Below, piece by piece: positions 1 to 60,240 of a DNA stretch of 60,240 nt. Under the pieces are notes generated by a model. That model was not told the origin of the DNA, did not search any database, and worked only from the letters and a program-made list of their open reading frames with translations. Both the position numbers and the translations under genes were made by a program. Source of the stretch: an uncultured Micrococcales bacterium (lineage in GTDB: Bacteria; Actinomycetota; Actinomycetes; Actinomycetales; Microbacteriaceae); assembly GCA_903880095.1 (NCBI GenBank), contig CAIRNX010000042.1, positions 1-60,240 on the forward strand. The letters run 5' to 3'. Within the stretch, counting starts at the first letter, position 1. Every line of letters begins with the position of its first letter.

Positions 1-215
1 GGCGAGTAGCCGAGCGGTCGTTTCGTAGGTTCTTTGCGTTCTTAGCAGCCAAGATAATCCATCCAAGGGAATAGTTTGTGGGCGGTGAGATCGCAACCCT
101 TAACCTGACCGCCGCAATATGCAGTCACAACGCGCGCGCCACAATATGCGTGCGGGGTGTTTGGGAGCAAACCACTACTCTATAACGATTTAGCCAAGAA
201 ATACAAAAACTTTTT

Positions 216-572
216 TTAGCAACCCGTGATTGCGGTATTTATCTCTTCGGCGAGCGCCGCGGCGTCGGCAACCCCAACAACAATTCGGCTGTACTTATTG
301 CCTGAAAGGTTGATCTGCAACACCTGCTCGCCACGCTTCCAGCTCACATAAGCCTTTTCACCCTTGCGAACAAAGGTTCCGGCAATTAGCAGCCCCGGCA
401 AACCAGTGCCTGGCAAGCGCAAGCCAAGGGTACTCATCCAGCCTTTGCCAAGTGCCTGAGCGCCAACAACCTGCTTGCCTGGAACAGTCAAACTGCCGTG
501 CAGGCCCCAAAGCCGCTCGGCAGACGTTAGTTCTACGCGCAGGTTTGCTGGGTTAATGGTTACTTTGGCCAT
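216..572 (-). CDS. Small conserved actinobacterial protein, possibly PH-like fold
   Basis: A 118-residue protein without signal peptide or membrane segment. It opens MAKVTI, then has a strand-rich middle with the pieces LWGLHGSLTVP, RLPGTGLPG and AGTFVRKGEKAYVSW, and a C-terminal helix. This resembles small cytosolic actinobacterial proteins predicted to have a PH-like beta fold; the family is recalled rather than proven and no enzyme motif is visible. The start ATG lies 10 bases behind the stop of the ABC permease on the same strand, so it may be the last gene of that operon. Function unknown. Confidence 0.75.
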   Translation of the reverse strand: MAKVTINPANLRVELTSAERLWGLHGSLTVPGKQVVGAQALGKGWMSTLGLRLPGTGLPGLLIAGTFVRKGEKAYVSWKRGEQVLQINLSGNKYSRIVVGVADAAALAEEINTAITGC

Positions 573-582
573 TGCCTAATTA

Positions 583-1362
583 TTAGTCGACGTCGCGTCT
601 GAGCGTGGTTGCGAACGAGATGAGTGAGATGACTGCTCCGTAACCGAGAAGAAGCAGCGAGGCTTGCCAAGGTTCAAGGTAGTTGGCAGTTGTGACTCCG
701 TTGCGACCAACGCTGACGTGCAAATTCAGGATTCCCGAAATCGCACCAGTAGCCCACCATTTTGCGCCGTCTGGGAAGACGAGAATCATGATTGGCTCGA
801 TCAAGTTGAGCCAGAGAATTGCGACCAAGGTGCCGAGCATCTGGTTGCGAATAAGCGTGCCAACGGCAACGCCGACAACAGCCAAAACCGCTCCCGAGAT
901 TACAGAAGCCAAAATGGTGTCGAGATACGCGGTGTCACTAGGGGCAACGGCTTCAGGGTAGAAACCGAGCGCTGTGTGAGCAACAACCATCGCGATACCC
1001 GATGCAATCAGTTGAAGCACAGCACCTGCGAGTGCTGCGATAGAGACCTTTGCCAAGAAAACGTGCCCGCGTTTAGGGGCCGCCAAGAAGGTCGCGACCG
1101 CGGTACCCTGTCTGAACTCTCCGGCCATCAAGATCACTCCGAGGATGATTGCGAAAAGATACGCGCCCGCGGCTTTGCCATAAACGGTGTCGACAACTGC
1201 CTGCTGGGTTAGGGCACTTGTGCCCATCGGGTTGAGCTGCTTGCTAAAGACATAAGGCAAAACACCAGATGTGAGGCTGGCCAAACCAATGGCGGCTAGA
1301 AGCAACCCATATGTTGTGCGCGAATAAATCAGCTTGCGGAACTCTGACTTGAAAAGTTTCAC
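583..1362 (-). CDS. ABC-2 type transporter permease
   Basis: A 259-residue integral membrane protein with about six hydrophobic segments, beginning near residues 17-40 and ending near 235-255, in the layout of ABC-2 permeases (MKLFKSEFRKLIYSR start, a cytosolic N-terminal helix, then a TM segment). The GTG start overlaps the stop of the ATPase gene by 4 bases (GTGA), so the two are translationally coupled and should form one exporter in the cytoplasmic membrane. The substrate cannot be read from sequence; lipid, antibiotic or peptide export are usual for this class. Long open frames on the opposite strand here are shadows of this gene. Confidence 0.88.
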   Translation of the reverse strand: MKLFKSEFRKLIYSRTTYGLLLAAIGLASLTSGVLPYVFSKQLNPMGTSALTQQAVVDTVYGKAAGAYLFAIILGVILMAGEFRQGTAVATFLAAPKRGHVFLAKVSIAALAGAVLQLIASGIAMVVAHTALGFYPEAVAPSDTAYLDTILASVISGAVLAVVGVAVGTLIRNQMLGTLVAILWLNLIEPIMILVFPDGAKWWATGAISGILNLHVSVGRNGVTTANYLEPWQASLLLLGYGAVISLISFATTLRRDVD

Positions 1363-2081
1363 TTGGCAACCGCCTTAGCTTCGAGGGTGAGTCTCAAAAA
1401 CGCCTCTTCAAGGGTGCCTTGGCCAACAATCTCCTTGATTGGGCCGGCAACCACCATCTCTCCGTGATTGATGATGATTATGTCGTCCACGGTGTGCTCC
1501 ATCTCTGCGAGCTGGTGCGAAGAAACGAGAATCGTGCGACCCTCATCGGCCAACTTGCGCAAAAAGCTTCTCAACCAGGCGATGCCAATAGGGTCTAGGC
1601 CGTTAGCCGGTTCGTCAAGAACCATGATCTGTGGGTCACCAAGCAAAGCCGCGGCGAGCGCGAGGCGCTGCTTCATGCCAAGCGAAAAACCTTTGGTTCG
1701 CTTGTGAGCCGAATCTGAAAGCTCGACGATTTCGAGGACTTCGAGCGCGCGAGAATCGGGCAATCCAGCCGCGGCTGTGATTACTTTCAGGTTTTGAAGC
1801 GCGGTTAGCCCGGTGTGAAAACCTCGGCTATCAAGAACTGCGCCAACCTCTTTAAGTGGTTCAGCCAATTGGCTATAAGGCGCCCCGTGAATAAGGGCTG
1901 TGCCAGCTGTTGGTGATGCAAGACCGAGCAGGCATCGAAGAGCTGTTGACTTGCCAGCGCCATTAGGGCCGAGGAATCCGGTGATCGCCCCCGAACGAAT
2001 CTCGGCGGTAAGTGCGTTTACGGCGGCTTGCTTGCCGTAACGCTTGGTCAGACTGTTGAAGCTAATCACTGATGTGCTCAC
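1359..2081 (-). CDS. ABC transporter ATP-binding protein
   Basis: A 240-residue ABC ATPase that would energise the neighbouring ABC-2 permease. Walker A is GPNGAGKST near residue 40, the signature region is FSLGMKQRLALA near 133, and Walker B is IMVLDEPANGLDP near 155, followed by the H-loop in VSSHQLAEMEH. The C-terminal stretch after residue 200 is short, as in drug/lipid exporters. The GTG start is preceded by a TAGACT box only 6 bases upstream, so a leaderless transcript is likely; a GAAGG that could be a weak ribosome site overlaps the same spacer. Confidence 0.93.
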   Translation of the reverse strand: MSTSVISFNSLTKRYGKQAAVNALTAEIRSGAITGFLGPNGAGKSTALRCLLGLASPTAGTALIHGAPYSQLAEPLKEVGAVLDSRGFHTGLTALQNLKVITAAAGLPDSRALEVLEIVELSDSAHKRTKGFSLGMKQRLALAAALLGDPQIMVLDEPANGLDPIGIAWLRSFLRKLADEGRTILVSSHQLAEMEHTVDDIIIINHGEMVVAGPIKEIVGQGTLEEAFLRLTLEAKAVAK

Positions 2082-2087
2082 GCCTTC

Positions 2088-2093
2088 AGTCTA
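2088..2093 (-). promoter_or_regulatory. Putative leaderless promoter (-10 TAGACT) of the ABC exporter
   Basis: On the minus strand TAGACT is followed by 6 bases and then the GTG of the ABC ATPase. With the usual 6-7 base distance from -10 to the start of transcription, the mRNA would begin at or next to the start codon. No convincing -35 is seen. It is one of several such boxes in this window. Confidence 0.45.
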
Positions 2094-2100
2094 TGCCTAG

Positions 2101-2138
2101 CAAAATAGAAAATCCCCGGGCCAAAAGCTCGGGGATTT
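2101..2138 (-). terminator. Intrinsic terminator behind tRNA-Ser
   Basis: The arms AAATCCCC and GGGGATTT form an 8-bp stem with a loop of about 13 bases. Read on the minus strand the hairpin is followed by a T-rich run (TCTATTTT). It sits 2 bases past the CCA end of tRNA-Ser and fits a factor-independent terminator for it. Confidence 0.8.
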
Positions 2139-2140
2139 AC

Positions 2141-2230
2141 TGGCGGTGTCGGTGGGATTTGAACCCACGTTGGACTCTCGCCCAAACAACATTTCGAGTG
2201 TTGCACCTTCGGCCGCTCGGACACGACACC
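2141..2230 (-). tRNA. tRNA-Ser (anticodon CGA), CCA encoded
   Basis: The minus strand folds as a class II tRNA: acceptor stem GGTGTCG paired with CGACACC, a D arm around CCGAGCGGCC, an anticodon stem CAACA/TGTTG with the loop CTCGAAA (anticodon CGA, reading UCG), a long variable arm, and the T-loop GGTTCAAATCC. Discriminator G and the 3' CCA are encoded. The 90-base length suits tRNA-Ser. It is the only tRNA seen in the window. Confidence 0.96.
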
Positions 2231-2267
2231 GTGGGAAAGTTTATTCGCCACGGTGGGGTGGGTCAAA

Positions 2268-3116
2268 CTAGCGTTTTTTTCGCGAAAAATCAAAGTGGTC
2301 AATAAAGATAATTTTTTGACTACCTACCCAGCGGTCGGAGTCGTTTCTTCCCGCTAGATCACCTTGTGCGATTGCAACAAAACCTCGCCGCTTTTTGAAC
2401 ATTGGCACCATTTTTCTCAGGTTGCTTTTAGCCGCGAACGCGAGTGCGGCGAGTTCAGTTCCATATGTGCTCGAACCTGCCAAAAGGGTGATCGTGTTCG
2501 AAGAATCGTGGCTAAAAGGATTCTCGAACTGAACTATTACCGCATAGGCTTCGTCCCCGTTTGTGACAAGCCTCTGGACTTTACCCGTTGCAGGATTTTT
2601 ATAGCTGATTACGTCGACAGAACCCCCATGCGCGCCCGCTTTTGCCACGGTTTCAAACTTCACCGACAATTTCGACATCTCCAGGACAGCTTTGGTCAAA
2701 GGGTTGGTCTTGGGGCCGCCTATAAGGATCAGGTCTGAACCGCGAAGTATCGATGAACTAGTTTCCACATTCGAAGCGAATTGAACCGCACCATGGGAAA
2801 TGGAGTCTTTGTAAGCCGAGGCAAGGGAAGGCGCAATCAAACTCAAAGCTTGAACCTGCCCTAATCCAGTCCTTGAAACGTGATATCCGTTGGAGTCAGG
2901 GTCACTTCGCGTCGCACTTAAGAGGATATAAGGGGCTGGCGGCTTACGCCAGGGTTGGGCCGAATAATCGGCAGTGTTCCAGAGTTTTCGAGATGGCACA
3001 TGCCGAAGCATGAACCAGACCGGCGTTGCCCACAAGGTGCCCGCAATTAGCTGAAGTGGTACGTCAGCCAAAATGGCGCCGAAATTATCGAAATTAAGTT
3101 GAGTTAAGAAACCCAA
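2268..3116 (-). CDS. Hypothetical membrane-anchored protein with a GGPxxN-type ligand-binding-like domain
   Basis: A 282-residue protein of unknown function. One hydrophobic segment lies at about residues 14-38. The rest looks soluble: GSDLILIGGPKTNPLTK near 125-141, a strand-rich part ending YAVIVQFENPF near 190, then ITLLAGSSTYGTELAA near 208. Proteins with this order of a GSP/GGP-N motif and an AG-GT motif occur in bacterial sensing contexts and may bind a nucleotide-like ligand; that is inference. The TTG start overlaps the end of the NUDIX gene by 13 bases, with GGGG a few bases before it. Coupled expression with a NUDIX hydrolase suggests nucleotide-derivative metabolism or signalling. 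Confidence 0.7.
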   Translation of the reverse strand: MGFLTQLNFDNFGAILADVPLQLIAGTLWATPVWFMLRHVPSRKLWNTADYSAQPWRKPPAPYILLSATRSDPDSNGYHVSRTGLGQVQALSLIAPSLASAYKDSISHGAVQFASNVETSSSILRGSDLILIGGPKTNPLTKAVLEMSKLSVKFETVAKAGAHGGSVDVISYKNPATGKVQRLVTNGDEAYAVIVQFENPFSHDSSNTITLLAGSSTYGTELAALAFAAKSNLRKMVPMFKKRRGFVAIAQGDLAGRNDSDRWVGSQKIIFIDHFDFSRKKR

Positions 3117-3631
3117 ATTGATACCCCAATCTTTGTTTTTGCGTCATGAATCTTGTCCAGGTATTTAGCGATTTCGGCTTTCGTGACCCAGCGAATCTGA
3201 AGGTCTTCCTCTTCAAGACTCTGGGCGACCGGCGCTCCAAGTGACAGCACCCGTGCGCGGAAAATGTAGGTTAAATGATCAGTATGGCCTGGGGCATTCT
3301 GAACGACGGTTACCAATTCAAGACCTTGGACTTCAGCCCCGACCTCTTCACGAAGCTCACGCAAAATTGCATTCTCGGGAGTTTCTCCCTTTTCAATTCC
3401 GCCTGCTGGGATTTCGTACTGGTGACTATCGAATATGGGCCTATAAATGAGCTCTAGAGCGATTTGGTCTGCTTGGTCTGTGAGCACACAAGCGACAGTG
3501 CCGTTGTGGTGAACAGCGTCACGTGTTGTTTCGGTGATTCGCCCGTCATGTTCAACCTCGAATTTGATGCGCTGCAACTCAACGGCGTAACCCTCAGAGA
3601 GAACTTCGGTGGACAATTTTTTCCACTTCAT
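3104..3631 (-). CDS. NUDIX hydrolase, ADP-ribose pyrophosphatase-like
   Basis: A 175-residue cytosolic NUDIX enzyme. The Nudix box GGIEKGETPENAILRELREE at about residues 77-96 carries the conserved REXXEE metal site. The flanking layout, with an N-terminal strand region (ELQRIKFEVEHDGR) and a C-terminal part after TDHLTYIFRARV, is like ADP-ribose/sugar-nucleotide pyrophosphatases, though the exact substrate is open. It is transcribed away from the cation efflux gene and is followed, with overlap, by the membrane-anchored hypothetical protein. Confidence 0.88.
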   Translation of the reverse strand: MKWKKLSTEVLSEGYAVELQRIKFEVEHDGRITETTRDAVHHNGTVACVLTDQADQIALELIYRPIFDSHQYEIPAGGIEKGETPENAILRELREEVGAEVQGLELVTVVQNAPGHTDHLTYIFRARVLSLGAPVAQSLEEEDLQIRWVTKAEIAKYLDKIHDAKTKIGVSIWVS

Positions 3632-3703
3632 AGAGCCCCTAACCTATTTAGTCCCAGATTAGGCCCAATGGGCATGAGATAGATTACTTCTTCGGAGGTA
3701 TTT

Positions 3704-4624
3704 GTGAGTACAGAGGGTTCTGCCAAGGCCATTGTTGCCGCGCTTGGCGCCAACATCGGCATCGCCGTTACCAAGTTTGTTGCGGCCGCGATTAGTGGCT
3801 CAGCTTCGATGCTGGCCGAAGGTATTCACTCGTTCGCCGACTCTGGTAACCAGGTGCTTTTGCTTGTTGGCGGTAAACGTTCACGTCGCGAAGCGACCAA
3901 GAACCACCCGTTCGGCTATGGTCGGTCGCGTTACATCTATGCGTTCATGGTTTCGATTGTTTTGTTTTCTGTCGGTGGCATGTTTTCGATCAACGAAGGC
4001 CTTTCGAAGCTGCACGAAACCCACGAACTCGAAAACGCTTGGTTGCCGCTCGTGGTGCTTGGAGTGAGCATCGGTCTCGAATCGTTCAGTCTTTTCACGG
4101 CCATGAAGGCAGCCAAAGAGGAGCGCGGTTCGGTCAGCTTGGCAAAGTACATTCGCCACGCAAAGAGTCCCGAGTTGCCGGTCGTATTGCTCGAAGACAT
4201 CGCAGCCTTGACCGGCTTGGTTTTGGCCTTCCTTGGCGTGGGCTTGACCGTGATCACTCACAATGCAATCTGGGACGCCATCGGCACGCTAGCCATCGGT
4301 GTTTTGCTGATCGGTGTTGCGGTCGTCCTAGGCATTGAGACCAGCAGCCTCCTGGTTGGCGAAGGCGCTACCGACAAAGACACCGACAACATCGTCGCGG
4401 CTCTTGTTGCAACGCCAGGCGTTGATTCGTTGATTCACATCAAGACCCTTTATCTGGGGCCAGATGAGTTGATGGTTGCCGCCAAGTTTGCTGTTGCCAA
4501 AAAGGCGACTGCTTCAGACATCGCCAAAGCGATTGACGATGCCGAGTTGGCTATTCGCGCTGCCGTTCCCGCCGCAAGGGTTATCTACTTGGAGCCAGAC
4601 ATTCTGCGCGACTCAAAAAACTGA
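3704..4624 (+). CDS. Cation diffusion facilitator (CDF) family transporter
   Basis: A 306-residue metal efflux transporter of the cytoplasmic membrane. The family pattern is clear: an early TM helix with ALGANIGIAVTKFVAAAISGSAS, the metal-site helix AEGIHSFADSGNQ near residue 40, about six TM segments, and a C-terminal cytosolic domain with VDSLIHIKTLYLGPDELMVA. The likely ions are Zn, Fe or Mn. The GTG start at 3704 has GGAGGT at 3694-3699. The 3' end overlaps the convergent tadA gene by 40 bases, so the two stop regions are interlocked. Confidence 0.92.
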   Translation: MSTEGSAKAIVAALGANIGIAVTKFVAAAISGSASMLAEGIHSFADSGNQVLLLVGGKRSRREATKNHPFGYGRSRYIYAFMVSIVLFSVGGMFSINEGLSKLHETHELENAWLPLVVLGVSIGLESFSLFTAMKAAKEERGSVSLAKYIRHAKSPELPVVLLEDIAALTGLVLAFLGVGLTVITHNAIWDAIGTLAIGVLLIGVAVVLGIETSSLLVGEGATDKDTDNIVAALVATPGVDSLIHIKTLYLGPDELMVAAKFAVAKKATASDIAKAIDDAELAIRAAVPAARVIYLEPDILRDSKN

Positions 4625-5046
4625 GTTAGCACCGCGCCACACTCTTCTTCGAGCACGCCAGGGATCACCTCTACGGGAACCCCCAAGCGCCCGTCACGCA
4701 ACAAGTCGTAGAGCGAACCCGCTGCACCAACGCGGGTGTCCCATGCGCCAAACACAACGCGGGGAATCCTTGCGGCAACAATTGCGCCCGCGCACATCAC
4801 GCATGGTTCTAGGGTGACCACAATGGTTAGGTCGTCAAGGCGCCAGGTGCCTTTGAGTTTGCTTGCCTCGCGAATTGCCACGATTTCGGCGTGACCGGTT
4901 GGGTCGCCATGAAGCTCTTTGTCGTTGCGCCCGGTGGCAACGATGTTGCCTTCTGAATCGATGAGCACTGCGCCAACCGGAACGTCTTCGCCACACTTGG
5001 CGGCTTCGGCGAGCGCTGCGTGCATCGCAAGGTTCCAGCGTTCCAT
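4585..5046 (-). CDS. tadA: tRNA-specific adenosine deaminase TadA
   Basis: A 153-residue cytosolic zinc deaminase that converts adenosine 34 to inosine in tRNA-Arg(ACG). The zinc site is HAE (in GHAEIVAIREA near residue 52) and PCVMC near residue 82, with the catalytic Glu in HAE. VPVGAVLID near residue 21 is the usual N-terminal signature. AAAGGAG lies just before the ATG. The gene is divergent from upp and its 3' end runs 40 bases into the CDF transporter gene. Guanine or cytosine deaminases share the fold, but the length and motifs favour TadA. Confidence 0.92.
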   Translation of the reverse strand: MERWNLAMHAALAEAAKCGEDVPVGAVLIDSEGNIVATGRNDKELHGDPTGHAEIVAIREASKLKGTWRLDDLTIVVTLEPCVMCAGAIVAARIPRVVFGAWDTRVGAAGSLYDLLRDGRLGVPVEVIPGVLEEECGAVLTQFFESRRMSGSK

Positions 5047-5063
5047 CGAGTACTCCTTTCGGC

Positions 5064-5069
5064 TAGATT
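5064..5069 (+). promoter_or_regulatory. Putative leaderless promoter (-10 TAGATT) of upp
   Basis: TAGATT is followed by 6 bases and the ATG of upp at 5076. No Shine-Dalgarno stands before this ATG (GGCTAGATTTAGCCT), which supports a transcript that begins at the start codon. The box lies in the 29-base gap between tadA and upp. Confidence 0.5.
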
Positions 5070-5075
5070 TAGCCT

Positions 5076-5711
5076 ATGCGAGTCACAGTAGCCGACCACC
5101 CACTGATCACCCATAAGCTCACCGTTTTGCGCGACAAAAACACGCCGTCGCCGGTGTTTCGCCAGCTGGTTGAAGAGTTGGTGACGCTTCTCGCTTATGA
5201 GGCCACCAGAGACGTCCGTGTTGAGAACGTAGAAATCGAGACACCGGTGACCAAGACCGTTGGCGTCAAACTAAGCCGACCACGCCCAATCATCGTGCCA
5301 ATTCTGCGCGCGGGCTTGGGCATGCTCGATGGCATTATCAAGCTTCTACCTACAGCTCAGGTCGGCTTCTTGGGTATCAAGCGCAACGAAGAGACACTTC
5401 AGCCATTCACCTATGCAAACCGCTTGCCAGATGACCTAAACGGTCGACAGGTTTACATCATCGACCCGATGCTCGCCACCGGTGGCACCCTGATCGATTC
5501 GATCGACTATGTCTTTGAACGTGGAGCAACTGAGGTAACCGCTATTTGCCTAATTGGTGCGCCGGAAGGCGTTGAGGCCGTTCGCGCCCACGTTGGTTCG
5601 CGCAACGTAAACCTGGTTCTCGGCGCCATGGACGAAAAACTCAACGAGGTTGGCTACATCGTGCCAGGCCTGGGTGACGCCGGCGACCGCCTGTACGGCC
5701 TAGCCGACTAG
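5076..5711 (+). CDS. upp: Uracil phosphoribosyltransferase
   Basis: A 211-residue cytosolic enzyme that makes UMP from uracil and PRPP in pyrimidine salvage. Key signatures are [15 protein letters not shown] near residue 72 and the PRPP loop [17 protein letters not shown] near residue 127, with the uracil-binding region [13 protein letters not shown] near the end. Full family length. It starts at the first ATG behind a TAGATT box and seems leaderless. Confidence 0.96.
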
Positions 5712-5714
5712 CTA

Positions 5715-5720
5715 TAAAAT
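5715..5720 (+). promoter_or_regulatory. Putative leaderless promoter (-10 TAAAAT within TATAAAAT)
   Basis: TATAAAAT (5713-5720) lies directly behind the upp stop. TAAAAT is followed by 6 bases and then an ATG at 5727 that opens an 18-codon ORF. It is a near-perfect AT-rich -10 and probably drives the small ORF and the winged-helix gene. Confidence 0.55.
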
Positions 5721-5726
5721 AAACAC

Positions 5727-5783
5727 ATGACTAACGCCAAGCCTTTCAACGCATCGATGCGTGGCGTTATGTGTATGCGCTAG
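5727..5783 (+). CDS. Tiny leaderless upstream ORF (leader peptide candidate)
   Basis: An 18-codon ORF encoding MTNAKPFNASMRGVMCMR, stop TAG. Its ATG is exactly where a transcript from the TATAAAAT box should begin. The ORF contains a perfect 12-bp palindrome CGCATCGATGCG (5750-5761) and a wider inverted repeat AACGCCA (5733-5739) / TGGCGTT (5762-5768), so the leader mRNA can fold. It ends 92 bases before the winged-helix regulator gene. It could be an attenuator-like leader peptide, a real small protein, or chance. Function not known. Confidence 0.4.
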   Translation: MTNAKPFNASMRGVMCMR

Positions 5784-5875
5784 TGCCGCTAACCCGCCAA
5801 CGTCGCTCGGTTTAGCATTTGGCACCAAAACCCCAGGCTCCCCCAAATTTCGCATACTCAAAAAAGGTTTAAAAA

Positions 5876-6448
5876 ATGCCAAATGAAACAGAAGCACGCG
5901 GGTTCGCACTCTATGTGGGCCTCGACGAAACAACGGCCAAGCAGGCCGGCACCTCACTCACCGAGGTGGTCAATGCGCTGCGAGCAAGGCTTGCCGAACT
6001 CGCGCCAAACACCGAAACCTACGCAGCCGTTGCCCTTTCGCCCGCTGGGCTAGGTGGGCGCAACATCGACGTGGTGCGCGCAGCCCTTCGTGACCCTCGG
6101 GTCAGCGAACCCGAAGGCGAAGATGACGACCAACTCGGCATCGTGGTTGACGTGCCTCGTCGGAAGGTTTTTGCCGACGGCGTCAGCGCGAACCTTACAT
6201 TCAAGGAGTTCGAACTTCTCAGTTACCTAATCGAGCACCAGGGCGAGACGATCAGCCGCAAAGAGTTGGTTGAGTTGGTTTGGGACGACGAAGACGAGAC
6301 GGCCGTGAACGAGCGCACTATCGACGTGCACATTCGCCGCCTACGCTCCAAGATTGCCGGTTACGAAGACATCATTCGAACCGTCCGAGGTGGCGGTTAT
6401 CGCTTCGATAAGCACCCGGACGTCACGGTCGACAGTTACCAGATTTAG
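5876..6448 (+). CDS. Winged-helix transcription regulator (OmpR/PhoB-type DNA-binding domain, no receiver)
   Basis: A 190-residue protein. The C-terminal half (about residues 85-180) is an OmpR-type winged helix: a strand region VVDVPRRKVFADG, helix LTFKEFELLSYLIEHQG, recognition region NERTIDVHIRRLRSKI and the wing IIRTVRGGGYRF. The N-terminal 80 residues are not a phospho-acceptor receiver (no Asp/Lys pattern) but a helix-rich part of unknown role. It would therefore act as an orphan or atypical regulator, perhaps with another input. AAAGG precedes the ATG. The upstream leader ORF and the palindrome at 5750-5761 may be part of its control, including autoregulation. A small kinase-like gene follows after 9 bases. 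Confidence 0.85.
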   Translation: MPNETEARGFALYVGLDETTAKQAGTSLTEVVNALRARLAELAPNTETYAAVALSPAGLGGRNIDVVRAALRDPRVSEPEGEDDDQLGIVVDVPRRKVFADGVSANLTFKEFELLSYLIEHQGETISRKELVELVWDDEDETAVNERTIDVHIRRLRSKIAGYEDIIRTVRGGGYRFDKHPDVTVDSYQI

Positions 6449-6457
6449 GCTTGTTCG

Positions 6458-7006
6458 GTGAGCGAAGCACTTGAGCAACTAGTTGAACTGACTTTGGAGT
6501 CGGTTGAACTCGGCAACCTCACGCCCATTGTTCTGATTGATGGCCGAGCTGGCAGTGGCAAGAGCACGTTGGCCGAGGCACTTAAGAACCGCCTATTCAA
6601 AGAAGGCGAGTCACTCCCCCGATTGGTTCACATGGACGACCTCTATGAGGGCTGGCGCGGGTTAGAGACCGGCGTAGACATCTTGAACCGCCAAATCTTG
6701 AACCCGCTCACCAAGGGCGTTGGCTCTTCTTGGCAGGAGTGGGATTGGTCGGCCGGCGAGCGCGGAAAGTGGCGCGAGTTTCGTGGTGGAACCCCGTTGA
6801 TTGTTGAAGGCGTTGGCGCTCTGAATCGCTTCAGCGCCGAACACGGAGTAATTCGGGTTTGGCTTGAGGTCGAAGAGTCGATTCGTTTCGAACGCTGGGT
6901 TGAGCGTGAAGGCAACGATGAGCACTGGGCTGAGTGGTCGGCGCAGGAGCTCGAGTTTTATGCTCGCGAACGCTCGAGCGAACTGGCTACTTTAGTTTTC
7001 GGTTAG
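6458..7006 (+). CDS. P-loop kinase-like ATP-binding protein (uridine-kinase-like)
   Basis: A 182-residue cytosolic protein with Walker A GRAGSGKST near residue 29 (preceded by PIVLID) and a DD pair in HMDDLYEGW near residue 59, as in small nucleoside kinases of the uridine kinase type. The mid part RGGTPLIVEGVGAL fits the Walker B strand and the C-terminal region is helical. The substrate is unknown; many actinobacterial homologues are only annotated as AAA/ATP-binding protein. GTG start, 9 bases after the regulator. The last 20 bases overlap the convergent DedA gene. Confidence 0.82.
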   Translation: MSEALEQLVELTLESVELGNLTPIVLIDGRAGSGKSTLAEALKNRLFKEGESLPRLVHMDDLYEGWRGLETGVDILNRQILNPLTKGVGSSWQEWDWSAGERGKWREFRGGTPLIVEGVGALNRFSAEHGVIRVWLEVEESIRFERWVEREGNDEHWAEWSAQELEFYARERSSELATLVFG

Positions 7007-7619
7007 CGAACCAGGAGCGCACTCCAACGAAGATTGACGCTGCGACGAAACCTGCAGCGATCAAGTAACTTGCGTTTTTTACGGCAGGGATTGTTGCTGC
7101 GTAGTAACCGGCAATGGTCAGACCGACTCCCCACGTGAGCGCACCTACGAGGTTTGCGCTGAAAAATTTGTAGTAGTTCATCTTTGAGATGCCCGCGATC
7201 GGCGGAACCAGTGCGCGAACCATCGGAATGAAGCGGCCGATCACCATAGCCCACCAACCCCACTTCGCATAAAAGCCTTCGCTCTTAGCGATCGACTTCT
7301 GCAACCAAATGCCTTTGCGTTTGTCGAGGTAGGGCCTGCCGAAGTGCCGACCGAGCGCATAACCCACCTGGTCGCCGAGCCAAGCCCAAACGCCAACACC
7401 GATTGCCATGACCCAGATGTTTACGCCAGAGCCAGCGGTGGCCGCAACCAACCCAGCGGCGAAAACAAGTGAGTCACCCGTGATGAAAGGTGTGAATGCG
7501 CCGATGAGTAAACCGGTGCCAGCAAAAACAAGGCCCCAGACCACAAAGTAAAACAAAATAGGTCCGGTTTGAGTGCTCCAACCAGAGATTTGGTCAGAGA
7601 TGCTGGCGTAATGCGGCAA
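6987..7619 (-). CDS. DedA family membrane protein
   Basis: A 210-residue polytopic membrane protein of the DedA/VTT group, which move phospholipids or undecaprenyl carriers across the membrane. Seen are the hydrophobic N-terminal segment ILFYFVVWGLVFAGTGLLIGAFTP (residues 20-43), GDQVGYALGRHFGRPYL near 83 and the hallmark FIPMVRALVPPIAGISKM near 133-150. There are two more hydrophobic helices to the end. The gene overlaps the kinase-like gene tail to tail by 20 bases and ends a run of minus-strand genes after the nitroreductase. Confidence 0.9.
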   Translation of the reverse strand: MPHYASISDQISGWSTQTGPILFYFVVWGLVFAGTGLLIGAFTPFITGDSLVFAAGLVAATAGSGVNIWVMAIGVGVWAWLGDQVGYALGRHFGRPYLDKRKGIWLQKSIAKSEGFYAKWGWWAMVIGRFIPMVRALVPPIAGISKMNYYKFFSANLVGALTWGVGLTIAGYYAATIPAVKNASYLIAAGFVAASIFVGVRSWFANRKLK

Positions 7620-7621
7620 TG

Positions 7622-8200
7622 TTATGGCTTGCCGTGCAAGACGATTTCGTCTAGCTCAAAACGAGTGCGCGGCTGAATCTCACGTTCGTATGCAGGGCCC
7701 TCAAGCTGTTCTGCCGGCGCAACCTTGCCAACGGCAACAACTACGATTGGGCGAAGGTCTTCGTCGAGTTCAAGAATCGACTTGATTGCCTCTGGAATGA
7801 AGCCACCAATCTGGTGTGCGTGAAGGCCAAGCTCGTGAGCCTGGGTGACCAGGTTGGCAACGGCGAGTCCGGCGTCGTAAGGGGCAGAGTGGTTCTCTTT
7901 GCCATCGGCGGTCAGGGTCTTGATCGAAACAACGATTAGAACCGAAGCGTTTGGTGCCCAAGCCTGGTTGAAGCCGCTCAGGCCTTCGGCTGCAACCGCG
8001 GTGTGCAATGCGTCGCCGCGCTTAAGCACCGAGAAGCGCCAAGGCTGTGAGTTGTTGGCAGATGGTGCCCAGCGCGCCGCCTCAAGAATCGAAAGCAGCT
8101 CGTGCGAGGTGACTTCGTGGTTGGTGTCGTAAGAGCGCGGGCTCCAACGGTCGGCTAGTACGGGCAAAATCTGGGCGGCGGTAATCGCGGTCTTATTCAT
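7622..8200 (-). CDS. Nitroreductase family protein
   Basis: A flavin-dependent nitroreductase-fold protein of 192 residues. The FMN-contact signature is RWSPRSYD near residue 18 and the conserved ARWAPSANNSQPWRFSVL near 42-59; AHELGLHAHQIGGF near 126 is the second typical part. Such enzymes reduce nitro, quinone or flavin substrates with NAD(P)H. A TTG four codons upstream (8212) would extend the protein, but the ATG at 8200 is taken; neither has a clear ribosome site. It is followed after 2 bases by the DedA gene on the same strand. Confidence 0.88.
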   Translation of the reverse strand: MNKTAITAAQILPVLADRWSPRSYDTNHEVTSHELLSILEAARWAPSANNSQPWRFSVLKRGDALHTAVAAEGLSGFNQAWAPNASVLIVVSIKTLTADGKENHSAPYDAGLAVANLVTQAHELGLHAHQIGGFIPEAIKSILELDEDLRPIVVVAVGKVAPAEQLEGPAYEREIQPRTRFELDEIVLHGKP

Positions 8201-8224
8201 ACTTCTATTCAACCAAACTTGTGG

Positions 8225-9259
8225 CTACAGAATTCCGCGCGCGACTTCTAGGAATCCGTCGATGTCTTCATCGGTGGTGTCCCATGAACACATCAGGCGA
8301 ACCTGCCCGGTGGCAAGGTTCCAAACATAGAAGCGGTATTGCTCCTGCAGCTTGGCCGTCTGGGCCTCGGTAAAGATTGGGAACACCGCGTTTGCCTGGG
8401 TCGGGTTCGGAATCTGCACGCCCATTGCGCGCAGGCCGGCATCGAGTTTGGCCGCCATCTTGTTGGCATGGGTGGCGTTGCGGCTCCAAAGGTCGCCCTC
8501 AACCAGCGCAATCAGCTGGGCGCTCATAAAGCGCATCTTGCTGCCGAGCTGCATCGAGGTTTTGCGCAAGAATGCGATTGAGTCGGTTAGCGCGGGGTTC
8601 AAAACGACGACCGCCTCGGCTCCCATTGCGCCAATCTTGGTGCCGCCAAAGCTGACAATGTCGACGCCAGCATCGGTGGTGAATTCGCGAAACTTCGAGC
8701 CAAGTGCGGCCGCTGCGTTTGATATGCGAGCTCCATCGAGGTGCAGGTAGAGCCCATGCTTCTTGCAGTAGTCGCTGATCGCCCTAATCTCGGCGGCCGT
8801 GTAGAGAGTGCCGAGCTCGGTGGTCTGGGTGATGCTGACAACCGAAGGCTGCGCGCGGTGCACGCTGCCGATATCAAACATCTGAGTGTCGATGATTTCG
8901 GGGGTTAGCTTGCCGTCTGGTGTTTGCACCGTCCAAAGCTTCAGCCCGGCCATCTTCTCGGGTGCGCCACCTTCGTCGGCGTTTATGTGCGCCGTTTCGG
9001 CGCAGATCACGGCCTCCCAGCGCTTGGTGCAAGCCTGCAGGGCAACAACGTTGGCGCCGGTGCCGTTAAACATCGGAAACGCTAGTGCTTGCGGGCCAAA
9101 GTGCTGCTGCATGAGCTCGTCGAGGCGAGCGGTCACGGTGTCATCGCCATAGGCGATTTCGTGTCCCTCGTTCACCGCGAGCATCGCGCTCATGATTTCT
9201 GGGTGTACGCCTGCGTAGTTGTCGCTGGCAAAACCGCGCCAGATTTTTCTTGTTGTCAT
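8225..9259 (-). CDS. Low-specificity L-threonine aldolase / beta-eliminating lyase family
   Basis: A 344-residue PLP enzyme of fold type I that cleaves threonine or allo-threonine to glycine and acetaldehyde. It opens with FASDNYAGVHPEIMSAM (the SDN-AGVHP signature), carries AHINADEGGAPEK near residue 88, LHLDGARISNAAAALG near 172, and the PLP lysine in FGGTKIGAMGAEAV near 205. Full length. The ATG overlaps the end of the DUF6421-type gene by 4 bases, so the two are coupled. Confidence 0.92.
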   Translation of the reverse strand: MTTRKIWRGFASDNYAGVHPEIMSAMLAVNEGHEIAYGDDTVTARLDELMQQHFGPQALAFPMFNGTGANVVALQACTKRWEAVICAETAHINADEGGAPEKMAGLKLWTVQTPDGKLTPEIIDTQMFDIGSVHRAQPSVVSITQTTELGTLYTAAEIRAISDYCKKHGLYLHLDGARISNAAAALGSKFREFTTDAGVDIVSFGGTKIGAMGAEAVVVLNPALTDSIAFLRKTSMQLGSKMRFMSAQLIALVEGDLWSRNATHANKMAAKLDAGLRAMGVQIPNPTQANAVFPIFTEAQTAKLQEQYRFYVWNLATGQVRLMCSWDTTDEDIDGFLEVARGIL

Positions 9260-11334
9260 GCTGTGATTCCTGCCGTTGCTGCGATTTCGGGGGCTAGTTT
9301 TTTGCGAAGAGCTTCGTAGAACACATTTAGCGGAAACTCGTCTGGGAGCACAAGGTCAACAACCTCACTCTGTTCGCCGTTTACCGGCAAAGCGTCAACG
9401 CCCTTGGCCCAGTTAGAACCAGGGTGTGGTTCAACCAAACCGGCGACAAACTCGTAGCTGGCGAGCCAGTGAGCCAGGCGGCTGCGGTCGATGCCGGTGC
9501 GATAAAGATCTTCGACCAGTTCGCAAAGCTCAACCATCGATTCGTTTAGGCGATCCCACTCAATCGATAGCGTGTTGTCTGTCCAGTGCAAAACGCCCTG
9601 CTTGTGAAGATGCGCGAAGATGATCTGGCCGCCGAGACCGTCGTAGTTGCGGTGGCGGTCGCCGGTGATCGGAAACCTGAACAGGCGATCAAACAGAATC
9701 GCCAGCCTTGCGAAGCGCGCCAAGTAAACGCCTTGGGCTTCGAGCTTTGCGGTCTCACGAAAAGTGGTTAGGTCGCATCGAAGTTCTTCGAGTGCATACA
9801 TCCAAAACGGCATGCGCTGCTTGATCATGAAAGGGTCGAAGGGTAGATCACCGTGGCTGTGTGCGCGGTCGTGAACGAGATCCCACAGCATGTAGGTCTC
9901 TTGAGTCACCGACTGGTTGGCGAGTAGATACTCGGCATCGGCCGGCAACGCCAACTTCAACAGCTCGGACGCACTTGCGGTGATTCGGCGGTAACGTGCG
10001 GCTTCGCGATCGCAGAAAATGCCACCCCAGAAGAATTTGGCGAGTTCTCGAGTCGCCACCGTCTCGGGGAACAGCACTGCGGAGTTGGTGTCGTAACCCT
10101 TGGTGAACGCGACAAACTCGATTGGCACGAAGGCAGGGTTGTTGTATTGCTTAGCTTCTAGCTCGTTGATCCAGTTTGGCCAAACGGTTCTGGCAACCAC
10201 CGCTTCGAAGTTGCGGTTCGGGTTTCCGTTTTGGGTATACATCGGAAAAACGACGAGGTTTTCGAGCTTGTCGGTGCGGTTTAGGTCTGGGCGAAACAGA
10301 AGAAGGGAATCTAAGAAATCCGGGACTCCGAAGTCGCTATCGATCCATTTTTCGATGTCTTTGATCGTTGCTTCAAGGTGTTCGCGCTGGTGTTCGAACT
10401 TCGGAATCAACGCGTTGATTGCAGACATCATCGAAATGGCGTGAGTCTTAGCCTGGGCTTTTTCGGTTTCGACCGAGCCGTCTTTTGCCTGTAGTGGGCG
10501 AATCGCTTCAACAGCACTCTCGAGGGCCAGCCAATTCTGGTCGGTGAGCGACCAGTTTGCATCTTCGGCGTCGGTGGCTGAGTCACCGGTTGCAGCAACC
10601 CAGGTAACCAGGTTGCGCCACAGGGTTAGGTGATCGAGGTCATCAATCGAGTCGTCGCCAAACAGGTCTGAGTCGGCAATGACCACCACGCGCCCGCGAC
10701 CGTGAGTTGAAACGGTTAGAAGCGCGGCGCCGGAAGGGGTTGCGGTTGCACTCGTTGCAGCGACAACAAAGGTGTTGTCGGCAACCTCAGGCGTGATCTC
10801 GAGTGCTCCGGCACGGTAAAAACAGGCCTGCCCGACACCGGCGGTTAGGTTGTGAAGAACCATCGGCATCAGATCGCCGAGAACCCAGGTGGCAACCTCT
10901 TTGTAATTCGATTGAGGGTCTTGAACCGTTACGTTTTGCACCTTGATGCCAAAGCGTTCGGCAATTACACCGGCTGAGTTTCCGTATTTCAGCTGTTCGG
11001 TTTCGGCAAAAAGAATCAGGCCGCCACCGCTTTCAACCCACGAGACCAACTCGTCAATTTCGGTAGGCGTGAACTCAGGGTCGCCCTGTTTGGTGGTGGA
11101 TTCGAATTCGTCCTTCGAAGAGTGAAGGGCGACGAAAACCTTGGAGCGCTTCAGCGCATCGGCGAGGGTTTCGGTGGTGTGAACTGCTACATCAAAGCCG
11201 TCGTTTCGCAGCACTTCGGCTGCCTTGACGTATCCTGCGTCAACCGGGTTTCCCGGGTTCATCTGCTCCGCAACCTCTGGCCTTGTGGACCATGCCGGGC
11301 GGTGCGACTCATCGAATGTGACTCGAGCGAGCAT
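9256..11334 (-). CDS. DUF6421-type protein with an N-terminal glutaminase-like/DUF4350-like domain
   Basis: A 692-residue cytosolic protein. The N-terminal 240 residues look like a class-I-amidotransferase-like Rossmann module without the catalytic triad (VESGGGLILFAETEQLKYG near 110, GRGRVVVIADSDLFGD near 225). The rest matches DUF6421 of actinobacteria as I recall it: LVHDRAHSHGDLPFDPFMIK near 510 and WMYALEELRCDL near 535. The HDRAHSHGD and EELRCD pieces could form a metal site (H-H plus E), suggesting an uncharacterised hydrolase; this is inference. The ATG at 11334 is preferred because AGGAGGT stands 5 bases before it; a TTG at 11358 lies upstream without such a site. Coupled to the threonine aldolase gene. 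Confidence 0.82.
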   Translation of the reverse strand: MLARVTFDESHRPAWSTRPEVAEQMNPGNPVDAGYVKAAEVLRNDGFDVAVHTTETLADALKRSKVFVALHSSKDEFESTTKQGDPEFTPTEIDELVSWVESGGGLILFAETEQLKYGNSAGVIAERFGIKVQNVTVQDPQSNYKEVATWVLGDLMPMVLHNLTAGVGQACFYRAGALEITPEVADNTFVVAATSATATPSGAALLTVSTHGRGRVVVIADSDLFGDDSIDDLDHLTLWRNLVTWVAATGDSATDAEDANWSLTDQNWLALESAVEAIRPLQAKDGSVETEKAQAKTHAISMMSAINALIPKFEHQREHLEATIKDIEKWIDSDFGVPDFLDSLLLFRPDLNRTDKLENLVVFPMYTQNGNPNRNFEAVVARTVWPNWINELEAKQYNNPAFVPIEFVAFTKGYDTNSAVLFPETVATRELAKFFWGGIFCDREAARYRRITASASELLKLALPADAEYLLANQSVTQETYMLWDLVHDRAHSHGDLPFDPFMIKQRMPFWMYALEELRCDLTTFRETAKLEAQGVYLARFARLAILFDRLFRFPITGDRHRNYDGLGGQIIFAHLHKQGVLHWTDNTLSIEWDRLNESMVELCELVEDLYRTGIDRSRLAHWLASYEFVAGLVEPHPGSNWAKGVDALPVNGEQSEVVDLVLPDEFPLNVFYEALRKKLAPEIAATAGITA

Positions 11335-11371
11335 GCGTACCTCCTTGTACCCCTCCAATCTATCAACTGCG

Positions 11372-11377
11372 TAGAGT
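11372..11377 (+). promoter_or_regulatory. Putative leaderless promoter (-10 TAGAGT) of the EamA exporter
   Basis: TAGAGT is followed by 7 bases and the ATG at 11385. There is no ribosome site before this ATG. It lies in the 50-base gap between two divergent genes. Confidence 0.45.
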
Positions 11378-11384
11378 GGCTTCT

Positions 11385-12260
11385 ATGTCACGTAAAGGTC
11401 TGTTGCTTTTTCTCGCCTGCGGTATCGCCTGGGGTGTTCCGTACTTCTTTATCAAGGTCGCAGCCGAAGATTTTTCACCCTCGATGATCATCCTTTCGCG
11501 CGTGCTGGTTGGCGCACTCGTGCTCACCCCGATCGCTATCAAGCGCGGCGCTTTCATGCCTGCGCTCAAGGCCTGGAAGGTCAGCTTGGCCTTTGCCCTG
11601 TTTGAGATGGCTGGGCCTTGGTGGCTGGTGACCTCGGCCGAGAAGGGACACATTTCTTCTGGACTCGCCGGGCTACTCATCGCGACCGTCCCATTCTTTG
11701 CGATGGCCTCGACCTACTACTACCTCGGTGACAAGTCGGCGGTGCACAAAAAGAACATCTTCGGTCTTGCCATCGGCTTTGTTGGCATTTTTCTGCTCGT
11801 TGGCATCGACGCCTTCACACAGAACCTTGAACTGGTTTGGGTTGGGGCTGTCATTTTGGCAGCCGTTGGTTATGCGATCGCACCGGCAATCGCTTCCAAG
11901 GAGGCGCCAAACGTTGAACGCATAGGTGTGATCGCCGTTTCAATGATCTTTGTCGCGGTGATCTATGCCGCGCCGGCTGCGCTCAACCCTTTGGCCGATG
12001 GCGTGACGACCCCGAAGTGGGAGTCTTGGGCGGCTTTGGCCGTGCTCGGTGTGGTTTGTTCGGCGATTGCCTTCGTATTGTTCTTCGACCTGATGAAAGA
12101 AATCGGTTTTTCGCGCGCCAGCCTGATCACCTATGTGAACACCGCAGTGGCCATTTTGCTCGGCGTTTTGTTTGCCAGCGAAGACTTGACGATTGGTATG
12201 TGGGTCGGGTTTCCGCTCGTGGCAATCGGCTCGTATCTAGCCAGCCGGAGGCACGCCTAA
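11385..12260 (+). CDS. EamA/DMT family exporter
   Basis: A 291-residue membrane protein with ten hydrophobic helices in two EamA halves: the first starts GLLLFLACGIAWGVPYFFIK, the second around LVWVGAVILAAVGYAIAPAIA near residue 150. The LIATVPFFAM piece near 102 and the end of the first half are typical of drug/metabolite exporters. Substrate unknown. The ATG at 11385 is chosen over an in-frame GTG three codons upstream because the -10 box overlaps that GTG. Its last 24 bases overlap the convergent glycosyltransferase-like gene. Confidence 0.9.
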   Translation: MSRKGLLLFLACGIAWGVPYFFIKVAAEDFSPSMIILSRVLVGALVLTPIAIKRGAFMPALKAWKVSLAFALFEMAGPWWLVTSAEKGHISSGLAGLLIATVPFFAMASTYYYLGDKSAVHKKNIFGLAIGFVGIFLLVGIDAFTQNLELVWVGAVILAAVGYAIAPAIASKEAPNVERIGVIAVSMIFVAVIYAAPAALNPLADGVTTPKWESWAALAVLGVVCSAIAFVLFFDLMKEIGFSRASLITYVNTAVAILLGVLFASEDLTIGMWVGFPLVAIGSYLASRRHA

Positions 12261-14432
12261 AATCTCGCGCCAGTCTGACCGCTTGCCGTAAAAGTATTCT
12301 CCGTGTCGAGCGGTAGGTAGGTTGTCGTAGCCGGCAAGCAGATCATCCAAGCCGTCGAAGGCGGCAGCGTGCCCGCCCGCTACCAACGGCGATAAATGCT
12401 CCCAACCGGGCAGCTTGATAACTGCCACCTTGGTCTCAAGGCCGGCAGCCTCGACCAACGCAGTTGAAAAAACACCAATGGCCACCTCGCTTTCGGCGAT
12501 AACTTCGAGCGAAGAACGTTCGTTTTGGATCAACTGCAAGTTCTTCGGGAGCCCCCCGATTGTGTCGGCAAACTGACGAAACTCGAGAATCGCATTGCGT
12601 GGGTGGAGTTTGAAGATTACGTTTAGCTCGCTTCGATTCTTTGCGAACTCTACGGCCACAGCGAACAAACTGAGGCCCACCATCGGCTGCGACAAAAAGA
12701 CGACATGGCCCTGCTTGTGTTCGATACGCATATCACGCACCGATTCGAACTCTTCGGTGCTACCGATATGACGCACCGTCTGCTGGCTGGCTCGCTCAAT
12801 TCCGGCTGTCCAGTACTCTCCCCAGGTGAGAATTTCGTCGGGAATGTAATCGACCTTAGGGCTACCAGGCCACGAGAATTGCAAGCTGTACTTCGAGAAA
12901 ACACCAGATTGAATTTCGGTCACCTTGAGGCCACGCTTGTGTGCGGCTGCGATAAAACTCATACGAGCCGCGTTTACCATATAAATGTGCTTAAGCTTTG
13001 GCATGCTCCTAAAAAGGCGGGCATAGCCTCGACGCTCCGCCAAGAAAGCCTCGAGTAGCTGGTAGGGAAACTTCTCGAAAGGCTCGAGAGATGCGCCACT
13101 AAGTTCAAGGATTCGCGCGGCTCGAGCGTAACGCGCGCGGTCAACGGCCTTGAGAATCAATCTCGCGTAGATTTTGGCCCATAAAGCGAACCGTCGACGG
13201 AAAAACGCTTCGAGGTCTTCGATACGAGGGCGCTCCGAAGAGCGGTCCCACTGACCTATACCGAAAATGAGCGAGCGGTCTCCGAGCAGATCACTGACCG
13301 GCCTTGAGAACTTGTCGACTCCTTCGGCGTCACGAGTGGCGAACGGCACGATGATATATTCGAGGTCGCCCAGATTATTGAAGCTGAGCTCACCAGGACG
13401 GGTCTTGCCTGGCCAGCGGTTTACCGCCGCCCAAAGAAGCTTGACCGGTGGACGACCCGAATATGTTCTTGGCCGAGCGATATTTTCAGCCTCGGGGGCC
13501 AAGTTCTTTCCGTAACGGAATGAGCCAAGGAGCACTGAGTTCAAACGAATCTGGAAAACCTCCCAGAACGAAATCCCCCGGCTACGCCAGGTAGCAAGAG
13601 ATAGATCGCGTGCAATCTTTTTGGCAGCCTCGAAAACGGCGAGGGTTTCGGTGTCCTCGTTCTCGGTGAGTCCCTTGTTTGGCTCGAGTTCGACAAGCTT
13701 TAGCCCGCGGCGGCGCGCCAATTCCATGATCGCGGGCGCCTCGGTTCCGGCAACATAAACCGTTTCGAGGCTGCGCATGCGACGGAACAATTTGGCGAGT
13801 AGTCGACGTTCGGCCAAGTACTTTGAAACCAGCCAGTTGGGAAAGTTGTTGTAAGGGTTGATTGGTGCGAGGGCCTGAAACTGCTTGGCGACTTTAGCGT
13901 AAAGAGCTTTATCGTTCTTGGAGACCATGAGTCGAGCCGCTACCCTGGCCGCGAAGCCGTAGCGCTCCCAAGCCAAGTCGCTCAAGTCAAAGATGTGTGG
14001 TCGTGGCGACACTTCATCCCAGATTCCGCTACCAAGCACGAAGGCTTCTTGACCGAGTTTTGCGATTACATCGGCGCTAGCGTCGCGCGAGCCATCGAGG
14101 CCGCGGTCATAAACCGGCACAATCAGAGCTTTTGCGGTGCGCAGGTTTGCAAACGTGGGTTCGCCCTTGAGCGGGCGGTACCGGCGAAGGCTCAACCTGC
14201 GTATCAGCAGAGAGGCTGCGTTGCGACCTTTGTAGGTTTTAAGGTGTTCAGGAACGTAGGCGCGCTCTCCCTCTGCCATAAACATGCGCGAGTTTTTGGT
14301 CATCGCCTTGAGCAAGCGTGAGCGCACGACAGGCCAGAAATAGACGTTGCCGACTCGCCACTGGACAAGCCCCTCCGCCTTTTCGGCGGCGAAGAAGGAT
14401 TCGCCGATGCGTTCTAGATCTGCTCCGCTCAC
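12237..14432 (-). CDS. Putative GT-B glycosyltransferase with an internally duplicated N-terminal domain
   Basis: A 731-residue protein at the end of the nonulosonic acid operon. The C-terminal part (about 560-731) has FKLHPRNAILEF and GVFSTALVEAAGL, the layout of the nucleotide-sugar-binding half of capsule/teichoic-type GT-B enzymes. Before it, residues about 345-530 (YIIVPFATRDAEGVDKFSRP to TEIQSGVFSKYS) match the N-terminal half of the neighbouring 452-residue protein. A second, more diverged copy of that half lies at about 100-265 (ALIVPVYDRGLDGSRDASAD to LVELEPNKGL). In this extra copy the TEIQSG motif is changed to LVELEPNKG, so it may have lost catalysis. The likely job is transfer or polymerisation of the nonulosonic acid on the cell surface; no membrane segment is seen. 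It starts by ATGA overlap with the gene before it. Confidence 0.75.
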   Translation of the reverse strand: MSGADLERIGESFFAAEKAEGLVQWRVGNVYFWPVVRSRLLKAMTKNSRMFMAEGERAYVPEHLKTYKGRNAASLLIRRLSLRRYRPLKGEPTFANLRTAKALIVPVYDRGLDGSRDASADVIAKLGQEAFVLGSGIWDEVSPRPHIFDLSDLAWERYGFAARVAARLMVSKNDKALYAKVAKQFQALAPINPYNNFPNWLVSKYLAERRLLAKLFRRMRSLETVYVAGTEAPAIMELARRRGLKLVELEPNKGLTENEDTETLAVFEAAKKIARDLSLATWRSRGISFWEVFQIRLNSVLLGSFRYGKNLAPEAENIARPRTYSGRPPVKLLWAAVNRWPGKTRPGELSFNNLGDLEYIIVPFATRDAEGVDKFSRPVSDLLGDRSLIFGIGQWDRSSERPRIEDLEAFFRRRFALWAKIYARLILKAVDRARYARAARILELSGASLEPFEKFPYQLLEAFLAERRGYARLFRSMPKLKHIYMVNAARMSFIAAAHKRGLKVTEIQSGVFSKYSLQFSWPGSPKVDYIPDEILTWGEYWTAGIERASQQTVRHIGSTEEFESVRDMRIEHKQGHVVFLSQPMVGLSLFAVAVEFAKNRSELNVIFKLHPRNAILEFRQFADTIGGLPKNLQLIQNERSSLEVIAESEVAIGVFSTALVEAAGLETKVAVIKLPGWEHLSPLVAGGHAAAFDGLDDLLAGYDNLPTARHGEYFYGKRSDWREILGVPPAG

Positions 14433-15787
14433 CGGGTATTCCTAAAGATAGAAGTTAGGTCGACGGGGTCGGCATAGTAGTAGTTTGCCCGATTGTGCAC
14501 CGTAATCTCGTCGTCCTTGGGTAGAGGCTGGCGCAGCAAATCGGCAAAATCAGTTGGCCCACTGAGCAGCTTTGCATCACCACGGTCGATGATTGGTTGA
14601 ATGTGTTCAACTCCAGGCAAGTTAAAAACACCGACTCGGCAGTTTAGGGCGAGGGCCTCAACGAGCGCCGTCGAATAAACACCTATAACTGTTTCGGCAT
14701 TCGCAATCAGCTGCAGCGCGTTGTCTGTTGCCGATAGCAGCTTTACATTTGCTGGCAGCGATAACACGCTTGAAGTTATCTCTTTAGGGTGCGGCTTGAT
14801 CGAAAACTGGAGTTCAGGGTGTCGAGCCGCCAGGTCAAGCGTTGCCTCGAGTATTCGCGCGGCTTGCTCGGGCTGTGAAATTACCAGCACGCTGCTTGGC
14901 AGCTTTGCGTTTGCCTGGCGCTTCAAGCGAGCAACCTGTGGTGGCGCGCCAATAATATGCCCCAAAGTATTTGCCGGTAGGTCGCAGTTTTCAAGCCAGT
15001 ACTTGCCCCATGCCCAGAACTCGTCGGGGACGTATGCCGGAGTCGGATCATTAGGCCAAGCCAACTCCGGATATTGCTTCGAAATGAGACCGTGCTGAAC
15101 CTCGGTTACCTTCGAATTTCGCTGTGCGCCGGCGATCAGGCTGCGGCGGTAGGCATTGGTTATAAAGACCTCTTTGACACCAGCAGCCTTGAAGTAATTG
15201 GCAAAGCCGTGCTCCTGAGAGATGAACTCCACGAGCATCCAGCGCGGAAACGCCTTGAAGCGATTGGCCTTACCGCCCGTTTCGGCTTCGATTCGGCCAA
15301 CCACTCTCGCCCAGCGCTTTTTGTGTGAGCCACCAAAAACCATTGCTGGAAGCACTCGACGGATAGCGTAACCGCGGTACTTTGAGGAATAAAGCTTCAT
15401 CATGCGTTCAAGCGAAGGGCGCCCCGTGCCGTCATCGCACACCCCAACTCCGAATACGAGCGGCTCGAAACCCGCCTCTCGCATTGCGTCGACAATCGGG
15501 TCGGTGAATTGGTCGCGCCCATTCTTGTCACGGCGAACAAAAGGAACTACAGCGTAGGCGTGCTTGCCAGGCTTTGCCAGATGGACATCGGAATCTTTGG
15601 GTTTCTCGATGTCGAATACGCTCGGCTGTTTCTCGGTGGCGCTTAGCAGCCCAAGTGATTCGCTAACCTCTCGCAGCAGGCGAGTCTTCATTGCCGGCCA
15701 AAGGTAAACACCGGCAACCTTCCAATCGGTCAGGGATTCTTCGCGTTCAATCCGCTGGAAGGTCTCCCAGACCTTCGCCAGACTCAT
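14429..15787 (-). CDS. Putative GT-B glycosyltransferase (capsule/polysialyltransferase-like)
   Basis: A 452-residue cytosolic protein, paralogue of the 731-residue neighbour. Its N-terminal 270 residues end with TEVQHGLISKQYPELAWPND and YVPDEFWAWGKYW. The C-terminal half has FSIKPHPKEITSS near 335 and GVYSTALVEALALNC near 385, the S-T-x-E pattern of CDP-glycerol/polysialyl-type transferases. It starts inside the stop of the CMP-sugar synthetase (ATGA), so it is made together with the enzyme that should supply its donor. Acceptor and linkage cannot be read from sequence. Confidence 0.78.
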   Translation of the reverse strand: MSLAKVWETFQRIEREESLTDWKVAGVYLWPAMKTRLLREVSESLGLLSATEKQPSVFDIEKPKDSDVHLAKPGKHAYAVVPFVRRDKNGRDQFTDPIVDAMREAGFEPLVFGVGVCDDGTGRPSLERMMKLYSSKYRGYAIRRVLPAMVFGGSHKKRWARVVGRIEAETGGKANRFKAFPRWMLVEFISQEHGFANYFKAAGVKEVFITNAYRRSLIAGAQRNSKVTEVQHGLISKQYPELAWPNDPTPAYVPDEFWAWGKYWLENCDLPANTLGHIIGAPPQVARLKRQANAKLPSSVLVISQPEQAARILEATLDLAARHPELQFSIKPHPKEITSSVLSLPANVKLLSATDNALQLIANAETVIGVYSTALVEALALNCRVGVFNLPGVEHIQPIIDRGDAKLLSGPTDFADLLRQPLPKDDEITVHNRANYYYADPVDLTSIFRNTR

Positions 15788-16488
15788 CTAAGGTTGGCCT
15801 TCGCCTGTTCAAAGTCGGCCTGGGTGTCGATGTCGACGCTCTCGTCGACAGTCATTACAAATGGCAGCGCGCCCATGATCGGAATCTTGCCGGTCTTTGT
15901 GAAATCGTCGTAGCAAAAAATGTAGATAGCGCCGTTTGGGCGGTAAACAGGGTCAAAAGACTGACGGTTGGCCGAGACTGCGTCAGGAAAAAGCGGCTCA
16001 AGTACGCCGGTCTCGCCAATCTTCATTGTCCAGTAAACCTTTGGCTCGAGCGGGGCCACCGAGACGATGGCGTTCGACTCTGGGTGGTCAACTAACTTTT
16101 CAAACGCGGCAAGAATATGTTTGGCAGAGCGAAGCGGTGAGGTTGGCTGCAGATACACAAACCAAGGAGCGTTGTCTTCAGAAACGATTACATCATCGCG
16201 GTCGCTGTCGAAAAGGTCGCGAATCACATCGCCAGCGGTCGCGGTGTCGTTTGCTGCATACTCGTTGCGGCGGTGAGCAACCACGTTGCCAATTGAGTTT
16301 GCGTGCTTCAAGATCTCATCGTCGTCAGAAGAAACCACGACCATGTCTACAACACCCGAGTCGAACGCAGCCTTGGCGGCACGCTCGATCATGGTGAGCC
16401 CGCCCAGCTTCATTAAGTTTTTGCCGGGAAGTCCCTTAGAGCCACCCCGTGCTGGTATTACCGCCAAAACTGGCTTGCCTCGAAACAC
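15784..16488 (-). CDS. legF: CMP-nonulosonate (acylneuraminate/legionaminate) cytidylyltransferase
   Basis: A 234-residue cytosolic enzyme that activates the finished nonulosonic acid with CTP. The family mark is VIPARGGSKGLPGKNLMKLGG at residues 10-30; QPTSPLRSAKHI near 130 and the RPNGAIYIF stretch near 195 are also typical. LegF, NeuA and PtmB share these, and the substrate is inferred from the operon. The GTG start has a strong AGGGGGT before it. It lies 9 bases behind the CBS-nucleotidyltransferase gene and overlaps the following glycosyltransferase gene. Confidence 0.9.
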   Translation of the reverse strand: MFRGKPVLAVIPARGGSKGLPGKNLMKLGGLTMIERAAKAAFDSGVVDMVVVSSDDDEILKHANSIGNVVAHRRNEYAANDTATAGDVIRDLFDSDRDDVIVSEDNAPWFVYLQPTSPLRSAKHILAAFEKLVDHPESNAIVSVAPLEPKVYWTMKIGETGVLEPLFPDAVSANRQSFDPVYRPNGAIYIFCYDDFTKTGKIPIMGALPFVMTVDESVDIDTQADFEQAKANLR

Positions 16489-16497
16489 GAATACCCC

Positions 16498-17553
16498 CTA
16501 GTAGTCGAGCCACTGAGCGTGGTTGTTGCGAGCCTCGTCGAGATCATCGTGGCGACCGATGTCGAGCCAAGACTCGTGGATTGGGAACGCCGAAACCTTT
16601 TCGCCATCGGCGCGAACCTTTTCGAGCAATGTTGGCATGTCGCAGTACTCTCCTTCTGGCACCAGTTCTAGGGCCCACGAGTCGAGCGTATAAATACCCG
16701 CAGACACCATGCTTCGATGCAGAGGTTTCTCGCTTATCGAGGTCACCTCGGTCCCTTCGATGTTTACCACGCCATAAGGAATCTGGAACGAGTATTCGCG
16801 AACACCCAAGGTCGCCTTAGCGCCAGTCTTCTTGTGAAAGCGAACCAATTGTCTGAAGTCAACGTTGGTTAGCAGGTCTGAGTTCATCACAACGAAAGGT
16901 TCTTCGAGCTTGCCACGAAGCTGACCCATGGCACCAGCGGTGCCGAGTGGCTTGTCTTCGTAAAGATATGTGACGTTGACGCCCAGCCAAGCGCCGTCTT
17001 TGATGTGCTCTTCAATCTTTTCGGCAAGGTAGTTCACCGAAATGTAGATGTTTCTGAAACCCTGCGCGTGAAGCTTGCGAATGATGATTTCGAGAATCGG
17101 GGTGTCGCCAATCTTGAGCATCGGCTTGGGGGTTTCGACGGTTAGCGGGTAGAGGCGCACGCCCTTGCCTCCCGCCATCAACACAACTGGGGTGCTGGTC
17201 ACTTCTTGCTGAAAGAGGTCGCTCTCGGTGATGAGCCCGAGCACAACACCTTCTCGAGAAACAACTGGCACTTGGTGAATTGCGCGCGGTATCGCCTGCT
17301 CCAAGACCTCACGCGGGTCATCGTTTTCGCTCGCGGTGGTTGGGGTCGGGTTCATGATTTCGGCAACTTTTGCCTCGAGGGTTAGCCCGCGCAAGAGGCC
17401 TCGACGAACGTCCCCGTCTGTGACGGTGCCGAGCAGCTTCTTGTTAACGTCGACGACCAAGGCAATCTGCTTTGTTCCGGCCGAAATCGCTGTAATCGTT
17501 TCGAGAAGAGTAGCTTCGGTGCCCACCATAAGTTCGGTCAGATTGGTAAACAT
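16498..17553 (-). CDS. ptmE: CBS-domain sugar-1-phosphate nucleotidyltransferase (PtmE-like)
   Basis: A 351-residue protein with two CBS repeats at about 1-120 (GTVTDGDVRRGLLRG and VLGLITESDLF) joined to a nucleotidyltransferase (VVLMAGGKGVRLYPLTVETPKPMLK at about 122-146, VMNSDLLTNVDF near 213). This order is that of PtmE, the glucosamine-1-phosphate guanylyltransferase of the GDP-linked legionaminic acid route, where CBS domains may sense nucleotides. Mannose-1-phosphate or glucose-1-phosphate enzymes share the catalytic part, so guanylyl transfer is inferred. It starts 2 bases from the acetyltransferase gene end. Confidence 0.82.
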   Translation of the reverse strand: MFTNLTELMVGTEATLLETITAISAGTKQIALVVDVNKKLLGTVTDGDVRRGLLRGLTLEAKVAEIMNPTPTTASENDDPREVLEQAIPRAIHQVPVVSREGVVLGLITESDLFQQEVTSTPVVLMAGGKGVRLYPLTVETPKPMLKIGDTPILEIIIRKLHAQGFRNIYISVNYLAEKIEEHIKDGAWLGVNVTYLYEDKPLGTAGAMGQLRGKLEEPFVVMNSDLLTNVDFRQLVRFHKKTGAKATLGVREYSFQIPYGVVNIEGTEVTSISEKPLHRSMVSAGIYTLDSWALELVPEGEYCDMPTLLEKVRADGEKVSAFPIHESWLDIGRHDDLDEARNNHAQWLDY

Positions 17554-17555
17554 TG

Positions 17556-18194
17556 CTAAGCCTTATTCGGTCGGTTTTTTGCTGGAACACCGACAGCCGT
17601 GTGGTTGTCTGGCACGTCGGCAATAACCGTCGCACCTGCCCCAATGATACAGTTTTGCCCGATTTTGACACCTTGAATAACGGTGGCCCCTGCCCCGATG
17701 TGGCTGCCAGAACCAACGCGGACGTCGCCGCAAAGTGTGGCGCCAACCGAGACGTGGCAGTTTTGCCCGATCAGGTTGTCGTGCTCAACGATCGCGCCCG
17801 TGTTGATGATCGTGTTTTCTTCGACGATGGCGGCCGTGTTTATTACGGCTCCGCGCATCACTTGAACGCCTTCGAGCACCACAGCGCTCGGTGCCACAAT
17901 CGAATCGTTTGATTCGATTGCCAAAAAGTTGAAGCCGCGTTTCTTGTAGTTCTCGAAAACCTTGGCGCGAACCTTTGTCGAGCCAACCGAACCGACGCCG
18001 TTCAGCAACAGGAAGTCGCTTGGGTTTAGGGCAGCAAAGGTGTCGTCGCCACCGAGCCAGCTGGCTTCAAACTCGGCGCTCTCGGCAGGCGCAACATAGC
18101 CGTGCAGGGTGTGACCCTTTTCGGCGAGCAGCTCTTGCAAGACGCGAGCGTGACCGCCTGCGCCGAGCATTACTAGTAACGGAGTCTTAGCCAA
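17556..18194 (-). CDS. NeuD/PglD-like sugar acetyltransferase (LegH-like role)
   Basis: A 212-residue enzyme with an N-terminal Rossmann-like part (VMLGAGGHARVLQELL at 8-23) and a left-handed beta-helix of hexapeptide repeats from about residue 95 (INTAAIVEENTIINTGAIVEH, VSVGATLCGDVRVG, IGAGATVIADVP). It uses acetyl-CoA to acetylate an amino or hydroxyl group of the sugar. In this operon it can supply the N-acetylation needed between aminotransferase and epimerase, or O-acetylate the final acid; the two cannot be told apart here. Its start overlaps the end of the synthase gene by 8 bases. Confidence 0.85.
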   Translation of the reverse strand: MAKTPLLVMLGAGGHARVLQELLAEKGHTLHGYVAPAESAEFEASWLGGDDTFAALNPSDFLLLNGVGSVGSTKVRAKVFENYKKRGFNFLAIESNDSIVAPSAVVLEGVQVMRGAVINTAAIVEENTIINTGAIVEHDNLIGQNCHVSVGATLCGDVRVGSGSHIGAGATVIQGVKIGQNCIIGAGATVIADVPDNHTAVGVPAKNRPNKA

Positions 18195-19281
18195 CGTAGT
18201 CGCCGACTTCGTAGTCTTGCGCAGCCGCGGTGCCGATTACTTCGTAAAAGTCGAACGATGTGCGCCCGGCTCCAGGTCGGCGGCATTCGAGGTCGGCCTC
18301 GGTGATTTCCTCGCCGGCCTTGATTGGTCGGGTGGCAACAAGCGAGCGTCGAACTGCTGCACGGTTTGAAACCTCGATCGGCTGGCACTCCTTGACCGGC
18401 TCGCCCATGGCGGTTGATGCCTGGCGAATGAGGCTAACCAGTTCGGTCAGCTCGGCAGGGTCTAGCGATGCCGCGTGGTCTGGGCCCTCCATCGACTTGT
18501 CGAGGGTGAAGTGCTTTTCGATGACGGTTGCGCCAAGCGAAACCGCGACCACAGAGGCGAGGGTTCCGGCCGAGTGGTCTGAATAACCAACCTTGAGGCC
18601 GAAGCGCTCGGCGATGACACGAATCGCCTGCAGGTTCAAGATGTCTAGCTCGGCTGGGTACTGCGTGGTGCAGTGCAGAATGGTCAGCTTTTCTTCGAGG
18701 ATTGGGCGAAGCGCCGGCAACTTGAACGTGTTGTCGAGTGCCTCGGCGGTTGGCTTCAGTTCTGCCGAAACCAGGCCGTTTGAAACCGCGTAGCCGAAGG
18801 CGATGAACTTAAGCGAGCGCTCGATTTCTTCGAGGTTGGCCATGCCGGTCGAAAGAATGGTTGGCAGGTTGGCCAGGCCAGCCTCAACCAGCATTGGAGC
18901 AAAGGTCAGGTCGCCAGAGGCCACCTTGACCAAAGGAATATGTAGTTCGTCGATCAGAAAGGCAAGTTCATCGAGGTCGAAGCCGGTCGACAAGAAGCCG
19001 ATCTCTCGCTTTTTGCAGTAATCGCGAATGGCTGTGAACTCGGAGTGGCTGAGCTCAAGCCCTTTTAGAAGATCCCACTGGGTGCGGGTGTCGCCATCGC
19101 CGGTCTTCTGGTATTCGGCAAGCTGTGCGTCTTTGCGAGCCAACTTGTCGGCCGAGAAGGTTTGAAACTTCACGATGTCGGCGCCAGCGGCCTTAGCCAC
19201 CTCGACCATTTCGATAGCCTTCTCGAGCGAACCGTTGTGGTTCACTCCGGCCTCGGCGATGATCAGTACTCTCTCACTCAA
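18187..19281 (-). CDS. legI: Nonulosonic acid synthase (N,N'-diacetyllegionaminate / N-acetylneuraminate synthase family)
   Basis: A 364-residue cytosolic enzyme that condenses a 6-deoxy or N-acetyl sugar with phosphoenolpyruvate. The N-terminal TIM-barrel begins IIAEAGVNHNGSLEKA and continues DIVKFQTFSADKLARKDA near 36. GYSDHSAG near 233 and VIEKHFTLDKSMEGPDHAASL near 255 are the usual metal and substrate motifs. The C-terminal 65 residues (RRSLVATRPIKAGEEITEADL) form the SAF/antifreeze-like domain. LegI is preferred over NeuB because LegB and LegC homologues are in the operon. Overlaps the epimerase gene by 4 bases. Confidence 0.92.
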   Translation of the reverse strand: MSERVLIIAEAGVNHNGSLEKAIEMVEVAKAAGADIVKFQTFSADKLARKDAQLAEYQKTGDGDTRTQWDLLKGLELSHSEFTAIRDYCKKREIGFLSTGFDLDELAFLIDELHIPLVKVASGDLTFAPMLVEAGLANLPTILSTGMANLEEIERSLKFIAFGYAVSNGLVSAELKPTAEALDNTFKLPALRPILEEKLTILHCTTQYPAELDILNLQAIRVIAERFGLKVGYSDHSAGTLASVVAVSLGATVIEKHFTLDKSMEGPDHAASLDPAELTELVSLIRQASTAMGEPVKECQPIEVSNRAAVRRSLVATRPIKAGEEITEADLECRRPGAGRTSFDFYEVIGTAAAQDYEVGDYVG

Positions 19282-20450
19282 TGTGACTCCTGCCAGAATT
19301 TCTTCTTTGGTGGTTTGGGGATCTCGTAGGTTGCCAAAACTTCGGCGGCCTTCTTGGCGAAGCCAGGCTTGCCGAAAGGCGTGCCCACTCCCTCAATGGC
19401 CTTCAAGAATTCTGGGCTAACCGCGTGGTTTAGAGCGCTAAGAATCTCGGCGCGTTTCGCGGCCGGCTTGATCACGCTCGCCGAAAGTGGGCGGCCTTCT
19501 TGGCGGTTGCCGACCAATACGGCGGGCACACCGAGAACCGGAGCCTCAAGAACTGTCGATGACGAATTGCCGGTTACCACGCTCATCTGCTTCATCGCGC
19601 TGAGGTAGCCGAGCTGACCGAACGATTCGACGTAGTCGACCTGGTTTGGTCTGGCGGCCGCGAAAGCCGCAATCGCAGCGCGAACCTCTGCCGAGCCGAT
19701 GTCGTTGTTGGTGCCGGTGATTATCAACTGTGCGCCGTTTTTGTCGGCAAAGTCGCCCATTGCCGAGAGCAGTTCGTCGATGAGTTCTTGAGCTGGCGCT
19801 TCGTCTAACGCGGCTGGGTGAAAGGTCATCATCACGTTTTTGTCGGCGAATCGAATTCCAAAGCGCTCGGCGACTTCTTCGCGGCTCAAAAGGTCGAGCG
19901 ACTCGAGTGCGTCAAGCACCGGTGCACCAAAGTTGAATACGCGATCTGGCGCCTCGCCGAGTTGCTCAACTCGGTGGCGGTGGCCTTCGGTGGTGGTGAA
20001 GTGCAGATAAGAGAGCTTGGTGATCGAGTGGCGCAACGCGTCGTCCATCGCACCTTCGGTTAGTTCGCCGCCGTGGACGTGCGCTACAGGAATCAAAAGA
20101 ATTGTTGCCGCGGCCGCCATTGCGAATGCCTCTAGACGGTCGCCCAAAACTACGACGACATCTGGAGCAAGAGAGCTGAGCGTGGTGGCAAATTTGGCGA
20201 TCGCCTCGCCGGTGTCGACGGCTGCGTCGAGCGAAGAGTCTGATTCGCCCCAAATCGCAACCTCGGCGGCGATTTCGAAGCCCGCTGCGCGAACCTCGCC
20301 AACGGTCATGCCGTGGGCGGCACTCAGGTGCGAACCGGTGACGATTAGCTGAAGTTCGGTGTCTTGGCGCGAGGCTAGTTCGGCGATGAGGTTTCGAAGC
20401 AACCCGAAGTCTGCTCGGGTGCCCGTCATCACTGCAATCTTGCGAGCCAA
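19278..20450 (-). CDS. legG: Hydrolysing NDP-N-acetylglucosamine-type 2-epimerase (NeuC/LegG family)
   Basis: A 390-residue GT-B-fold enzyme that removes the nucleotide and epimerises C2. Signatures: MTGTRADFGLLRNLI at the start, VVLGDRLEAFAMAAAA near 95, and HVHGGELTEGAMDDALRHSI near 120, which is diagnostic for the hydrolysing type. The TTG at 20450 is taken as start: it stands 5 bases after the stop of the aminotransferase gene, AGAAGG lies before it, and family members begin right at this spot. An ATG at 20492 would add 14 residues and overlap the previous gene by 37 bases; it cannot be excluded. Confidence 0.88.
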   Translation of the reverse strand: MARKIAVMTGTRADFGLLRNLIAELASRQDTELQLIVTGSHLSAAHGMTVGEVRAAGFEIAAEVAIWGESDSSLDAAVDTGEAIAKFATTLSSLAPDVVVVLGDRLEAFAMAAAATILLIPVAHVHGGELTEGAMDDALRHSITKLSYLHFTTTEGHRHRVEQLGEAPDRVFNFGAPVLDALESLDLLSREEVAERFGIRFADKNVMMTFHPAALDEAPAQELIDELLSAMGDFADKNGAQLIITGTNNDIGSAEVRAAIAAFAAARPNQVDYVESFGQLGYLSAMKQMSVVTGNSSSTVLEAPVLGVPAVLVGNRQEGRPLSASVIKPAAKRAEILSALNHAVSPEFLKAIEGVGTPFGKPGFAKKAAEVLATYEIPKPPKKKFWQESH

Positions 20451-20455
20451 GTTGA

Positions 20456-21622
20456 CTACCTTCTGGCCAGGCGAGGGGTGCTCGGCAGGCAAATCAGCGA
20501 GGCGTGTAGAGCGGTGGCAACCTCAAGGTCAGCTGCTGGCGCGCTCGAATACATGCGCTGTTTGTGCAGCAGGTTCCACATTGGGCGAGCCAAGATTCCA
20601 ACATCGTGGCATGCCTGAAGCAATGCATCGCGCTGCTCAAGTGAAGGCTCGTCTAGTTGCACTGCGCAGAGCCAATAGTTCGAGGTGGTGCCGGCTGGTT
20701 CGGCAACAAACTTTGCGCCCTCAAACCCTTCGAAGGCCGCCGCGTAGCGCTCCGCGATGATTCGCTTCTCGGCCATGAAGCCGTCGAGCTTTTGCAACTG
20801 GGCCATTCCGAGAGCGGCGGTCAGGTTGGTCATGCGGTAGTTCCATGCCAATTCGTCGTGCTCAAACTCCCACTTGTGCGGCAACTTGGCTGTTGTGGTG
20901 ATGTGCTTAGCGCGCTTGCCGATCGCATCATCGTTGGTCAAAATCACTCCGCCACCGCCGGTGGTGACAATCTTGTTGCCATTGAACGAGATCATGCCTG
21001 TGAGACCGAATGTTCCGGTGTGCTGGCCGTCAACGAACGAGCCGAGCGATTCGGCGGCGTCTTCGACAACAGGAATGCCGTACTCGTCGGCAATCGCAAC
21101 GATTTCTTTGATTCGAACGGGGTGACCGAGTGCGTGCATCGGCGAGATGGCGGCAATGCGAGCGCCGGTCTCTGGGTTGTAAACCTTGCCACCTTCGCGC
21201 TTCATCTGCGAAAGCCTCGCGCGAAGCGCCTCAGGGCTCAGGCCAAGAGTTGCGTATTCGCTGTCGATGAAGTGCGGCACAGCCCCTGCGTGAGCTACGG
21301 CGTTTGCGGTTGCCACAAACGAGAGGCTCGGCACCATCACCTCGTCGCCTGGCTCAACGCCAACAACATAAAGGGCGATGTGCAGCGCCGAGGTGCCGTT
21401 TGAGGCCGCGATTGCGTACTTTGCGCCGGTGATTTCTTGCATGCGCTGTTCAAACTCTGGAATGAACGCGCCAACAGATGAAACGAATGTTGAGTCGATG
21501 CAGTCGCTTAGGTACTGCTTGTCGATTTCACCAAGCTCTGGCTCGTGCAAGCCGATTGGCGTTGCCGACTCACCGACGACCGAGCGAACTCGGGCGACGA
21601 AGTCAGCCGCGTCGATTGCCAT
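20456..21622 (-). CDS. legC: LegC family PLP aminotransferase
   Basis: A 388-residue DegT/DnrJ/EryC1-type sugar aminotransferase. It puts an amino group on C4 of the 4-keto sugar made by LegB. GEIDKQYLSDCIDSTFVSSVG, AIAASNGTSALHIALYVVG and the PLP lysine in ISFNGNKIVTTGGGG near 225 are clear, as is VVEDAAESLGS near 195. The ATG at 21622 shares its base with the last codon of the dehydratase gene (TAATG), so translation is coupled; an upstream in-frame start at 21679 would add 19 residues unlike the family and is not used. Confidence 0.92.
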   Translation of the reverse strand: MAIDAADFVARVRSVVGESATPIGLHEPELGEIDKQYLSDCIDSTFVSSVGAFIPEFEQRMQEITGAKYAIAASNGTSALHIALYVVGVEPGDEVMVPSLSFVATANAVAHAGAVPHFIDSEYATLGLSPEALRARLSQMKREGGKVYNPETGARIAAISPMHALGHPVRIKEIVAIADEYGIPVVEDAAESLGSFVDGQHTGTFGLTGMISFNGNKIVTTGGGGVILTNDDAIGKRAKHITTTAKLPHKWEFEHDELAWNYRMTNLTAALGMAQLQKLDGFMAEKRIIAERYAAAFEGFEGAKFVAEPAGTTSNYWLCAVQLDEPSLEQRDALLQACHDVGILARPMWNLLHKQRMYSSAPAADLEVATALHASLICLPSTPRLARR

Positions 21623-22617
21623 TAGACGGTGTACTCGTCTGGGCGGTACTTGGCTAGGTTTACCGGGTCGGTGAACCACTCAACGGTCTTCTCGAGGCCT
21701 GCACGGAATCCGTCGACTCCCTTGATCTCTGGCTCCCACTGCAAAACACTCTTTGCCTTGGTGTTGTCTGAGAACAGACGCTCAACCTCTGAGTTCTTTG
21801 GGCGAACGCGGTTCGGGTCTTCGGTAGCAACCGCTCCGGCACCCATGATGTCGTTGATGATGTCGAAGGTCTGACCGATGGTGACCTCGAAGCCAACACC
21901 GAGGTTGGTGACCTCGCCAAAGCCGGTGGTCGCATGCAGCGCCTTCTCGAAGCCTTTGGCTGTGTCGGTCACGTAGGTGAAGTCGCGAGTCGGGGTTAGC
22001 GAACCGAGGTTGATTTCTTTTTTGCCAGCCGCGAGCTGAGAAATGATGGTCGGAATCACTGCGCGAGCCGACTGGCGTGGGCCGTAGGTGTTGAACGGAC
22101 GAATGGTGATTGTTGGCAGCTGGAACGAGGAGTAGAACGCGCGAACCATCTGGTCGGCGCCAATCTTCGAAGCCGAGTAAGGCGACTGACCCTGAAGCAC
22201 GTGGCCTTCATCCATCGGCACATACTGAGCGGTGCCGTAAACCTCAGAGGTTGAGGTGTGAATGAAGCGCTCAACCCCGGCGTCGCGCGCAGCGTTCAGC
22301 AGGTTCAAGGTTCCGGTGATGTTGGTCTGCACGTAGAGGTCTGGTGCCACGTATGAGAAAGGAATCGCGATCAGGGCGGCTAGGTGCAGCACGGCGTCCT
22401 GGCCTTTTACCAACTGGTTCATGTGGTACGGGTCGCGAATATCGCCCATGACGACATCCATGCTGTTCTTGACCTCGGCAGGCAAGGTGTCGAGCCATCC
22501 CCATGAGCCGATTGAGTTGTAAATGGCTAGTGCCTTGACCTCGTGGCCAGCACGAACCAACTCCTCCGCTAGGTGAGAACCGATAAAACCGTCAGCGCCA
22601 GTAAGAAAGACCTTCAT
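21622..22617 (-). CDS. legB: LegB family NDP-sugar 4,6-dehydratase
   Basis: A 331-residue extended short-chain dehydrogenase. The NAD-binding GADGFIGSHLAEELV is at residues 7-21 and the catalytic YSASKIGADQM near 147; the HTSTSEVYGTAQYVPMDE piece is typical of LegB enzymes, which act on GDP- or UDP-GlcNAc. It is the first gene of the operon. The ATG at 22617 lies 8 bases behind a TAGAAT box, so the transcript is probably leaderless. A TTG three codons upstream falls inside the promoter spacer and is rejected. Confidence 0.92.
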   Translation of the reverse strand: MKVFLTGADGFIGSHLAEELVRAGHEVKALAIYNSIGSWGWLDTLPAEVKNSMDVVMGDIRDPYHMNQLVKGQDAVLHLAALIAIPFSYVAPDLYVQTNITGTLNLLNAARDAGVERFIHTSTSEVYGTAQYVPMDEGHVLQGQSPYSASKIGADQMVRAFYSSFQLPTITIRPFNTYGPRQSARAVIPTIISQLAAGKKEINLGSLTPTRDFTYVTDTAKGFEKALHATTGFGEVTNLGVGFEVTIGQTFDIINDIMGAGAVATEDPNRVRPKNSEVERLFSDNTKAKSVLQWEPEIKGVDGFRAGLEKTVEWFTDPVNLAKYRPDEYTV

Positions 22618-22625
22618 GGTTGCCA

Positions 22626-22631
22626 ATTCTA
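22626..22631 (-). promoter_or_regulatory. Putative promoter (-10 TAGAAT) of the nonulosonic acid operon
   Basis: Minus-strand TAGAAT is followed by TGGCAACC and the ATG of legB. No ribosome site is seen. The genes that follow down to 12237 have gaps of at most 9 bases or overlap, so this single site may drive all nine genes. Confidence 0.5.
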
Positions 22632-22737
22632 GCCGAAAGGCCCTTTTTGGGGGCGAGGAGAAACGTTGGGCGGCTCAATAGTTCGGCTCAACGAATATTG
22701 ACCCGCAAAACTTTTTAGCAGGTGCGAACATTGACTC

Positions 22738-23388
22738 ATGACCGTGTTTGCTCGCAAAGTGCTGATCGTTGAAGATGAGCCGTTGCTTCGTTCACTCATC
22801 GCAGCCAACCTAGAGCGTGATGGTTTTCAAGTTGAAGCCGTGGGTTCTGCTGCCGAGGCTCGCAAAGCCGTCAAAGATTTTGACCCAGACGTTGCCCTTC
22901 TCGACATCGAACTTGGCGACGGACCCACCGGTGTCGATCTGGCGCTGATCTTGCGTCGCCAACTACCAACCATCGCCCTTGTCTTCTTGACCCATATTCC
23001 CGAGCCACGGGTTGTCGGCATCGACAACAAGAAGATTCCAAAGAATGCTGCCTACCTAAACAAGGAGCGCATTGCCGACCCTGGTGTGGTGATCGAAGCC
23101 ATCGAGGCTGCTCTTCGTGACAAGGTTCGTTCAAACTTTAGGGACGACAAAAAAGATCACAGACTCACCGACGTCTCGCGCTCACAACTTGCCGTCTTGC
23201 AAATGGTTGCCCTTGGCATGTCGAACACCGAGATTGCCGCCGAGCGAGACACCTCGGTTCGAGCGGTCGAAAACCTGGTCAAGCGCGCATTCATCGCGGC
23301 TGGCATCGACCTAGAGGCCGGCGGAAACCCGCGCGTTACGGCCGCCCGCGAATACATCAAGGTCGCCGGTCTGCCTTACGGCAAATAG
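22738..23388 (+). CDS. NarL/FixJ-type response regulator
   Basis: A 216-residue regulator. The receiver domain has VLIVEDEPLLRSLI (acidic pair), the phospho-acceptor Asp in ALLDIELGDGPTG near residue 58, and a T/K pattern further on (VFLTHIPEP near 86). The C-terminal LuxR-type helix-turn-helix is at about 145-205 with LQMVALGMSNTEIAAERDTS and VRAVENLVKRAF. The kinase gene follows after 6 bases, so they form a two-component pair. Between this start and the divergent legB is a 120-base region; a link to control of the surface-sugar operon is possible but not shown. ATG start without a clear ribosome site. Confidence 0.9.
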   Translation: MTVFARKVLIVEDEPLLRSLIAANLERDGFQVEAVGSAAEARKAVKDFDPDVALLDIELGDGPTGVDLALILRRQLPTIALVFLTHIPEPRVVGIDNKKIPKNAAYLNKERIADPGVVIEAIEAALRDKVRSNFRDDKKDHRLTDVSRSQLAVLQMVALGMSNTEIAAERDTSVRAVENLVKRAFIAAGIDLEAGGNPRVTAAREYIKVAGLPYGK

Positions 23389-23394
23389 CCTTAG

Positions 23395-25155
23395 ATGAGC
23401 GCGTTTCTTAGCCGACTTGGCAGACGCCTTGCCTTACCAGACGCCTTTGGCTGGCCTACTTTCTGGATTGCGGCGTTCGTCTACTTCGGCACCACCGTCT
23501 TGTTCGACGCGCGTCGTTTTGGTGGGTCGCTCACACTTTGGATTCTCGGCTGGGTGATCGGACAGTTCATCCTGTTTGTTTGGGTGATCGGTCTCAAACC
23601 TTTTGCCGAGTCGCTCAACCCGCACCCAAAAACTAAAGTCGCAGTGGTTCTTTTCATCGGCGCAACGGCTGGAGTGGCTCGCGGTTTGGCCATCGGTTTG
23701 TTCAGCTCCAACTTTGGTTTGGCAACCCAACCCCAGTGGTGGTTTCGTCTCGGTGGTGGGGCGGTGGCCGGCTTGGTCCTAACGGTGGCTGGCGCCGGAC
23801 TGATCGGCGCTTCGGTCGAGCACCACAACATCCTCGCCAAACTTAAGCAGACCCGCGATGCACTGTTGCGCATTCGAAAGGCCGCTCCGGCAACGCTTAA
23901 CAAAACCAGAAATGAAATAGCAAAGCTTGCCACCGAAACCCTGGTGCCGAGGCTGAAGGCGATCGACAAAGCACTCACCTCGACCACAGAGTCGACCCTC
24001 GAAATTGGCAAAACCGCCGACAAGATTCGGGCATTAATCAACCAAGAGGTTCGACCCATGAGCAGCTCACTTGCCCAACGAGTCGAAAAGACCCTGAGCG
24101 TCACGCCGAAGGTGCCGATCAAGAAGTCGGTTCAAGTAGGTTTGCCGCGCCGGTTTGTTGTTGCCGATGCCATTTCGCCCGGTGTGACCTTCGCAATCTC
24201 TTTGATGCTTTGCCTCTCAACCTTTGTTCCACTCGCCGACCAAAAGTCGGTGGTCTTGAGCTTCGTGGGGGCGATTTTGCTGTGGTTGTTGCTCGAGGGG
24301 TCGGTTCATTGGTTGGCGAAAATGCAGCCACTACCGCTAGCGGCCGGCACCGCAGCCTTGGTGGTAATCGGGGCTGTAAGCACGATTCCCCTATCGTTGC
24401 TCACCCAGTGGAGTTTGCCGAAAGAGCTCAACCTCTCAGCCATGCCGATCCAATCGGCTTTCATCATGGGCGTCTTGGTGGTTGGTATCGGGTTCACCAA
24501 GCTAGTCGACAACGAGCGGGCTTCGTTTGAGCGCGAACTAAACGAGTTCAACGAGGAGCTCGAACGCGAGCTGAAGTGGGTTGACACCCAAATCTGGGTG
24601 ATTCGCAGAGAGTGGGCTTACCTTCTGCACGGACGCGTGCAAAGCGCACTCACCGCGGCGATCGCCCGAATCGCGAACGGCAAAAACGTTGACGAAGAAA
24701 CGATTCGATTGGTTCACCAAGATATGAAGCGTGCGCTGACGGCGATCTCGAAAGGCATTGGGCAACAGTTCAAACTTGAAGAAGCTCTTAAAGAGATCAG
24801 TGATTCTTGGCAAGGGATCTGCGAGCTTCGCTTCGACTTCAGCGCCGGCGCCATCGATTCGGTTAATGAGGACTTTGGCTTGGCGCGGTCGATTAATGAG
24901 CTTGTTCGCGAGGCGGTTGGCAACGCGGTTCGCCACGGCAACGCAACCTTCGTCACCCTAGAACTCAGCGAAGATTCTGGGCTTTTGGTTTTCAGGGCGA
25001 TCAACAACGGCAAGCCCGTCACAAAGAAATCAAGGGCCAGCCTCGGCACCGAAATGCTTGATGAGGTGACCCTTGATTGGTCGCTTACAAACCGTCACTC
25101 GCCTAAACGAGTCGTGCTTGAAGCCAAATTTGCGAAGGCTACTTCTTCTTCTTAG
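23395..25155 (+). CDS. Membrane sensor histidine kinase-like protein
   Basis: A 586-residue protein with two groups of membrane helices, at about residues 20-145 and 265-370, separated by about 110 residues that look coiled-coil (RIRKAAPATLNKTRNEIAKLATETLV onward). After a second helical stretch around 385-415 (FERELNEFNEELERELKWV) comes REWAYLLHGRVQSAL near 420, where the His is the likely phospho-site. The ATPase end is weak but present: NELVREAVGNAVRHGNATF near 515 is the N box and SLGTEMLDEV near 560 a G-box-like end. It fits the HisKA_3 class that works with NarL-type regulators, such as the one just upstream. The signal sensed is unknown. It overlaps the convergent DUF1737 gene by 17 bases. 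Confidence 0.82.
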   Translation: MSAFLSRLGRRLALPDAFGWPTFWIAAFVYFGTTVLFDARRFGGSLTLWILGWVIGQFILFVWVIGLKPFAESLNPHPKTKVAVVLFIGATAGVARGLAIGLFSSNFGLATQPQWWFRLGGGAVAGLVLTVAGAGLIGASVEHHNILAKLKQTRDALLRIRKAAPATLNKTRNEIAKLATETLVPRLKAIDKALTSTTESTLEIGKTADKIRALINQEVRPMSSSLAQRVEKTLSVTPKVPIKKSVQVGLPRRFVVADAISPGVTFAISLMLCLSTFVPLADQKSVVLSFVGAILLWLLLEGSVHWLAKMQPLPLAAGTAALVVIGAVSTIPLSLLTQWSLPKELNLSAMPIQSAFIMGVLVVGIGFTKLVDNERASFERELNEFNEELERELKWVDTQIWVIRREWAYLLHGRVQSALTAAIARIANGKNVDEETIRLVHQDMKRALTAISKGIGQQFKLEEALKEISDSWQGICELRFDFSAGAIDSVNEDFGLARSINELVREAVGNAVRHGNATFVTLELSEDSGLLVFRAINNGKPVTKKSRASLGTEMLDEVTLDWSLTNRHSPKRVVLEAKFAKATSSS

Positions 25156-25522
25156 AAGACCTCTTCTTTAGAACGACTGCCTGAGCAGCGATCACGTTCT
25201 TGCCGTTGAAGGTAACCGATGGTGAACCATAAAGCTCGTAGCCATCTTTCAGCGCGTCTGAAACCTTCTGGCAGAAAGCAGAGTCGTCGATGCCGGTTAG
25301 CAGGCGGTAAGCCTTCTTTGGCTCAGGCTTTGCCTTCTTGGTCTTGGTTGCAACAGGTGCCTTTGCGGCAACCTTGGTTGCTGCTGGGCGTGCAGTTGCA
25401 CGAGCAGCTGTTGTTCGAGTCGCAGTAGTGCGTGCTGCAGGTCGGGCAGCTGGACGTGCTGCGGTGCGGGTAGTGGTGGTTTTGGCAGCGGTCGAGGCCG
25501 GTGCTTTACGTGTAGTAGCCAT
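25139..25522 (-). CDS. DUF1737 protein with a basic Ala/Thr/Arg/Pro-rich N-terminal tail
   Basis: A 127-residue protein. The first 75 residues are a low-complexity, very basic tail (TRTAARPAARPAARTTATRT, then KVAAKAPVATKTKKAKPEPK). The C-terminal 50 residues match DUF1737: YRLLTGIDDSAFCQKVSDAL followed by GYELYGSPSVTFNG and AQAVVLKK, ending in SSKKKK. Such a tail resembles histone-H1-like DNA-binding regions, so nucleic-acid or anionic-polymer binding is likely; the fusion to DUF1737 is unusual. The ATG at 25522 is chosen because the tail begins there; a start 12 codons upstream would run through the terminator hairpin at 25545-25567. Confidence 0.82.
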   Translation of the reverse strand: MATTRKAPASTAAKTTTTRTAARPAARPAARTTATRTTAARATARPAATKVAAKAPVATKTKKAKPEPKKAYRLLTGIDDSAFCQKVSDALKDGYELYGSPSVTFNGKNVIAAQAVVLKKRSSKKKK

Positions 25523-25535
25523 GCTTAGAGTCTGG

Positions 25536-25567
25536 CAAAAACCTGCCAACTTCGCCAAGAAGTTGGC
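25536..25567 (-). terminator. Intrinsic terminator of the amidotransferase/nucS operon
   Basis: GCCAACTT (25545-25552) pairs with AAGTTGGC (25560-25567) around a 7-base loop. On the minus strand the hairpin is followed by AGGTTTTTG. It stands 8 bases past the stop of the amidotransferase gene and before the start of the DUF1737 gene, so it should end the operon coming from 28085. Confidence 0.7.
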
Positions 25568-25574
25568 GAATTGT

Positions 25575-26294
25575 TCACTTGGTTACTTTGTGGTACTTCA
25601 GGACCTCTTTTGCGAAGGCTGCGCCAACTGCAACAGAGCGATCGCGGTAAGCCTTCCAGTTTTTGGTAGTCACCGCTTTTTGCTCTTCAACCGAAACACC
25701 AAGCTTTTCGAATGCGCGAGGGTAGGTGGCAAACCAAGAGTGCATGGCGGCTAGGCCGACCTCGATATGAAACTGCATGCCCCAGGCCTTCGGGCCAACT
25801 TTGAACGCCTGGTTGATTCCGTTCGTCGTGCCATAAAGCTTTGCGCCCTCAGGCATCTCGAAGGTGTCGTAGTGAAAGTGAAAGACGTCTGGGTGTTTGC
25901 CAAGAGCGCCCATGATCGGGTCGCCAGAATGCCCCGGCAGCATGTCAACGCGCGTCCAGCCAACCTCGGGGGTCGGCGTCTTATAAACCTTGGCACCGGC
26001 GGCCGAGGCCAGCAACTGAGAGCCGAAGCAAATGCCGAGTAGCGGCATTTCGAGGTCTAGTGCCTGGTTGAAAAGCTTTCGCTCGATCGGCATCCAGGCG
26101 TGATCTTTTTCTTCGAGTACGCCTGCAATTGCACCGAGCGAGATGAGACCGTCGTACTCGCTGAGCGGAGTTGTCGGGGCGGGGGCGTTTTCGACGTCCC
26201 AGGTATCAATCTCTAAACCGGCTTCAATAAGCGGCGCTGCAAGTTCGTTTAGATGATCGTCGAGGTTGTGCTGAATCACAAGAATTCGGGCCAT
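25575..26294 (-). CDS. Class I glutamine amidotransferase (GMP-synthase-like)
   Basis: A 239-residue stand-alone amidotransferase domain. The nucleophile elbow is LLGICFGSQLLASAAG (Cys near residue 94), and the catalytic His/Glu pair is FHIEVGLAAM near 176. The early stretch YDGLISLGAI resembles the usual oxyanion region. It lacks a synthase part, so the acceptor of the ammonia is unknown; many such proteins remove gamma-glutamyl groups. It lies 13 bases behind nucS on the same strand and is followed by an intrinsic terminator. Confidence 0.9.
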   Translation of the reverse strand: MARILVIQHNLDDHLNELAAPLIEAGLEIDTWDVENAPAPTTPLSEYDGLISLGAIAGVLEEKDHAWMPIERKLFNQALDLEMPLLGICFGSQLLASAAGAKVYKTPTPEVGWTRVDMLPGHSGDPIMGALGKHPDVFHFHYDTFEMPEGAKLYGTTNGINQAFKVGPKAWGMQFHIEVGLAAMHSWFATYPRAFEKLGVSVEEQKAVTTKNWKAYRDRSVAVGAAFAKEVLKYHKVTK

Positions 26295-26307
26295 TACAAA
26301 ACACTAA

Positions 26308-27003
26308 CTAAAAGAGACGATTCTCGCTATTGTCTAATCCGCGCATCAGGTCGTAGTCGAGGGTGAGGCATTCGATGCCTCGGTCTTCAGCGAGAGTTTT
26401 GGCTTGCGGTTTGATCTCTTGAGCAGCGAAGATTCCGCGCACCGGGCGAAGTTGCGGGTCTCGGTTTAGCAGTTCGAGGTAGCGGGTCAACTGCTCGACG
26501 CCGTCGATGTCGCCTCTTCGCTTCAGCTCAATCGCCACGGTGTTGCCGGCGGCATCCTTGGCCAAAATATCGACCGGGCCAATGGCCGTGAAGTATTCGC
26601 GCCGAATCAGAGTCATGCCAACGCCCGCGTGATGTAGCTGTTCGGCGAGCATTTCTTGAAGGTGAGCCTCGACGCCGTCTTTTTGCAGCCCTGGGTCTTC
26701 GCCGAGTTGGTGTTCAACGTCGCTGAATATCTCGTAAATCGACACATAAAGAATGTCGGCGGTCTTTGTTTGCGAAACGCGCCAAACCTCGGTGACGCCT
26801 GCCTCGAGCTGTGTCTCGTCTGGTTCCATAGCTGTGATCGTGCAAGGCGGGTTCATCCAGTTGAGGGGCTTGTATGAGCCGCTGTCTGAGTGAACGAGAA
26901 TGCTGCCATCGCCCTTGAGCATGAGCAGACGGGTGGCCAACGGCAGGTGAGCACTTAGCCGACCGGCGTAGTCGACCGTGCAACGGGCAATAACTAGGCG
27001 CAT
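26308..27003 (-). CDS. nucS: Mismatch-specific endonuclease NucS (EndoMS)
   Basis: A 231-residue nuclease that cuts both strands at mismatches, the replacement for MutS/MutL in most actinobacteria. N-terminal half: [20 protein letters not shown] and [12 protein letters not shown]-terminal half carries the PD-(D/E)XK site: the Asp of [12 protein letters not shown] and [13 protein letters not shown] near residues 155-170. The protein ends NRLF, fitting a C-terminal beta-clamp-binding tail. The ATG directly abuts the stop of the upstream membrane protein gene. Confidence 0.95.
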
Positions 27004-27513
27004 CTACTGCTTTAGCTGGTTCTTTACCTGTTTTTCGAGCGCTTCGAGACGATCGATCAGGTTGCCTAGTGCTTGGTCTTGGTCGCCGAGGTGAACTTGA
27101 ATCTCTTTGGCTTCTTCGAGAATCGCACCGGCGTCTTCGTAGGTCGCAATTGCGCGGCGGTCAGAGGCAGCCGCCTGAATGTTTTGCCCGACGATGATGA
27201 TTGGCAGCAGGACGAGTTGCAAGAAAGTCTGTGCGATCCAAGAGACGATGATGATCGGGTCGTGGCTCATGATCGCGGCTGGCAGGCTCACGAGTGAGAG
27301 TCCAAAGAATGCGTATGCCGCCCACATGGTGCCGACTCGCTTTGTGATGCCCAAGCCGATCTTGTCGTTTCGCGAAGGCGTTGGCGCCTCGGCATCTGAA
27401 GGCGCATTAACCTGAGCGGCTCTGAACACCTTGCCGTGGGTCGTGATTGGCCCGTGCGATTTGCGCTTTTCTACGTGCGGGTGCTGATTGTATTTGTAAG
27501 TGGGTTTAGTCAT
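27004..27513 (-). CDS. Small DUF1003-like membrane protein
   Basis: A 169-residue protein with a polar, basic N-terminal 50 residues, two hydrophobic helices at about 60-80 and 85-112, and a C-terminal coiled coil (EAKEIQVHLGDQDQALGNLI, then a leucine-spaced helix to the end). The stretch FLQLVLLPIIIVGQNIQAAASDRRA recalls the Q-N-DR pattern of DUF1003 proteins, so the link is suggestive. Function unknown. It starts by overlap with the end of the DUF4956 gene and ends next to nucS, so it belongs to one operon. Confidence 0.75.
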   Translation of the reverse strand: MTKPTYKYNQHPHVEKRKSHGPITTHGKVFRAAQVNAPSDAEAPTPSRNDKIGLGITKRVGTMWAAYAFFGLSLVSLPAAIMSHDPIIIVSWIAQTFLQLVLLPIIIVGQNIQAAASDRRAIATYEDAGAILEEAKEIQVHLGDQDQALGNLIDRLEALEKQVKNQLKQ

Positions 27514-28085
27514 TAGCTGTTTTCTTCACGGTACGAAACTTGAACCTTTGTGGCGGCCGGAACAGCGATGATGTTTTTGACCACGACCGTGTCGATTTCG
27601 CGTCCAAGCAACGTCTCAACTCGTGGCTTGAGCGTTCCGTCTTCGATATTTGTGCCTTCGAGGGTCACTTGAATGGTGCGAGTGATTCGGCGCGAAAGAA
27701 AGCGGCTGTTGTCGATTAGGGCAATCATGCCAACCAAGAAAACGGTGTAAGAAGCCTTCATCCATAGCTCGACGCCGAGAAGCCCAACGATAAGTCCAAC
27801 GCCAAGACCAGCTAGCAAGTAGGCCATCTCGATCCAGCCTGCGGTGTCTGAGCGAAGACGAATCACGCTGATTACTGCGAAAAGAGCGAAGCCAACACCA
27901 AGTGGAAGAGTTACCGCTCCGAGTGCTCCGGTGAGAGCGAAGAGGGTGATGTTAATCGCCGAGATTGCCATGGCCATGTCGCGGTCGCGGTGGCGACGAA
28001 AATAAAGGAGGTATGAAAGAACTGCAACCGACCCCAGGTCGAGGGCAAAAGCTAACAGGAAACTCCAAATGTCTTGAGTAATCAT
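27513..28085 (-). CDS. DUF4956 domain membrane protein
   Basis: A 190-residue protein with four hydrophobic helices at about 8-28, 38-75, 86-110 and 110-125 and a soluble C-terminal domain of about 60 residues (RRITRTIQVTLEGTNIEDGT to KVQVSYREENS). RDRDMAMAISAINITLFALTG and FALFAVISVIRLRSDTAGW are DUF4956 marks. In many bacteria such genes stand with a VTC-type polyphosphate polymerase and a CotH kinase; a CotH-like gene is divergent here but no VTC gene is seen. The ATG lies 7 bases behind a TAGTCT box. Function unknown, probably membrane-associated. Confidence 0.85.
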   Translation of the reverse strand: MITQDIWSFLLAFALDLGSVAVLSYLLYFRRHRDRDMAMAISAINITLFALTGALGAVTLPLGVGFALFAVISVIRLRSDTAGWIEMAYLLAGLGVGLIVGLLGVELWMKASYTVFLVGMIALIDNSRFLSRRITRTIQVTLEGTNIEDGTLKPRVETLLGREIDTVVVKNIIAVPAATKVQVSYREENS

Positions 28086-28091
28086 GAGACT

Positions 28092-28098
28092 TAGACTA
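28092..28098. promoter_or_regulatory. Symmetric bidirectional -10 element between the DUF4956 gene and the CotH gene
   Basis: TAGACTA reads TAGACT on the plus strand (28092-28097), 8 bases before the ATG of the CotH gene, and TAGTCT on the minus strand (28098-28093), 7 bases before the ATG of the DUF4956 gene. Both start codons lie within a 20-base gap, so one symmetric box may serve both leaderless genes. No clear -35 on either side. Confidence 0.5.
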
Positions 28099-28105
28099 AC
28101 TCTTA

Positions 28106-29395
28106 ATGAATACGTTGAGCATGCGAGTTACCTCGCGATTAATAGCGGCTGTACTTCTGGTTACATCTGCAATGTTTGCCGGCAGCGCCGCCCATGCCGC
28201 TGGCATGACACAGGCCGACCTCTATAACCCTGCAAAAATCAACTCGATTGCCTTCACGATTCCGACCGCAAGTGCCAACTCTCTAAACAACCAAGTCACT
28301 GCAAAGACCTACGTGGCGGCGAGTGTCACTGTCACATCTGGCAGCTTTAGCATCGGCCCCGTGCAGATCGGCCTTCGCCTAAAAGGCAGCACCTCACTAG
28401 AGCTTCTCAACCAAACCCCTTCGTTTAAGTTGCAATTCAACTGGAGCGCGCTCAAGGGCCAGCGATTTCTGGGGCTCAAAAACATGACGCTCAACGCAAT
28501 GACCCAAGACGGCTCTAAATTGCACGAGTTTGCCTCATACAAGTTGTTTAACGCCATGAACGTTCAAGCGCCCCGCACAGGCTGGGCAACAGTCAAGGTC
28601 AACGGCGTAGACAGAGGACTTTACGCAAACATCGAAACCTACGACGACATTTTTCTTGACAGCCGTTTCACCGACACTTCGCTGCACCTGTATGAGGGTC
28701 AAGCGCTAAATGACCTAAAATCTGGCAATGCAGACGGAACCAAAAATACGGGCCGATTCTTCGTAAAAGAGGGTTGGGGTGCAGCTCCAAACAAGAACGA
28801 TCTTCAATCGCTCATAGACGTAGCCAATATTTCTTCGCCGGCAACTTGGTGGGCTCGTTTAGCCTCCGTGTCTGATCGTTCACAATTGATTCGAATGTGG
28901 GCGGTTGAGAACTTCGTCGGTCAGTGGGACGGCTACTCCGGCCCATTAGAAAACAACTACTTCTTGCGAAGCAACACGTCTGGCAAATTCGTGATGATGC
29001 CTTGGGGCACCGACCAAACTTTTGGTGAAAACAGGCAAACCGACTTCATCCCTAAGCCAATTTTCGGCGACGACTACTTTTTCGCTATGGACAAACCTCA
29101 GGTGGGCTTTCCGTGGATTAAGGGATCCTTCAATAAAACCGTGATGGACAGAGGCATGTTGTTCAGATCATGCCTGGCTTACAAGCCTTGCAAGACTGAG
29201 TACCTAACCGACCTCAAACTGGTTTCTGCAAAAGCCACAAACATTAAGTTGGTTAGCGCTATGAAGACGGCTTCAACCCTGATTGCCCAGTACTCAAACC
29301 CGGCAAACAAAAAAGAGCAGGTTCGCGTGCAGTCCTGGGTCGCCAAACAACAGGCAAAGGTTGCAGCGCTTCTAAAGACCTACAAAATCAAGTAG
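28106..29395 (+). CDS. CotH kinase family protein, secreted
   Basis: A 429-residue protein with a signal peptide (hydrophobic stretch LIAAVLLVTSAMFAGSAAHA, likely cleavage after AHA). The mature part matches the CotH kinase fold: LRLKGSTSLELL near 85, MTLNAMTQDGSKLHEFASYK near 130, the W-x-GYxGP/NNYFL region near 275 and the metal-site-like MMPWGTDQTFGE near 297. CotH proteins phosphorylate surface or spore-coat proteins and may bind cell-wall polymers; here the target is unknown. It is divergent from the DUF4956 gene and shares a promoter region with it. It ends exactly where the convergent DUF3048 gene ends. Confidence 0.86.
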   Translation: MNTLSMRVTSRLIAAVLLVTSAMFAGSAAHAAGMTQADLYNPAKINSIAFTIPTASANSLNNQVTAKTYVAASVTVTSGSFSIGPVQIGLRLKGSTSLELLNQTPSFKLQFNWSALKGQRFLGLKNMTLNAMTQDGSKLHEFASYKLFNAMNVQAPRTGWATVKVNGVDRGLYANIETYDDIFLDSRFTDTSLHLYEGQALNDLKSGNADGTKNTGRFFVKEGWGAAPNKNDLQSLIDVANISSPATWWARLASVSDRSQLIRMWAVENFVGQWDGYSGPLENNYFLRSNTSGKFVMMPWGTDQTFGENRQTDFIPKPIFGDDYFFAMDKPQVGFPWIKGSFNKTVMDRGMLFRSCLAYKPCKTEYLTDLKLVSAKATNIKLVSAMKTASTLIAQYSNPANKKEQVRVQSWVAKQQAKVAALLKTYKIK

Positions 29396-30457
29396 TTACT
29401 TGGTCGGTGCCGGAGTTGGCACTGCCGCCAAAGTCACCTTGAGCTTGCCGCCCTCCGATTCGGTTGGCTGAAGTTCGACCCAAGTGCGACCTGGCGCAAG
29501 GGTGATGACCTTGCCTGAGGCGTCGGTCAAAACAATCGGTGCTGTCTGGCTTGTCTTCGACCATGTGGCGGTGACCATCTTGCCGCCAGTAAAAACGGTC
29601 GCTGTTCCGGTGCCGATTACCAAATCTTTTGGCACGTGGCCGTACTGGTGGTCGACCTTAACCTTCATGACTACAACGTTGATCGTCGAAAGCGTTGAGC
29701 CGTCGGCCTTGTCGGTGTCGAGCTTGCCGTCTTGGTTTCGTAGCCATGTGCCCGACTTTGAATCCCAAACCCACTCGGCTAGAGCAGATGGGTAATAGAC
29801 CCTGAAACTCTTCACAGCTGCACCGGTTGCGCCGGCACTAGAGGTAGCAGCGTCGGCGGCAAAAGTGAAGATAGCGTTTGGCGCGGCGAGATCGGCGTGA
29901 GCCGCGGCAAGCTTGGCGACATTGACGATCACGTTGTGTGGTGCTTCACGGTCTTTGGCGCGGGTGAATGTGCCTTTGCCCTGCTCCTCGGTTTCATTTG
30001 CATTGAAAACCGCGGTTGCCTTCATCATCTTCACGAACTTAAGCTGGCCACCCGAGTAGCAGACAATGCCGCCAAACATGCTGATGATGTCTGGGTCCAT
30101 CGGGCGAATCGAACGAACCGGGCCGATGGCGTCTGGCTTGTCTGAGTGAAAAACGGCGACGAATCGGGTTAGGCCGCCTTCGACCATTTCGTCGAAGACG
30201 ATGTCGGTGCGGTTGAGGTTGAGCTGCGGGCGTGCGACGTCGAGGTTGTCAACCTTGCAAGCGACCGAAGGGCCTGCAAGATTTGCGTTGGTGCCCTGCT
30301 CAAACTTAACGCCGGTGAGCGGCGCGGTCTCATAAACCTTTGCTGGCACAGTCTTTGTGGCCGAAGGCGTAGGCGCCGAGGTTGTAGCACATCCGGTTAG
30401 CAGTGCGATTGTTGCGGTGATTGCGAGGATTCCTGAGGCGCGTTTCATACTCGCCAT
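29396..30457 (-). CDS. DUF3048 lipoprotein (YerB-like)
   Basis: A 353-residue lipoprotein: N-terminal MKRASGILAITATIALLTGC with a lipobox Cys near residue 22, then a Thr/Pro-rich linker. The DUF3048 part has PSVACKVDNLDVARPQLNL near 65 and DIVFDEMVEGGLTRFVAVFH near 85, GPVRSIRPMDPDI near 117, and the C-terminal block ending GRTWVELQPTESE near 330. Such YerB-type proteins sit on the outer face of the membrane; function is not known. The two first ATGs (residues 1 and 4) are both possible; the first is 6 bases behind a TAGGTA box. Confidence 0.9.
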   Translation of the reverse strand: MASMKRASGILAITATIALLTGCATTSAPTPSATKTVPAKVYETAPLTGVKFEQGTNANLAGPSVACKVDNLDVARPQLNLNRTDIVFDEMVEGGLTRFVAVFHSDKPDAIGPVRSIRPMDPDIISMFGGIVCYSGGQLKFVKMMKATAVFNANETEEQGKGTFTRAKDREAPHNVIVNVAKLAAAHADLAAPNAIFTFAADAATSSAGATGAAVKSFRVYYPSALAEWVWDSKSGTWLRNQDGKLDTDKADGSTLSTINVVVMKVKVDHQYGHVPKDLVIGTGTATVFTGGKMVTATWSKTSQTAPIVLTDASGKVITLAPGRTWVELQPTESEGGKLKVTLAAVPTPAPTK

Positions 30458-30463
30458 TGTAGA

Positions 30464-30469
30464 TACCTA
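30464..30469 (-). promoter_or_regulatory. Putative leaderless promoter (-10 TAGGTA) of the DUF3048 gene
   Basis: Minus-strand TAGGTA, then 6 bases (TCTACA), then the ATG at 30457. It lies within the 23-base gap behind the larger CotH gene, so the lipoprotein can be transcribed separately from it. Confidence 0.4.
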
Positions 30470-30480
30470 GTCTGTGAGAA

Positions 30481-32829
30481 CTACTTGGTGAAGGTCCAGA
30501 CACGGCGAATAGCGGCGACCTTAAAGCCAGCGTCGGCATCGAGGGTGACTGTGCATAGCCCGGATCCAGTCATCTGGACAGAGGTTTGGGCCGCCGTTTG
30601 AACGACATTGCAATTGCCCAAGAAGCTTAAAAAGCCTTCTTGGCCAGCGGTGGTCGTGATCGTGGACGCATTTGCAAGCGTGAATTTGGCAGCGCCAATC
30701 TTTTTCTTGCTAACCGCGGCGGCGACTTTCTGCACCCATGTTTGCGGGTTTGGCGCGAGTTGAACAACGAAAGTTTTGGCGAGGTAGGTCTGGCTGGCTG
30801 TTGCCCAGGCGCCAATCGTGACTGTGCACTTGCCCGTGGCGGCCAGGGCTTTCAACGTGGTACTTGTCGCCGAACACGCCCCTACAACCTTGGTCGCCTT
30901 GTGAATCAGAGGCAGTGTCTGACCTTTAGGCAGTTTTGTGCCGGCTACGAATCTCGCATCGGTGGTTATCGAGTAGTTGCTGACTGTCTCACGACTTATG
31001 TTGAGTCGCAATGTGTCAGTAACCGTGTAGTGGGTTGGGTCTTTGGCGACAACGACGGTAACGGCACAAACCCCAGACGAAGCCGTTGCGGTCAGCTTTC
31101 CGTTTAGATAAGTGCAGTTGGCGTTCGTGGTGATTGTTTTTGCGCCCGTTGAGTTCGAGGTCAAAGTCAAGTCGATGGTTTGCGATGCGCCGATAGTTTT
31201 GATGTTCGGAAACCCGACGACTCCTGGAATCTTGCCCAGGTCGATAAACGCGATGGCGTAACCGGCTTGGTAGCCCGAACTCGTGTTGGCATCGGCCGAA
31301 GTGGCAACACTTACCACGCAGTCACCGGGCGCAAGCGCGGTGACTTGCCCAGAGACAGGGTCGACCGAGCAGGTCGCCGCCCCCGGGTATCCCATCAGGG
31401 TGAACCTTGGCGCCTTACCCGTGTTGTTCATAAGTAAGGGGTCAAGAACCGTGCCAGCAACGAAGTTTGTTGGCGGGCTGTAGGTGAGCCCGAGTTCAGC
31501 TGGGCGCCTGAGCGTGACCGCTGCTGCGTATTCGGCAGTCTTGGTGCGGCCAGCCAAGAATGCACGCGAGGCGTCCTTAGCCCACTGGGCCTGAATGCCA
31601 CCCCCGAGTGGGTCGGCCATAATGGTTGGTCCAACAGCCGTCCAAATTTGGTCGATGAAACCCACAGAGTCGATGCCGTCGGCAACTGTGCCGACTTGCT
31701 GAATTGCCGCCTGGTAAAGCAACCGGCAAGCGTTCACCTCTAGGCATCTGGTGTATTCGATTCCAACAGAACGCCCCGATGAGGTAGTGGTGTCTAGATA
31801 GGTTACGTTCTGGTCGCCACCACCATCTAGAAGAGTGTTGTCGAGACCCCAGGGGTGCATGGTCATGATTCCGGCGCCGTCGAAGTGCACTTGATAGTTG
31901 TTGATAATGAACCAGGAGTAGGCGTCCCAGTGTTCGATGAAGTGTTCGAAGGCCCAGTCTTTGGTGAGTTCACCCATGTCGGCGTACTTGTTTATCGCCG
32001 TCCACCATTCGCTGCCGGTTAGGTCGTTGATGGTGGCGATATTGCGCAGGTCGTCTCGATTTAGCGGGTCACCAACCTTGGTTTGCAGGCTGGTGTAGTT
32101 GCTCACGTTGCCGCCACCGTTGGTGACAAGGTCTTGCCAATAGGCGCCTTCGTAGGCGTGCTGGGTGCCGGTGGTGAACCAGCGCTTGTAGAACTGCTTG
32201 TCATAGGTTTCGACGATCATGTGCAGACCGAGGTCGTGACCATTCACAAATAGGTGCATGTAGCCGGTGCGAGGGGCTGGCAAACCCAGTGAACGAGCGA
32301 TTCGGTAGTCGGTGGTTTCGTGAATCATCGACTGGTCTTGAACCATCGAGTTGAGAGTTATCTCTTTCAAGCCATAGAACCGCTGGTTTACGTTTGCGGC
32401 ACCGAAGTCGAACTTGATCTTGATGCCGGGCTTCGAGTTGCTGGCCACCGAGCAGGTTGAAGCTCCGCAGGTTGCAATCGGTCGGCGTGAGCCATAGCCG
32501 CCTTTGAGGTGTGTGGCAATCTGCATCTCGGGCAGCGTGCCCTTATAAGAGGTAAAAACTGCGGTTCCCGGCTGCCAACCCACCTGCACAGAGCCGGTGT
32601 GAGTTGCAAAGGTGTCGCCGGCGAGCGCGCGAAGGCTGTCTTGCGGCAGGGTGAGGTCGATGCGGTTGACGTTTAGCGGGTCATAAAGAAAAGCCGCTGG
32701 GTCTGAGCCTTCAACGTAACGAGACGGCCCAGTAGCTGCTTGGGCGGGCATGACCTGAAAAAAAGTTACGACAAAGAGAGCGGCAACCAAAGCCGCCAGC
32801 CCCCGCTTGGCATGTCGAATTAATTTCAC
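30481..32829 (-). CDS. Large CotH kinase family surface protein with C-terminal Cys-pair repeats
   Basis: A 782-residue secreted protein. A signal peptide is visible (LAALVAALFVVTFFQVMPAQA). The CotH-like part spans about 35-430: ITLNSMVQDQSMIHETTDYR near 160, LHMIVETYDKQFY near 200, the metal-site-like MTMHPWGLDNTLLDG near 328. From about 460 to the end there are four repeats, each with a C...G-x-C-x-V-x-V pattern (SVDPVSGQVTALAPGDCVVS; LNGKLTATASSGVCAVTV; LKALAATGKCTVTI; VQMTGSGLCTVTLDA). They look like Ig-like or wall-associated modules with possible disulfides. No LPXTG anchor is seen. GTG start at 32829, 6 bases behind a TACGAT box. It may modify or bind cell-surface polymers. Confidence 0.85.
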   Translation of the reverse strand: MKLIRHAKRGLAALVAALFVVTFFQVMPAQAATGPSRYVEGSDPAAFLYDPLNVNRIDLTLPQDSLRALAGDTFATHTGSVQVGWQPGTAVFTSYKGTLPEMQIATHLKGGYGSRRPIATCGASTCSVASNSKPGIKIKFDFGAANVNQRFYGLKEITLNSMVQDQSMIHETTDYRIARSLGLPAPRTGYMHLFVNGHDLGLHMIVETYDKQFYKRWFTTGTQHAYEGAYWQDLVTNGGGNVSNYTSLQTKVGDPLNRDDLRNIATINDLTGSEWWTAINKYADMGELTKDWAFEHFIEHWDAYSWFIINNYQVHFDGAGIMTMHPWGLDNTLLDGGGDQNVTYLDTTTSSGRSVGIEYTRCLEVNACRLLYQAAIQQVGTVADGIDSVGFIDQIWTAVGPTIMADPLGGGIQAQWAKDASRAFLAGRTKTAEYAAAVTLRRPAELGLTYSPPTNFVAGTVLDPLLMNNTGKAPRFTLMGYPGAATCSVDPVSGQVTALAPGDCVVSVATSADANTSSGYQAGYAIAFIDLGKIPGVVGFPNIKTIGASQTIDLTLTSNSTGAKTITTNANCTYLNGKLTATASSGVCAVTVVVAKDPTHYTVTDTLRLNISRETVSNYSITTDARFVAGTKLPKGQTLPLIHKATKVVGACSATSTTLKALAATGKCTVTIGAWATASQTYLAKTFVVQLAPNPQTWVQKVAAAVSKKKIGAAKFTLANASTITTTAGQEGFLSFLGNCNVVQTAAQTSVQMTGSGLCTVTLDADAGFKVAAIRRVWTFTK

Positions 32830-32835
32830 TAAGCA

Positions 32836-32841
32836 ATCGTA
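32836..32841 (-). promoter_or_regulatory. Putative leaderless promoter (-10 TACGAT) of the large CotH gene
   Basis: Minus-strand TACGAT followed by TGCTTA and the GTG at 32829. It is separated by only 5 bases from the divergent -10 box of the GH16 gene. Confidence 0.4.
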
Positions 32842-32846
32842 TGGCG

Positions 32847-32852
32847 TAGTTT
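32847..32852 (+). promoter_or_regulatory. Putative leaderless promoter (-10 TAGTTT) of the GH16 gene
   Basis: TAGTTT is followed by TATCTC (6 bases) and the ATG at 32859. With the TACGAT box on the other strand it forms a compact divergent promoter pair in a 29-base gap. Confidence 0.4.
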
Positions 32853-32858
32853 TATCTC

Positions 32859-33674
32859 ATGACTCATGAAAGCGGTTTCTCGCAGGTAACTCCCAAACTT
32901 GAACTGTTGTGGGAGCAGACCTTCACCGGCCCAGACGGCAGCCTGCCCGACCCAAAAACGTGGACGCACGACATCGGCGACGGCTCAGCCGCCGGAATCC
33001 CCGGCTGGGGCAACCAGGAGCGAGAGTGGTACACCGACTCGGCCGCCCAAACCCGCGACGGCAAACTTGTTTTCACCGCCACCAAGCTCGCCCAACCGAG
33101 CGGCATCGAGGCCTACTACGGCGATGCCGAATGGACTAGCGCCAAGATCCACACCAACGGCAAAGTTGCCTTTAAATACGGACGCATCGAAGCGACCATC
33201 AAAGCCCCAACCGGCGCGGGCACCTGGCCTGCATTTTGGATGCTTGGCACAAACATCGCCGAGGTGACCTGGCCAGAGTGCGGCGAAATCGACATCCTTG
33301 AAATGCGCGGTCGCGACCCAAAGACCCTGGTCAGCACCGTGCACGGCCCCGGCTACTTCGGCGAACATGGCTGCGGCACCGAGATCGCCTGCCCGCCACT
33401 AAACGAAGGCTTTCACACCTTCGGCGTTGACTGGCTCGAAGACTCGATCACCTGGCACCTCGACGGCGTGCCGTTTCACACCGTCACCCCAGAAAGCGTT
33501 GCCCCCAACCGCTGGGCCTTCAACCACGAGCACTACATCATCATGAACCTCGCCATGGGCGGCGGTTTCACGGGAGATATCGACCCAGAGCTCAAGAGCG
33601 CCGAGATGCAGGTTGAAGCCGTGCGTGTCTATTCGATTGACGGCATTGGTGAGGTTAACTTCGGGCTAAAATAG
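32859..33674 (+). CDS. Glycoside hydrolase family 16 protein (beta-glucanase/laminarinase-like)
   Basis: A 271-residue enzyme of the concanavalin-like fold. The catalytic signature is EIDILE within WPECGEIDILEMRG near residue 145, preceded by FKYGRIEATIKAPTGAGTWP near 105-124, and followed by FHTFGVDWLEDSITWHLDG near 185. The family hydrolyses beta-1,3 or beta-1,3-1,4 glucans. No signal peptide is present, which is unusual for this family, so it may act inside the cell or leave by another route. Leaderless start likely. The stop is 55 bases before purS. Confidence 0.93.
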   Translation: MTHESGFSQVTPKLELLWEQTFTGPDGSLPDPKTWTHDIGDGSAAGIPGWGNQEREWYTDSAAQTRDGKLVFTATKLAQPSGIEAYYGDAEWTSAKIHTNGKVAFKYGRIEATIKAPTGAGTWPAFWMLGTNIAEVTWPECGEIDILEMRGRDPKTLVSTVHGPGYFGEHGCGTEIACPPLNEGFHTFGVDWLEDSITWHLDGVPFHTVTPESVAPNRWAFNHEHYIIMNLAMGGGFTGDIDPELKSAEMQVEAVRVYSIDGIGEVNFGLK

Positions 33675-33729
33675 AGGTGTTCGCCACCGCTGTCGCGCGC
33701 AAAAACCACCAACCAGCAGGAGTTTATCC

Positions 33730-33975
33730 GTGCCAAAAATCATCGTTGAGGTTATGCCAAAGGCTGACCTTCTAGACCCTCAGGGCAAGGCAGTGGGCAA
33801 CAGCCTAAAGCGCGCCGGACACAACGTTTCGACCGTGCGAATCGGCAAGCGAATCGAACTTCACTTCGATCACACCCCAACCGAGGCAGACCTCGAGGCA
33901 GCCAAAAAGGCAGCAGCAGACTTTCTTTCGAATGGCGTTATTGAAGACGTCGTTGCAGTAACCGTCGAGGCGTAG
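33730..33975 (+). CDS. purS: Phosphoribosylformylglycinamidine synthase subunit PurS
   Basis: An 81-residue subunit that links PurL and PurQ in the fourth step of purine synthesis. The sequence has [20 protein letters not shown] and [12 protein letters not shown], typical for PurS. GTG start with GCAGGAG 7 bases before it. A TAAAAT box at 33667-33672 near the GH16 stop may be part of its promoter, but no good -35 is found. Confidence 0.95.
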
Positions 33976-33977
33976 CC

Positions 33978-34673
33978 GTGAAGATCGGTGTAGTCACCTT
34001 TCCGGGCACGCTAGACGACCGCGATGCCGCTCGTGCCGTAAGACTCGCTGGTGGCGAGGCGGTTAGCCTTTGGCACGCCGACACCAACCTTCACGACGTC
34101 GATGCGGTTGTGCTGCCTGGTGGCTTCAGCTACGGCGACTACCTGCGCTGCGGAGCAATCGCCGCACAGGCACCGGTAATGCAGACCATCATCGAGAAGG
34201 CAAACGAAGGCCTGCCAGTGCTCGGCATTTGCAACGGTTTTCAGGTGCTCGTCGAGAGCCACCTGCTACCTGGCGGCCTGATTCGCAACGAACACCAGCA
34301 CTTCATTTGCCGCGACCAAAAGCTAATCGTCGAAAACGTCGACACCGCATGGACCAACCAGTTCACCCTCGGTGAAGAGATCACGATTCCGCTAAAGAAC
34401 GGCGAAGGCGGCTACATCGCCGACGGCGAAACCCTAAAGCGCCTAGAAGGCGAAGGGCTGATCACCTTTAGATACTCAGAAGTCAACCCAAACGGCTCGA
34501 TGAACAACATCGCCGGCCTTCGAAACGCCCGCGGCAACGTCGTAGGCCTAATGCCTCACCCAGAGCACGCGGTCGAGCCAGGCTTCGGCCCAGACACCAA
34601 GGTCGCCATGCGCTCGGGCGTTGACGGCCTCAAGTTCTTCACATCTGTTCTCAAGTCGCTAGTCGAGGCCTAA
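33978..34673 (+). CDS. purQ: Phosphoribosylformylglycinamidine synthase subunit PurQ (glutaminase)
   Basis: A 231-residue class I glutamine amidotransferase that provides ammonia to PurL. Nucleophile elbow [14 protein letters not shown] (Cys near residue 84), [15 protein letters not shown] near 47 and the catalytic His in [11 protein letters not shown] near 195. GTG start 2 bases after purS. Four bases separate it from purL. Confidence 0.96.
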
Positions 34674-34676
34674 AGC

Positions 34677-36953
34677 ATGAGCATCACCATTGACACCACC
34701 AAAGAGGCCAAGGCCACCCCAGACAAGCACCAGCCCTGGAAGGAACTCGGACTCAAAGAGGACGAGTACCTAGAGATCAAGAGCATTCTCGGCCGCCGCC
34801 CAACCTCTGGCGAACTCGCCATGTATTCGGTGATGTGGTCTGAGCACTGCAGCTACAAGTCGTCAAAGATTTACCTTCGCCAGTTTGGCGAAAAGGTCAC
34901 CGACGAAATGAAGAAGCACCTCATGGTCGGCATGGGCGAAAACGCCGGTGTTGTCGACATCGGCGAGGGCTGGGCCGTCACGTTCAAGGTCGAAAGCCAC
35001 AACCACCCTAGCTACATCGAGCCGTTCCAGGGGGCCGCAACCGGCGTTGGCGGCATCGTGCGCGACATCTTGAGCATGGGCGCAAGACCAATCGCCGTAA
35101 TGGATCAGCTTCGATTCGGTGACGTTTCAAACCCAGACACCCGACGCGTGGTCGACGGCGTCGTTGCCGGCATCAGCTTCTATGGCAACTGCCTAGGCCT
35201 GCCAAACATCGGTGGCGAAACCGTCTTCGACAAGGTTTACCAGGGCAACCCGCTGGTTAACGCCCTAAGCATCGGCGCACTGCGCCACGAAGACCTTCAC
35301 CTCGCCAGCGCCAACAACCCTGGCGACCAAGTAATTTTGTTTGGTGCACGAACCGGCGCCGACGGTATCGGTGGAGTGAGCGTCCTCGCCTCAGAAACCT
35401 TCGACTCAACCGGCCCAGCCAAGCGCCCAGCCGTTCAGGTTGGCGACCCATTCGCCGAGAAGGTGCTCATCGAGTGCTGCCTCGAGCTCTACGCAGCCAA
35501 GGTTGTTGCGGGCATTCAAGACCTCGGTGGCGCTGGCTTGAGCTGCGCAACCTCTGAGCTCGCCTCAAACGGCAACGCCGGCATGAGAATCCAGCTCAAA
35601 AACGTTCTACTGCGCGACGACTCGCTAACCCCAGAAGAGATTCTGATGAGCGAATCACAGGAGCGCATGATGGCCGTCGTTCCAAAGAAAGACCTCGCAG
35701 CTTTCGAAGCGATCGTCAACAAGTGGGAGGTCGAGTACTCGGTGCTCGGCGAAGTAATCAAAGAACCTCGCCTCTACATCAACTGGGGCGACGAAGAAAT
35801 CGTCAACGTGCCACCACGCTCGGTTGCCCACGACGGCCCAGTCTATGAGCGCCCTGTAAAGAAGCCAACCTGGATCACCGCCCTCAACAAAGACACCACG
35901 GCAAACCTCAAGCGAGCAGAGACCGCAGACGAACTTGCAACCCAGTTCGTTGAGATCGTAACCAGCCCAAACCAGGCCTCAAAGAGCTGGATCACCGACC
36001 AATACGACCACTACGTTGGCGGAAACACTGCGCTAGCAATGCCAGACGACTCAGGCATGGTTCGAATCGATGAGAAGTCTGGCCTCGGCGTTGCCCTAGC
36101 CACCGACGCCAACGGTCGCTACGGCTACCTCAACCCTTACGAAGGCGCCAAGCTCGCCCTCGCCGAGGCTTACCGTAACGTAGCCGCCTCAGGCGCCAAG
36201 CCTCTCGCCGTAACCAACTGCCTCAACTTTGGTTCACCAGAAAACCCAGAAGTCATGTGGCAGTTCAAAGAAGCAACCGCGGGCCTCGCCGACGGCTGCC
36301 TCGAACTAGGAATCCCCGTCACCGGCGGCAACGTATCGTTCTACAACCAAACCGGCGACGTAGCCATTCACCCGACCCCTGTTGTCGGCGTCCTAGGCGT
36401 TATCGACAACGTGGCAAGAAGAATCCCGAGCGGCTGGCAAGACCAGGGCCATAACATCTACCTACTCGGCGAAACCAAAGACGAAATGGACGGCTCTGTC
36501 TGGGCCGGCGTAATCCACGACCACCTCGGCGGCCTGCCCCCGGTAGTCGACCTCGCTAAAGAGAAAGCCCTCGCCGAAGCCCTAAACGCGGCCAGCGAAC
36601 AAGGCCTCCTCGCCTCAGCCCACGACCTCAGCGAAGGCGGCCTTGCCCAAGCAGTGCTCGAAAGCTGCCTACGATTCGGCGTCGGAGCACGAATCTTCCT
36701 CAACGAACTCAAAGCCGACTACGCCATCGACGACACCGCCGCCCTCTTCTCAGAGAGCACAGCACGAGTCCTAGTGAGCGTAGGCCGCGAAGACGACGTC
36801 AAGTTCGTCGGCCTCTGCGAAGCCCGAGGAATCCCCGTCCACCGCATCGGAGTCACCGACGGCACCAACCTAGAGATCCAAGGCATCGCCAACTGGGAAC
36901 TAGAGAACCTAGCAAACGCCCACGCGAACACGCTGCCTGAGCTTTTTGCCTAA
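34677..36953 (+). CDS. purL: Phosphoribosylformylglycinamidine synthase subunit PurL
   Basis: A 758-residue ATP-dependent synthase of the small PurL type, working with PurS and PurQ. Seen: [19 protein letters not shown] near 52, [20 protein letters not shown] near 106 (nucleotide site), the [17 protein letters not shown] and [14 protein letters not shown] regions, and [11 protein letters not shown] in the second half. The last 50 codons ([20 protein letters not shown] to LPELFA) are important for the next region: a degenerate second copy of them lies at 39278-39389, at the far end of a 2.3-kb cassette directly behind this gene. The codon use is strongly biased here in contrast with the island that follows. 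Confidence 0.97.
36803..36953 (+). repeat. Left copy of the purL 3'-end direct repeat (intact)
   Basis: The last 151 bases of purL recur, diverged and with an internal gap of about 40 bases, at 39278-39389. The best-kept parts are GACGGCACCAACCT and the final stretch from AACGCCCACGCGAACA to GCTGCCTGAGCTTTT and the stop. This copy is the functional purL end. Confidence 0.75.
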
Positions 36954-37048
36954 AACCAAATAGGCCGCTCGAAAGCGACTGTCGTGGTGCGAATCAGAGT
37001 TGGTTCCAATTGCTGATAACTTTCTGGCGATTACCCATTACGTCACTC

Positions 37049-37054
37049 TAGAAT
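37049..37054 (+). promoter_or_regulatory. Putative promoter (-10 TAGAAT) with an overlapping inverted repeat
   Basis: TAGAAT stands 31 bases before the ATG of the Ntn-hydrolase-like gene. It overlaps an inverted repeat GAATT-GGTGC-AATTC (37051-37065), and GAATTG recurs at 37069-37074. The repeat could be an operator. A -35 is not clear. Confidence 0.35.
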
Positions 37055-37085
37055 TGGTGCAATTCCACGAATTGGGGGCCGTTTA

Positions 37086-38354
37086 ATGACGTCGCAGATT
37101 ATTGCCTTGAATAGGCTAGGTGTCGCAGTAGCTTCAGACTCAATCGCTACTATTTCGGATGCAGATGGAAATTACGTCGCAACCGTGAGTGCAAGTAAGG
37201 TCTTTGATATAGGCGCGGGGCACAAAATTGTTTTACTCAATAGCGATAACACCTGGCTAAGTGGAGCACCGATTGATGTACTTATCGCAGCTTGGACCCG
37301 CACATTGGCTGAACCGCTACCCACTGTCTGGGATTACCTAGAAAATTTTCTTGACTGGCTCGAATCCCAAAAAGACGACCTCTTCCCAGACATGGAATCG
37401 CTTTTCCGAGGTTTTATTTACGAACAACTAAGGCCGATTTCGGAGCGCATAGCTGCCGCTTGCGATGGATTGCGACCTTTCAATTCAGATACATCATTAA
37501 GAGCAGAATCAGATCCCACTTTCGCCAGGGTATATAAGTCCCGAGTGGGCAAAGAGGTTAATCTCTACCTTAAAAACCTCAATGCCCTTCCAGATCTCAA
37601 ACTAGTGGACGACAAGTTTTCACCGGAAGATCAATTAGCGAGACAAAAAAACGCCTGCGACGCAGCTGATGTGAAATCCATGATTGATCTTTGGTTCCCG
37701 GATGCTGTTATTTCGACCAGCACTAAGGCAAAACTTCTCCGCGAGATACACAAGTCGATAGGCCGACACCCTCTCGAACGGCATGACAGTCTTTGCAGGC
37801 TTACCTTCGTCGGCTTTGGAAGCGATGAGGTTTACCCCAGTGTCTACGAGCTGGGTCTTGAGACTAAGTTCCGAAACATAGTCAGGTGGCGCGGCTTGGG
37901 CAAGTCGACCGTAGACACCGAGGAGCGACGAAGCGAAATTTACTTGATGGCTCAAACCTCAGCCATCAGCAACTTCCTCGACGGTGTGCACCCAAATTTC
38001 CTTCAGAATCTTAAAGCGATTGTGCCAACGGCTGTAGCGGACGCGAGTCGCCTATGGGATGACTCGCCCGATAACCAAGATGATGATTCCTACGAAATAT
38101 GGAAAGGCATGGGAAACGATGTCTTCGAGAAACTACAGAACTACATCTCTGACTTTAGGATCAAGAACAAGTCAGGTCTCACAGATCGACTGGATTTCAT
38201 GGGCCCAGGTGACTTAGCGAAGATCGCCAAAGCCTTAGTTGAACTAGAGGTCCTTGCAACATTGAACTCGCGTGGGCCTTCAACCGTTGGTGGTGAGGTA
38301 ATTCTTGCGACAGTAGATCTGCGCGACGGTGTTACTTGGCATTCCAAAGTGTAA
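37086..38354 (+). CDS. Proteasome/HslV-like Ntn-hydrolase homologue with a long C-terminal extension
   Basis: A 422-residue protein. The N-terminus, MTSQIIALNRLGVAVASDSIAT, matches the start of HslV and proteasome beta subunits (MTTIVSVR...VVIAGDG type). Removal of Met would expose Thr as residue 1; Asp then falls at position 17 (in ASDSIAT) exactly as in the family, and the Lys in SASKVFDIG at 37 may replace Lys33 after a small insertion. The segment HKIVLLNSDNTWLSG continues the beta-sandwich pattern. From about residue 85 the protein is helical and acidic and not like proteasomes. So a threonine-type peptidase or autoprocessing enzyme is inferred, not shown. It stands behind purL with the UDG-like gene in a cassette flanked by purL ends. 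Codon use is looser than in purL. It could instead be a catalytically dead Ntn fold. Confidence 0.6.
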   Translation: MTSQIIALNRLGVAVASDSIATISDADGNYVATVSASKVFDIGAGHKIVLLNSDNTWLSGAPIDVLIAAWTRTLAEPLPTVWDYLENFLDWLESQKDDLFPDMESLFRGFIYEQLRPISERIAAACDGLRPFNSDTSLRAESDPTFARVYKSRVGKEVNLYLKNLNALPDLKLVDDKFSPEDQLARQKNACDAADVKSMIDLWFPDAVISTSTKAKLLREIHKSIGRHPLERHDSLCRLTFVGFGSDEVYPSVYELGLETKFRNIVRWRGLGKSTVDTEERRSEIYLMAQTSAISNFLDGVHPNFLQNLKAIVPTAVADASRLWDDSPDNQDDDSYEIWKGMGNDVFEKLQNYISDFRIKNKSGLTDRLDFMGPGDLAKIAKALVELEVLATLNSRGPSTVGGEVILATVDLRDGVTWHSKV

Positions 38355-38384
38355 CGACCCCAATAAAAACTAAAAGGCACACAA

Positions 38385-39140
38385 ATGACTAACCGCTTTG
38401 ACCAACTGGCTGTAGCTCGCCTTCGCGCCCCAAGGCCCGACTTCAAAGAGATAGTCGCGGCCTCCTACCCTGTGACTAGCTTCGGTGACCCTGAACGCGC
38501 GCGAGTACTAACCGTTGGCATCAACCCCAGCATCGATGAGTTCCACTCACGCAAAAAAGGTCGCCCGCTACTTGAGCCTGGCAAGAAGCGTTTCATCGAC
38601 TCGCAAACTCTTGGCTACTATCCAGGCACCCCACTTACTGAAGAAGTTGCTCAACTAGTTTTAGAAGGCAACAAAAAGTACTTCACCGGCGAAAACGCCA
38701 ACCCCTACAGCTGGTTCAAATCAATCGCTTCTTATGCGCTCGCCCCAATTGGCGCTTTCTACGAAACAGGCTCAGCCGCCCATGTTGACCTCGTGCAGTG
38801 GGCAACAGACCCTGTCTGGTCAGACATCGCTGATCCTGAGGTTAAACGCGCACTGATCGAATCAGACATCGAATACCTCCGCGAACTTTTCGCCTTGAAA
38901 ACCTGGGACGTAATAATCATCAACGGCTCGCTCGCTATCGGCACGCTCGTTGAATTCGGCATTCTGAAAGTCACAACATCAGAAGTTCGCAAAGTCCACG
39001 AGAAATCCCGCACGTTCGTGACCGGCACAATCGGCCGAAGCAAGGCCGTGGGCTTCTCGGTGAACCTGCCTAACCCGTGGACAAGCGCAATCACGAAGTT
39101 TCACATCGCCGACTGGATTAGGTCTGTGAGTTCCAAGTAA
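38385..39140 (+). CDS. Uracil-DNA-glycosylase-superfamily-like protein
   Basis: A 251-residue soluble protein. VLTVGINPSIDEF near residue 42 resembles the GINPG motif of MUG/TDG-type glycosylases, VDLVQWATDPVW near 127 the mid part of the fold, VIIINGSLAIGTLV near 183 a core strand, and FSVNLPNPWTSAITKF near 227 the place of the second active-site loop. It is a likely UDG-fold protein, but the catalytic residues differ from classical enzymes and the substrate is open. ATG start with AAAAGG before it. It follows the Ntn-hydrolase-like gene after 30 bases, so the two should form one operon. Confidence 0.65.
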   Translation: MTNRFDQLAVARLRAPRPDFKEIVAASYPVTSFGDPERARVLTVGINPSIDEFHSRKKGRPLLEPGKKRFIDSQTLGYYPGTPLTEEVAQLVLEGNKKYFTGENANPYSWFKSIASYALAPIGAFYETGSAAHVDLVQWATDPVWSDIADPEVKRALIESDIEYLRELFALKTWDVIIINGSLAIGTLVEFGILKVTTSEVRKVHEKSRTFVTGTIGRSKAVGFSVNLPNPWTSAITKFHIADWIRSVSSK

Positions 39141-39144
39141 GACC

Positions 39145-39190
39145 GATAACACCACCGTCTGCAAGAAACCAGTGGTGCTTGGGCGTTATC
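39145..39190. repeat. Imperfect inverted repeat behind the UDG-like gene
   Basis: GATAAC (39145-39150) matches GTTATC (39185-39190) and inside them CACCAC (39150-39155) matches GTGGTG (39172-39177). The arms are unequal in spacing. It begins 5 bases past the stop of the UDG-like gene and ends just before the purL remnant. It could be a terminator without a T-run or part of a recombination site. Confidence 0.5.
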
Positions 39191-39277
39191 CATGCGAAAC
39201 CAGTTGGCGAGTAGTGATCGGACATTGAAGAATCCACTCACACTCGGTTTCTCTAGAGCCATAGAGACTGACATCAT

Positions 39278-39389
39278 GTTCGTAGGCCTCTGCGAAGTAA
39301 GAGAGACCCCCAATCACCGCATGGGAGTTACTGACGGCACCAACCTCGTAAACGCCCACGCGAACAAGCTGCCTGAGCTTTTCGCCTAG
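39278..39389 (+). pseudogene. Truncated, degenerate second copy of the purL 3' end
   Basis: The frame reads FVGLCEVRETPNHRMGVTDG then TNLVNAHANKLPELFA and a stop, against [20 protein letters not shown] ... [14 protein letters not shown] in PurL. About 14 codons in the middle are missing. The same reading frame as purL is kept, and an ATG at 39192 would give a 65-residue product whose first 27 residues are unrelated to PurL. There is no sign that it is expressed. The region 39141-39526 otherwise holds only the inverted repeat at 39145-39190 and about 140 bases with no feature I can name. Confidence 0.8.
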
Positions 39390-39526
39390 AAACCTTTTGA
39401 TCCATAGTTCTAGTCCCGGGTTCTAGCTGCTTGGCTGCCCTTGGATACTAAGCTCTCTGGGCCTACTTTGAGACTAAATATCGATGACCACCGTCACAAA
39501 GGGACTGACTAATTCACTGACTTGAT

Positions 39527-41131
39527 TCAGTATTCATAAATCTCGGGCAATTGCGTTTCCCCTGATGAAACTTTAAAGATGTCCCCCGCCGTGCTTCCAA
39601 TTTCTGCCCACACAGACCATTTAAGCCTCGATGTTAAGAAAACAAAGTCGAGCTCATTTGCCCTGGGCACGTTCACGAGTTTTTGCCCTGGGTAAGCCGT
39701 TCCCGCCACATAATCGGCCTTTTGAGTTATGGGTAGAAATCTATCTAGAAGTGCACGTTTGTCAGGCTCATCTCTCCAAGCTAGAATCTTGGCGGTATCC
39801 TGACCAACTCGGTCAGCAGAGTTTGTACCCTTGCTTTCTACCAAGACAACTGTGGTTTTGTCGTCGAAGTGCTTGAAACCAATCAAATCTATATAAGTCC
39901 TAAGGGCTGCGCGACCAGATCCCTGCATTAGGGCAAAGTCTCCTTGAGCACCAGGGTAACTGACACTCTGCACTTCGATGTCGTTTTTTGGGAAAATCTG
40001 CGTTGCGGCGACAAACGTAACCTCGTCTTCGCCAAAACCCTCATATTCATACAGTTTTGTTTCTTCACCAAGAGAAGCTAGAGACTCTGGAATTGGATTA
40101 GAAAGTTCTTCCCAAGTTAGACGGACTAGGTCAAGCCCGTGTTCGTTCGCAACAGTAAACTCGGAGCAATTTGCAACAATCGCTAAGCCGGAGCGGTTAT
40201 ATTTCTTCAGCTGGACCAAATCCGTAATGTCCAAAGTTGCGCCCGCGGCTTCGCCATTGAACTTAACTTGAATTCCGGTTGCAAGTCTAAAATTGTTTAT
40301 GGCCTGTTCGGCCGTTTTTGCTTCCTTGTCATTGAGTCTGCCAAGTAGCTTCACGCCAAGTCGTTTTGAGTAGTACCAAGCCATTCCCCTTTCAGGATCC
40401 ATGGCGTGTCCCCAACGATTGAACTTTAAAGTCCAGCCATTTCCTGCTCTGAAGAAGCGGGTCGATCTGCGCGATTCAATAAAATCGCCTAACTCAGAAG
40501 TGTTTTCCAAAATTTCTTGGGCTACGTTGTTTTCTTTGTTACTAGTTGCCCAATCAAGCAGGGCTTTGTTTGCATCTTTCCCTTGCAATACCCCCGCGTG
40601 CGTGGCGGCAATTAAATCGGAAAGCCCCAGGTCACTAGCTGGGCAAGCTTTAAATTCGTCATGGCGAATCGCTAAAAGACCATCATGGGTTATTGGCCAC
40701 TCTAACTGAGCTGATGCTATGCCGAACTCACGGAAAAGAATCTGGAAAGTTTCCTTGAAATCAAAGCTGGTTTGACCTCCGTGGTCTGCTCGAGCTACGC
40801 GCCTTGCCTGAACCTTAACAAATGGAATCCTGGCAAGTCCTGATGCCACCTGTGAATCAAACCGTTGTAAAACATGGTCTTGGGTTTCAACGGAGGTGCT
40901 GATTTCTATCCACAAAAGTGGTATTTCGACCCCATCCAAAACAGTGGTTATTATGGCATCGGGATCTTTGAATCCCAATGATGGCATCAAGTTGCGAGCT
41001 ACCTCGCTTGTGCGACCCATCCTTGAAAGCCTCACGAATTGTATGTCGACATTCTCACCGAGGGCTTTTGTTACAGCCGGTTTGAGAAAAAATAGCCCCT
41101 GCTCAATCGCCTCAAAATATATTCGTATCAT
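39527..41131 (-). CDS. Putative restriction endonuclease / nuclease subunit of an R-M system
   Basis: A 534-residue soluble protein that I do not recognise as a named family. Two segments recall PD-(D/E)XK nuclease cores: near residues 72-97, DPDAIITTVLDGVEIPLLWI followed by EIS; and near 430-470, the stretch YIDLIGFKHFDDKTTVVLVE followed by SKG. It follows two DNA methyltransferase genes after 13 bases on the same strand, so a restriction nuclease is the natural reading. No ATPase or helicase motif is visible. Which of the two segments is catalytic, if any, is not known. The gene ends 137 bases past the purL remnant. Confidence 0.6.
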   Translation of the reverse strand: MIRIYFEAIEQGLFFLKPAVTKALGENVDIQFVRLSRMGRTSEVARNLMPSLGFKDPDAIITTVLDGVEIPLLWIEISTSVETQDHVLQRFDSQVASGLARIPFVKVQARRVARADHGGQTSFDFKETFQILFREFGIASAQLEWPITHDGLLAIRHDEFKACPASDLGLSDLIAATHAGVLQGKDANKALLDWATSNKENNVAQEILENTSELGDFIESRRSTRFFRAGNGWTLKFNRWGHAMDPERGMAWYYSKRLGVKLLGRLNDKEAKTAEQAINNFRLATGIQVKFNGEAAGATLDITDLVQLKKYNRSGLAIVANCSEFTVANEHGLDLVRLTWEELSNPIPESLASLGEETKLYEYEGFGEDEVTFVAATQIFPKNDIEVQSVSYPGAQGDFALMQGSGRAALRTYIDLIGFKHFDDKTTVVLVESKGTNSADRVGQDTAKILAWRDEPDKRALLDRFLPITQKADYVAGTAYPGQKLVNVPRANELDFVFLTSRLKWSVWAEIGSTAGDIFKVSSGETQLPEIYEY

Positions 41132-41144
41132 CTAAGCTCCCCCG

Positions 41145-42230
41145 CTAGACCTTTATCATTTGCACTACGTGTTCTTGTTTATTTTTACTTTGAAAACTGT
41201 GGTTGAAAAGTTTGCTCTTTCCACTCATAGAGGTGGAATCTAGAATCTCGGCTTCGAATCCAATGTCCATGGCGATGCGAATTGTCATTTCGCCACCATC
41301 AACAAGTTCGCCTGCAATTTGACTGTCACCAATGACATAAATCGCTACGCCGCCCACTTTAAGTTTTGCATGGACATTTTCTAGGGCGCTCTTATAGTCT
41401 TCGTCCCATTTTTGTTTTGGTGCCTTTTTGGATGAGAACTCATAACGAGAACCAATTTCCGAACCTTGAGCTGCCTTGAAATCGAACCCCAACACATTCA
41501 TTCGCTGCTTATGGTAAAGGTAGTAGTCCATCGTGTTGGCATATGGCGGAGAAGTGATTACTCTGTCGATGCTTCCGAGCGGGATAGAGTCATCGGTCCT
41601 GATATCACCAAGCACTATTTGACGCGTTACCCCCTCAGCAAATGTCCCTCTCGCCTGCAGGCCCTTGGATAGTGTTTCCAACTTTGCGGCAAATGCTGAA
41701 GCAATGTCGATAGGGTCTGGGGTGCGTTCAACGCGAGCATACCGAGTCTCAGTGTCTTGATTGGAGAACCTATTTACGATGGACGACAAAGCCACTGCTG
41801 AAATATTCCACAGGTCAGACTCTCGTCCAAATCTATCTATCTCATTCCTGAGGTAGCCGAACGCTAACTGGGCTCCTGGTGAAAACCAATGATCGAGGCC
41901 ATGAAAGCTATCTAATTTAGAATCAGATTGGCCTTTCCACCCCCGAACCTGTGCAACCAAAGAGCTTAAAGTTGCTAGATTCTCGTCAGTTATAGGTGCT
42001 AACTTTGCTCGGGAAATCAGAACAGCAATTGGATTGACATCGATTCCAACCACGGAATTTCCGAGCATTGCTGATTCCAAAAGTGTTGTTCCACTGCCGC
42101 AGAATGGATCGAGTACCGATAGCCCTGATTCGTCTAAGTGCTCCCTGACAATTGAGCTAGGAAACTTACATGGGTAAGGATGAATCGAATGTAATTGCTT
42201 GTCGATTGCAATGATGTCTCTTTCGATCAT
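41145..42230 (-). CDS. DNA methyltransferase (TSPPY type), second of the pair
   Basis: A 361-residue amino-methyltransferase. The SAM-binding motif VLDPFCGSGTTLLESAMLG is at about 39-57 with GIDVNPIAVLISRAKL behind it, and the catalytic VITSPPYANTMDYYLYH is near 224. SPPY enzymes make N4-methylcytosine or N6-methyladenine; the base cannot be chosen from sequence. Order (SAM motif first, SPPY later) is as in the upstream enzyme, yet the two are only distantly alike. The start overlaps the previous gene by 4 bases (ATGA). Confidence 0.9.
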   Translation of the reverse strand: MIERDIIAIDKQLHSIHPYPCKFPSSIVREHLDESGLSVLDPFCGSGTTLLESAMLGNSVVGIDVNPIAVLISRAKLAPITDENLATLSSLVAQVRGWKGQSDSKLDSFHGLDHWFSPGAQLAFGYLRNEIDRFGRESDLWNISAVALSSIVNRFSNQDTETRYARVERTPDPIDIASAFAAKLETLSKGLQARGTFAEGVTRQIVLGDIRTDDSIPLGSIDRVITSPPYANTMDYYLYHKQRMNVLGFDFKAAQGSEIGSRYEFSSKKAPKQKWDEDYKSALENVHAKLKVGGVAIYVIGDSQIAGELVDGGEMTIRIAMDIGFEAEILDSTSMSGKSKLFNHSFQSKNKQEHVVQMIKV

Positions 42231-43117
42231 TTCTTCTTCCTCAGAACAACCAAGAAAGAGCAGTTTTGATTCGTATAAAACCTAGTGGGGAATCCCAATA
42301 AAACTAGCCGGCGTTGGGCATTCTGATCCCAAACGATAAGGTCGTGCCAAAGCCAGCCTGCGTCTTGTGCAGCCTTGGCCAAGTCGCTGTGCATAGAAAT
42401 ATAGGGGCGGTCTGGAGGAAGACGATAGTCCTTGACGACCCAGACTGCATAACCGTCGGGCTTCGTTACTTCGAACAAGGTGGCAAATAGATCTCTGCTC
42501 TCATCCAAGAACAAGTCATAGTCCAAATTCCCAAAATCACTCTCGTGTTCAGAGTACTGCTTGACGACACTTTTGTTTTCGAGAACGATTCGACTTTTCT
42601 TGTGAGTTTTTTCTCTATCAGCAATGCTCCGCTGGATGAAATTTGCGTAAGGCGGTGAGGTGACGGTTAGCGCCACCGAACCTGGCTCTAAATACTTTGA
42701 CATGTTCCGACAATCATCGTGGTGAACGAGAGCGCTTCCGGAACTTGTAATCAGTTCGCTATCGATTTCGGTTAGCCACTCGTTGGTCATTTCGACAAAC
42801 CTAGGGTTTAGCTCGATGCCAACACCGTTACGACCTAGTCTCTTGGAGGCAAGAATTGTCGTACCGATACCATTGAATGGGTCGAAGACTATGTCGCCCG
42901 GTGCTGAGTACATCTTTACAAGGCGATCTGCCAACTTCAGGGGAAATACGGCACCATGTTCCTTATGCCTAGCCTGGCGAGGAGATGACAAATCTGACCA
43001 GACATTCGTGCTCAGGCTTGCCCACTCGGTAGCTGTAAGTCCGTTGAATCCCAGGCGTTTCGGCTTTGACGCTGGCTCGGTATTCTCCTGGTTTACAGTC
43101 ACTTTGCGAAATTCCAT
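42227..43117 (-). CDS. DNA methyltransferase (TSPPY type), first of the pair
   Basis: A 296-residue amino-methyltransferase. IVFDPFNGIGTTILASKRLG at about 76-95 binds SAM with GIELNPRFVEMTNEW behind it; VTSPPYANFIQRSIAD near 153 is the catalytic motif. FPLKLADRLVKMYSAPGD before the SAM site is the usual motif X region. Together with the second enzyme it may protect the two halves of an asymmetric site or both strands. It begins the minus-strand unit and is divergent from the DISARM-like operon; the 254-base gap to the next gene shows no clear C-protein gene or operator. Confidence 0.9.
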   Translation of the reverse strand: MEFRKVTVNQENTEPASKPKRLGFNGLTATEWASLSTNVWSDLSSPRQARHKEHGAVFPLKLADRLVKMYSAPGDIVFDPFNGIGTTILASKRLGRNGVGIELNPRFVEMTNEWLTEIDSELITSSGSALVHHDDCRNMSKYLEPGSVALTVTSPPYANFIQRSIADREKTHKKSRIVLENKSVVKQYSEHESDFGNLDYDLFLDESRDLFATLFEVTKPDGYAVWVVKDYRLPPDRPYISMHSDLAKAAQDAGWLWHDLIVWDQNAQRRLVLLGFPTRFYTNQNCSFLVVLRKKK

Positions 43118-43371
43118 CCTGGCTCGACTTATTTAGAGAAATGTTATCTTTGACCGCCGACATTGAAATACGTCAGACACACGAACCTAGACCCTTATTC
43201 TCTCATTTAGGTGATGAATAAAGTCGGCAACACCCAGATTGAATCGGGACTTGTTTAGAGTTACGGATCACCATTTTTATCTTGGGATACCCCTGTTGCG
43301 TTGCGCGGATAGGTGTACCTGCTAATCGCACCGATTGCAACTAGGTGGGTGGGGAGGGTATTCGTCTAGGG

Positions 43372-43569
43372 TCATCCATAGCATTCTTGTCTAAATTTCA
43401 TGACTTTCAATTCATTGATCAGGTTGTCAGCGTCGTACCTCGACAGGTTCCCTTGTTCTGAGACCGCCAGATTGGCTTCCAGGTTTGAATCGAGTTCTTC
43501 GAACAAAGTTGTGATCAGTTCCAGCTGTTTGTTAGTAGCTGGTTTCTCATGACTTGGACTATTTCTCAC
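43372..43569 (-). CDS. Small DUF3072-like protein
   Basis: A 65-residue protein. PATNKQLELITTLFEELDSN followed by LSRYDADNLINELKVM resembles the small DUF3072 helical motif found in actinobacterial proteins, often as a tail of DNA-related proteins. GTG start with AAGGA 10 bases before it. It stands alone between the restriction-modification unit and the DISARM-like operon. Function unknown; a regulator role would be guesswork. Confidence 0.6.
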   Translation of the reverse strand: MRNSPSHEKPATNKQLELITTLFEELDSNLEANLAVSEQGNLSRYDADNLINELKVMKFRQECYG

Positions 43570-43717
43570 TTTTGCTCGTCCTTATGGATGAGCTGTTAAG
43601 TAGTTGTTCTTCATTTATTTCAAAGTAGCTGAAGGTGGCTTATTTTTATTCGTCGCCCGATCAAGAGAATGTCGGCGTACGAAGGTATTCTTGGGGTAAC
43701 CCATGGGGAGGTTAGAC

Positions 43718-44764
43718 GTGGAATACCTGGTGAAGTTAGACAAAGATGCCGAGTGGGGGCGATTTGATCCGTGGTTCGACTCTTTTGTCGACTTAGGTTT
43801 CAAGCTATATAACGCTAGAAAAATGGGTCATGTTTATAAAAAAGTAGCTATCGGCGTCCCTAAAAGTCCTTTCGTCGCTTTAGCCATGGCTATCGGTTTC
43901 AGTCGTGCTGCTTATAAAGAGGGAACGGACTTCTCTAAGGAAGTCTCTCTCGATGATGTAAAGGTTGGCGAAGTAATTGCCTTCAGAGGTGCGTGGAGTC
44001 AGCCAGAGCCAGGGGTTAGCCGACTACCAAGAAGTAGCGTCGGTTTAGTTTCCGCAATCAAGTCTGGATCTGGAAACTTAACTGAGATTCACTTCACTTT
44101 CGACACCGGGGCGGTTGCTGAGAAACGTAATTTCAACAAAGCATTATCAGCCGACGACCGCACGAAACTTCCGCGGCTCTTTTCGGTCCCTTTAGGAACA
44201 CCGCAGCGACCGGAGCAAACCAGGAAGAGCAGAGAAGTAGTTGATGACTCGCCAAGGACTCGTGAAAATAAGGAGTTCTTTGAAAGTTGGGACTATCAGA
44301 TTTGCCCGACCCTAGTTATTTTCGGGCCAACGGGACGGCTTGATGACTACAAGAAGCCTCTTGTTAGAGACGAAGAGATTCACGGCAAGCTAATGATCGA
44401 GTCAGACTCCCTATTCAATCTCGCTCGCCTGGACAGGTTGAGTAATGATGTAAATCCACACTTCGTCAATGCCGTGGAGCAGATTTCTCAATTTCCAACT
44501 AATGGGTCCCCCGCCTTTGAGTCCTTGAAAAGATTCCCATTTGTTTGTCTCGATGGGAATGATGCGATATTGAACCTTTCAGAGAAAAGAATTTTCCAAG
44601 ACAAGACCCTGATCGCCCTTTGGGAAGCAACAGGCAACCAGCATCAAGATGTTGCATTGAGAACATTCGCTAAAGCTGCTAGCCAAAACACGCCCGTGCC
44701 GGATTTTGCTGGGGCTTTGGGTTGGACGCCACCAGCGGGCGTACAGATTTGGGGGTGGAGATAA
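43718..44764 (+). CDS. First gene of the DISARM-like operon, unknown protein (possible DrmE N-terminal half)
   Basis: A 348-residue soluble protein that I cannot assign with confidence. Near residue 43 it has VAIGVPKSPFVALAMAIGFS, then a strand-rich region (GEVIAFRGAW near 93, LTEIHFTFDTGAVAEK near 127) and a C-terminal half with YQICPTLVIFGP near 197. No nuclease or ATPase motif is visible. The GTG at 43718 is chosen because GGAGG lies 6 bases before it; an ATG at 43703 overlaps that site. The stop shares a base with the start of the next gene (TAATG). Together the two proteins are about 850 residues; a split DrmE is one possible reading, inferred from size, order and neighbours. Confidence 0.6.
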   Translation: MEYLVKLDKDAEWGRFDPWFDSFVDLGFKLYNARKMGHVYKKVAIGVPKSPFVALAMAIGFSRAAYKEGTDFSKEVSLDDVKVGEVIAFRGAWSQPEPGVSRLPRSSVGLVSAIKSGSGNLTEIHFTFDTGAVAEKRNFNKALSADDRTKLPRLFSVPLGTPQRPEQTRKSREVVDDSPRTRENKEFFESWDYQICPTLVIFGPTGRLDDYKKPLVRDEEIHGKLMIESDSLFNLARLDRLSNDVNPHFVNAVEQISQFPTNGSPAFESLKRFPFVCLDGNDAILNLSEKRIFQDKTLIALWEATGNQHQDVALRTFAKAASQNTPVPDFAGALGWTPPAGVQIWGWR

Positions 44765-46281
44765 TGACAATTAGTTCACCAGACCTAGCATTCAGGAACC
44801 TCTCTGAGGTTTGGTCTGCTGGAATTACTCTTCAAACTTTCGAAGATGAAAGTCGGGCAGTTGCTTTCGAGCTGACCAATAAATTGCTCGGTGCAGTTAC
44901 CGGGAAGGACCTTGAAGGTCTCGAAACCACATTGAAATACATTTACTGGGATCTCCGCGGCCATATTCCTAACCCTGAACGCCCAGAAGCGGGCTGGTTT
45001 GCTCGCCGAGTTTCGCTTCAAAATGAACTTGGTATAAACGTCCAAGTCCTTTCAACTGAAGAGCTGGGGGCAGGAAAAGAACTGATCTTGAGACTGAACG
45101 CCCTTGCCGAAAAGGATTCGGTGTACTCGGAGCAGATCCTAAACCTGCTCGAGCGTGAGCCAGAAACCGTCTTCATTGTTGAAAAACCAAGACAACGTGC
45201 AGAAGTCGATGCGCTTTTGGTTGCGAGCACAGCCGAGCCCAGCTACCAGGTATTTAACCTAGGCAGATTTGTATCATTTCCTCCCACAGAGTTCAAGCAA
45301 GTTGTCGTTTTGGCTGCGCCTAGGAAGATATCTGACAACTTCATGCGAGCAATAACGCTTGGTGGCATAGCGGGTAAGTTCAGCTTCTTGGCCCCTAACT
45401 GGTTAATCGGCAACGAACCAAGCACCATCCGGCAAGAACTGGCGCCAACCTTAAAAGTTGCGCCTTTACCTAAGGTCCATGTTGTCGGTCCCCAATTTGA
45501 CAGGCCTGTAACTGAAGTTCCCGTAGAGACAGTTGAATTGAAGGACTACACGAACCCGGCTGACATTGAAAAGCTCATGACGGTCGGTGACATTGATTGC
45601 CGCTATGTTCACCTGAATGAAGGTTTGGTTATCCCGGTCGAAGACGATGCCGCGCGAATCAGCATTCTTGAACGCCAAGACGACGGACTCCTAAAGGTGG
45701 AATTTCGAGACCCTTTCGATGGATTAGCGGTCGGCGATGTTGTTTTCAATCTTCGCGATGGCGCGGAAGATGATTTCTTGATGGACTTGGCCGTTATGGC
45801 CATGGGCCAAGAATTCCGATCCTTTGCGAGCGGGCGACTGCTTTGGAAGTCGCGGGCACATAACATGATTGAAGCCCACGGCTACGATCAAGCCGTATCG
45901 AAATTGAAAGCCGGTGGGGTGAGCACAGCTCATTACTTGAAGGACTGGCTCGACGATGACGACTTCGTAAGCCCCCGAGCGAAGTCCGACTGGGCCAATC
46001 TATTGAAAGCCCTTGAATTCACGATCGTAGAAGTTAAGAGCTTGACAAACCTAAGCTCTAAATTGCGCTCGCACCTCATTTCAATTGGCCAGAGCGCCAG
46101 ATCTGCCATGGCCGACTCAATCGATGCCTCAGAGTGGGACCTAATTCGCGAAGGCAAAGTGGTGTCTAAGAAACTTGCCGAGTATGGTGATGCTGAATTC
46201 TTGCTTTCGACGGTAACTGACATCGGAGATGCGACAGTCAAGTGTCACCCAAATGATTTACGCAAAGTCAGGAGACTTTAG
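44764..46281 (+). CDS. Second gene of the DISARM-like operon, DrmE-C-terminal-like protein
   Basis: A 505-residue soluble protein. Near residues 315-365 it has GLAVGDVVFNLRDGAEDDFL, MAMGQEF and SGRLLWKSRAHNMIE, which recalls the pattern GD-V-R ... hydrophobic helix ... W-K found at the end of DrmE-type proteins of DISARM class 2. The middle has FKQVVVLAAPRKISDNFMRA near 181, like a Rossmann strand-helix unit. No catalytic motif is evident. TAATG overlap with the gene before and AGGAG before the gene after show that the five genes form one operon. The family link is inference. Confidence 0.6.
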   Translation: MTISSPDLAFRNLSEVWSAGITLQTFEDESRAVAFELTNKLLGAVTGKDLEGLETTLKYIYWDLRGHIPNPERPEAGWFARRVSLQNELGINVQVLSTEELGAGKELILRLNALAEKDSVYSEQILNLLEREPETVFIVEKPRQRAEVDALLVASTAEPSYQVFNLGRFVSFPPTEFKQVVVLAAPRKISDNFMRAITLGGIAGKFSFLAPNWLIGNEPSTIRQELAPTLKVAPLPKVHVVGPQFDRPVTEVPVETVELKDYTNPADIEKLMTVGDIDCRYVHLNEGLVIPVEDDAARISILERQDDGLLKVEFRDPFDGLAVGDVVFNLRDGAEDDFLMDLAVMAMGQEFRSFASGRLLWKSRAHNMIEAHGYDQAVSKLKAGGVSTAHYLKDWLDDDDFVSPRAKSDWANLLKALEFTIVEVKSLTNLSSKLRSHLISIGQSARSAMADSIDASEWDLIREGKVVSKKLAEYGDAEFLLSTVTDIGDATVKCHPNDLRKVRRL

Positions 46282-46283
46282 TC

Positions 46284-47957
46284 ATGGTCAGGATGCGCCC
46301 ACCAATCATCGCGTCGGACTCACCCCCCGGCGAAAAGTTACTTTTCCAAAAGTTTGAAGAGTTACAAGGTGCCGAAAACTGGATTGTGCTTCATTCGCTC
46401 GATATATTCGGCGACATACCCAATGGACAGGGTGAGGCAGACTTTGTCCTACTTGTCCCAGGTCAAGGAGTGCTCGTAATTGAAGTCAAGTCACACACCA
46501 AAATCAAAGCAAAAGGTGGTGTCTGGACCCTTGGTAACGACAAGCCTTCCAACCGTGGGCCAGTAAGGCAAGCATGGAATGCGGCTCATGCAATAAGAAA
46601 TTATCTACAAAATCAAAAAGTGGACATTTACGATGTCCCGATCGCCGCATGCGTTTGGTTTACAAACGCAAACAATGAAGATGTTGAGCCATCGATCCAG
46701 TGGGAGAACTGGATGCTCTTATATGCAAAAGACATGCCTAAGCCACTGCACAAAACTATTGAGGGAGTTTTTGCCGGGGCGATTTCAACCTTCGAAAAGG
46801 GGAAGCTACGCTTTTCATCTCAGCGGGCACCCGTCCAGAAACTTGAGGCCATTGCAAAAGCACTTAGGCCCGAAATCGTGATCGAGAAAACGGCAGAAAT
46901 GCGCGTAGCCGAAATAGCGGGATGGGCCAAATCAGCGGTTGAGCAACAGCTAGACATTGTCGAAGCTATCCGCGGTTTAACCAAACCTTTTCTTCTTCAA
47001 GGCATCGCCGGAACTGGAAAAACGCACATCGCCATACACGAAGCCAAGCAGGCCCACATGCGAGGCGAGCGAACACTCCTCACCTGTTACAACTCACTTC
47101 TAGCGGAGTACTTGAAATCAGAACTATCTGGCTACGCCAGAGTTGAAGTGAAACACTTCCATAAGTTCATGACTGACTTGGTGGGCACTGAAAACATTCC
47201 AGAAGATGACCGAGCCTGGTGGAGCGAGACTTTGCCAAAATTGGCTATCGAAAAGTTGGTCGAACTGCCACTTTCTGAAAGATATGACACATTGATTGTC
47301 GACGAGGCCCAAGATTTGGGGCTAGCAACTTACTTAGAAGTTATGGACTTCTCCCTTGAAAAGGGGCTCGAGAATTCCTATGTGTTGTTCACAGGAGATT
47401 TCCAACATCAAGGGATCTACCTAGATGGGTCTGCCGCCCTTGGAAATTACAGGACCTCCATCAAGAATTTGAGTGTTCTAAATCCGCTGTCAAAAAACTG
47501 CAGGAACACAAAGGCGCTTGGTGACCAGGTGATGGACTACATTGGTGAACCAAACGCGTACAGCGGGTACCTAAGAAAAGATGAAGGCCTGCCCCCAAGC
47601 CCTGGCATTGCCCAAAATAACGCGGAAATCTCTTCAATCTTGTTTAGCGAACTGGATCGACTAACCAAGCTTTATAAGAGCGAAAATATAGTCGTCCTAA
47701 GTTCAAACAAGACGATGCTTGAACAGGTCTTAGCTTCAAAAAACGTCGCGCGCACTGAACTGGGAAAGCCTGCTACCGGGAAAATACGCTGGGGCTCGGT
47801 TCAATCCTTCAAGGGACTTGAAGCTTTAGCTGTGCTCTTGGTTGAGTTTGAACCTGGGTACGGAGCTTCTAAAGAAACCTTCTATGTGGCAGCTACAAGA
47901 ACCCTTTCAGAGTTTGTATTTGTGTATCCATCCAGCCTTTTAGCCAAAGTCTTCTAA
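46284..47957 (+). CDS. NERD-domain nuclease fused to a UvrD/Rep-type (SF1) helicase
   Basis: A 557-residue protein. Residues about 12-115 form a NERD domain: GEKLLFQKFEEL, then GEADFVLLVPGQGVLVIEVKSH with the D...E-x-K nuclease residues. The ATPase begins FLLQGIAGTGKTHIAIHEAK near 236 (Walker A), has DTLIVDEAQDLG near 335 (Walker B), YVLFTGDFQHQGIY near 366, and the last motif ETFYVAATRTLSEFVFVY near 530. Such NERD-helicase proteins are common in phage-defence islands and probably process foreign DNA. Start ATG with AGGAG 9 bases before it. It lies between the DrmE-like gene and the DrmA-like gene, which is not the standard DISARM order. Confidence 0.88.
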   Translation: MVRMRPPIIASDSPPGEKLLFQKFEELQGAENWIVLHSLDIFGDIPNGQGEADFVLLVPGQGVLVIEVKSHTKIKAKGGVWTLGNDKPSNRGPVRQAWNAAHAIRNYLQNQKVDIYDVPIAACVWFTNANNEDVEPSIQWENWMLLYAKDMPKPLHKTIEGVFAGAISTFEKGKLRFSSQRAPVQKLEAIAKALRPEIVIEKTAEMRVAEIAGWAKSAVEQQLDIVEAIRGLTKPFLLQGIAGTGKTHIAIHEAKQAHMRGERTLLTCYNSLLAEYLKSELSGYARVEVKHFHKFMTDLVGTENIPEDDRAWWSETLPKLAIEKLVELPLSERYDTLIVDEAQDLGLATYLEVMDFSLEKGLENSYVLFTGDFQHQGIYLDGSAALGNYRTSIKNLSVLNPLSKNCRNTKALGDQVMDYIGEPNAYSGYLRKDEGLPPSPGIAQNNAEISSILFSELDRLTKLYKSENIVVLSSNKTMLEQVLASKNVARTELGKPATGKIRWGSVQSFKGLEALAVLLVEFEPGYGASKETFYVAATRTLSEFVFVYPSSLLAKVF

Positions 47958-47966
47958 GGAGCGATT

Positions 47967-50900
47967 GTGGTAAATGTTGCACGTGAAAAGGTAGTCGACT
48001 ACCTAATAAATGAGATTTGGGGGCCTGTCCTTGCTACCTCCGATGTTGACGCCATTGAACTTCCCACTCCTGGACCTGACGGTTCGTTCGAGATACCGGG
48101 CGATGGTAACTTGCCGAAAATATTGGACAAGGCTTCTGGTGATCTAATCGTCACTGGCGCTGCGCCAAAGATGTTTTACGGCACTGGTGTTTTGCACGCT
48201 CAAGAAGCGTGGGACGCGCCGGAGGCAAAAGAGTCGAATGATGCCGGGGACGAAGTTATTACTCCGGACCCGGATGACGCTCCCGACGTAGTTGTGGATA
48301 ACCATTTTGGTGGTGGCGATGACGAAGAACAGGACTCGATTTCACTGGATCAAAGCCAAAAAAGGAAACCAAGTGCAATGGGTTTCACGAGTGAGCTAGT
48401 GCTTGCAGACGGCGATGCTTTGCACATCCAATTTGATGGGGCTATTTACGACGAAATCAAACTCAAGTTTGACGGCAGAACATTACAGGGGTGGCGCCGC
48501 AAGGCATTTTCTCTAACTGGAAATTTAGTCTGGGAGCCCACAAAAGTTGAGCTGAACAGCTTGACCCCCGTCGTGCTAACGGGCGATCACGCAGAGTTGG
48601 TTTCTGCGAAAATTCGATTCCGCAAGGCTGCGATCGGCGCAGATTCTGGAGTCGGTCTTATTGCAACTCTCGTCGTCAAGAACCAAACGCTGGACCCACA
48701 TGAGGTCGACATTTTCCAATCAACTCTCAAAATGAGTCTGGTCGGGGACGGGTACATAAGAAGTTCAAAACACTCGGATAGTGCAGATGTCGAACAGCGA
48801 GAGCTCGACCATCTTTACCGCCACACCTCAAATTACGCAGTGGGTCACGGTACCTCTGTGAATTGGCCTCAGGTAGCGCCGGGTGAGAAATTAAAGGAAA
48901 TCAAAACCACTTCGCTGCCGATTTTTTACCAAGAGGTACTGGATTTTGAAGGCGCCCCAACAGCATCAATGGACAAATTGGCGGCGGCTTCTCAGGCTGA
49001 ACTTGCAGAAGCGCTAAACCCAATCATTGTCGAATTTGAACGGTGGATATCAAACGAGCAATCCGTTTCTTTGGCCAACGGTGGAGACGCCGAAGTGACC
49101 GAAAGATTGGCCAGCCGTGCAACTCACATCTTGGACCGAATCAAAAAGGGCTTTGACCTTTTGGTTCACGACGAACAGGTGTTCGAGGCGTTCATCCTTG
49201 CTAACAAAGCCATGTTCGAACAGCAAAAGAATGGTCGTCGCCCCTTGCGTGAGTGGGCGCGCGACTCAAAGAAGAGCTATTTGGCCGCTGAACCATTCAA
49301 ACTAGTGCCTTCAACCGAACCAACCGGCAAGTTTGGCCGATGGAGACCTTTTCAGCTAGCGTTTCTCCTTGCTGCACTTCCGGGCTTAGTAGATCCGCAA
49401 GATGAGTCCCGGGAAGAAGTTGACCTCATTTTCTTTCCTACAGGTGGAGGCAAAACAGAAGCCTATCTAGGGGCAAGCGCTCTTTCGATAATTCTTCAAA
49501 GGTTACGCGGCGGGAAAGATACCGATTACGGCGTCAACGTTTTGATGCGTTACACACTTCGGCTACTGACTATTCAGCAGTTTGAACGAAGCTCGGGATT
49601 GATCTGTGTGTTGGAACAAATGCGCCAATCCATGCCAGAAAGATTGGGGCAGACGCCGATTTCTATTGGCGTATGGCTCGGAAACAAAACAACACCAAAC
49701 TGGAGAGAGAAAGCCCTCGAGCAACTCAAGGACATCAAGAACAGAAAGGCCGACGACCCCAATCCATTTGTTCTGAATCGCTGCCCCATCTGCGCCGCTG
49801 AATTTGGTTGGGATGGCAAATATTGGCGCGGCTACGAGGCTGTGCCAAAGAAAGGTAAAGATTCAACTCTTCGATTTGTCTGCCCGGACTTTAACTGTCA
49901 CTTTGGAGATCCAGACAACGCTTTGCCGATTTGGATTACCGACGAGGACGTGTACATTCAAAGGCCAACTTTTGTTCTCGGAACGGTCGATAAGTTTGCC
50001 CAAATGGCTTGGCAAGAAAGAGCTCGAAAGTTGTTCGGAATCGGGCCGGATGGATCTCGAGTTTCCGATCCACCAGCTCTAGTAATTCAAGACGAGCTCC
50101 ACCTAATTTCGGGACCGCTCGGCTCTATGGTTGGCCTTTACGAACCTGTTATTGAGGAGTTGTGCACAGATCGACGCACGCCCACGCCAATTAGGCCAAA
50201 GATTATCGCGTCTACGGCAACAACCCGTAAATATGAGTCGCAAATCAAAACCCTTTACGGCCGTGACAAAGTCATGTTGTTCCCGCAAGCGATTTCTCGC
50301 GCAAATGAATCCTTCTTCTCCAAAGTTCTATACGAAGCGGATGGGTTCACCAAGAAAAAAGGAAGCCTTTACCTTGGCGTCAATCCCGCAACTTACATGA
50401 ACGGCCAACTCTCGGCAGCTCGAGTTGCAGCTATTCTCAAGCAGGCCCCAAACATGGAGCCGGATCCAAATAATCAGGACATGGACTATTACAGAACATC
50501 ACTATGGTTCTTCAATAGCCTTCGTGAACTAGGAATGACACTCACGTTGATGCAATCAACGGTGAGAGACCTTATCGCCGGTATGAGAGTGGCAAATCGA
50601 CTACCGGCCCCAAAGGCGAGCTATCCGCACAAAATATTGGAGCTTACGAGTCGAATCGACTCAAATAAGGTGTCGAGTTCGCTCGCTGCTCTTGCACGAC
50701 CCAGTTGGGATCCAAAGTCTTTCGACACCTGCCTAGCCTCGAGCATTATGGAGGTGGGCGTGGATGTTCCTCGTTTGGGGCTTTTGACGATCATGTCGCA
50801 ACCAAAAACGACTTCCCAGTACATTCAGGTTTCTGGTCGCGTTGGGCGATCTGGAGATGCCGGGCCTGGCCTCGTTGTGATGCTCTACAACACAACAAGA

Positions 50901-51416
50901 GCGCGTGATCGAAGCATTTATGAGAGGTTTCAGCCTCACCACGAAACCCTTTACGCACAGGTCGAACCGATTAGCCTGACTCCATTCGCTATACAGGCGC
51001 TTAATCACGGTCTAAAAGGCGCGCTAATTTCACAGTATCGAATGACCAGCATTTTGGATTCAAAACCAAATGCAGCAGATTGGGGCAAATTTGATGACGC
51101 CGTAGCTGTCCTTAGGGGTCGTCTTGTGCACCTAGGTGGAGATGGACAGAATCTTAAGGACTTCGACCTACTTTGCCAGCGGCTAAGGAATTACTGGGGA
51201 ATTTACAACCCGACCGAATGGGATTACAGCTATAAAGAAGAAAACATCGGTCCTGATGAGGACTCGGTTCCAGCACTAATGAGAAAGCGCAGAGAACCTA
51301 TGGACCAAATTCCAAACGATAAGAGTTTCATGGTTCCGACATCAATGCGAAATGTTGATGGGCAAACGCGGCTCGAAATTATGAATCCGTACGCTTTTGA
51401 GGAACAGGAAGACTAA
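47967..51416 (+). CDS. drmA: DrmA-like DISARM helicase
   Basis: A 1149-residue SF2-type helicase. Walker A is FFPTGGGKTEAYLGAS near 488; the Walker B box is QDELHLISGPLGSM near 706 (DELH); motif III is ASTATTRKYESQ near 746; motif V is SSIMEVGVDVPRLGLL near 928; motif VI is QVSGRVGRSGDAGPG near 953. Between A and B lies a Cys cluster CPICAAEFGW ... CPDFNCHF (about 603-643) that may hold zinc. An acidic stretch (PDPDDAPDVVV) precedes residue 120. This layout, followed directly by a DUF1998 gene, is that of DrmA/DrmB. GTG start with AAGGAG 5 bases before it. The stop shares a base with the drmB start. Confidence 0.85.
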   Translation: MVNVAREKVVDYLINEIWGPVLATSDVDAIELPTPGPDGSFEIPGDGNLPKILDKASGDLIVTGAAPKMFYGTGVLHAQEAWDAPEAKESNDAGDEVITPDPDDAPDVVVDNHFGGGDDEEQDSISLDQSQKRKPSAMGFTSELVLADGDALHIQFDGAIYDEIKLKFDGRTLQGWRRKAFSLTGNLVWEPTKVELNSLTPVVLTGDHAELVSAKIRFRKAAIGADSGVGLIATLVVKNQTLDPHEVDIFQSTLKMSLVGDGYIRSSKHSDSADVEQRELDHLYRHTSNYAVGHGTSVNWPQVAPGEKLKEIKTTSLPIFYQEVLDFEGAPTASMDKLAAASQAELAEALNPIIVEFERWISNEQSVSLANGGDAEVTERLASRATHILDRIKKGFDLLVHDEQVFEAFILANKAMFEQQKNGRRPLREWARDSKKSYLAAEPFKLVPSTEPTGKFGRWRPFQLAFLLAALPGLVDPQDESREEVDLIFFPTGGGKTEAYLGASALSIILQRLRGGKDTDYGVNVLMRYTLRLLTIQQFERSSGLICVLEQMRQSMPERLGQTPISIGVWLGNKTTPNWREKALEQLKDIKNRKADDPNPFVLNRCPICAAEFGWDGKYWRGYEAVPKKGKDSTLRFVCPDFNCHFGDPDNALPIWITDEDVYIQRPTFVLGTVDKFAQMAWQERARKLFGIGPDGSRVSDPPALVIQDELHLISGPLGSMVGLYEPVIEELCTDRRTPTPIRPKIIASTATTRKYESQIKTLYGRDKVMLFPQAISRANESFFSKVLYEADGFTKKKGSLYLGVNPATYMNGQLSAARVAAILKQAPNMEPDPNNQDMDYYRTSLWFFNSLRELGMTLTLMQSTVRDLIAGMRVANRLPAPKASYPHKILELTSRIDSNKVSSSLAALARPSWDPKSFDTCLASSIMEVGVDVPRLGLLTIMSQPKTTSQYIQVSGRVGRSGDAGPGLVVMLYNTTRARDRSIYERFQPHHETLYAQVEPISLTPFAIQALNHGLKGALISQYRMTSILDSKPNAADWGKFDDAVAVLRGRLVHLGGDGQNLKDFDLLCQRLRNYWGIYNPTEWDYSYKEENIGPDEDSVPALMRKRREPMDQIPNDKSFMVPTSMRNVDGQTRLEIMNPYAFEEQED

Positions 51417-53287
51417 TGGCAACAAACGAGATTCGACAGTCGAGCGTAATCCAAGGCTCGGGGCCTGGCTCGCTAACAGTGCTTCAAGAAGGTATGTCAG
51501 TGATGATCTCCGGACTCGATGCCTGGTACAAGCTGCCGGTTACCATTCCAGCCTCGAAAGACGACGGGCTAGCACAACTTATCTACAAAACGGACATCCC
51601 AAAAAAGTGCAGACTAAGCGACCCCAAACTTGAAAACACCTTGCAGGTTGAGTTCTTCGCTGTACCACCAGCCGTGGGGGTCGATTCTGAAGCCAAACAC
51701 AGTGAGGCAATACCAGTGACGGTCTTTCCTTGCTGGACTATCTGCTACAACTGCCGTGCGCTTGAAAAAATAGAATCAGTCGAACAACTCCTTCCGAACT
51801 GCAAGTACTGTGCCTCAGTCGGAAACAAAAAGAGAAAAGTAGTTCAAACAAATTTCGTTATTGCTTGCGAGAACGGGCATATCGATGAATTTCCTTGGCG
51901 CATGTGGGTGCATAAAGGTGAGCGCCTTGAATGCAAAGACTCACGCCTTGAGATGTACACGGCTGGATCGGGAGATCTGAAGGGTCAAAAGGTCGTCTGC
52001 ACGAAGTGCAATTCGTCACGGAATTTAGCTAACACGAACTCTGCTGAGGAAGGTTCTACTTATCTAAGTAAGAACCTCTACGGCGGTAAGGACCACCTGT
52101 TTACTTGCACTGGGCGAAAACCGTGGCTTGAAGAATCGGATTCCTGCGATTTGCAAGTGCGAATGGTTCTGCGGAGTGCCTCGAACCTCTACTACACGAA
52201 CCAATACAGTTCCATATTTGTACCCATTCAGACGGAACCTGAGAGCCCTATTGACGAGGTTATCGACCAAAAGAGCATTCAGCTCCGGACCAAGCTGCTG
52301 ATTCCATACGCGTATAACTATGGTGCATTCGCAAATTATCTGAAGTTCGAGGACCCTGATTTTGGCGGCTTTGATGTTTCCGAAATCGAGGCTCGATTAC
52401 GGGCTCGACTCCCGCAAGCAGGTGGGGCGGTTTCAACCCCTGAAGACCAGATCAAGTCCTCGATAAAAAATCCAGAGTGGGAGGCTCTAAACCGAATTCA
52501 AGAAAATGAAAGTTTGAGAGTTCGAGACGTTGGCTACGCGCAAAGCATCGCTGGGGTTGACACAATCCACGCCGTGCCAACTTTAGTAAAGACAACGGCC
52601 CTCGCCGGATTCAGCAGACTGCTTCCAAAGGCGCAATCCATAGGCGATTCGAAGTCGATGCTGCGACGTGCGACTAAGAACCCGAGAAAAGCGAACTGGT
52701 TGCCCGCTGTGCAATATGTTGGTGAAGGCATTTTCATCAAGCTAGATGACGAGAAACTTGCCGGATGGGAAGCCCAGCTCGCGGTCAAACAACGCGTTGC
52801 CAAGATCAAAGCAAACCTAGAACGCTTCGGCCGTGAAAATCCAGATGAGCCAACCACCGCGAGAAGAGTGCTTTTACACACGTTGGCACACGTTCTCATT
52901 CAAGAGCTGGTCCTTGAATGTGGATACATTGCCGCGTCGCTGTCGGAGCGCATCTATTCAGACGAAAAATCTGCAGGAATTCTGATCTACACGTCTTCAC
53001 CTGATGCCGATGGAACAATGGGCGGTTTAGTTGAAATGGCCAGACCTGATGCCTTGGAAAAAGTATTTTCTAATGCGATAGAAAAAGCAATGTGGTGCTC
53101 GAATGATCCGGTCTGTATGGAGTTGGGTAAAGAAGGTCAAGGCAACCTCGGGACTAACCTGGCCGCTTGCCATAACTGCTGCCTATTGCCAGAAACAGCT
53201 TGCGACCACTTCAATCAAGCATTGGACCGTGCACTTCTGGTCGGTGACACAACAGACCCGTCCGCCTTTTTTGGTTACTTCAACTAG
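51416..53287 (+). CDS. drmB: DrmB-like DUF1998 protein
   Basis: A 623-residue protein. N-terminal zinc-like pairs are CWTICYNC ... CKYC (about 104-132) and a further CTKC near 195. The C-terminal third is DUF1998: HTLAHVLIQELVLECGY near 486, YTSSPDADGTMGGLVEMAR near 525, CSNDPVCMELG near 561 and AACHNCCLLPETACDHFNQA near 582. In DISARM, DrmA and DrmB form the DNA-binding and translocating core that acts on phage DNA. The ATG shares its A with the drmA stop (TAATG). No DrmC phospholipase D gene follows; the next gene on the other strand is of another type. It is the last gene of the operon. Confidence 0.88.
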   Translation: MATNEIRQSSVIQGSGPGSLTVLQEGMSVMISGLDAWYKLPVTIPASKDDGLAQLIYKTDIPKKCRLSDPKLENTLQVEFFAVPPAVGVDSEAKHSEAIPVTVFPCWTICYNCRALEKIESVEQLLPNCKYCASVGNKKRKVVQTNFVIACENGHIDEFPWRMWVHKGERLECKDSRLEMYTAGSGDLKGQKVVCTKCNSSRNLANTNSAEEGSTYLSKNLYGGKDHLFTCTGRKPWLEESDSCDLQVRMVLRSASNLYYTNQYSSIFVPIQTEPESPIDEVIDQKSIQLRTKLLIPYAYNYGAFANYLKFEDPDFGGFDVSEIEARLRARLPQAGGAVSTPEDQIKSSIKNPEWEALNRIQENESLRVRDVGYAQSIAGVDTIHAVPTLVKTTALAGFSRLLPKAQSIGDSKSMLRRATKNPRKANWLPAVQYVGEGIFIKLDDEKLAGWEAQLAVKQRVAKIKANLERFGRENPDEPTTARRVLLHTLAHVLIQELVLECGYIAASLSERIYSDEKSAGILIYTSSPDADGTMGGLVEMARPDALEKVFSNAIEKAMWCSNDPVCMELGKEGQGNLGTNLAACHNCCLLPETACDHFNQALDRALLVGDTTDPSAFFGYFN

Positions 53288-53406
53288 ATAATCACGGAAA
53301 ACCAAAGCATTCGAGGTTTGAAGTGAGGCAGTGACTCATCGCTATAGGTTCTGAAAATAAGTTTCGAATTTGCGGAAAGTCTGACAGTCGACAGGCCTGC
53401 TTTGAG

Positions 53407-54999
53407 TCAAATGAGCGAATTCAGCCAATCTCTGAGCAACTTCGTCGACAGGCAGTCATCTCGGTTGTAGGAGCTGATTACCTGCAGTAGGCGTGTGGTT
53501 TCTGTTTCGTCGCCTTGGGCTTTGGCTTTTGCGGCGAGGTCGAAATAGAGAAGGGCTTGGTCGCCACCGGCTACAAGGCCTTTGCGGTTTAGTTTGGTGT
53601 CGGCGTCGTAATAGTGCTCGAGCTGCTTGATTGAGTAGCCGCCGGCTCCTGGGCGAACGCGAGACATCGCGATGTCTCGAAGGTCGATCATTCGTGAGAC
53701 AAGAAACTCGACTTCTTCACTAAACGTTTCATAACGTTCGGCGAGCGCTTTTAGATACCTGGGTTCGGGGTTGTAGTAGTGATAAATGTGGGCACCTTGC
53801 GAGAGCTTCATCCGCTCAGTTGCAAAGAGCACGAACTTCTCGAAAAGGTGCCTCTCGGTTGTGAGGTCGAGGCTTTCAAAAACCGTGAAGTCTTCGTTGG
53901 CATCAACTGCACCAAACATGAACACGGCATCACCAGGTGCGTTGACTTCGGTAAACCATTCGATGTCAAAGAATAGGTCGTTCGAGTCGGGGGTTGGCAA
54001 AGGTAGCCAATTGGCTTCGTCAAGGATCTCAACCTGTGGTTTGCCAGTGGCGCGCTCGGCTTCGATTACCTTTGCCCAAGCTCGGTGTTCAGCAATCTTC
54101 TCTTTCGAGAGTTTGCCAACCTCAAGATCACCTTCGGTAGTAGCAAGTTGGTGAAGGGTCGTGAACCCGGCTGCTTCGTAGTCTTTTAGGTTTCTGAAAT
54201 TGTAGAGCTGGCTAAGTGGGTCTTCGGCCAAGATGCCGATCTTGCAATGCTTTGGGTAAGGGCAATGAAGTTCTTTGCACACACCCGTGGTTTCACAGTG
54301 CATTGAGGTTACCTTCGCAAATGTCATCTCAGCCGGCGAAATAGAGTCGAGAGTTTTGAACAGAGCCACGCGGGCAGAGTCGAGCGCGGCCAAACCATCG
54401 GCTTGAGGGTGACGAGCTGTGATGCCACGGACGCCGATGATTCCGAGATCAAGTTCCGACGCCAAGCCGTGCTCGGCGAGGACCTCCGCATAGGATGCAA
54501 CTTGGATCCAGTAGTAGTCCTTGAAGGTCTTTGAGCACTTGACGTCCCAGACAACATATTTGGGCGACGAGGTGGTTCTGTCGGACTTGACGACTTCGAT
54601 CTTGCCTTCGGCCGTGCCACGCACGTCGTAGTCCTCGCGAATTAGGAGGTCGGCATAGCCAGACCAGAGGTGGCCGTTGCTCCAGCTCTCAAAGAAGCCC
54701 TGAGCCACAACCGGCACACCGACGTTTAGTTTCTCGAGAGTTTCTGCCATGGTGGGTCGATCTAACTCAACGAAGTCGTCCCCCAGGTCTTGCTTGAGCC
54801 ATTCGAAGACCATGGCTTCGTACTCGATGCCTTGAATCACCGGCAACACCTGGGTGAGGTCCTCTTTGTATTTCTCGTCGATGGCTAGAGCCTCGGGGAC
54901 CTTCGCTGCCACCGACATCTCGAGGGTTGTGCAATGGGAGCAGGCGACCTTGAAAAGATCGCGGCTCGCGTAACGCCAGGCTGAGTTGGAAACCTTCAA
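53407..54999 (-). CDS. TM0106-family RecB-like/RNase H-like putative nuclease
   Basis: A 530-residue protein with two nuclease parts. The first (about 55-200) is a RecB/Cas4-type PD-(D/E)XK domain: GYADLLIRED and VVWDVKCSKTFKDYYWIQVA. Cysteines at C-K-E-L-H-C-PYPKHC near 245-255 may bind metal, and a helix-hairpin region follows. The second (about 345-530) is RNase H/exonuclease-like: FFDIEWFTEV, HIYHYYNPEP, and SYNRDDCLSTKLL at the end. This order is that of the TM0106 family found in actinobacterial cores, so it is not counted with the DISARM-like operon. It lies tail to tail with drmB with 119 bases between. Confidence 0.88.
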   Translation of the reverse strand: MKVSNSAWRYASRDLFKVACSHCTTLEMSVAAKVPEALAIDEKYKEDLTQVLPVIQGIEYEAMVFEWLKQDLGDDFVELDRPTMAETLEKLNVGVPVVAQGFFESWSNGHLWSGYADLLIREDYDVRGTAEGKIEVVKSDRTTSSPKYVVWDVKCSKTFKDYYWIQVASYAEVLAEHGLASELDLGIIGVRGITARHPQADGLAALDSARVALFKTLDSISPAEMTFAKVTSMHCETTGVCKELHCPYPKHCKIGILAEDPLSQLYNFRNLKDYEAAGFTTLHQLATTEGDLEVGKLSKEKIAEHRAWAKVIEAERATGKPQVEILDEANWLPLPTPDSNDLFFDIEWFTEVNAPGDAVFMFGAVDANEDFTVFESLDLTTERHLFEKFVLFATERMKLSQGAHIYHYYNPEPRYLKALAERYETFSEEVEFLVSRMIDLRDIAMSRVRPGAGGYSIKQLEHYYDADTKLNRKGLVAGGDQALLYFDLAAKAKAQGDETETTRLLQVISSYNRDDCLSTKLLRDWLNSLI

Positions 55000-55052
55000 C
55001 TACTAATCACTCCCCCTGCACAATCTCGATGCATTTGGATTCACTGTATTCG

Positions 55053-55643
55053 CTAAAGTTGAACTCCATTGGAATTTCTCGTGATCCTAATGGAAGCTAG
55101 GTGCTGCCCTGGCATCGCGAAAATCAATGCCTCGGTGTTGTTCTCGTAGCGTTTTAGACGGCCGAGCTTCTTCATGGCGTCGACTTTGGTTGCTGAGGCT
55201 TTGTCGGCGAAGGCAATGAAGTCAGTCAGCTGCATTCCGAATACGCCAACAAGGGTAGTCACGATGAATTCGGCGATCTCGCTCGGGTCGGATTTGGTGA
55301 TGTAGCTGCGACTAAAGTCTGGTCGACCTACAGGTTCTTCGCTCTCGTTCCAGTCTTCAGGTTCGATGTCGGGCTTGGTCCACCCATAGAACTCAAGGGT
55401 TTCAACCATCTGTTCGCTAATCTGGGGCCGGAGGTAGAGGTTGCCGGTTAGTTCTAGAACGAACTTGCCCGGTTCGTCGAAGACCGCATCAAACTGGGGA
55501 GAAGTAACGCTGTTGTTGCCATAGTACAGAAGGCAAGTTCGCAGGCAAAAGGTGCCTCCTTTGGCATAGTCTTCGAGCAGTTTGACGATGACATGGCCGA
55601 GTGGCTCCCAATCGGGGCCGAGTAACGGGTTGTCGCTAATCAA
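55053..55643 (-). CDS. TY-Chap/YbjN-like hypothetical protein
   Basis: A 196-residue acidic cytosolic protein. ELTGNLYLRPQISEQMVETL, then LEFYGWTKPDIEPEDWNESE, RPDFSRSY, and DPSEIAEFIVTTLVGVFGMQ give the pattern of TY-Chap-type domains (L-GW-P ... NF-R ... A-x2-V-x2-TL) that are chaperone-like and often accompany ESX/T7-type AAA ATPases. The next two genes on the other strand include such an ATPase. The assignment is by motif memory and is moderate. The role is unknown; it may bind a partner protein. Confidence 0.65.
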   Translation of the reverse strand: MISDNPLLGPDWEPLGHVIVKLLEDYAKGGTFCLRTCLLYYGNNSVTSPQFDAVFDEPGKFVLELTGNLYLRPQISEQMVETLEFYGWTKPDIEPEDWNESEEPVGRPDFSRSYITKSDPSEIAEFIVTTLVGVFGMQLTDFIAFADKASATKVDAMKKLGRLKRYENNTEALIFAMPGQHLASIRITRNSNGVQL

Positions 55644-55799
55644 AAAATCCCCTTCGTGTTAGTTTTGTCAGCCTCGATGATCGAGCGAGAAAGGCGCACC
55701 ATTTGGCTTGCTTCGGGTCCTAACCTAAAGCTACCCGCCGACCTTTTATCGCCTGATTGCAGGCATACTTAACGGAGGTTGATTGCAAGAGGGGTTTCA

Positions 55800-56786
55800 A
55801 TGTTTACCGAGCAGTTCTGCGCGAACGGCGAATTTACTTACGCGGGCGGCAAGCAATATCAGGGCCAATTTTTTGTGGTTTCAGCCAGTCGCGAAGAGGC
55901 AATTTGTATCATCGCCGATCACAAGGTTTTCAACTACGAAGCGGCGGTTTGGTTTAATTTCGAAATTGAGAGCGCTCGAGGAAACCTTTTTGGCATGAGT
56001 CAAGATCTTTCTACCGAGCTGGACGCCATGCCGCTTGCCCACTACAGCCCTGAAGACACGATTTTCTTTGTTAGCCCAGACCTCAAAGTCATTCACTTGC
56101 CTGATCCACGGTCGATCTATGGACGAGGAGGGGCACAGCGATGGCGCCTTCTTGACACCAAGTGCGAATATTTCAGCAAGGTGCGAGAACTAAAGAGAAT
56201 TTACCGAAACGTTTTAGAGCAGTATCCTTCGATTCGAGCTCTAGATGTGCCGCCCCGGGGTGGTTTGCCTAAGCGAGTGAATTTGGCGTCCATGCCTCCG
56301 GGTTTCGACATGGAAAAGGTTCCTAGCCAGGTGGAAACCACGTTCAGAATGCCCAAAGGAATGCGCGACGACGAGTTGGCTATGGCTGCGTTTGTCGCGT
56401 GCTTCTTTGAAGAAATGCGGTCCGCTCGGGTTTATGAGGGTTTTGTTGGTCAATTCCCCTACCCAAACTTGGAGATAGTTCAAGCCGAGGTTGACTTTAG
56501 GATTTCGAACAAGTTCACCTTTTGGCCTGACCTTTACCCAATGGACCAGCTCGGAAAAAACGAAATTGATCGCAGAGCAAAGAGGGCACTAAAAACGCTT
56601 CAGAGTTTCGAGCAGTTTGGTCACGACCATCAAGCAATCGGCGAAGCGGTTCGACGACTTAACGACGACGAGATCTGCGAAGCTCTGCTAGCAGCATATT
56701 TTTCGATGAATAACGGTCATTTCTTCGAGTCAGTCAAGCCCCTTATGATCGAAGCTTCACAGCGCATTCGAGGCTCAAGATGGTAG
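55800..56786 (+). CDS. Unknown protein, partner gene of a tandem AAA ATPase
   Basis: A 328-residue soluble protein without a family I recognise. The first 150 residues are strand-rich (YQGQFFVVSASREEAICIIA near 18); the last 150 are helical (MRDDELAMAAFVACFFEEMR near 191, then RRAKRALKTLQSFEQF near 262). A short conserved-looking loop, RSIYGRGGAQRWRLLDTKCE, lies near 103-122. The ATG at 55800 has AGAGGGG before it; a TTG at 55779 is less likely. Its last 7 bases overlap the AAA ATPase gene (ATGGTAG), so the two products should be made together and may interact. Confidence 0.7.
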   Translation: MFTEQFCANGEFTYAGGKQYQGQFFVVSASREEAICIIADHKVFNYEAAVWFNFEIESARGNLFGMSQDLSTELDAMPLAHYSPEDTIFFVSPDLKVIHLPDPRSIYGRGGAQRWRLLDTKCEYFSKVRELKRIYRNVLEQYPSIRALDVPPRGGLPKRVNLASMPPGFDMEKVPSQVETTFRMPKGMRDDELAMAAFVACFFEEMRSARVYEGFVGQFPYPNLEIVQAEVDFRISNKFTFWPDLYPMDQLGKNEIDRRAKRALKTLQSFEQFGHDHQAIGEAVRRLNDDEICEALLAAYFSMNNGHFFESVKPLMIEASQRIRGSRW

Positions 56787-58909
56787 TAATTACGCCACTT
56801 TGGATGGAGGCTACTCAGCTTGCACGCCTGTTTGGGCACGACCGCATCACAGCCGAACACGTGCTCGCGGCATGGCTGAAGATCGGCGCTTGGTCGCAAC
56901 TTCCAGACAGAGACCTTTTGAAAATCAACGTCAGAAAAGAAATCCAGCAACTTTGGGACATGGGTTTCGTCGAGCGAATTCAAGGGCAAGATGTCGAGAC
57001 CACGCCGCAAGCAGAGGCTTGGCTAGACCGAATCAATCAAACGCCTGGGTCTGAACCACTTTTGCGCGAGATGATTGAGGCCTTGAAGTACCACCTAACT
57101 CCTTCTGACCCTCCTGCTTTGGCTGGGCCAGAGAGCGAAAGTTCGAGTATCACTCAAGTACCTGTTGTTCCAGAACCGGTTCGGGCAGAGGTACCTGTTT
57201 TGACCGAGTTAGAGAAGTCCATGCTCGTCATAGACAACTTGGTTGGCTTAGGAGAGGTCAAAGAGCACGTTCACAACATGGTTAATCTCATAAAGTTTCG
57301 CGAGAAGGCGGAAAGAGCCGGCGCCGTCGTGCCAGTTGGTTTGCACCTAGCTTTCGTGGGTGACCCGGGAACCGGGAAGACGACGGTTGCAAAGCTTTAC
57401 GCCCGAATTTACAAAGAGTTAGGACTCCTAACCAACGGGCACACGGTTGAAGTTACTCGCGGCGACCTGGTAGGCCAATACATCGGCCAAACCGCACCGA
57501 AGGTGATTGCAGCTGTCGACAGGGCTATGGGCGGCGTGCTTTTCATCGATGAAGCGCATTCGCTTTACCCAGCCGGAGCCAACGACTACGGCCACGAGGC
57601 ACTCTCGGAGTTGGTGAAACTCATGGAAGAACGCCGTGGGCAATTCGCTGTGATCCTCGCCGGCTACACCGACAACATGGCGCAATTGATTGACTCGGAC
57701 CCAGGGTTGAAGTCGAGAATTAATAAGCAGGTCTACTTCGAGAACTATTCGGCTGCCGAGATGGTCGAGATTGTTGAGCTGGTGTGCCGCGACTCTGGCC
57801 TCCAAATGAGGGAGCGAGCAAAGGCCGCGGTTCTCAAACACATGAACGAAAATGTGACCTCAGGAACTGAAGGTAACGGTCGCTACGCCCGAAAGCTCTT
57901 CGAGAAAATTTGCGAGCTGCTCGCACAGCGCGTTATGAACTCAAACGACAAGACTTCGCTCGAAATCACGTTGATCGAACCGGAGGATGTGCCACGTAGC
58001 CTCAACTTCAGAGCTGCTCAAGTGGTAGCTGGTGAGTCGACTTCGGAGGTACCAACCCTCGAGTCAGCGCTGGCAGAGCTAAACGCACTCACCGGCCTGA
58101 ACGAGGTGAAGACGAAGGTAGAAACCTTGGTTAACCTCTTGCGCGCAAACCAGGCGATGGAGAAAGCCGGAAAGCGCCCTGTTCCAGCTAACTTGCACCT
58201 CGTGTTCACGGGTGACCCAGGGACAGGTAAAACCACGGTTGCCCACATAGTCGCGAAGATCTATCGAGCACTTGGAGTTTTGCCGAGCGGACACCTTGTG
58301 ATCGCAAATCGCGAAAGTTTGGTCGCCAGTTATGTTGGTCAGACTTCACCGAAAGTGAAAGCGAAGATTGACGAATCTATGGGTGGAATCCTTTTCGTCG
58401 ACGAAGCCTATGCACTCACACCTAAAAGTGAAAATGATTTTGGGGCCGAAGCAATTGCAACGCTTATCGATGCGATGGAAAGCCGACGAGGTCAATTCGC
58501 AGTGATTTTTGCTGGCTACAAAGACGAGATGGCTGCGTTTGTCGCTGCGAACCCGGGAATGCGTTCGCGCACCGAAGAGGTTTTCTTTCCGAACTACAGC
58601 AAAGACGAACTGGTTAAAATCTTTTCAGGGATCGCAAAATCTTCAGGGGTTAAACTCTCAGACGAATTCACGGCGGCGCTTCGGCGCTTTTTGGAGGGCG
58701 TCAAAACCAGTGGCGACGCCGGAAACGCTCGGTTCGCAAGAACGCTTTTCGAAAGCGCCTTTGCGAACGCGGCAACTCGAGCAGCTCGCGAGGCTGGCGC
58801 CGGTCAGATGGATATCAAGGTTTTCACAAACCTGGTTCCCGAAGACCTACCCGCTCCTCCACCCGCAGCGCCCGAAAGGCGACGTGTGGGATTTGGCGGC
58901 GACCTCTGA
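56780..58909 (+). CDS. Tandem AAA ATPase (CbxX/CfqX/EccA type) with a Clp-N-like start
   Basis: A 709-residue AAA+ protein. Residues about 5-35 (LWMEATQLARLFGHDRITAE) resemble a Clp N-terminal repeat, followed by a linker. AAA1: FVGDPGTGKTTVAKLYA near 193, FIDEAHSLYP near 253, RRGQFAVILAGYTDNM near 289. AAA2: FTGDPGTGKTTVAHIVAKIY near 476, FVDEAYALTP near 537, RGQFAVIFAGYKDEM near 573. Two such modules in tandem are the CbxX/EccA build, known in Rubisco activases and in type VII secretion. A remodelling role on a partner is likely; no secretion pore genes are seen in the window. It lies in one operon with the unknown gene before it and ends 2 bases from the convergent phosphatase gene. Confidence 0.87.
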   Translation: MVVITPLWMEATQLARLFGHDRITAEHVLAAWLKIGAWSQLPDRDLLKINVRKEIQQLWDMGFVERIQGQDVETTPQAEAWLDRINQTPGSEPLLREMIEALKYHLTPSDPPALAGPESESSSITQVPVVPEPVRAEVPVLTELEKSMLVIDNLVGLGEVKEHVHNMVNLIKFREKAERAGAVVPVGLHLAFVGDPGTGKTTVAKLYARIYKELGLLTNGHTVEVTRGDLVGQYIGQTAPKVIAAVDRAMGGVLFIDEAHSLYPAGANDYGHEALSELVKLMEERRGQFAVILAGYTDNMAQLIDSDPGLKSRINKQVYFENYSAAEMVEIVELVCRDSGLQMRERAKAAVLKHMNENVTSGTEGNGRYARKLFEKICELLAQRVMNSNDKTSLEITLIEPEDVPRSLNFRAAQVVAGESTSEVPTLESALAELNALTGLNEVKTKVETLVNLLRANQAMEKAGKRPVPANLHLVFTGDPGTGKTTVAHIVAKIYRALGVLPSGHLVIANRESLVASYVGQTSPKVKAKIDESMGGILFVDEAYALTPKSENDFGAEAIATLIDAMESRRGQFAVIFAGYKDEMAAFVAANPGMRSRTEEVFFPNYSKDELVKIFSGIAKSSGVKLSDEFTAALRRFLEGVKTSGDAGNARFARTLFESAFANAATRAAREAGAGQMDIKVFTNLVPEDLPAPPPAAPERRRVGFGGDL

Positions 58910-58911
58910 GT

Positions 58912-59409
58912 CTAGACAGCCACCTTTTCGCGCCAAAAGTCGACGTCGGCTCGGCTGGTGAGCCAGCGAACGAAGGTGTTGTTGCAGAGCGCGATGTCGC
59001 CGCGGGTGGCGCGAATCAGCTCTACGGCTTCGTGCGGTGTGTAGCCTTCGCGAATGAGAACGAGGGCCATCACTAGGCCAGAGCGGTTGAGCCCGGCCTG
59101 GCAACGAATGAGCACGCGCTTGCCGGCCTTCCAGTCGGCATGGGCTTCGCGAACAGCGAAGTAGAGGTCGCGCTCAGGGTCGAAATCGGTCATGTCGCCA
59201 TCGGCGAATCCGAAACGAATCTCTTTGACGTTCCAGCTCGCTGCGTTAGCTCTCGCAAAGAGGGTGTAGACGGCGTCGAAGTGATTGGTGGTGACGCGAT
59301 TCGGGCTGTGGCCGGGTGCGCCGATTACGTCGTAGTCGTCGGTGCCGCCCTGCCAAAGGCCTGGGAGCACTTCGCTCCAGAGAGCGTGTGGGTAGCGGTT
59401 CTGGTTCAT
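58912..59409 (-). CDS. Dual-specificity-type protein phosphatase
   Basis: A 165-residue cytosolic protein with the phosphatase loop IRCQAGLNRSGLVMALVLI near residue 102 (C-x5-R-S) and an upstream Asp-rich stretch FADGDMTDFDPERD near 68, which may give the general acid. The fold is that of small cysteine-based phosphatases; phosphotyrosine or phosphoserine substrates are both possible. It follows the deacetylase-family gene after 4 bases on the same strand. Confidence 0.87.
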   Translation of the reverse strand: MNQNRYPHALWSEVLPGLWQGGTDDYDVIGAPGHSPNRVTTNHFDAVYTLFARANAASWNVKEIRFGFADGDMTDFDPERDLYFAVREAHADWKAGKRVLIRCQAGLNRSGLVMALVLIREGYTPHEAVELIRATRGDIALCNNTFVRWLTSRADVDFWREKVAV

Positions 59410-59413
59410 GGGC

Positions 59414-60240
59414 TTATGCCCCTTTCTTAGTGTTGTTATAAATCGTTTCGACTACGAGAGCCCAGGTTTCTGGGGTCTCTTTCAGTGGTTGGTAGCCGCC
59501 GGCTCCACCGATCAGGACGCGCCCTTCACAGTATTCGTTGGCCTTACACGCAATCATTTCGGCTGCGTATTTGAACCCAGCTTTTGTGTAGTTCGCGAGG
59601 GCACCGAGGTTGCCAACGCCCTCGTGACCATCGGCTCCCGCGGCGAGCAGAATCACATCGGGCCTGTAGAGGTCGATGATTTCGGCTGCTCGATCGATTG
59701 CGGCCATAAAGACGCTGTCGCCATCGCCACCGAGCACGTTGATGCCATAGGCGTGGTTCTCTTCGTCAACGACTTCGCGCCTGGTGCCGTCGAGGCTTTG
59801 CAGCGCTCGGTCGCCGGGGTAGATGCCCCCGTGGTGAATGCTGATAGTCGGGATTCCCGCGCCTTTGAGCATGTGATATACGCCGTCGCCAGCGTGGATG
59901 TCCCAGTCGATATAGAGCGGCTTGAGGCCAGCTTCTTTAAACGCCACGGCCGCATATGCCATGTCGTTGAAAACACAGAAGCCACTAGCGCGGTTAAAGC
60001 GGGCATGATGTTTTGCGCCTTGCGGGTTGAACACCACGTTTGCTTTGCCGGTCAAGATCAGCTCGACAGCACGGATGGTGCCGCGAAACATCGCGAAACC
60101 GGCCGCGGCCGTCTTTTTGCTCTTGTAATACCACTCCGAGTTTTCGCCGCCAAGGGTCTTGGCGACGTAAGTCGCGTCGTGAGTGGCATTGAGTTTTGCG
60201 CGGTCTGCTCTAGCTGTGCCACGCGGGGTCGGGTTGACGA
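59414..60240 (-). CDS. Histone deacetylase/acetoin utilisation (AcuC-like) family protein, 5' end cut by the window
   Basis: About 275 residues are present; the open frame continues past 60240 with VNPTPRGTARADRAKLNATH at the edge, so the true start is outside. An internal ATG at 60091 is not the start, since the frame upstream is open and family-like (FAMFRGTIRAVE). The metal and catalytic marks are GAKHHARFNRASGFCVFNDM near the HH pair, YIDWDIHAGDGVYHML (D-x-H), and LLAAGADGHEGV. It should remove acetyl groups from proteins such as acetyl-CoA synthetase or from small substrates. The phosphatase gene follows. Confidence 0.9.
   Translation of the reverse strand, partial: VNPTPRGTARADRAKLNATHDATYVAKTLGGENSEWYYKSKKTAAAGFAMFRGTIRAVELILTGKANVVFNPQGAKHHARFNRASGFCVFNDMAYAAVAFKEAGLKPLYIDWDIHAGDGVYHMLKGAGIPTISIHHGGIYPGDRALQSLDGTRREVVDEENHAYGINVLGGDGDSVFMAAIDRAAEIIDLYRPDVILLAAGADGHEGVGNLGALANYTKAGFKYAAEMIACKANEYCEGRVLIGGAGGYQPLKETPETWALVVETIYNNTKKGA

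Follow-up and report, generated by a model that had tools for sequence, protein, structure and literature searches.

A recurring DISARM branch with a NERD-helicase before DrmA and, most likely, a split DrmE

Introduction

In the PADLOC definition, as excerpted from PMC9252829, class 2 DISARM comprises DrmA, DrmB, DrmC, DrmE and DrmMII; class 1 comprises DrmD, DrmMI, DrmA, DrmB and DrmC. The cryo-EM paper, in the part that we cite (PMC9142583), calls the way in which DISARM destroys phage DNA a mystery, because DrmC, the candidate nuclease, can be dispensed with and many systems lack it. A NERD nuclease is also found in TALON, which combines an ARMADA-like YprA protein with a NERD nuclease, TPR-CSD and TBP (PMC12458937).

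Here we analyze an operon in a stretch of 60,240 nucleotides from an uncultured Micrococcales bacterium, hereafter the window. Both components of the broad DISARM definition, DrmA and DrmB, are present. The operon shares with class 2 these two proteins and, most likely, a DrmE-family protein, and most of its relatives also have a cytosine methyltransferase. Unlike class 2 it is without DrmC, has a NERD-helicase before DrmA and falls in another DrmA branch, and in the lineage of the window DrmE appears to come in two pieces. With class 1 it shares a DrmA and a DrmB that are homologous to the solved Serratia pair, but the class is excluded by the lack of any profile match to its markers DrmD and DrmMI at the locus. 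TALON likewise has a YprA-family helicase and a NERD nuclease encoded in the same operon, whereas the window has separate, DISARM-type DrmA and DrmB and a NERD domain fused to an SF1 helicase; these differences, and the absence of TPR-CSD and TBP among the 20 window proteins scanned, exclude it. The best PADLOC model for the NERD-helicase is the DRT-associated RTasNERD-Hel (101 bits, nearly full length), an association excluded by the finding of no reverse transcriptase match among the same 20 proteins. We found no description of this DISARM branch in the literature.

Results

Layout of the operon and its neighbors

The open reading frames include five coupled genes on the plus strand. The first two products are unfamiliar; the others are a NERD-nuclease/SF1 helicase, DrmA and DrmB:

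43703–44764, plus strand: gene 1, 353 aa, probable N-terminal half of DrmE
44764–46281, plus strand: gene 2, about 505 aa, most likely C-terminal half of DrmE
46284–47957, plus strand: gene 3, 557 aa, NERD nuclease domain and SF1-type helicase
47967–51416, plus strand: gene 4, 1149 aa, DrmA, SF2 (YprA-family) helicase
51416–53287, plus strand: gene 5, 623 aa, DrmB (DUF1998/MZB)

The original prediction began gene 1 at 43718, which is an in-frame GTG in a reading frame that opens at 43703. The longest frame for gene 2 (44722–46281, 519 aa) begins at TTG 44722, but ATG 44764 is the more likely start. TAATG couplings lie at 44762–44766 and 51414–51418, while genes 2 and 3 are separated by 2 nt and genes 3 and 4 by 9 nt. 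Promoter-like sites are no more frequent than expected by chance (7 vs 8.3 in shuffled sequences) and terminator-like sites little more so (16 vs 12.3, s.d. 3.3). The right flank, 55053–60091, has matches in 0 of 8 genomes of the genus.

Upstream, on the opposite strand, lies what resembles a type II restriction-modification set:

42227–43117, minus strand: DNA methyltransferase (N6_N4_Mtase; PF01555, 102 bits), divergent neighbor of the operon
41145–42230, minus strand: second DNA methyltransferase (N6_N4_Mtase; PF01555, 57.7 bits)
39527–41131, minus strand: putative type II restriction enzyme, which matches the PADLOC REase_II model over residues 2–259 only (E = 1.3e-20) and nothing in Pfam

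The first methyltransferase is a possible source of the self mark, through a link to the operon that we infer, and the second is presumably tied to the operon as well. No C5 methyltransferase (DrmMII) was found near the operon in the window stretch searched; the only one in the genome is a PF00145 match on contig C36, apart from the operon. A cytosine methyltransferase does lie near 35 of 42 NERD-type loci within the stretch examined.

DrmA, DrmB and the NERD-helicase

The original calls of DrmA and DrmB both stand up in profile searches. Gene 4 scores 638 bits on the PADLOC DrmA model and 751 bits on NCBIfam NF038325, and it aligns with the solved DrmA (7s9v_A, E = 3.9e-116). Since the NF038325 score stays under the 950-bit equivalog cut-off, the protein is, as judged by these models, a divergent DrmA. 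Gene 5 scores 426 bits on NF038324 (cut-off 240), also matches PF09369, and aligns with the solved DrmB (7s9v_B, E = 5.7e-69). The window DrmA has no matches in the phage collection; 85 plasmid records match it, each at less than 60% identity.

The expected NERD-nuclease/SF1 helicase is indeed inside the operon: gene 3 matches PF08378 at 51.4 bits, against a cut-off of 22.1, and helicase matches come after this domain, while a comparison with solved structures returned none. Residues E17, E51, D53, E67 and K69 are present, as are Walker residues K246, D340 and E341. The former five are of the PD-(D/E)xK type, whose residues are catalytic in that superfamily. The active-site and Walker residues are intact in all 41 readable copies, and equally so in NERD-helicases outside such operons. 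Divergence of the NERD-helicase tracks that of DrmA almost as closely as DrmB does (0.84, compared with 0.93 for DrmB and 0.38 for the C5 methyltransferase; L116, L098, L114, L066 and L129 were left out, as was L032, though for no sound reason). In all 37 plus-strand loci the NERD stop lies −14 to +21 nt from the DrmA start, taking the nearest in-frame start, a choice that favors small gaps.

The unfamiliar pair as a split DrmE

Genes 1 and 2 had been described as two proteins of uncertain family. This holds for the single proteins, neither of which matches anything in PADLOC, Pfam or NCBIfam, but relatives and profiles lead to a better reading: the pair most likely represents DrmE, the class 2 marker, divided into an N-terminal and a C-terminal half. 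A profile of gene 2 from 28 relatives aligns to the C-terminal half of DrmE-family proteins at 99.9% (E = 2.7e-32), and one of gene 1 from 32 relatives aligns to the N-terminal half at 91% (E = 1.1e-6), so that the two cover complementary halves in the right order; control comparisons gave 0.1–0.2%. Direct support comes from the gene 2 relatives, of which 11 of 28 hit NF038316 DrmE_fam with E no higher than 0.1, and the PF24957 cut-off is passed in 4 of 5 Bacillus-group genomes. The window gene 2 protein itself matches no DrmE model, PF24957 finds nothing in the genome at E up to 10, and 0 of 32 gene 1 relatives match a DrmE model directly, which leaves profile comparison and position as the grounds for a probable placement of gene 1. 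In the window the class 2 marker is probably present, as a split DrmE suggested by relatives and profiles. Searched alone against 246 genomes of the phylum, gene 2 gives one weak match besides itself, and that match led to a whole operon.

The competing view is that genes 1 and 2 encode two distinct proteins, with roles in specificity or regulation, whose alignment to DrmE is fortuitous. Neither window protein matching a DrmE model would fit this, as would the dependence of the gene 1 link on profile comparison. But the direct DrmE matches of the gene 2 relatives, the alignment of gene 1 to the complementary half against such low controls, and a split state that changes only once on the 54-row DrmA tree make a fortuitous alignment very improbable. 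Given a split DrmE, the gene set of the operon overlaps that of class 2 DISARM.

Gene 1 has no Walker A motif. AlphaFold models have a mean pLDDT of 79.6 for gene 2 and 69.5 for gene 1, and neither has a PDB match with E < 0.001. The gene 2 model resembles helicase domains at high probability (Dicer 7zpk, 0.98; Hef 1wp9, 0.99) with TM-scores of about 0.25, and the match list for gene 1 is weak and mixed; a helicase-like fold is therefore no more than a hint. The gene 2 profile found nothing convincing among solved structures.

Recurrence and the DrmA tree

The original reading made the system claim depend on the genes being found together elsewhere, and they are: the NERD-type order recurs in 34 of 89 loci, across many phyla, and another genome of the genus has it too. 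In separate taxon samples it is seen in 6 of 25 Actinomycetota DrmB loci and in 4 of 12 DrmE_C loci of Bacilli. In the DrmA tree most NERD-type operons form one strongly supported group. The 110-row tree left out 10 loci, and the 54-row tree is a hand-chosen subset plus L136. The DrmA and DrmB calls, the recurrence and the tree all support the proposal of a recurring DISARM subtype, and on this comparative evidence the five genes are a real DISARM branch found in many bacteria.

Two alternatives bear on this result. The neighborhood could be fortuitous, with a housekeeping NERD-helicase beside DrmA and DrmB; such helicases are widespread, and contig C15 of this genome carries another. This is scarcely credible given the same order in many phyla, in two taxon samples and in the second genome of the genus, together with the co-divergence of the NERD-helicase with DrmA, and we dropped it. 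The operon could also be an ordinary class 2 DISARM that lost drmC and has a NERD gene beside it, since class 2 too has DrmE, DrmA and DrmB, as well as the C5 methyltransferase that most relatives carry. However, the DrmE+DrmC locus L124, the one well-identified class 2 locus in the tree, lies outside the NERD/DrmE group, in a set of 12 rows with class 1 loci and others (support 100/98). Its DrmE was missed by the profile built here and labeled by hand, yet against the equivalog model for class 2 DrmE it scores 975 bits, where the DrmE of the group (L125, an unsplit form from Bacilli) reaches 41 of the 250 bits of the cut-off. We consider such a derivation improbable.

DrmC and the role of the NERD-helicase

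DrmC is missing from the operon, as had been noted: no profile matches it there. The genome (92% complete) has one PLDc_2 match (30.2 bits), in an unrelated-looking frame of 705 aa that lies on a different contig. Of the 97 DrmAB loci complete enough to be counted, 35 have a NERD-helicase directly before DrmA; DrmC is detectable in 0 of these 35 and in 22 of the other 62, and DrmE in 32 of 35 and 14 of 62 respectively, in a set that is biased towards the DrmA of the window and with Fisher tests that ignore relatedness. The set was obtained by excluding duplicates (L113, L119, L121) and loci of the window's own genome that lack DrmAB (L122, L123), after which 23 of 120 were too incomplete. In L019 the NERD gene is 405 nt away, over the 400-nt limit, and the DrmA frame looks interrupted; this locus was relabeled in both trees. 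L049, tagged as split in the 97-locus count, is actually one 926-aa frame and was relabeled in the 54-row tree.

It had also been suggested that the NERD protein takes over the role of DrmC. The comparison does not establish this: within DrmE-bearing loci DrmC occurs in 0 of 32 with NERD and 1 of 14 without (p = 0.30, not significant), NERD and DrmC are both lacking from several group members, and DISARM is reported to function without DrmC in the cited part of PMC9142583. Specifically, ten group loci with DrmE, DrmA and DrmB have neither NERD nor DrmC (L031, L034, L036, L037, L048, L082, L131, L132, L133 and L134). Because of such members, and because NERD presence changes at least seven times on the 54-row tree, the NERD-helicase is not indispensable to the group.

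Discussion

Gene content, order, recurrence, tree position and residues can all be read from the sequences, and we hold the composition of the operon with high confidence. The complete model is a DISARM-family anti-phage operon of its own branch, with a split DrmE, a NERD-helicase, DrmA, DrmB and a methyltransferase supplied by a neighbor, which works as follows; we give it a probability of roughly 60%. DrmAB would load on exposed, unmodified single-stranded or 5′-overhang phage DNA, as reported for Serratia DrmAB and carried over by homology. The two DrmE halves together would form an adaptor that has no P-loop. The NERD-SF1 protein may then act as a motor nuclease, unwinding the DNA and cutting it, a role proposed because its active-site and helicase residues are intact, its position is fixed and it co-diverges with DrmA. 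Methylation would spare the host DNA, by a DNA methyltransferase supplied by the neighboring modification or restriction-modification unit.

Alternatively, the NERD-helicase may be an accessory module, acting for example against plasmids or conjugation or clearing DNA ends, with DISARM blocking phage by DrmAB translocation alone and the NERD protein not standing in for DrmC. The ten loci with neither protein are in keeping with this, as is the dispensability of DrmC in tested DISARM (PMC9142583, cited part), but an accessory gene accounts less readily for distances that track DrmA or for the regular position before DrmA with its short or overlapping junctions, and we regard it as unlikely. Returning to the motor nuclease, an extended version falls slightly short of even odds in our estimate: this would be a third major, old DISARM branch over many phyla, in which DrmAB passes DNA to the NERD motor nuclease via a DrmE adaptor that was later split. 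The missing effector of DISARM would thus be encoded in the operon, and the methyltransferase would be exchangeable, even for a complete neighboring type II restriction-modification set.

The NERD-helicase is a candidate answer to which nuclease acts in DISARM, and a recurring branch in which a helicase-nuclease with an intact active site is fixed beside DrmA makes that question directly testable. Two gene families that NCBIfam left without annotation here (neither window protein has one, and of the gene 1 relatives 0 of 32) would gain an identity, and defense finders would gain a marker for recognizing such operons.

The operon and its genes

Five genes lie in one run on the plus strand of the window, joined by TAATG overlaps (genes 1/2 and genes 4/5) or separated by gaps of 2 nt (genes 2/3) and 9 nt (genes 3/4), in agreement with the original prediction of five coupled genes. 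Its DrmA-like and DrmB calls also stand, since in profile searches and against solved structures gene 4 comes out as DrmA and gene 5 as DrmB. With 751 bits on the DrmA equivalog, under the cut-off of 950, gene 4 is a divergent DrmA. Gene 3, predicted as a NERD-nuclease/SF1 helicase inside the operon, indeed shows a NERD domain with a helicase after it in the profile search. Genes 1 and 2, searched singly by profiles, gave no matches.

34677-36953: purL-related stretch
39265-39394: purL-related stretch, a decayed copy of the purL 3' end, downstream of purL
43703-53287 (+): five-gene operon
53407-54999 (-): TM0106-family RecB-like nuclease with an RNase H-like domain, convergent to DrmB

Genes 1 and 2 as a probable split DrmE

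The description of genes 1 and 2 as two proteins of uncertain family is accurate for each taken singly, but relatives and profile comparisons suggest that together they are most likely a split DrmE. In relatives the place upstream of the NERD-helicase is taken by a pair of genes (roughly 300-370 and 420-560 aa) or by a single long protein, in most cases of about 800-930 aa, with some frames of 1090-1725 aa. Of five long forms tested, four exceed the DrmE_C cut-off. The long form of the Bacilli locus L125 scores 223 bits against the full-length DrmE family (cut-off 80) but no more than 41 of 250 bits against the class 2 DrmE equivalog, on which the DrmE of L124, a Bacilli locus with DrmC, scores 975 bits. 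PF24957 is passed by gene 2 relatives in 4/5 Bacillus-group genomes; the relative in L028 lies barely over the cut-off (27.4 vs 27), and NF038316 is matched by 11/28 gene 2 relatives at E up to 0.1. When profiles are compared with profiles, gene 2 matches the C-terminal half of DrmE (99.9%, E 2.7e-32) and gene 1 the N-terminal half (91%, E 1.1e-6; 84% with an earlier set), while control comparisons using shallower alignments of the NERD-helicase (5 rows) and DrmA (3 rows) give 0.1-0.2%. The DrmE models match none of 32 gene 1 relatives, nor the window's gene 2. The split or unsplit state changes once on the 54-row DrmA tree, where all split rows fall together (19 rows, 100/100). None of 32 gene 1 relatives and none of 28 gene 2 relatives has a strict Walker A pattern; a looser one is present in a single gene 2 relative of the 28, and one of 12 long forms has a Walker A.

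Recurrence in other genomes

Recurrence of the five-gene order in other actinobacteria, which the original prediction had called for, was found. When 246 genomes of the window's phylum were searched with gene 2, a single weak match turned up outside the window, in L003, whose operon reads C5 methyltransferase, gene 1, gene 2, NERD-helicase, DrmA, DrmB. In the family sample, the DrmB model matched 8/199 genomes, and two of these eight loci, the window and L018, have the five-gene order.

A three-row DrmA alignment was also scanned against 84,980 species genomes; the best 80 loci among the matches listed, with the window, L003 and L012-L018, make a set of 89 loci biased towards DrmA resembling the window's, and in 34 of them a NERD-helicase lies directly upstream of DrmA (NERD type). 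These appear to include Actinomycetota, Pseudomonadota, Desulfobacterota, Myxococcota, Acidobacteriota, Nitrospirota, Verrucomicrobiota, Bacteroidota, Chloroflexota, Bacillota and a Patescibacteria bin, many being metagenome bins that may be misassigned.

Two samples were less biased. Among 396 genomes of the phylum searched for DrmB, 24 exceed the cut-off and 30 match at E up to 0.001; the 26 places found are 25 loci because one gene is broken in two. Six of the 25 are of NERD type (the window, L003, L112, L114, L116 and L119); L114 and L116, where DrmE was looked for in the locus without a match, belong to a different branch from the other NERD-type loci. Among 348 Bacilli genomes, 12 have the DrmE C-terminal domain. 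Four of these contexts (L125, L127, L129, L130) have unsplit DrmE, NERD-helicase and DrmA, and in the three not cut short there by the contig end, DrmB and a C5 methyltransferase follow; two have DrmC (L124, L128), five have neither NERD nor DrmC (L037, L131-L134), and one (L126) ends at the contig edge.

Place on the DrmA tree

On the 54-row tree, rooted at the midpoint only, all rows with DrmE and NERD except L042 and L061 fall on one side of a 100/100 branch, a side of 28 rows that includes some without NERD. The two exceptions group with L052 nearby; in a quick 110-row tree, in which L128 has a very long branch, they lie inside a 50-row group (98) with other DrmE+NERD rows. L124, in the 54-row tree the sole class 2 locus with a good identification, is placed among class 1 and some unclassified loci, in a group of 12 rows (100/98). 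The DrmE+NERD operons appear to be a separate branch of DISARM, and the suggestion of a DISARM subtype is upheld by this grouping together with the recurrence among the 89 loci. NERD presence changes at least 7 times across the 54 rows, and must therefore have been gained or lost repeatedly.

The NERD-helicase as part of the operon

Co-occurrence was counted in 97 sufficiently complete loci, a biased sample, 35 of which have NERD upstream of DrmA. With relatedness ignored in the Fisher tests, DrmC is found in 0/35 NERD loci vs 22/62 others (1.9e-5) and DrmE in 32/35 vs 14/62 (2.0e-11); a C5 methyltransferase occurs anywhere in the examined stretch in 31/35 vs 24/62. Among DrmE loci alone DrmC is found in 0/32 with NERD vs 1/14 without (p=0.30), and these counts therefore do not establish the original idea that NERD takes the nuclease role in place of DrmC.

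All 41 readable NERD-helicase copies have the active-site and Walker residues, the 42nd being cut off. Since the same residues are intact in three NERD-helicases away from DrmA, their conservation indicates a probably functional protein rather than a specialised one. Tree distances of the NERD-helicase track those of DrmA (Spearman 0.84, 36 loci), as do those of DrmB (0.93, 35 loci) and, less closely, the C5 methyltransferase (0.38, 31 loci); for each of the three, 0/2000 permutations reached the observed value. The NERD-helicase seems to be a core part of the operon where present.

Related arrangements were also seen. One, a second DISARM-like type, consists of a ~1550-1850 aa protein, a UvrD/GajB-like helicase, DrmA and DrmB (L015 5056-16494; L057, L059, L067, L079 and others), and DrmE and DrmC models gave no matches in these loci. 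NERD-helicase-like genes lie downstream of DrmB in DrmAB loci L110, L114, L116, L118, L071 and L088, and on both sides of DrmAB in L098, L114 and L116. Contig C15 of the window's own genome holds another NERD-helicase of this family (L123 5954-7714, minus strand), with no DrmAB operon adjoining within the examined stretch.

The purL setting

To the left of the operon, the source genome (1.4 Mb, 42 contigs, 92% complete) carries a divergently oriented set: a pair of DNA methyltransferases plus a putative restriction enzyme. G+C is 0.49 in the operon, 0.47 in this set and 0.56 in the left flank. In the genus sample purL was matched in 9/13 genomes, and stretches from six were compared. In one, L136 (3004-14903), the same five genes lie directly downstream of purL, and after them come a D12 adenine methyltransferase and a type II restriction enzyme; identity to the window is 82% for purL, 46% for DrmA, 46% for DrmB, 38% for NERD, 28% for gene 1 and 25% for gene 2, and the window and L136 pair as sister rows in the 54-row DrmA tree (100/100). 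Another, L135, has two further purL-end copies (6909-7123 and 9493-9583). The purL 3' end resembles an insertion hotspot, and two highly divergent operon copies stand there, each beside a restriction-modification set; their difference may reflect either two arrivals or fast divergence of an old resident. The purL-end copies downstream of purL in the window and L135 are decayed or near-identical, and defence-type genes lie between or near them, including a type I restriction enzyme in L135.

Possible mechanism and novelty

The account of Serratia DrmAB in PMC9142583 describes binding of 5'-overhang DNA, restraint by a trigger loop and an ATPase reduced by methylated DNA; DrmC is described there as dispensable and as not co-purifying with DrmAB. 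By homology, the window's DrmAB would be expected to sense DNA in the same way. For all steps past DNA binding, we infer that the NERD-SF1 protein would be the motor that degrades DNA, that DrmE would serve as an adaptor, and that the self mark would come from methylation by the neighbouring unit.

Among 5.39 million open papers, searched on DISARM, DrmE, NERD helicases and ARMADA, we saw no description of this operon type. Others may have seen it, because Bell et al. (PMC12458937) report, in their account of the DISARM-like clade, many uncharacterised classes. We regard the operon type as a variant within the known DISARM family, apparently undescribed in the open literature so far.
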